A program made the position numbers and the translations under genes. DNA of 64,000 nt from assembly GCF_000585375.1 (NCBI RefSeq), contig NZ_KK073874.1, positions 3,472,001-3,536,000 on the forward strand. The letters run 5' to 3'. Under the pieces are notes generated by a model, which had not been told where the DNA came from, did no database searches, and saw only the letters and a list, made by a program, of their open reading frames with translations. Each line of letters starts with the position of its first letter. The stretch's first letter is position 1. The DNA is from Cryptosporangium arvum DSM 44712. GTDB lineage: Bacteria; Actinomycetota; Actinomycetes; Mycobacteriales; Cryptosporangiaceae. Shown here piece after piece: positions 1 to 64,000 of the stretch.

Positions 1-2
1 GC

Positions 3-98
3 CGCGAGTTCGGGATGGACCGGCGTGACATCGCCGACGCCGCCGCGTGGGCGGCGGAGGCGGCGCTCGACACGATCCGCGACCGCGCCGCCCCGTAG
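3..98 (+). CDS. 3' end of an unidentified gene (partial)
   Basis: An open frame enters from the left edge and ends at a TAG at 96-98. It supplies the last 31 codons, rich in Ala, Arg and Asp and probably helical (it contains GMDRRDIADAAAWAAEAALD). No family can be recognised from this much sequence. It converges on the minus-strand ligase gene, whose stop lies 8 bases away, so it belongs to a different transcript. The reading is supported by the clean frame and stop position, but a chance open frame in GC-rich DNA cannot be excluded. Confidence 0.45.
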   Translation, partial: REFGMDRRDIADAAAWAAEAALDTIRDRAAP

Positions 99-106
99 CG
101 GGGGAC

Positions 107-907
107 CTACGACAGCAGCGACCGGACCTCGGGCGGCCACCCGGACACGTCGTCGCCGTGGCGTCGGCGCAGGGCGAGCACGACGCGGTCGAGACCGAAC
201 GCCAGGCACGAGCTGTGCGCCGTACCGGCGTCGGCGTCGGCGATGCCGAACACCTCCCCGAAGTGTTCCTTGTGGTAGTTGACCGACGCGATCGCCTGCA
301 CGAGACCGTCGTCGACCTCGGCGGTGAACTCCGACTTGAGCCCCTGCGACCGTTGCGTCGACGCCAGCAGCACCCCGGTCCGGCCGAAGAACGGGTCGTT
401 GGCGGCGACGACGTTGATGCCGAGCCCCAGCTCCCGCAGCCATCCGGCGGCACCGGTCAGCGTGCGGTCGCGCCACTCCTCGACCGCGCCGGCCGGGCCG
501 AGGCACACCACTTCGTACATGCGGAACGACCGCAGCCGCCCGGTCTCGCTGGTCGCCTCGCCGCGGTAACACGCGGCCTCGACGCTGGCGACGACCGGCG
601 ACGCCAGCGCGCGGTCGGCGAACACGGGATAGAGGTGGTGGCAGGCGGCCGCGGTGAGCACGAGGTCGGTGGCGGCGACGGGCCCGCCCTGCGGTGCGCC
701 GTACACCGACCCCAGCAACTGCGGGAACGACTCCGGGTAACCCACCAGCTCGACGACGCGGCGGTCGATCACCGGTGGCGCGACGAAATGCTCCACGCAA
801 GGGCCGAAGCGCCGGTCGATACCCCTTCGCAACCCGTCGACCAGCTCGGCCTCGGACCGCGGCGTCAGCCGGACGCCGGGAGTGCCCAGCGTGCTGGACG
901 TCGTCAC
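107..907 (-). CDS. Amino acid:[carrier protein] ligase, class II aaRS-like
   Basis: This 266-aa protein resembles the catalytic core of an atypical seryl-tRNA synthetase without a tRNA-binding arm. The family (Bradyrhizobium Bll0957 type) activates a small amino acid, usually glycine or alanine, as adenylate and loads it on the phosphopantetheine of a carrier protein. Visible signs are a motif-2 FRMYE (about residues 128-132), a motif-3 FGLDR (237-241), and a Cys89/Glu132/Cys234 trio whose spacing fits the family's zinc ligands. The GTG start at 907 overlaps the stop of the flavoprotein gene (GTGA), so the two are translationally coupled. The protein is shorter than the roughly 300-330 aa known members. 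Amino acid specificity cannot be read; Gly, Ala or Ser are all possible. Its likely partner is the carrier protein at 2040-2297. Confidence 0.85.
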   Translation of the reverse strand: MTTSSTLGTPGVRLTPRSEAELVDGLRRGIDRRFGPCVEHFVAPPVIDRRVVELVGYPESFPQLLGSVYGAPQGGPVAATDLVLTAAACHHLYPVFADRALASPVVASVEAACYRGEATSETGRLRSFRMYEVVCLGPAGAVEEWRDRTLTGAAGWLRELGLGINVVAANDPFFGRTGVLLASTQRSQGLKSEFTAEVDDGLVQAIASVNYHKEHFGEVFGIADADAGTAHSSCLAFGLDRVVLALRRRHGDDVSGWPPEVRSLLS

Positions 908-2043
908 CGTGCGCCGCCGGACATCAGCAGCATCTGGGAGTTGGCCGCGACCAGGCGGCTGTTGCCGATCATCACCGGACCCGACAGCACGTCACGCATG
1001 ATGCGGGCGACGGAGTACGGGCCGGCCTCGCCGAACCCGGCCAGGCCGCAGACGCCGAGCGCGAGCCGGACGACGTCGACAGCGCCCTCGGACACGCCGA
1101 TCTTCAGGTCGTTGAGTTCGACGGTGAGCGCCAGGGTCGGCTCCTCGTCGCCGACGAGGACCGGGTCGGCGGCGAGCGTCGCCGCGGTCAGCTGCGCCTT
1201 GAGCCCGGCCAGCCGGACGTGCGCGAGGCCGAGGTTGGGGTTGTCCGCGACGGCGGGGCCGCGGCTCTTGGCCCGGCTGGCCCGGATCGCCCGGTCGACG
1301 GCCTCGGTCGCGAGCCCCACCCAGATGGCCGCCCACAGCAGGTGCGACATCGGCACCATCGTGCGGGCCGCGATGTCGCGGAACGGCACCGGGAGGATCT
1401 GGTCCTGGTCGAAGACCATGTCGAGGTGGAAGGCCGGGCTGCAGGTGCCGCGCATCCCCAGCGTGTTCCACGTGCCGGTCTGCTCCAGTGTGGTCTGTTC
1501 CCGGCTGACCAGCACGGAGACCTGGTTACCGGCCACCGCGCCCTCGTCGGCGCGCGCGGTCACCAGGTAACCCTGGGAGTGGGCGCCGTAGGACACCGCG
1601 CTGGCCTGCTTCACCAGCGTGTGCGATCCGCCCTCGCCACCGCCCACCCCGGCCCGGCTGCTGCGCAGGTCGCCGCCGATGCCCGGCTCGCTCGCCACCG
1701 ACGAGACCAGCCACTGCTCGTCGATCGACCGCTTCACCATCGCCGATTCGGGATGATGGCGGACCATGCAGGCGAGGTGGATCTGGTGCATCGCCCACAC
1801 CATCGCGGTCGCGCCGCAGGCGCGGGCGAGCCGGGTGGAGATCGTGACCAGCTCGGCCGGGTTCAGGCCCAGGCCACCCATCTCGACCGGCGCCGCGGCG
1901 TTGAGCAGGTTGCCTTCGCGCAGCGCGGCCACCGCCTCGGACGGGAAGCGGGCGTCGCGGTCGACCTCCGCCGCCGCCTCGGCGGCCCGGTCCGCGGCGT
2001 ACGCCACGGCTTTGTCGACGTCATCGGTCCAGCCGTTGTTCAT
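904..2043 (-). CDS. Acyl-CoA dehydrogenase-like flavoprotein acting on carrier-bound substrate
   Basis: This 379-aa protein has the acyl-CoA dehydrogenase fold. The SEPGIGGD stretch matches the usual TEPGxGSD FAD/substrate loop, followed by a beta domain and a C-terminal helical bundle. It probably oxidises the aminoacyl (or derived acyl) thioester held on the neighbouring carrier protein, as flavoproteins do in prolyl-to-pyrrolyl or aminomalonyl-ACP pathways. The C-terminal segment after the conserved Arg-Asp reads VLSGPVMIGNSRL where typical members have EGTxEI, so the usual catalytic Glu is absent and a Pro or Gly stands there. The ATG at 2043 overlaps the carrier protein's stop (ATGA). 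A longer in-frame reading would run into the carrier gene, so this start was chosen. Substrate and product are not known. Confidence 0.85.
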   Translation of the reverse strand: MNNGWTDDVDKAVAYAADRAAEAAAEVDRDARFPSEAVAALREGNLLNAAAPVEMGGLGLNPAELVTISTRLARACGATAMVWAMHQIHLACMVRHHPESAMVKRSIDEQWLVSSVASEPGIGGDLRSSRAGVGGGEGGSHTLVKQASAVSYGAHSQGYLVTARADEGAVAGNQVSVLVSREQTTLEQTGTWNTLGMRGTCSPAFHLDMVFDQDQILPVPFRDIAARTMVPMSHLLWAAIWVGLATEAVDRAIRASRAKSRGPAVADNPNLGLAHVRLAGLKAQLTAATLAADPVLVGDEEPTLALTVELNDLKIGVSEGAVDVVRLALGVCGLAGFGEAGPYSVARIMRDVLSGPVMIGNSRLVAANSQMLLMSGGAR

Positions 2044-2297
2044 CGGGTGACCCCTTCCCGGGACGCCACGACCGCGGAGACGGCGGCGGCGATGGCCTGG
2101 ATGCTGCCGAACGTGTCGCGGGTGAGCGCGTCCTCGCTGAACTGCAGGTCGAAGTGGTCCTCCAGCCGCACCATCACGTGGACGCTCGTCAACGAGTCCA
2201 TCCCGGCGGCCCACAGGTCCGCGTCGACGGGGAGCGTGTCGACGACACCGGCCAGCTTCGGCACGGTGCGCAGCACCGCCCTCACTTCCTCGTGCAT
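2040..2297 (-). CDS. Free acyl/aminoacyl carrier protein
   Basis: An 85-aa stand-alone carrier protein. The phosphopantetheine attachment site is GMDSLTS, with Ser35 as the expected modified residue, within an acidic four-helix carrier fold. A strong ribosome binding site sits just upstream. The next gene starts inside this gene's stop codon, and the ligase follows that, so this is the natural acceptor of the aminoacyl group and the shuttle between ligase, flavoprotein and acyltransferase. It is distinct from the FkbJ-like carrier at 10167-10457, which has NS rather than DS at the site. Identity as a carrier protein is secure; the cargo is inferred. Confidence 0.92.
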   Translation of the reverse strand: MHEEVRAVLRTVPKLAGVVDTLPVDADLWAAGMDSLTSVHVMVRLEDHFDLQFSEDALTRDTFGSIQAIAAAVSAVVASREGVTR

Positions 2298-2302
2298 GTC
2301 AC

Positions 2303-2311
2303 TTCCTCTCT
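2303..2311 (-). promoter_or_regulatory. Ribosome binding site of the carrier protein gene
   Basis: On the minus strand the sequence AGAGAGGAA lies 5 bases before the ATG at 2297. It is a strong Shine-Dalgarno match and fixes the carrier protein start. It falls in the 31-base gap after the acyltransferase stop. Confidence 0.7.
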
Positions 2312-2328
2312 GCGAGCACTGCGGATCC

Positions 2329-3525
2329 TCAGGCGGGCAGTGCCGCGAGTGAGGTTTTGATGCCGTCCAGCAGCCGGCCGCCGAGTCCGGCCATTCCGGG
2401 ACCGTCGTCGCCGCACAGCACGAGCTCGGTCCGTTTCGCGGTCTCGACGATCGTCAGCACCGGCATGACGTTGAGCCCGCACGTCGGCAGCACGTAGGCC
2501 GTGCTCGCGGCGAAGCCCCCGCCGCTGTACGCGGCGAGGTCGAGGAGCCCGAAGTGGGCCAGCGCGAACGCCGGCTGCGGCACTCCGCCCCGGGCCAGCA
2601 GGCCGTCCGCGGTGCGCACCATCGGCCGGAGCACGCCCATCGGCAACCGCCCGAACGCGTCCATCAGCCGCGGCCCGCCGAGCGTCCAGAGGTCCTGGTT
2701 CGCGGTCAGCGCCCGCTGCAGCTGCCGGTACACCTGCAGCCAGGTCGCGTCCTCGGCGGCGGACACCAGCACCGCTCCGGACAGGTTCGCGGTCGAGCGG
2801 ACGTCCGGTACGTGCCGGCGCAGGTCGATCGGGATCGTGAAGTAGCCGGTGCCGAGCGCGCACAGCCGGGTGAGCGCGACCGCGATCTTCGGCACGCTCG
2901 CCCAGTGCGGGGTCGGCAGCGTGCGGCGCAGGAAGAACGTGCCGCGCCGCTCCAGCGTCGCGCGGGCCCGCAGCGGCGGTGCCGAGGTCATCCGCGGTGG
3001 CGGCGGGCGTTCGCCGGGGCCGTGCGCGCGCAGTACGTCGGACATCGTCAGGTCGGAGACGGCCGGCTGCGGTTCCTCGCCACGCAGCGCGCGGAAGACC
3101 TCGCCGGCCCAGAGCAGCAGGCCCATGCCGTCCATGGCGGCGTGGTGGACCCGGAACACCAGGCCGGGGCGCGCGCCGGTCAGCTGCACCACCTCGCAGG
3201 TCGGCGCGCCGCATTGCCCGGACAGCGGGCGGAACATCGTGTCGAGGCCGTCGAACGTGTACCGGTCCAGGGTGTCGCCGTCGTGCACCCGGACGGCCGG
3301 TGGCGTCGTGCTGTCGACCCAGCGCCGGCCCCGGCGGGTCAGGCGCGCTCCCGGGCAGGCGTCCGACGCGGCCGCGACCGCCGCGGACAGCGCGCGCGGG
3401 TCGAGCGTCCCGGTGCCCTCGACGAACAGCTGGATGTACGTGTGGATGCCCGGTGGGTTGGCGAGCTGGACGCGCTCGGCGAGCGACATCTTCCGGGAGT
3501 AGGGCTTTCCAGCGACAGGCCGCAT
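2329..3525 (-). CDS. Stand-alone HHxxxDG acyltransferase (condensation domain / PapA type)
   Basis: About 398 aa from the ATG at 3525, which follows a GGGAG five bases away. The catalytic motif HHAAMDG lies near residues 127-133, the place it takes in PapA-type and wax-ester-synthase-like acyltransferases and in NRPS condensation domains. These enzymes move an acyl group from a carrier protein thioester onto an alcohol or amine. No adenylation or carrier domain is attached, and no clear DFGWG motif was found near the C terminus. An earlier in-frame ATG at 3600 would also be possible and would nearly abut the exporter gene stop. Position between the ABC exporter and the aminoacyl carrier cassette suggests that it transfers the carrier-bound aminoacyl unit to a polyketide hydroxyl or to an amine. 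This is inference. Confidence 0.75.
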   Translation of the reverse strand: MRPVAGKPYSRKMSLAERVQLANPPGIHTYIQLFVEGTGTLDPRALSAAVAAASDACPGARLTRRGRRWVDSTTPPAVRVHDGDTLDRYTFDGLDTMFRPLSGQCGAPTCEVVQLTGARPGLVFRVHHAAMDGMGLLLWAGEVFRALRGEEPQPAVSDLTMSDVLRAHGPGERPPPPRMTSAPPLRARATLERRGTFFLRRTLPTPHWASVPKIAVALTRLCALGTGYFTIPIDLRRHVPDVRSTANLSGAVLVSAAEDATWLQVYRQLQRALTANQDLWTLGGPRLMDAFGRLPMGVLRPMVRTADGLLARGGVPQPAFALAHFGLLDLAAYSGGGFAASTAYVLPTCGLNVMPVLTIVETAKRTELVLCGDDGPGMAGLGGRLLDGIKTSLAALPA

Positions 3526-3589
3526 GCCGGCTCCCGAGGATCTCGAGGAAACTGAACGCCATCGAAGCACCGGGTGCGGCGGGAAATCC

Positions 3590-5467
3590 CTAGCGTTCAT
3601 CTGCCCCGCCGTCTTCTTCGAGCGGCGCTGCCGTGCCCGTCGCGTACAGCCGGGCGTAGCGGCCACCGGCCGCGACCAGCTCGTTGTGCGCGCCGATCTC
3701 CACGATCCGGCCCGCGTCCATCACCACGATGACGTCGGCGTCGCGGATCGTGGAGAGCCGGTGCGCGACGACGAACGTGGTCCGCCCGGCTCGCAGCGAC
3801 CGCAGCGCCCGCTGGATCAGCACCTCGGTGCGGGTGTCGACCGAGCTGGTCGCCTCGTCCAGGATGAGGATCGCGGGGCGGGCCAGGTAGGCCCGCGCAA
3901 CCGTGACGAGCTGCTTCTCCCCGGCGCTGAGCGTCGTGTGCTCGTCGTCCAGCCGGGTGTCGTAACCGTCGGGCAGACCGCGCACGAACTGGTCGACGCA
4001 GGTCGCCTCGGCGGCGGTGACGACGTCGGCCCGCGAGGCGTCCGGCCGCCCGAACGCGATGTTCTCGGCCACCGTGCCGCGGGTGAGCCAGACGTCCTGG
4101 GAGACGAGCCCGATGCGCGAGCGCAGGTCGTCGCGGGTCAGGTCGCGGATGTCGGTGCCGTCGAGCAGGACGCGGCCGGCGGTGGGCTCGTAGAAGCGCA
4201 TCAACAGGTTGCCCAGCGTCGTCTTGCCCGCGCCGGTCGGCCCGACGATCGCGACCGTCTGCCCCGGTCGGGCCACCAGCGACAGCGACTCGATCAGCGG
4301 AGTGTCGGGGGAGTACCGGAACGCGATCCGGTCGAACTCCACCCGCCCGACGGTCGGGCCCGGCACGACCGGGGGCCACGGGTCCGGGCTCTGCTCCGGG
4401 GTGTCCAGCAGCTCGAAGACCCGCGCGGCCGACGCCAGGCCCGACTGCAGCTGCGCGGCGATCGCGGCGAGCTGCCCGACCGGCTGGTTGAACTGCCAGG
4501 CGAACTGGATGAACGCCTGCACGGAGCCGATCGACAGCGAGCCCGACGCCACCCGCAGCGCACCGACGACCGCGACGAGCACGTAGTTGAGGTTGCCGGC
4601 GAACGTCATCACCGGCTCGAGCGTGCCGGACAGGAAACGGGCCCGGGCCCCGGCGAGGCGCATCGCGTCGTTGTGCCGGTCGAACGCCTCCGCGGCCAGG
4701 TCACGGCGGTCGTAGCCGACGACGAGCGCGTGTCCGCTGTAGATGTCCTCGATGTGGGCGTTCAGCGCGCCGGTGGCCGCCCACTGCGCGTCGAACCGCG
4801 GCTGCGAGCGCTTGCTGATGAGCGTCATCACGGCGATCGACAGCGGCGTACCGGCGAGCACGAGGACGGCCAGCAGCGGCGAGAGCGCGAACATCACGGC
4901 GATCACCGCGACGATCGAGAACGCCGCGCCGATCAGCTGCCCGACGCCTTGCTGCACCACCTGCTGGAAGTTGTCGACGTCGTTGGTGACCCGGCTGAGC
5001 AGCTCACCCCGCGGGTGACCGTCGAAGTAGCTCAGCGGCAGCCGGGTGAGCTTGCGCGCGACGTCGCGGCGCAGCCCGGCGGCCACCCGCTGGACGATGC
5101 GCGCGGTCAGCCGGTCGCGGACCGCGGTGAGCACCGACGCGGCGACCATGAGCACGAGGGTCAGGCCGAGGAGCCGCCCGACGGCGGCGAGGTCGATGCC
5201 GGCGCCGGGAGCAAAATCCACTGTGGAGAGCACGGCGGCGAGGCTGTCGCGGTTTTGCGCGCGCAGCGCGGCGATCGCCTCCGCGCTGGTGGTACCGGAC
5301 GGCAGCCCGCGGCTGAGGTAACCGGCGACGACGAGGTCGGTTGCCCGCCCCATGAGCAGCGGGCCGACCAGGTTGAGCACGGCGCTGAGCAGCCCGAACG
5401 TGATGATGACCAGCACGGCGGGGCGGAACGGCCGCAGCATGCGCAGCAGACGCCGGGCTGGGCTCAT
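3590..5467 (-). CDS. ABC exporter half-transporter (subunit with the catalytic site)
   Basis: A 625-aa fusion of an N-terminal transmembrane domain (about residues 1-330, several hydrophobic helices) with an ATP-binding domain. Walker A is GPTGAGKTT (about residue 405), the signature is LSAGEKQ (about 511), Walker B is ILILDEAT with the catalytic Glu (about 535), and the switch His is in VVAHRLST (about 568). It overlaps the upstream half-transporter gene by four bases (ATGA), as expected for a heterodimer. The signature motif departs from LSGGQ while its own Walker B is intact, which fits a heterodimer with one degenerate site. Likely role is export of the cluster's polyketide and self-resistance. 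Confidence 0.92.
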   Translation of the reverse strand: MSPARRLLRMLRPFRPAVLVIITFGLLSAVLNLVGPLLMGRATDLVVAGYLSRGLPSGTTSAEAIAALRAQNRDSLAAVLSTVDFAPGAGIDLAAVGRLLGLTLVLMVAASVLTAVRDRLTARIVQRVAAGLRRDVARKLTRLPLSYFDGHPRGELLSRVTNDVDNFQQVVQQGVGQLIGAAFSIVAVIAVMFALSPLLAVLVLAGTPLSIAVMTLISKRSQPRFDAQWAATGALNAHIEDIYSGHALVVGYDRRDLAAEAFDRHNDAMRLAGARARFLSGTLEPVMTFAGNLNYVLVAVVGALRVASGSLSIGSVQAFIQFAWQFNQPVGQLAAIAAQLQSGLASAARVFELLDTPEQSPDPWPPVVPGPTVGRVEFDRIAFRYSPDTPLIESLSLVARPGQTVAIVGPTGAGKTTLGNLLMRFYEPTAGRVLLDGTDIRDLTRDDLRSRIGLVSQDVWLTRGTVAENIAFGRPDASRADVVTAAEATCVDQFVRGLPDGYDTRLDDEHTTLSAGEKQLVTVARAYLARPAILILDEATSSVDTRTEVLIQRALRSLRAGRTTFVVAHRLSTIRDADVIVVMDAGRIVEIGAHNELVAAGGRYARLYATGTAAPLEEDGGADER

Positions 5468-7206
5468 CGCGCCACCTGCGCGGTGAGCTGGGAGAGCGCG
5501 AGCTCGCGGTAGGGCGCACAGTCGCGCATCAGCTCGTGGTGGGTGCCGGTGCCGACCGCCCGGCCCTGCTCGAGCATGACGATCCGGTCAGCCCGGCTGA
5601 CCCGGCCGACCTGCTGGGTCACCAGGATCACGGTGGCGCCGTGCAGGTGCGGTGCCAGCGCGTCCTGCAACGCCTCGTTCGTCGTGTTGTCCAGCGCCGA
5701 GAAACAGTCGTCGAACAGGTAGACGCGGGGCCGGTGCAGCAGGGTGCGCGCGATGCCTAGGCGCTGCCGCTGGCCGCCGGAGAAGTTCGCGCCACCCTGG
5801 GAGACCGGCGCGTCCAGGCCCAGCGGCAGCCGCTCGACCTCGGCCAGGACCTGGGCGATCTCCAGCGCGCGCCACATGTCGTCGGCGGTCGCTTTCGGGT
5901 TGCCGAACCGCAGGTTGCTCGCCACCGTGCCGGCGAACAGGTACGGCCGCTGGGGCACCAGGCCGACCGCCGCGGCGACCGCGGACGGCTCGAGCTCACG
6001 CACGTCGACGCCGTCGAGCAGCACCGCGCCCGCGGTGGCGTCGTACTGCCGCGGTGCCAGGCCCAGCAGCGTCGACTTGCCGCTGCCGGTGCGGCCGAGC
6101 ACCGCCACCGTCTCGCCCGGCGCCGCGCACAGGTCGACCCCGTGCAAGGCCGGCCGGGCCGCCGCCGGGTAGCGGAACCCGACGCCGCGCAGCTCGAGGA
6201 CGGCACCGCGGGAGGCCGTCGGAGCCGGAGTGCGCGGGTGCGCGGGTGCCACCACGCTGGCGTGTGTCTCGAGCACCTCGGTGATCCGCTCGGCGCAGAC
6301 GTGCGCCCGCGGCGCGCTCAGGAACATCAGCGTGGCCATGATGACCGAGACCAGCACGAGGACCAGGTAGCCCAGGAACGCGGTGAGCGTGCCGGGTGCC
6401 ATCAGCCCGTCGTCGATGCGCAGCGCGCCGAACCACAGCAGCGCCACGGTGAAGCCGGTCGTGACGATCAGGATCACCGGGTACATCACGGCGACCAGCC
6501 GCCAGACCCGCAGGCTGACGTCGGCCAGGTCGTGGTTGGCGCGCTCGAACGACGACAGCTCGTGCTGGTCGCGCCGGTAGGCGCGGATCACCCGGACGCC
6601 GGTGATCTGGTCGCGCAGCATCCGGTTCAGCCGGTCGACGCCGGCCTGCAGCAGGTCGTGCAACCGGCTCAGGCGGCGCAGCGACACCACCACGACGACG
6701 CCGATCACCAGCACGAATCCCAGCACCATCAGCGCCAGCGCGCTGTCCTGCCCGAAGGCCAGCACCACCGCGCCCACGCACATGATCGGCGCGGTCACGG
6801 CGGCGCCCGCGGCCAGCTCGACGAGCGTCTGCACCTGCTGGACGTCGTTCACGGTGCGGGCGATCAGCGACGGCGCCCCGAAGCGGGCGACCTCCCGGCC
6901 GGAGTAGCTCAGCACCCGGTGGAAGACCGCCGCGCGCAGGTCGCGACCGATCGACATCGCCACCGTCGGCCCGAGGTACGCGGCACCGGCCGCGCACGCG
7001 AGCTGCCCGATCGCGACGAGCACCATCACGACGCCGAGCCGCCGGATGTAACCCGGGTCGCCCTTGATCAGCCCGTTGTCGACGACGGCCGCGTTGAGCG
7101 TCGGCAGCAGCAGCGAACCGGCCACCTGGCCGAGCTGGAGCACCACGAGCACGACCAGATGCCGGCGGTACGGCCGGGAGTAGCTTCGCAGCAGTCGGAT
7201 CAGCAC
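5464..7206 (-). CDS. ABC exporter half-transporter (subunit with the degenerate site)
   Basis: A 580-aa half-transporter and first gene of the minus-strand operon. The N-terminal membrane domain is followed by an ATPase with Walker A GRTGSGKST (about residue 370) and a good FSGGQRQ signature. Its Walker B ends in FDDCFSALD, with Asp where the catalytic Glu belongs, and the switch position reads TQQ instead of a His. These are the marks of the non-hydrolysing site in heterodimeric exporters such as TM287/288. It should pair with the 3590-5467 product. The GTG start at 7206 is preceded by AGGAG at 7215-7219, eight bases away. The promoter should lie in the 113-base divergent gap. Confidence 0.92.
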   Translation of the reverse strand: MLIRLLRSYSRPYRRHLVVLVVLQLGQVAGSLLLPTLNAAVVDNGLIKGDPGYIRRLGVVMVLVAIGQLACAAGAAYLGPTVAMSIGRDLRAAVFHRVLSYSGREVARFGAPSLIARTVNDVQQVQTLVELAAGAAVTAPIMCVGAVVLAFGQDSALALMVLGFVLVIGVVVVVSLRRLSRLHDLLQAGVDRLNRMLRDQITGVRVIRAYRRDQHELSSFERANHDLADVSLRVWRLVAVMYPVILIVTTGFTVALLWFGALRIDDGLMAPGTLTAFLGYLVLVLVSVIMATLMFLSAPRAHVCAERITEVLETHASVVAPAHPRTPAPTASRGAVLELRGVGFRYPAAARPALHGVDLCAAPGETVAVLGRTGSGKSTLLGLAPRQYDATAGAVLLDGVDVRELEPSAVAAAVGLVPQRPYLFAGTVASNLRFGNPKATADDMWRALEIAQVLAEVERLPLGLDAPVSQGGANFSGGQRQRLGIARTLLHRPRVYLFDDCFSALDNTTNEALQDALAPHLHGATVILVTQQVGRVSRADRIVMLEQGRAVGTGTHHELMRDCAPYRELALSQLTAQVAR

Positions 7207-7319
7207 CTGCGGCGCTCCTGAATACGGTGTCAGTGGGTGCAGTCCACCGCAGTCCGGGGCCGGGATTCACCAGTCTTTGACTGGGGATTTGCCGGGCTGG
7301 GCGCGGTTACGGTCGCGCC
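7207..7319. promoter_or_regulatory. Divergent promoter region with a perfect palindrome
   Basis: This 113-base gap separates the exporter operon (minus) from the O-methyltransferase gene (plus) and should hold both promoters. At 7270-7284 it contains a perfect inverted repeat, CCAGTC-TTT-GACTGG, a plausible operator half-site arrangement. No convincing -10/-35 pair was identified by eye, and the methyltransferase start lacks an evident ribosome binding site. Confidence 0.5.
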
Positions 7320-7982
7320 ATGGCCGGACAACTCTCGATCACCCCGGAACTATCGGAGTACGTGCGACGCGTGTCGCTGCGCGAGGACGAGATCCTGCGC
7401 TCGCTGCGCGAGGAGACCGCGCTCCTCCCGATGGGCACCGCCATGCAGGTACCGGCCGAGGAGGGGCAGTTCCTCGCCTTCCTCGTCGGGCTCACCGGCG
7501 CGTCCACCGTCGTCGAAGTCGGCACGTTCACCGGGTACAGCACGCTGTGCATGGCCCGGGCGGTGCGCCCCGGTGGCCGGGTCATCACCTGTGACATCAG
7601 CCCGAAGTGGCCCGACATCGGCGCGCCCGCGTGGAAGCGCGCCGGCGTCGCGGACCGGATCGACCTGCGGATCGGCGAGGCCACCCGGACCCTCGCCGCG
7701 CTGCTCACCGAGCTGGGCCCCGGCTCCGTCGACCTCGTTTTCATCGACGCCGACAAGGCCGGCTACGCGCGGTACTACGAGGCGGCGCTGGCGCTGCTCG
7801 CGCCGGCCGGGCTCATCGTCGTCGACAACACGCTGTTCTTCGGCCGGGTCGTCGACCCGGCCGCGACCGACGTCGACACCCGGGCGATCCGGGAGTTCAA
7901 CGAGCTCGTGCGCGACGACCCGCGGGTCGAGCTGACCCTGCTCCCGACGGCCGACGGCATCACGCTGCTCCGTCGGGTGTGA
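7320..7982 (+). CDS. fkbG: SAM-dependent O-methyltransferase (FkbG-like, methoxymalonyl-ACP pathway)
   Basis: A 220-aa class I methyltransferase of the cation-dependent catechol/CCoA-OMT type. The SAM motif [11 protein letters not shown] lies at residues 65-75, and metal-binding acidic segments appear at FIDADKAGY (141-149) and [10 protein letters not shown] (167-176). FkbG-type enzymes methylate the 2-hydroxyl of hydroxymalonyl-ACP to give methoxymalonyl-ACP. The other four pathway genes lie directly beside it but on the opposite strand, ending 6 bases from its stop, so this gene has its own promoter. An alternative role in methylating the finished polyketide cannot be excluded, but the context favours the extender pathway. 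Confidence 0.85.
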
Positions 7983-7988
7983 ACTCCG

Positions 7989-9056
7989 TCAGCGAGCGGT
8001 CCCCGCGGGCTCCGGCGCCTCCAGCGTCATCGTGTCCGGCGGGGGCTGCTCCGCGGTGACCAGGTGCAGCCGCTGCAGCCCGTCCCCGGCGAAGCCGAGC
8101 GCGGCGCGGCAGGCGCAGTCGTCGTCGGTGAAACCGCTGAACCGGTAGGCGATCTCCATCATCCGGTTGCGCTCGGTGCGCCGGAAGTCGGCCAGGATGT
8201 GTGCACCGGCGCGCGCGGCCTGGTCGTCGAGCCAGCGCAGCAGCACCGCACCCGCGCCGAACGCGACCACCCGGCACGACGTCGCCAGCAGCTTCAAGTG
8301 CCACGCCGGGCCGCCGACCTCCATGAGTACGACGCCCACCGCGCCGTGCGGCCCGAACCGGTCGGCCATCGACACGACCAGCACCCGGTGCGCCGGATCG
8401 TCGAGCAGCGCCCGCAGCGCCTCGAGCGAATAGTGGACGCCGGTGGCGTTCATCTGGCTGGTGCGCAGCGTCAGCTCCTCGACCCGCAGGAGGTGCTCCT
8501 CGGTCGCGTGCTCGATGCGCATCACCAGGTCCAGCGAGCGGACGAAGTCGGCGTCCGGGCCGGTGTGCTCCTCGCGTGCGCTGTCCCGGCGGGCGGCGGC
8601 CCGGTACATGCCGCGGCGGTTGCGCGAGTCGGCGGTGACCACGGGCGGCGTGAGGTCGGGTAGCGCACCCAGCTCGGGGATCCGCGCCGCGTCGTAACAG
8701 CGGACGTCGGGCCGGTGGTACTCCACTTCGGCCCGTTCGGCCGGCTGGTCGTCGATGAACGCGATCGTCGACTCGGCGAAGCGGAGCTCCTCGGCGATCT
8801 GCCGGACCGACTCGGACTTGACCGACCAGCCGATCCGCGCGGCTACGAAGTAGTCGGCCACGCCGAGCTGTTCGAGCTTGGCCCAGGCGTGGTCGTGGTC
8901 GTTCTTGCTCGCCACCGCCTGCAGGATGCCGCGCGAGTCGAGCAGTTCGAGCAGGTGCCGGGCCTCGGCCGTGACCTGTACGTCGTCGCCCTCCAGCAGC
9001 GTGCCGTTCCAGAGGGTGTTGTCGAGGTCCCAGACCACACATTTCACGGTCTTCAT
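7989..9056 (-). CDS. fkbH: FkbH-like glyceryl-ACP synthase (HAD family)
   Basis: A 355-aa protein with an N-terminal HAD phosphatase-like domain bearing the DLDNT motif at residues 10-14 and a C-terminal GNAT-like part. FkbH proteins take 1,3-bisphosphoglycerate, remove phosphate and load the glyceryl group on a dedicated ACP, the first step to methoxymalonyl-ACP. The ATG at 9056 is two bases after the stop of the FkbI-like gene, and a longer frame to 9473 would overlap that gene deeply, so the short start was chosen. It is the last gene of the minus-strand operon 11303-7989. The same enzyme type also serves tetronate formation, but the FkbI, FkbJ, FkbK and methyltransferase partners point to methoxymalonate. 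Confidence 0.93.
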   Translation of the reverse strand: MKTVKCVVWDLDNTLWNGTLLEGDDVQVTAEARHLLELLDSRGILQAVASKNDHDHAWAKLEQLGVADYFVAARIGWSVKSESVRQIAEELRFAESTIAFIDDQPAERAEVEYHRPDVRCYDAARIPELGALPDLTPPVVTADSRNRRGMYRAAARRDSAREEHTGPDADFVRSLDLVMRIEHATEEHLLRVEELTLRTSQMNATGVHYSLEALRALLDDPAHRVLVVSMADRFGPHGAVGVVLMEVGGPAWHLKLLATSCRVVAFGAGAVLLRWLDDQAARAGAHILADFRRTERNRMMEIAYRFSGFTDDDCACRAALGFAGDGLQRLHLVTAEQPPPDTMTLEAPEPAGTAR

Positions 9057-9058
9057 CG

Positions 9059-10174
9059 TCACCGTCCTCGTGTCGTACCGGACACGGCGTGTTGGGCGAG
9101 CAGCAGCCGGCAGATCTCGTTCGTGCCTTCGATCAGCTCCATGAGCTTCGCGTCGCGGTAGGCGCGGGCGACCACGTGCCCGTCGCGCGCGGCCACCGAC
9201 CCGAGCACCTGCACGGCGTCGGCCGCGCAGCGCGCCGCCGACGTGGAGCTCACGTACTTGGCGACGACGGTGGCCATCACGAGCTCCGGCGACCGGTCGT
9301 CCCAGCAGCGGCTCGCGTGCTCGCACACCGCGGTGGCCGCGCGTTCGGCGGCCAGCAGATCGGCGAGGTGCCCGGCGACGAGCTGGTGCTCGGCCAGCGG
9401 CTTGCCGAACTGGTGCCGGCGCGCGGCGTGCGCGGACGCCTCGGTCAGGCACGCGCGCAGGATGCCGACGCACCCCCAGGCGACCGACATGCGGCCGTAG
9501 GCGAGCGCGGTGGTCACGAGCATCGCCAGCTGCTGGCCGCCGCCGAGCACGGCGTCGGCGGGCAGCCGTACCCCGTCGAGGCGCACGTCGGCATGCCCCG
9601 CGGCACGGCAGCCGCTCGGGTGGGCGACCGGTGTCACGGTCACGCCGGGCGCGTCCGTCGGCACGACCACCGCGGCGCCACCGTCACCGTGGCGACCGAC
9701 CACGACGATGAGGTCCGCGTAACGCGCGGCAGTGGTCCACACCTTCTGCCCGTCCACGACGACGCCGTCGCCGTCGGACGTGATCGTGGTCGCGATCGCC
9801 GACAGGTCGCTGCCGGCATCGGCCTCGCTGAACGCGACAGCGGCCAGATCACCGTCGACGAGCCGGGAGAGGTACCGCCGGCGTTGGCCGGCGTCGCCGA
9901 GCCGGCTGATCGTCCACGCGGCCATGCCCTGCGACGTCATGACGCTGCGCAGCGAGCTGCACAGCGCGCCGGCGTGGGCGGTGAGTGCCCCGTTGTCGAC
10001 GCTCGTCGCGGCCAGGCCGCCGTAGGCGGCGGGCACCTCGGCGCAGAGCACACCGCGCTTGCCGAGCGCGCGCAGCAGGTCCTCGGGGAGCAGCCCGGCG
10101 AGGTCCCACTCCGCGGCCGAGTCGCCGACACCGGCGTCGAGAACCGCGCGGGCGTCGGCGAGCCAGTCAGGCAT
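9059..10174 (-). CDS. fkbI: FkbI-like acyl-ACP dehydrogenase
   Basis: A 371-aa acyl-CoA dehydrogenase family flavoprotein. It has the FSEADAGSD loop at about residues 115-123 and the catalytic Glu349 in IEGTNEI, unlike the second family member at 904-2043. In methoxymalonyl-ACP synthesis FkbI works with FkbK to oxidise glyceryl-ACP to 2-hydroxymalonyl-ACP. It overlaps the carrier gene upstream by eight bases and is followed two bases later by the FkbH-like gene, so the operon is translationally coupled. Confidence 0.92.
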   Translation of the reverse strand: MPDWLADARAVLDAGVGDSAAEWDLAGLLPEDLLRALGKRGVLCAEVPAAYGGLAATSVDNGALTAHAGALCSSLRSVMTSQGMAAWTISRLGDAGQRRRYLSRLVDGDLAAVAFSEADAGSDLSAIATTITSDGDGVVVDGQKVWTTAARYADLIVVVGRHGDGGAAVVVPTDAPGVTVTPVAHPSGCRAAGHADVRLDGVRLPADAVLGGGQQLAMLVTTALAYGRMSVAWGCVGILRACLTEASAHAARRHQFGKPLAEHQLVAGHLADLLAAERAATAVCEHASRCWDDRSPELVMATVVAKYVSSTSAARCAADAVQVLGSVAARDGHVVARAYRDAKLMELIEGTNEICRLLLAQHAVSGTTRGR

Positions 10175-10457
10175 CGCCGCCGTCCGGCGCGGCGGACAGG
10201 CGCTGGACCAGCGCCGCCATCTGCGTGATCGTGCGGAAGTTGTCCAGCCGCAGGTCCGGGCCGACGATCGCGACGCCGTACGTCCCTTCGAGATGGACGA
10301 CGAGCTCCATCGCGAACATCGAGTTGACGAGCCCCGCCGCGAACAGGTCGGTGTCGTTCGGCACGGGGGTGTTGAGTCGCTCCCGCAGGTAGGCGCCGAG
10401 CTCCTGCTCGACGACGTCGGCGGAGACCCGTTCGGTCTGCTCCGGAACTGTGCTCAC
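10167..10457 (-). CDS. fkbJ: FkbJ-like acyl carrier protein for methoxymalonyl-ACP
   Basis: A 96-aa discrete carrier protein. The attachment site is GLVNSMFAMEL with Ser46, and the Asn before the Ser is unlike the DS of the modular PKS carriers in this window. It carries the glyceryl, hydroxymalonyl and methoxymalonyl intermediates and then delivers the extender to a PKS AT domain. It sits between the FkbK-like and FkbI-like genes, nine bases after the former's stop, and overlaps the latter by eight bases. Confidence 0.92.
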   Translation of the reverse strand: MSTVPEQTERVSADVVEQELGAYLRERLNTPVPNDTDLFAAGLVNSMFAMELVVHLEGTYGVAIVGPDLRLDNFRTITQMAALVQRLSAAPDGGDA

Positions 10458-10466
10458 GAAAGCCTC

Positions 10467-11303
10467 TCAGTACTCGTAGAAACCCTGACCTGACTTGCGC
10501 CCGAGGTGCCCGGCCGCGACCTTCTCCTCGAGCAGCTCGCACGGCCGGTAGCGATCGATGCCGGTCCGATCGGCGAGCGCCCGCAGCGCGTCGGCCAGGT
10601 TGTCCAGTCCGATGAGGTCGGCGGTGCGCAGGGGCCCGGTCGGGTGGCCGAGACACGCCTGCATCAGCTCGTCGACCGCCGCCGCCGACGTCACGCCCTC
10701 GCCCACGATGCGGGCGGCCTCGTTGATCATCGGGTGCAGCAGCCGGCTGGTGACGAAGCCGGGGGAGTCCCGCACGACGATGCCGCGCCGCCCCATCCGG
10801 GCCAGCAGCGCGGTGATCGTGTCCATCGCCGCGTCGCCGGTCGCGCTACCGCGGGCGACCTCCACCGTGGTGATCAGGTAGGCGGGGTTCATGAAGTGGA
10901 TCCCGACCAGTTCGTGCGGCCGGCCGACGGCCTTGGCCAGCTCGTCGATCGGGATGCCGGACGTGTTGGTCACCAGCGGTGTGCCCTCGTCCAGCCGCGC
11001 GCAGACGTCACCCAGCAGGGACGTCTTCACCTCGACGTCCTCGACGACGGCCTCGACCACCGCGACCGCGTTCCCGACGGCACCGCGGTCGGTGCTCGTG
11101 GTGAGGGCCGCGACCGCGCCCGGCACGGCCCCCATCAGCTGGGCGTGCCGCAGCTGTTGCCGGACCCGGTCCCGCGCGTCGGCGAGCACCTCGTCGGAGA
11201 CGTCGATGAGCGTCACCGGGATGCCGTGCGCGAGCGCGAGCGTGGTGATGCCCGTGCCCATGACGCCGGCGCCCAGGATCGCGAGACCACGCTCCTGTGT
11301 CAT
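10467..11303 (-). CDS. fkbK: FkbK-like 3-hydroxyacyl dehydrogenase
   Basis: A 278-aa NAD(P)-dependent dehydrogenase of the 3-hydroxybutyryl-CoA dehydrogenase family. The Rossmann motif GAGVMG is at residues 11-16, followed by the family's GIHFMNPAY and SPGFVTSR signatures. It oxidises the primary alcohol of glyceryl-ACP on the way to hydroxymalonyl-ACP. The start at 11303 is set by AGGGGAGGA six bases upstream; an earlier ATG at 11324 is unlikely because that RBS would lie inside the gene. It is the first gene of the methoxymalonyl operon. It is the only such dehydrogenase in the window and could in principle also serve the aminoacyl cassette. Confidence 0.92.
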   Translation of the reverse strand: MTQERGLAILGAGVMGTGITTLALAHGIPVTLIDVSDEVLADARDRVRQQLRHAQLMGAVPGAVAALTTSTDRGAVGNAVAVVEAVVEDVEVKTSLLGDVCARLDEGTPLVTNTSGIPIDELAKAVGRPHELVGIHFMNPAYLITTVEVARGSATGDAAMDTITALLARMGRRGIVVRDSPGFVTSRLLHPMINEAARIVGEGVTSAAAVDELMQACLGHPTGPLRTADLIGLDNLADALRALADRTGIDRYRPCELLEEKVAAGHLGRKSGQGFYEY

Positions 11304-11436
11304 CAGCAGTCCTCCCCTCGTCATCGCCGGCTCACGGTAACGCCGGTCCAGGCGTCCTGTTCCTAAGGTTTTTCCCGAACCGTCGTGCCCAGGATGTGGA
11401 GCCCGGACCAGTGCCCCGCCGAGATGGGTTGAGTGG
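11304..11436. promoter_or_regulatory. Divergent intergenic region between fkbK-like and PKS1
   Basis: The 133-base gap must hold the promoter of the methoxymalonyl operon (minus) and probably that of the PKS genes (plus). It includes a short AT-richer patch around 11362-11377 that stands out from the GC-rich surroundings. No clear -10/-35 elements or operator repeats were found by eye. The PKS1 ATG has only a weak ribosome binding match (a GAG three bases upstream). Confidence 0.45.
11310..11318 (-). promoter_or_regulatory. Ribosome binding site of the fkbK-like gene
   Basis: Minus-strand AGGGGAGGA lies six bases before the ATG at 11303. It is an excellent Shine-Dalgarno sequence and decides the start in favour of 11303 over the upstream in-frame ATG at 11324. 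Confidence 0.75.
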
Positions 11437-38937
<27,501 letters not shown>

Positions 38938-38940
38938 GTG

Positions 38941-41900
38941 ATGGGACAGAGCATGGGCGAGAACGGTCGGAAGGTGGTCGACGCACTGCGCGCCGCCGTG
39001 AAGGAGACCGAACGGCTACGCAGGCAGAACCGCAAACTCGTCGACGCGGCCACGGAGCCGATCGCCATCGTCGGGATGGGCTGTAAGTACCCCGGTGATG
39101 TCGCCTCGCCCGGCGACCTGTGGGAGCTGGTGCGTTCCGGCACGGACGCGATCTCGGGGTTCCCGATCGACCGCGGCTGGGACTTGGCCGCGCTGAGCAC
39201 CGGCGAGGTCGACGAGCGCGGCACCAGCATCAGCCAGCAGGGCGGGTTCCTGCGCTCGGTCGCCGACTTCGATCCCGGGTTCTTCGGGATCTCACCACGC
39301 GAGGCGCTGACGATGGACCCGCAGCAGCGGCTGCTGCTGGAGACGACCTGGGAGGCGATCGAGCGGGCCGGCCTCGACGCCGTCCGGCTGCGCGGCAGCC
39401 GGACCGGCGTGTTCGTGGGCACGAACGGCCAGGACTACGCCTACCTGCTGATCCGGTCCCTCGACGACGCCACCGGCGACATCGGTACCGGCATCGCCGC
39501 CAGCGCGACATCGGGCCGCCTCTCCTACAGCCTCGGGCTGGAAGGCCCGACGGTCACCGTCGACACGGCCTGCTCGTCGTCGCTCGTCGCGTTGCACCTC
39601 GCCGTCCAGGCGCTGCGCAACGACGAGTGCTCGCTGGCGCTCGCCGGCGGGGTCAACGTCATGTCGATCCCCGGAGCGCTCGTCGAGTTCAGCCGCCAGA
39701 ACGGGCTGGCGTCCGACGGCCGCTGCAAGGCCTATTCCGACGCCGCCGACGGCACCGGCTGGGCCGAGGGCGTCGGGATGCTCGTGCTGGAACGCCTCTC
39801 CGACGCCCAGCGGCTCGGCCACGACGTCCTCGCGGTGGTCCGCGGGTCGGCGGTCAACTCCGACGGCGCGTCCAACGGGCTCACCGCGCCCAACGGACCG
39901 GCGCAGCAGCGTGTCATCCGCACCGCGCTCGCCTCCGCCGGGCTCGACGTGTCCGACGTGGACGTCGTGGAGGGCCACGGCACCGGCACGGTGCTCGGCG
40001 ACCCGATCGAGGCCAACGCGCTGCTCGCCACGTACGGCCAGGGTCACCCGGCCGACCGTCCGGTCTGGCTCGGGTCGATCAAGTCGAACTTCGGTCACAC
40101 CCAGGCCGCGGCCGGTGTGGCCGGAGTGATCAAGATGGTGGAGGCGCTCCGGCACGCCGAGATCCCGCCGACCCTGCACGTCGGCGAGCCGTCGTCGCAC
40201 GTCGCGTGGGAGTCCGGGGCGGTGCGGCCGGTGACCGCGCGGATGCCGTGGCCGGAGCGGGACCGGCCGCGCCGGGCGGCCGTGTCGTCGTTCGGGATCA
40301 GCGGGACGAACGCGCACGTGATCCTCGAGCAGGCTCCGGCCGTGGAACCGGTGTCGGCGTCGGACGCGTTGGTGCCGTGGGTGGTGTCGGCGAAGTCCGC
40401 GGATGCGCTGGACGCGCAGGTGGCCCGGCTGCGTGACGTGTCGGGTTCGTCATTTGTCGACGTCGGGCACACGTTGACGCAGCGGTCGGTGTTCGAGCAC
40501 CGGGCCGTGCTGCTGGCTGACCCCGGCTCGAGCGAGGCCGTGAGCGTTGCGGCCGGGGTGGCTCGCGGTGGCACGGATGTCGGGGTGGTGTTCTCGGGGC
40601 AGGGGTCGCAGCGGTTGGGGATGGGCCGGGAGTTGTATGAGCGGTTCCCGGTGTTCGCGGATGCCCTGGACGAGGTGCTGGCGGGGTTCTCGGGTGCGGT
40701 GCGGGAGGTGATGTGGGGCGATGACTCGGGCGCGCTGGCGCGGACGGGGTTCGCGCAGCCGGCGTTGTTCGCGGTTGAGGTGGCGCTGTGGCGGCTGATC
40801 GAGTCGTTCGGGGTGCGGGCGTCGGTGGTGGCCGGGCATTCGATCGGTGAGATCGCGGCGGCGCATGTGGCCGGGGTGTTGTCGCTGGCGGATGCGTGTG
40901 TGCTGGTGTCGGCGCGGGCTTCGTTGATGGAGGCGCTGCCCGAGGGTGGGGTGATGGTGTCGGTGCGGGCGAGCGCTGACGTGGTCACGCCGTTGCTGAC
41001 CGAGGGCGTGTCGATCGCGGCCGTGAATACCCCGGGTTCGGTGGTGCTCTCCGGTGAGGAATCGGCCGTGGACGCGGTGGTCTCGGCGTTGGGTGCGAAG
41101 AGCTCCCGGCTGTCGGTGTCGCACGCGTTTCATTCGGCGTTGATGGATCCGATGCTGGAGCCGTTGACCGAAGTGGCTACCGGGTTGTCGCTGAGCAAGC
41201 CGACGATCCGGTTGTTGTCCGGTGTGACCGGGGCGGCGGTGGAGCAGTTGGAGCCGTCGTACTGGGCCGCGCAGGTGCGGGAGCCCGTGCGGTTCGCGGA
41301 CGTGGTCGCTGGGATGGACGTCGGTGTGATTCTGGAGGTCGGCCCGGACGGCGTGCTGACCGCGTTGATCGACCGGGCCGCCGTGGCGACGCTGCGCAAG
41401 GACCGCCCGGAGGTCGCGGCGCTGCTGACCGGGTTGGCCGGGCTGTTCGTGCGTGGGGTGCCGGTCGACTGGGCTCCCGCGTTCGCGGGTCTCGGTGCCC
41501 GCCGGGTCGATCTGCCGACCTACCCGTTCCAGCATGAACGCTTCTGGCCGAACCGGCTCGCCGCAGCCGGGGACGGTGGGGGCGACGGCTGGTGGTCCTG
41601 GGTGGAGTCCGAGGACCCCGCGGTGCTGGCCGCGCGGCTCGGCGTCGACGAAGAGGCCGTGGCCACCGTGCTGCCGGCGCTGGCGTCGTGGCGCCGCGGC
41701 GAGCGCGAGCGTTCGGAGATGGACGGCTGGCGGTTACGCGAGGTCTGGAAGCCGATCAGCGTCGGGACCAGTGCGCCGCCTGGGACCTGGCTCGTCGTCG
41801 TTCCGTCCGAGGTGCTTGACGAGGCCTGGGTCGGCGCGGTGTCGGGTGCGGTGAGTGCGGTGCGGTGGGACGTCGCGGAGCCGGACCGGGACGCGTGGGC

Positions 41901-44900
41901 GGCGCGGCTGCGTGAGTGGGGTACGGATTTCTCGGGTGTGGTGTCGCTGCTGCGTGATGTCGTGGCGTCCGCGACGTTGGTGCAGGCGTTGGGGGACGCC
42001 GGTGTCACTGCGCCGGTGTGGGCTCTGACCTGTGGTGCGGTCAGCGCGGCGCCCGGCGACGTGATCGAGGACGTGGATCAGGCGGCGATCTGGGGTTTCG
42101 GGCGGGTGGTCGCGCTGGAGCGTCCGGCCGGGTGGGGTGGCCTGGTCGACCTGCCACCGGACATCGACGCACAGGTGGCCCGCCGTCTCGCCGGAGTGCT
42201 CACCGGCGACGAGGACCAGGTCGCGATCCGGAGCCGGGGTGTGTTCGGTCGACGTCTGGTCCAGTCGGGCCCCGGACAGTCGTCGTGGGATCCGTCGGGC
42301 ACAGTGTTGATCACCGGTGGTACCGGTGCGCTCGGTGGTCAGGTCGCGGTGTGGCTGGCCGGGCGCGGCGCCGAGCGGATCGTGCTCGTGTCGCGGAGCG
42401 GCGATGCCGCCGAGGGTGTCGCTGAGCTGGTCGGCCGGATCGAGGCGAGCGGCGCGCGGGCCGAGGTGGTCGCGTGTGACGTGGCCGATCGGGACGCGGT
42501 GGCCGCGGTGCTCGATGGAATCCCCGATCTGACGGCGGTCGTGCACGCGGCCGGTGTGCTGGACGACGGGACCGTCGAGGGGCTGTCGGCGGAGCGGTTC
42601 GCGTCGGTGCTGCGGGCGAAGGCGTCGTCGGCAATTGTTTTGGACGAGTTGACCCGGGACCGGGACCTGGACGCGTTTGTGTTGTTTTCCTCGACGGCGG
42701 GCGCGGTCGGCAACCCGGGTCAGGCGAACTACGCGGCGGCGAACGCCGTGCTCGACGCGGTCGCCTACCGACGGCAGGCCGTCGGGTTACCGGCGACGTC
42801 GATCGCCTGGGGTGCCTGGGCCGGAGCCGGAATGGCGGCCCGGCTCGGCATGGCCGGAATGGATCCCGCGCTCGCGCTGACCGTGCTCGGCCAGGTCGCG
42901 ACCGCGGGCGCCCCGTACGTCGTCGTGGGCGACCTGCGGCGCCCGGGAATCCTCCGCGCGCTGCTCACGCTGCGCCCGGCACCCCTGCTGAGCGACCTGC
43001 CCGACGCCGCGGAGATCCTCGCCGACGTGCGGGCCGGGCAGGCGCGGCAGGAGGAGGCGGCGTCCGGTCTGCGCGCGACCCTCGCGGGCCTCGACCCGGC
43101 CGCGCGGGCCGCGTTGCTCGGCGAGACGGTCCGGGAACATGCCGCGGCCGTGCTCGGCCACACCGGCGCCGACCGCGTCGATCCGGAGCGGGCGTTCCGT
43201 GACGCGGGTTTCGATTCGTTGACGGCGGTGGAGCTGGCGACGCGGTTGTCGGTGGTGACCGGTCTGCGGTTGTCGAGCACGCTGGTTTTTGATCATCCGA
43301 CTCCGCAGGCGCTCGCGGCGCACCTTCTCGGTGAGCTCGGTTCCGGGCCGGGGGAGGTCCAGCCGTCGGTGCCGGTTGCGGTCGTCGATGAGCCGATCGT
43401 CATCGTCGGCATGGCGTGCCGGTTTCCCGGCGGGGTGCGGAATCCGCAGGATCTGTGGCGTCTGCTCGTGGACGGCGAGGACGCGATCGGACCGTTCCCG
43501 ACCGACCGCGGCTGGGACCTGGGTCTGCTCGCGGGCGGCGAGCGCGGGGGCAGCGCGACCGGCGTCGGCGGCTTTCTGGACGGGGCGGGCGACTTCGACG
43601 CCGGGTTCTTCGGTATCTCTCCGCGTGAGGCGCTGGCGATGGACCCGCAGCAGCGCGTGCTGCTCGAGGCGTCCTGGGAGGCGCTGGAGGACGCCGGCAT
43701 CGAGCCCGGTGGCCTGCGCGGTAGCCGTACCGGCGTCTTCATGGGCACGAACGGTCAGGACTACACGAGCCTGGTGCTCAACGCCGCTGAGGACCTCGAG
43801 GGCCACGCGGTGACCGGGCTCGCGGCGAGCGTGATCTCCGGGCGGGTCTCGTACATGTTCGGGCTCGAAGGTCCGTCGGTGACGGTGGATACGGCGTGTT
43901 CGTCGTCGCTTGTGGCGTTGCATTGGGCGGCGCAGGCGTTGCGTAGTGGTGAATGTGACCTGGCGCTGGCCGGTGGGGTCACGGTGTTGTCGACCGCGAT
44001 GAATTTCGCGGGTTTCAGCCGGCAGGGCGGCCTGGCTACGGACGGGCGTTGCAAGGCGTATGCCTCCGCTGCGGACGGTACTGGTTGGTCTGAGGGTGTC
44101 GGGGTGATCGCTGTGGAGCGGTTGTCCGACGCTCAGCGTCTCGGGCATCGGATCTTGGCCGTGGTGCGGGGTTCGGCGGTGAATTCCGATGGTGCGTCGA
44201 ATGGGTTGACGGCGCCGAATGGTCCGTCGCAGCAGCGGGTGATTCGGGCGGCGTTGGGTTCGGCGGGGCTCGCGCCGGGTGACGTGGATGTGGTGGAGGG
44301 ACACGGCACCGGCACGGTGTTGGGGGATCCGATCGAGGCGCAGGCGCTGTTGGCGACCTATGGCCAGGGTCGGGATACGCCGTTGTGGCTGGGTTCGATC
44401 AAGTCGAATCTGGGGCACACGCAGGCTGCCGCTGGGGTTGCCGGGCTGATCAAGATGGTGCTCGCGCTGCGTCACGGGGTTCTGCCTCGGACTCTGCATG
44501 TGGATTCGCCGTCCTCCCGGGTGGACTGGGAGTCCGGCGCGGTTCGTGTCCTCACCGAGGCGACGGACTGGCCCGACCTGGAGCGGCCGCGCCGGGCGGC
44601 CGTGTCGTCGTTCGGGATCAGCGGCACGAACGCGCACGTGATCCTCGAGCAGGCCGCGGCCGGTGAACCGGCGTCGGCGCCGGACGGGCTGGTGCCGTGG
44701 GTGGTGTCGGCGAAGTCGGTGGATGCGCTGGACGCGCAGGTGGAGCGGCTGCGGGCGCACCGCGGTGCCCGGTCTGTCGACGTCGGGTACACGTTGATGC
44801 AGCGGTCGGTGTTCGAGCATCGGGCCGTGGTGCTGGCCGGCGAGGATCTGGTGCGTGTGGCGAGCGGTGTGGCTCGGGCTGAGGCTGCGGTCGGGGTGGT

Positions 44901-47900
44901 GTTCTCGGGGCAGGGGTCGCAGCGGTTGGGGATGGGCCGGGAGTTGTATGAGCGGTTCCCGGTGTTCGCGGATGCCCTGGACGAGGTGCTGGCGGGGTTC
45001 TCGGGTGCGGTGCGGGAGGTGATGTGGGGCGATGACCCGGGCGCGCTGGCGCGGACGGGGTTCGCGCAGCCGGCGTTGTTCGCGGTTGAGGTGGCGCTGT
45101 GGCGGCTGATCGAGTCGTTCGGGGTGCGGGCGTCGGTGGTGGCCGGGCATTCGATCGGTGAGATCGCGGCGGCGCATGTGGCCGGGGTGTTGTCGCTGGC
45201 GGATGCGTGTGTGCTGGTGTCGGCGCGGGCTTCGTTGATGGAGGCGCTGCCCGAGGGTGGGGTGATGGTGTCGGTGCGGGCGAGCGCTGACGTGGTCACG
45301 CCGTTGCTGACCGAGGGTGTGTCGATTGCGGCGGTGAACACGCCCGGCTCCGTGGTGGTCTCGGGGGAGCGGGACGCAGTCGACCGGCTGGTCGAGGCCC
45401 TGGGAGCGAAGAGCACCCGGCTGCCGGTGTCGCACGCGTTCCACTCGGCGTTGATGGATCCGATGCTGGCTCCGTTGACGGCGGCCGCGGCGGGGTTGTC
45501 GCTGCATGAGCCGACGATCCGGCTGATGTCCGGTGTGACCGGGGAGGCGGTGGAGCGCCTCGAACCGTCGTACTGGGCCGCGCAGGTGCGGGAGCCCGTG
45601 CGGTTCGCCGACGTCGTCGCGGGGATGGACGTCGGTGTGATTCTGGAGGTCGGCCCGGACGGCGTGCTGACCGCGTTGATCGACCGGGCCGCCGTGGCGA
45701 CGCTGCGCAAGGACCGCCCGGAGGTCGCGGCGCTGCTGACCGGGTTGGCCGGGCTGTTCGTGCGTGGGGTGCCGGTCGACTGGACACCGGCGTTCGCCGG
45801 GCTCGGCGCCGGCCACGTGGACGTCCCCACCTACCCGTTCCAGCACGAACGCTTCTGGCCGACGCCGAGGCCCGCCGCCACTGTCGACGGGGCCGATGAC
45901 CTGCGGTGGGCGTCGGAGGATCCGGCGGCCCTCGCCGCGCGGCTCGGCGTCGGCGTGGAGGCGGTCACCGAGGTCGTCCCCGCGCTGGTGTCGTGGCGAC
46001 GCGGTGAGCGCGAGCAGTCCGAGATGGATGGCTGGCGCCTCCACGAGGCCTGGCGTCCGATCAGCGTCGGGAACAGTGCGACGCCGACCGGGACCTGGCT
46101 CGTCGTCGTCCCGGCCGGACACGCCGACGAGGCCTGGGTCGACGCGGTGTCGGGTGCGGTGAGTGCGGTGCGGTGGGACGTCGCGGAGCCGGACCGGGAC
46201 GCGTGGGCGGTGCGGCTGCGTGAGTGGGGTACGGATTTCTCGGGTGTGGTGTCGCTGCTGCGTGATGTGGTGGCGTCGGCGACGCTCGTGCAGGCTCTCG
46301 GGGACGCGGGCGTGTCCGCCCCGGTGTGGGCTCTGACCTGCGGTGCCGTCCACGCGGTCCCCGATGACGTCGTCGTGGACGTGGATCAGGCGGCGATTTG
46401 GGGTTTCGGGCGGGTGGTCGCGTTGGAGCGCCCGGCTGGGTGGGGCGGGCTGATCGACCTCCCGCCGACGCTGGATGCGCGCGCCGTCCGCCGCCTGAGT
46501 GCGGTTCTGGTGGGGGACGAGGATCAGGTCGCGATCCGGAGCCGGGGTGTGTTCGGTCGTCGCTTGGTCCAGTCGGGCCCCGACCTCGCCGCACCGTGGC
46601 AGCCGTCCGGCACGGTGCTGATCACCGGCGGTACCGGTGCGCTCGGTGGTCAGGTCGCGGTGTGGCTGGCCGGGCGCGGCGCCGAGCGGATCGTGCTGAT
46701 GTCGCGGAGCGGCGACGCGGCCGAGGGCGCCGCCGACCTGGCCGCGCGCGTCACGGCGGCCGGTGCCCAGGTGCACGTCGTCGCCTGCGACGTGGCCGAT
46801 CGGGACGCGGTGGCCGCGGTGCTCGATGGAATCCCCGATCTGACGGCGGTCGTGCACGCGGCCGGTGTGCTGGACGACGGGACCGTCGAGGGGCTGTCGG
46901 CGGAGCGGTTCGCGTCGGTGCTGCGGGCGAAGGCGTCGTCGGCAATTGTTTTGGACGAGTTGACCCGGGACCGGGACCTGGACGCGTTTGTGTTGTTTTC
47001 CTCGACGGCGGGCGCGGTCGGCAACCCGGGTCAGGCGAACTACGCGGCGGCGAACGCCGTGCTCGACGCGGTCGCCCAGCGGCGGCACGCGCGGGGACTG
47101 CCGGCGACGTCGATCGCCTGGGGCGCGTGGGACGGCGCCGGCATGGCGGCCGACACCCCCGCCCGGGACGGGCTGCGGCGTGTCGGTGCCACCGGTCTCG
47201 ACCCGCGCCTCGCCCTCACTGTCCTCGGTCAGGTCGCCACCGCGGGGGAGCCGTACGTCGTTGTCGGTGAGCTCCGCCGCCGGCCGATCCTGACCGCCCT
47301 GCTCACCCTGCGCCCCGCCCCGCTGCTGAGCGAGCTGCCCGGCGCCGCCGACGTGCTCGCCGAGGTTCGCGCAGCCCGCGAACTCCAGGCCGAAGCGGCG
47401 TCCGGTCTCCGGGGTCAGTTGTCCGAGCTCGACGCGGACGGTCGCACCGGCCTCCTCCGCGACGTCGTCCGCGAGCAGGCCGCCGCCGTGCTGGGGTACC
47501 CCGGACCGGACCGCGTAGATCCGGAGCGGGCGTTCCGTGACGCGGGGTTCGATTCGTTGACGGCGGTGGAGCTGGCGGCGCGGTTGTCGGTGGTGACCGG
47601 TCTGCGGTTGTCGAGCACGCTGGTTTTTGATCATCCGACTCCGCAGGCGCTCGCGTCGCACCTTCTCGGTGAGCTCGGTTCCGGGCCGGGGGAGAGTCGG
47701 CCGTCGGTACCCGCGGCGGTCGTTGACGAGCCGATCGTCATCGTCGGCATGGCGTGCCGGTTCCCGGGCGGCGTGCGTGATCCGCAGGATCTGTGGCGTC
47801 TCCTGGTCGACGGTGACGACGGGATCGGGCCGTTCCCGACCGACCGTGGCTGGGATCTCGGGCTGCTCGCGGGTGACGGCCGGGGAGCCAGCGCGACCGG

Positions 47901-49377
47901 CGTCGGCGGGTTCCTGGACGGGGCGGGCGACTTCGACGCCGGGTTCTTCGGGATCTCTCCGCGTGAGGCGCTGGCGATGGACCCGCAGCAGCGGTTGTTG
48001 CTCGAAGCGTCCTGGGAGGCGCTGGAAGACGCCGCGATCGAGCCCGGCGGGCTGCGCGGTAGCCGTACCGGCGTCTTCATGGGCACCAATGGCCAGGACT
48101 ACAGCAGCGTGGTTCTCAACGCGAACCAGGACCTCGAAGGGCACGCCGTCACTGGCCTCGCCGCCAGTGTCCTGTCCGGGCGCGTCTCGTATGTGCTCGG
48201 GCTGGAGGGCCCGTCGGTGACGGTGGATACGGCGTGTTCGTCGTCGCTTGTGGCGTTGCATTGGGCGGCGCAGGCGTTGCGTAGTGGTGAATGTGACCTG
48301 GCGCTGGCCGGTGGGGTCACGGTGTTGTCGACCGCGATGAATTTCGCGGGTTTCAGTCGGCAGGGTGGGTTGGCCTCGGACGGGCTCTGCAAGGCGTATG
48401 CCGACGGCGCGGACGGCACCGGGTGGTCCGAGGGTGTGGGTGTGATCGCGGTGGAGCGTGCCTCCGACGCGGAACGTCTCGGTCACCGGATTCTAGCCGT
48501 GGTGCGGGGTTCGGCGGTGAACTCGGATGGTGCGTCGAATGGGTTGACGGCGCCGAATGGTCCGTCGCAGCAGCGGGTGATTCGGGCGGCGTTGGGTTCG
48601 GCGGGGCTCGCGCCGGGTGACGTGGATGTGGTGGAGGGACACGGCACCGGCACGGTGTTGGGGGATCCGATCGAGGCGCAGGCGCTGCTCGCGACCTATG
48701 GCCAGGACCGGGGCACCCCGTTGTGGCTGGGCTCGATCAAGTCCAACCTGGGGCACACGCAGGCTGCCGCTGGGGTTGCCGGGCTGATCAAGATGGTGCT
48801 CGCGCTGCGTCACGGGGTCGTGCCCCGGACTCTGCACGTGGATACACCGTCGTCCCGGGTGGACTGGAGTTCGGGCGCTGTTCGCGTTGCCACCGAGGCC
48901 ACCACGCTGCCGCCGCTCGACCGGCCGTGGCGCGGGGGTGTCTCCTCGTTCGGGATCAGCGGGACGAACGCGCACGTCATCCTCGAGCAGTCTCCGATCC
49001 CCGAACCGGCACCGGACGCGCTGGTGCCGTGGGTGGTGTCGGCGAAGTCGGTGGATGCGCTGGACGCGCAGGTGGAGCGGCTGCGGGCGCACCGCGGTGC
49101 CCGGTCTGTCGACGTCGGGTACACGTTGATGCAGCGGTCGGTGTTCGAGCACCGGGCCGTGCTGCTGGCTGACCCCGGCTCGAGCGAGGCCGTGAGCGTT
49201 GCGGCCGGGGTGGCTCGCGGTGGCACGGATGTCGGGGTGGTGTTCTCGGGGCAGGGGTCGCAGCGGTTGGGGATGGGCCGGGAGTTGTATGAGCGGTTCC
49301 CGGTGTTCGCGGATGCCCCTGGACGAGGTGCTGGCGGGGTTCTCGGGTGCGGTGCGGGAGGTGATGTGGGGCGATGA
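38941..49377 (+). CDS. PKS2, N-terminal part up to a frameshift (modules 7, 8 and most of KS9/AT9 start)
   Basis: Modular polyketide synthase, 3478 codons as read, starting at ATG 38941. Alternatives are GTG 38938 and ATG 38953; the start overlaps the context of the PKS1 stop. It holds a docking coil, two complete KS-AT-KR-ACP modules, KS9 and the first ~30 residues of AT9. An extra C in the run at 49316-49319 shifts the frame, giving about 20 foreign residues and a stop at 49375-49377. Sister copies of the same AT segment in modules 7 and 8 have three C here, and the rest of AT9 to the docking domain continues intact in the next frame. Corrected, PKS2 would span 38941-53029 and about 4695 aa. 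Sequencing or assembly error is the likeliest cause; a true mutation would inactivate the line. Confidence 0.88.
40480..40967 (+). repeat. Near-identical AT repeat, copy in module 7
   Basis: 488 bases identical to 49132-49620 in module 9 apart from the one-base insertion there. The inner part, 40579-41006, also matches 44890-45317 in module 8 with a single substitution (near 40726). It encodes the AT N-terminal half through GHSIGE. Identity at synonymous sites points to recent duplication or gene conversion. Confidence 0.95.
41734..41736 (+). other. TTA leucine codon in PKS2 (module 7)
   Basis: In frame within [13 protein letters not shown] is very rare in high-GC actinomycetes and needs the bldA tRNA in Streptomyces. 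Confidence 0.88.
42478..42765 (+). repeat. Identical KR repeat, copy in module 7
   Basis: 288 bases identical to 46789-47076, covering the KR LDD motif through YAAAN. The offset is 4311 bases, the same as for the AT repeat. Confidence 0.93.
42787..42789 (+). other. TTA leucine codon in PKS2 (module 7 KR)
   Basis: In frame within [12 protein letters not shown], 22 bases after the end of the 288-base KR repeat; the module 8 copy uses CTG at the equivalent place. Confidence 0.88.
43873..44018 (+). repeat. Identical KS repeat, copy in module 8
   Basis: 146 bases around the KS active-site Cys, identical to 48211-48356 in module 9 (offset 4338). Further near-identical KS stretches follow, for example from about 44190 to 44347. 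Confidence 0.88.
44890..45317 (+). repeat. Near-identical AT repeat, copy in module 8
   Basis: 428 bases matching 40579-41006 at an offset of 4311 bases with one visible substitution (GACCCG for GACTCG). Confidence 0.93.
46789..47076 (+). repeat. Identical KR repeat, copy in module 8
   Basis: Second copy of 42478-42765. Confidence 0.93.
48211..48356 (+). repeat. Identical KS repeat, copy in module 9
   Basis: Second copy of 43873-44018. Confidence 0.88.
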
Positions 49378-49620
49378 CTCGGGCGCGCTGGCGCGGACGG
49401 GGTTCGCGCAGCCGGCGTTGTTCGCGGTTGAGGTGGCGCTGTGGCGGCTGATCGAGTCGTTCGGGGTGCGGGCGTCGGTGGTGGCCGGGCATTCGATCGG
49501 TGAGATCGCGGCGGCGCATGTGGCCGGGGTGTTGTCGCTGGCGGATGCGTGTGTGCTGGTGTCGGCGCGGGCTTCGTTGATGGAGGCGCTGCCCGAGGGT
49601 GGGGTGATGGTGTCGGTGCG
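49132..49620 (+). repeat. Near-identical AT repeat, copy in module 9 (with the inserted C)
   Basis: 489 bases, equal to 40480-40967 plus one C. This is the copy in which the PKS2 frame is broken. Confidence 0.95.
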
Positions 49621-52600
49621 AGCGAGCGCCTCGGCGGTCACGCCGTTGCTGACCGAGGGCGTGTCGATCGCGGCCGTGAATACCCCGGGTTCGGTGGTCC
49701 TGTCCGGCGAGGAACCGGCCGTAGCGGCGGTGGTCGAGGCGCTGGGCGCAAAGAGTACGCGTTTGCCGGTCTCGCATGCGTTCCACTCGGCGTTGATGGA
49801 TCCGATGCTGCAGCCGCTGACCGAGGTGGCCGCCGGGCTGGCGATGACGCCGCCGGTGGTGCGCCTCCTCTCCGGTGTGACCGGGGCGGCGGTGGACCGC
49901 CTCGAACCGTCGTACTGGGCGGCGCAGGCGCGGGAACCGGTGCGGTTCGCCGACGTCGTCGCGGGGATGGACGACGTCGGCGTGATCCTGGAGGTCGGCC
50001 CGGACGGGGTGCTGACCGCGCTGATCGCCGACGATCCGGACGATCGCGCGGTGGCGACGCTGCGCAAGGACCGCCCCGAGGTCGCGGCGCTGCTGACCGG
50101 GCTGGCCGGGCTGTTCGTTCGTGGGATGCCGGTCAACTGGGCGCCCGCGTTCGCCGGGCTGCGGCCCCGCGTCACCGAGGTACCCACGTACCCCTTCGAG
50201 CGCGAGCGGTACTGGCCGACGGCTGCGATCCGGCCCGGGGACGCCGCCGGGCTCGGGCTCGCCGCGGCCGGGCATCCCCTGCTCGCCGCGGCGGTCGACC
50301 TGCCCGGCGACGAGGGCGCGGTGCTGACCGGCGTCCTCTCCGTCGCGACCCACCCGTGGCTCGCCGACCATCGGATCGGTGGTGTGGTGATGGTTCCCGG
50401 CACCGCGCTGCTCGAGCTCGCGGTGCGCGCCGGTGACCAGATCGGGCGGCCCCGGGTCGACGAGCTGACGCTGGTCGCGCCGCTGGTGCTCGACGAGAGC
50501 CGCGCCACCGTCGTGCGGGTACGCGCGTCGGCGACGGCGGTCGACGTGTCCGCCCGCCCGGCCGACGCGCCCGGCGCCCCCTGGACCCGGCACGCCACCG
50601 GCACCCTGTCACCCCCACCCGGAACCACCCCGCCGTCCGCCGCCGAAACCGCCCCATCCGCCAACGCCGACGGTGCCGCCCCACCCCGGCCGGCCGACGC
50701 GGCCCCGCCCCGACCGGCAGACGCCGTCCCCGCCCGGCCGGCTGATGCCGTCGAGATCGGGCTCGACGGGCTTTACGATCGCCTCGCCGGGGACGGCCTC
50801 GCATACGGCCCGGTGTTCCAGGCGCTCCGTGCGGCGTGGCGGGACGGTGACACGGTCCACGCGGAGGTGGAGCTGCCCGCGGACGAGGCCGGGAGCGCCA
50901 CCGCGTTCGGGATCCACCCCGCGCTGCTCGACGCCGTCCTCCACGCCGGCGCCCTCCTCGCTGACGAGACCGGCGACGGGCCGCGGGGGCTGCCGTTCGT
51001 GTTCAGCGGCGCGACGCTGCACGCGGCCGGTGCGTCCGCGGTCCGTGCCACGCTCCGCGCCACCCCCACCGGACTGCGGGTCGTGGTCGCTGACGTCCTC
51101 GGCGCGCCGGTGCTCACCATCGACAACCTCGTCCTGCGAATCCCCGAGGCCGCGCCTCCCCCCGCACCGGCAAGCGACCCGATCCACGGCGTCGACTGGG
51201 AACCCGTGGCCGCGGTACCGGCCGACGGGGCACCGGCCTGGGTTGTCCTCGGGCCCGACGACCTGCGGTTGGGCGGCAGGGAGATCACCTCACCCGCCGA
51301 CCTCGGCGACGCGCGACTCGCGGTGCTAGCCATCCAGCCGGCGGAGTCCGCCGCACTCCCGGAGGCCGCCCACACCACCACCGTGAACGTGCTCGCCGCT
51401 CTCCAAAACTGGATCGAGCAGACCCAGGTGCCGCTGCTCGTCGTCACCCGGCACGCGGTCGGTGTTGACGCCGGCGACCCGGTGGACCTGGCCGTCGCGC
51501 CGGTCTGGGGTCTCGTCCGGGCGGCGCAGGCCGAACATCCCGGCCGGTTCCTCGCCGTCGACCTGGACCGGCCGGAGGACTTCACCACGCTCCTGCCCGC
51601 GATCGCCGGGGTCCTCGCCACCGGCGAACCCCAACTCGCCGTCCGAAAAAACGTCATACGCGCCGCCCGACTCGCCGCCCTGCCCGCCCCACCGGCCGAC
51701 AAGCCTGCCGACGCGGCGACCGGCGCCCATGCCTGGGACCCCGACAAAACAGTGCTCATCACCGGCGGCACCGGCGGCCTCGGCGCGATACTCGCCGAAC
51801 ACGTGGTGACGTCCTGGGGAATGCGACGGCTGGTACTGGCCAGCCGCAGCGGCCCGGACGCACCCGGCGCTGCCGAGCTGCTCGAACGGCTGAAAGGCGC
51901 CGGAGCCGACGTCCGCATAGTCTCCTGCGACGTCACCGACCGCGCCTCCGTCGAACGCCTGGTCGCCGACGCCCGCCCGCTCACCGCGGTCGTCCACACC
52001 GCCGGCGTCCTCGACGACGCGATGCTCACGTCGCTGACCCCGGACCGCGTCACTGCGGTTCTGCGGCCCAAGATCGACGCCGCCTGGTGGCTGCACGAGG
52101 CGACAAAAGACGACGACCTGGCGGCGTTCCTGCTCTACTCGTCGGTGTCCGGCGTTGTCGGCGCCCAGGGGCAGGCCAACTACGCGGCGGCCAACAGCTT
52201 CCTCGACGCGCTCGCCACCACCCGTCCCAGCACGATGGCGCTGGCCTGGGGCCCCTGGGCGGCCGACGCGGGCATGACCAGCGCGCTGAGCGACGCGGCG
52301 ATAGCGCGTCTCGGCCGCTCCACGATGCCGCCGCTCACCCCGGAGCAGGGCCTGGCGCTGCTCGACACCGCCGTACGGAGCGACCGGCCCCTCGCCGTGC
52401 TCACCCGAATCAACCCCACGGCTCCCACGGCGGTGCCGCCGATCCTGCGGCGACTGGTAACCCCACCTCGTCGCACCGCCGCCACCGCCGTCACCACCGA
52501 CCTGCGCGCGGAGCTGGCCGGGCAGGACCCGATCGACCAGCGGCAGCGGGTCCTCGACCTGGTACGGGCCGGGGCCGCGGTCGTGCTCGGCCACACCACG

Positions 52601-53029
52601 GCCGACCGGGTACGGGCCGACCTCGAGTTCCGCCAGCTCGGCTTCGACTCGCTGACCGCGGTCGAGCTGCGCAACCAGCTCGGCACCGCCACCGGCCTGC
52701 GGCTGCCGTCCACGATGGTGTTCGACTACCCGACGCCGGACAAGCTCGCCGGGTTCCTGCTCGATGAGCTGCTCGACGACCTCGGCCCGGCCGTCGCGCC
52801 GCTCACCGCCGAGCTCGACCGGCTCGAGGCCGCACTGGCCGCCGCCGGCCCCGACGAGGCCGACCGGGCCGGCGTCCCGGCCCGTCTGCGTCAGCTGCTG
52901 AACCGGCTCACCGCCGCTCCGGCCGGAGCCGGAGCCGGAGCCGGAGTGACCGAACAGATCCACGCAGCCAGCACCGCTGAGGTCCTGGCGTTCATCGACA
53001 ACGAGCTCGGCCGGGCCACCAACCGCTGA
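49313..53029 (+). CDS. PKS2, C-terminal part after the frameshift (AT9-DH-KR-ACP-docking)
   Basis: The frame that continues PKS2 after the extra C. An ATG at 49313 happens to open it, giving 1238 aa, but there is no RBS and the segment begins in the middle of an AT fold (PLDEVLAGF...), so it is very unlikely to be a separate gene. It contains most of AT9, DH9, KR9 and ACP9 and ends with a C-terminal docking domain. The docking domain has a Leu-rich coil ([12 protein letters not shown]), a short Gly-Ala repeat at about 52920-52945 and the terminal helix [19 protein letters not shown]. It stops 32 bases before PKS3. Treat it together with 38941-49377 as one PKS gene. Confidence 0.85.
49316..49319 (+). 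other. Frameshift: one extra C in AT9 of PKS2
   Basis: The run reads CCCC (GATGCCCCTGG) where both other copies of this AT segment read CCC. The surrounding 488-base stretch is otherwise identical to 40480-40967, so this is a one-base insertion. The insertion converts [10 protein letters not shown] into [10 protein letters not shown] and leads to a stop 56 bases later. Confidence 0.93.
50678..50749 (+). repeat. Three tandem 24-base units in the DH9 linker
   Basis: Three consecutive units encode [16 protein letters not shown] and VPARPADA. The insert lies between the two catalytic halves of DH9 and looks like a flexible linker expansion. Confidence 0.88.
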
Positions 53030-53044
53030 CGCTTGCGAGACGAC

Positions 53045-53051
53045 AGGAAGG
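53045..53051 (+). promoter_or_regulatory. Ribosome binding site of PKS3
   Basis: AGGAAGG lies ten bases before the ATG at 53062, in the 32-base gap after PKS2. It fixes the PKS3 start; no promoter is evident in so short a gap. Confidence 0.65.
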
Positions 53052-53061
53052 TCCATCGGCG

Positions 53062-64000
<10,939 letters not shown>

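Follow-up and report, generated by a model that had tools for sequence, protein, structure and literature searches.

A putative condensation-superfamily acyltransferase paired with an amino acid ligase-carrier-flavoprotein cassette beside a giant polyketide synthase of Cryptosporangium arvum

Gene content of the locus

The window, that is, the whole stretch of 64,000 bp analysed here, comes from Cryptosporangium arvum DSM 44712. The region from 107 to 7206 contains six genes on a single strand (Table 1), whose places and strand in the ORF calls match those given in an earlier sequence-only reading, and ORFs and family matches agree with its set of two exporter halves, an acyltransferase, a carrier protein, a flavoprotein and a ligase. 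Most of these genes had been described as overlapping by four bases, which holds for three of the five junctions (LIG/ACAD, ACAD/ACP and ABC/ABC) but not for ACP and ACT, which are spaced by 31 bases, while the start of ACT is uncertain: the ATG at 3600 gives an 11-base overlap with the ABC gene and the ATG at 3525 gives none. The six-gene operon sits at the edge of the cluster.

Table 1 Genes and features of the window
Gene or feature	Position	Strand	Length	Basis or remarks
LIG, class II aaRS-like amino acid:[carrier protein] ligase relative	107..907	-	266 aa	
ACAD, acyl-CoA-dehydrogenase-fold flavoprotein of the LIG cassette	904..2043	-	379 aa	
ACP, stand-alone carrier protein	2040..2297	-	85 aa	GMDSL site
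ACT, putative condensation-superfamily acyltransferase	2329..3525 (start maybe 3600)	-	~398 aa	VHHAAMDG
ABC exporter half (permease-ATPase)	3590..5467	-	625 aa	
ABC exporter half (permease-ATPase)	5464..7206	-	580 aa	
O-methyltransferase, FkbG-like (methoxymalonyl-ACP set)	7320..7982	+		Methyltransf_3 1.7e-60
FkbH-like HAD protein	7989..9062 (start approximate)	-		ORF; 62-63% to G218
FkbI-like acyl-ACP dehydrogenase	9059..10174	-		usual Glu; served as control
FkbJ-like ACP	10167..10457	-		PP-binding
FkbK-like 3-hydroxyacyl-CoA dehydrogenase	10467..11309	-		3HCDH_N/3HCDH
Type I PKS genes	11437..64000	+		KS/AT/ACP motifs
PKS ORFs	11437-38937; 38938-49377 with 49199-53029 (frame break); 53062 to past the window end			

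The exporter half at 3590-5467 matches Pfam ABC_membrane (1.8e-48) and ABC_tran (1.9e-30), both of which are also matched by the second half. The ABC family of the latter is present in 164 of the 298 genomes of the order (E ≤ 1e-130), with a second copy in this very genome, and being so common it lends no support to the special coupling to export that had been suggested.

The genes between the operon and the PKS are presumably of the FkbG, FkbH, FkbI, FkbJ and FkbK types. The O-methyltransferase is 68% identical to its counterpart adjoining an ACT relative in genome G218. The PKS has 31 KS motifs by pattern count within the window, one further pattern match (ETAQSA) being left out, and its first module opens with KSQ, so an amino starter is unnecessary. 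The AT domains include two unusual motif classes, FAAH (5) and YPSH (3), and reading the sequence by eye adds two glycosyltransferase-like genes, one GDP-mannose-dehydratase-like gene and one DegT-type aminotransferase-like gene in the extended cluster.

The ligase, carrier protein and flavoprotein

LIG is closest to Bll0957, with matches to PDB entries 4h2w (E 7.3e-49 over 21-265) and 3mey (E 2.5e-47). It also matches the amino acid--[acyl-carrier-protein] ligase equivalog PRK07080 of NCBIfam (E 9.9e-63), but with 212 bits against a model cut-off of 357, for which reason it is a relative and not a member of that equivalog. Residues C89, E132 and C234, which we take to be the zinc-ligand sites of Bll0957-type ligases, are invariant in all six aligned ligases, and together with the catalytic-core homology they place LIG in the Bll0957-like homology group. 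Serine--tRNA ligase models match LIG as well. ACP matches Pfam PP-binding (E 5.2e-9) and scores above the cut-off of NCBIfam PRK07081 (80.3 vs 72 bits). That ligase, carrier and flavoprotein form a grouping of the Bll0957 type, as had been recognized from the sequence alone, is supported by the 4h2w and 3mey matches. In the Bll0957 group the substrate is a small amino acid such as glycine or alanine. For a paralogous ligase, aminoacyl-AMP formation and ACP loading have been published, as reported in PMC2922099.

ACAD matches Pfam Acyl-CoA_dh_N and Acyl-CoA_dh_1 and thus has the acyl-CoA dehydrogenase fold. The catalytic Glu at the MCAD-376 position is replaced in all 24 cassette ACADs, by I in 20 and by V in four, which sets ACAD apart from the canonical alpha,beta-desaturating class; the same alignment check finds this Glu in the FkbI proteins of both the window and G218. 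Glu is likewise absent from ACAD at the IVD-254 position in the alignment as read by eye. Among the top 10 of the 51 PDB profile matches of ACAD are KijD3, DnmZ and a nitrososynthase (3m9v, 4kcf, 4zxv, 3mxl), all of which we take to be amino-sugar N-oxygenases.

Distribution of the cassette

A LIG scan gave 160 confirmed stretches, and the best 80 were surveyed. Of these loci 55 are at least 20 kb long, and genes in the fetched loci were called by a custom ORF script. ACAD is present at 57 of these best 80 loci, and LIG and ACAD distances correlate across 24 thinned loci (r 0.93, with none of 2000 permutations as high). The survey shows that ACP-ACAD-LIG is a widespread, portable cassette. The pairing with ACT does not recur: there is no ACT near LIG at any of these 80 loci, and in 42 ACT genomes the 28 kb to either side of ACT contain no LIG, so that among these loci and genomes the two were found together in the window alone. 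The LIG-linked relative nearest to the window is locus L070 (LIG 68, ACAD 64 and ACP 72% identical), where a Pfam Condensation protein lies immediately upstream of ACP; in L073, L077, L083 and L087 this place is occupied by a BtrH-like protein.

Of the best 80 loci, one (L087) shows a strong match to type I KS near LIG (59%), and L118 has a full-length KS-like match of 39%. The occurrence of the cassette mainly outside PKS clusters, which the sequence-only reading had named as evidence against itself, is thus literally what is seen, but it shows portability rather than idleness in the window, as ACT relatives recur at type I PKS genes (8/31 neighbourhoods).

The same counts bear on the alternative raised earlier, that the trio makes an amino-substituted extender of the aminomalonyl type for the PKS while ACT does something else. 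The matches of LIG to serine--tRNA ligase models would suit it, as would the FAAH and YPSH classes, of which one methoxymalonyl set accounts for only one. An aminomalonyl-ACP pathway, however, has its own 3-hydroxyacyl dehydrogenase for seryl-ACP, and none was detected in the six genes with Pfam and NCBIfam, the FkbK-like enzyme fitting the methoxymalonyl set; an extender would moreover be useless at the 79 of 80 LIG loci with no strong type I KS nearby, and ACT would be left unexplained. We regard this alternative as improbable.

The acyltransferase and its relatives

The ACT motif VHHAAMDG is of the HHxxxDG type, yet ACT has no Pfam, NCBIfam or PHROGs match, and none to Pfam Condensation (PF00668) at E ≤ 1. 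When the ACT family was compared with 20 condensation domains using hhalign, a probability of 95.4 and a P of 1.7e-8 were obtained over 367 columns with HHxxxDG in register, against probabilities of 0.2 and 0.1 for two controls; an earlier, smaller profile comparison had given a probability of 57 and a P of 1.1e-4. The predicted structure is too poor for fold comparison (mean pLDDT 34.4). Judged by motif and full-length profile similarity, ACT belongs to the condensation-domain superfamily. PapA did not appear among the matches of the ACT profile search of PDB sequences, and the former label "PapA-like" is better replaced by divergent condensation-domain relative, with kin in lipstatin-like and PKS clusters.

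The motif H and D are invariant in all eight aligned sequences, and the homology spans the length of ACT. Besides that of the window, 42 genomes bear ACT, and neighbourhoods were fetched for 31 of them (11 were left out), some of the ACT matches being flagged with a single in-frame TGA. In 25 of the 31, BLAST shows ACT and an adenylation domain in one fused protein; a carrier domain is also present in all five fused proteins run against Pfam, and the fused proteins are located in lipstatin-like or PKS clusters. Unfused ACT is found in five (L057, L061, L160, L220, L234), and L233 is broken at a contig end. The window ACT is not of the ACT-adenylation-carrier type, for whose lipstatin-type representatives we presume the name LstE: its ORF ends at 2329 and yields no AMP-binding or PP-binding matches.

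The window ACT falls, on a long branch, into a PKS-associated clade of 14 (support 100/98), in which each of the other 13 ACTs carries a fused adenylation domain. Type I PKS genes are present in the fetched DNA of eight of these 13, which are also the eight of the 31 neighbourhoods overall, with weak KS matches (28-31%) in L160, L220 and L234 excluded from the count. G218 has FkbK-J-I-H, an opposed O-methyltransferase and then ACT-adenylation-carrier, the same methoxymalonyl gene order as in the window. Five of the eight PKS neighbourhoods contain what we take to be a gene of the asparagine oxygenase kind together with an A-domain code resembling that for Asn; the codes use nine presumed specificity positions and an assumed tenth letter (K), and the sequences of L231 and L232 failed to align.

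These neighbourhoods also weigh on the possibility that the operon stands outside the PKS pathway and serves a separate small molecule or the decoration of a cell-surface sugar. The cluster-edge position and the distance of most LIG cassettes from PKS genes agree with it, as does a 2010 prediction that a related rhizobial cassette ligates onto the amino group of a cell-surface sugar (PMC2922099). Since 8/13 other clade members adjoin type I PKS genes and G218 repeats the FkbK-J-I-H/methyltransferase/ACT order, it nevertheless appears quite unlikely.

Proposed pathway

On balance we lean towards the operon being a tailoring unit by which the product of the adjacent PKS, apparently a very large macrolide of antibiotic type, is acylated with a group derived from an amino acid; we infer its substrate, its oxidation and its ester alike. 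LIG would form an aminoacyl-AMP and load ACP, probably with a small amino acid, e.g. glycine or alanine. ACAD would then oxidise the carrier-bound residue; as the base Glu is missing, this may involve the amino nitrogen or the C-N bond and not an ordinary alpha,beta-desaturation. ACT, an enzyme of the kind with which the ACT-adenylation-carrier proteins begin, both the lipstatin-type and the PKS-associated ones, would by homology pass the group from ACP to a macrolide or sugar hydroxyl as an ester, and the ABC pair may export the product in an ordinary way.

The linkage had been left as ester or amide. Condensation enzymes usually form amides, and the lipstatin-type relatives, the best known of the ACT family, have an amino acid as an ester. 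An amide made by the same machinery on an amino sugar of the macrolide, such a sugar being likely given the glycosyltransferase-, dehydratase- and aminotransferase-like genes, would also accord with the amino-group prediction of PMC2922099; with the ester-linked lipstatin-type kin speaking against it, we consider it unlikely. Transfer of the amino acid onto the polyketide is thus favoured by comparison, with the ester as the likelier linkage.

As the kin of ACT are fused to adenylation and carrier domains and the window ACT stands alone beside the cassette, that domain pair seems to have been replaced by ACP-ACAD-LIG. The most detailed version, in which the aaRS-like ligase replaced an NRPS adenylation domain, the base-less flavoprotein gives an acyl group oxidised at nitrogen (imino, oxime or nitro) and ACT esterifies the macrolide with it, is tentative and, taken whole, rather doubtful. 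If true, it would clearly exemplify how an aaRS-like enzyme of class II can take over the role of an adenylation domain, with the work of one fused enzyme in related clusters split among LIG, ACP, ACAD and ACT. The ACT relatives indicate the reaction to expect, so that three small proteins would suffice to test donor, oxidation and acceptor. A search of open-access literature, in which most subscription papers are missing, turned up no publication on a natural product made by a ligase-carrier-flavoprotein cassette.

Comparison with known systems

Ligases of the Bll0957 kind (PDB 3mey, 4h2w) share with LIG the class II core, an ACP partner within the operon and the C/E/C positions, and the ACAD-LIG linkage of the window is common among them (57/80 loci); LIG differs in scoring under the equivalog cut-off and in having ACT and a giant PKS as neighbours instead of rhizobial ones. 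ColB1 and CaeB1 are carrier-tethered aminoacyl dehydrogenases, and in PMC8149447 E372 is proposed as the base of CaeB1, a flavoprotein desaturating carrier-bound cysteine, whereas the aligned Glu is found in 0/24 cassette ACADs. The likeness of ACAD to KijD3, DnmZ and the nitrososynthase consists in high-ranking sequence-profile matches in PDB. LstE-type proteins have an ACT domain homologous over its length and, through G218, a shared neighbourhood order, but the window polypeptide is without their adenylation and carrier domains, in whose stead the operon has the class II aaRS-like LIG, the free-standing ACP and the flavoprotein ACAD.

Gene content of the operon

The window (G000:C1:3472001-3536000) lies within a single-contig genome of 9,195,993 bases. 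The ORF check confirmed the order and strand of the six genes, which the sequence-only reading had recognized correctly; the four-base overlaps it reported for most neighbouring genes were found at three of the five junctions and were absent from the other two. The closest structure to the ligase LIG is Bll0957 according to PDB comparison, the carrier protein ACP scores above the cut-off of its own NCBIfam model, and ACAD contains acyl-CoA dehydrogenase domains (Pfam); this flavoprotein lacks the usual catalytic base, which is a new observation. The acyltransferase ACT carries the motif VHHAAMDG and has no family match in Pfam, NCBIfam or PHROGs. Both ABC halves are full permease-ATPases (Pfam). 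The exporter is an ordinary one: at a cut-off of E 1e-130 its family was detected in 164 of the 298 genomes searched from the order, with about 47-56% identity among the matches listed, and this genome has a second copy.

Polyketide synthase genes around the operon

The operon is adjoined by genes for an O-methyltransferase and FkbH/I/J/K-like proteins, which we take to be a methoxymalonyl-ACP set. The PKS genes contain 31 KS by motif counting (one spurious pattern match was left out) and, additionally, a KSQ loading domain. The AT motif classes are HAFH, YASH, FAAH (5), YPSH (3) and HASH (one). Two glycosyltransferases, a P450, a GDP-mannose-dehydratase-like protein, a thioesterase, a phosphopantetheinyl transferase and a DegT-like aminotransferase were recognized by eye farther out. 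One AT domain is divided over two reading frames, owing either to a genuine frame break or to an error in the sequence, and a second break separates two PKS ORFs of the same cluster outside the window.

Coordinates of features of the PKS cluster (window-based unless stated otherwise)
Feature	Position	Observation
Divided AT domain	49024-49669	Frame 2 to 49317, frame 3 from 49223 (tblastn, paralogue query)
PKS gene	53062-70920	Thioesterase motif at its end (motif search)
PKS gene	from 72522	KSQ loading domain (DTGQSS)
PKS ORF	116067-141914	Stops after AT motif
Next large ORF	from 142246	
Second break	G000:C1 about 3613.9-3614.3 kb	
End of PKS genes	about 164.3 kb	Beyond the window

The ACP-ACAD-LIG cassette

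LIG was found in 36 of the 298 genomes (E<=1e-20, this genome counted). A contig scan with the ligase alignment gave 160 loci, the best 80 of which were analyzed, 55 spanning at least 20 kb. ACAD relatives (more than 250 aligned residues) are present in 57 of these 80, and in 48 of the 57 the two genes lie on the same strand at most 500 bases apart. The LIG and ACAD distance matrices correlate with r 0.974 (n=58) and, in a thinned set, with r 0.93 (n=24; 0 of 2000 permutations as high), shared organism history contributing to the correlation.

The gene before ACP differs among the loci. In L070, whose cassette is the nearest to that of the window among the best 80 of 160, it codes for a Condensation protein. 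In L073, L077, L083 and L087 a BtrH-like protein occupies this transferase position; the copy read as L065 gave only a sub-threshold Pfam match to BtrH_N (E 0.043), and the L073 protein gave no match. The L078 locus belongs to an NRPS cluster and has a condensation-type protein after LIG. Strong type I KS matches (59-60%) occur only in L087 among the best 80 of 160 loci, with a weaker KS-like match in L118 (39% over 478 residues) and short ones in L075, L081 and L088 (31-34%). ACT was found in none of the best 80 of 160, either with the ACT of the window or with three ACT queries by tblastn.

Another LIG context is seen in Actinokineospora and relatives (L074-L076, L079-L081, L086, L088), where LIG is accompanied by a dehydrogenase E1 subunit-like protein (by eye) and at least two free-standing condensation-type proteins, and where the fetched DNA gave no match to ACAD. 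In the proteobacterial cassettes L111 and L092 a MetA-like gene comes next, joined in L111 by a MetY-like one (by eye).

The ligase, ACP and redox enzyme were already described together in a 2010 note (PMC2922099), an excerpt of which guesses at monooxygenation and predicts that an adjoining protein makes an amide on a sugar.

Distribution and relatives of the acyltransferase

ACT was detected in eight of the 298 genomes of the order (E<=1e-8, this genome counted), in seven of 394 of the class (three already counted) and in 33 of 372 from the genus of genome G624 (two already counted), giving 42 genomes besides that of the window. ACT and LIG occur together in this genome alone among the 298. 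A LIG relative is present in 11 of the 42, on another contig or distant, the nearest being about 28 kb away (genome G921). The operon unites two separable modules, which is new.

Neighbourhoods were examined in 31 of the 42 genomes. ACT shares its ORF with an adenylation match in 25 of these (BLAST), and all five fused proteins submitted to Pfam have PP-binding. KASIII, AMP-ligase and dehydrogenase genes resembling the lipstatin set, presumably lst genes in name and function, are present in 15, eight of which also have a formyltransferase-like gene. LstAB are described in an excerpt of PMC12141560. Type I PKS genes are found in eight neighbourhoods, L055 being counted through KS in adjacent DNA. 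Five of the eight (L055, L157, L215, L216, L217) combine ACT-A-T, that is, ACT fused to adenylation and carrier domains, with A codes DLTKVAE[VI]G, which we take to be Asn-like, and what is presumably an asparagine-oxygenase-like gene. The products of these five are possibly hydroxyasparaginyl polyketide esters; among the papers listed in a literature search, none was evidently about such a compound, judging by title and abstract. It is likewise new that the relatives of ACT are fused to amino-acid-activating domains and that they recur beside PKS genes. The proposal that the operon attaches an amino acid or its oxidized derivative to the polyketide was well guessed in its main line, with the substrate, oxidation product, acceptor and ester being putative.

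Judging by profile comparison, ACT is a remote relative of condensation domains: the family matched 20 of them with prob 95.4 and P 1.7e-8, the alignment covering 367 columns and keeping HHxxxDG in register, against 0.2 and 0.1 for two unrelated controls, a smaller earlier comparison having been weaker (prob 57, P 1.1e-4). A single-sequence structure model was too poor to use (pLDDT 34.4). When 32 ACT sequences were placed in a tree, that of the window grouped with the PKS-type proteins in a clade of 14 rows (100/98), separate from the lipstatin type, its exact placement being unsure because of the long end branch (1.32). Of the 13 others in this clade, five (L221, L223, L224, L226, L230) have no type I KS within the fetched DNA. 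In genome G218 the order is FkbK-J-I-H, an opposed O-methyltransferase, an oxygenase-like gene, ACT-A-T and then PKS, which repeats the local gene order of the window, and the simplest history would be one in which the A-T part was replaced by ACP-ACAD-LIG.
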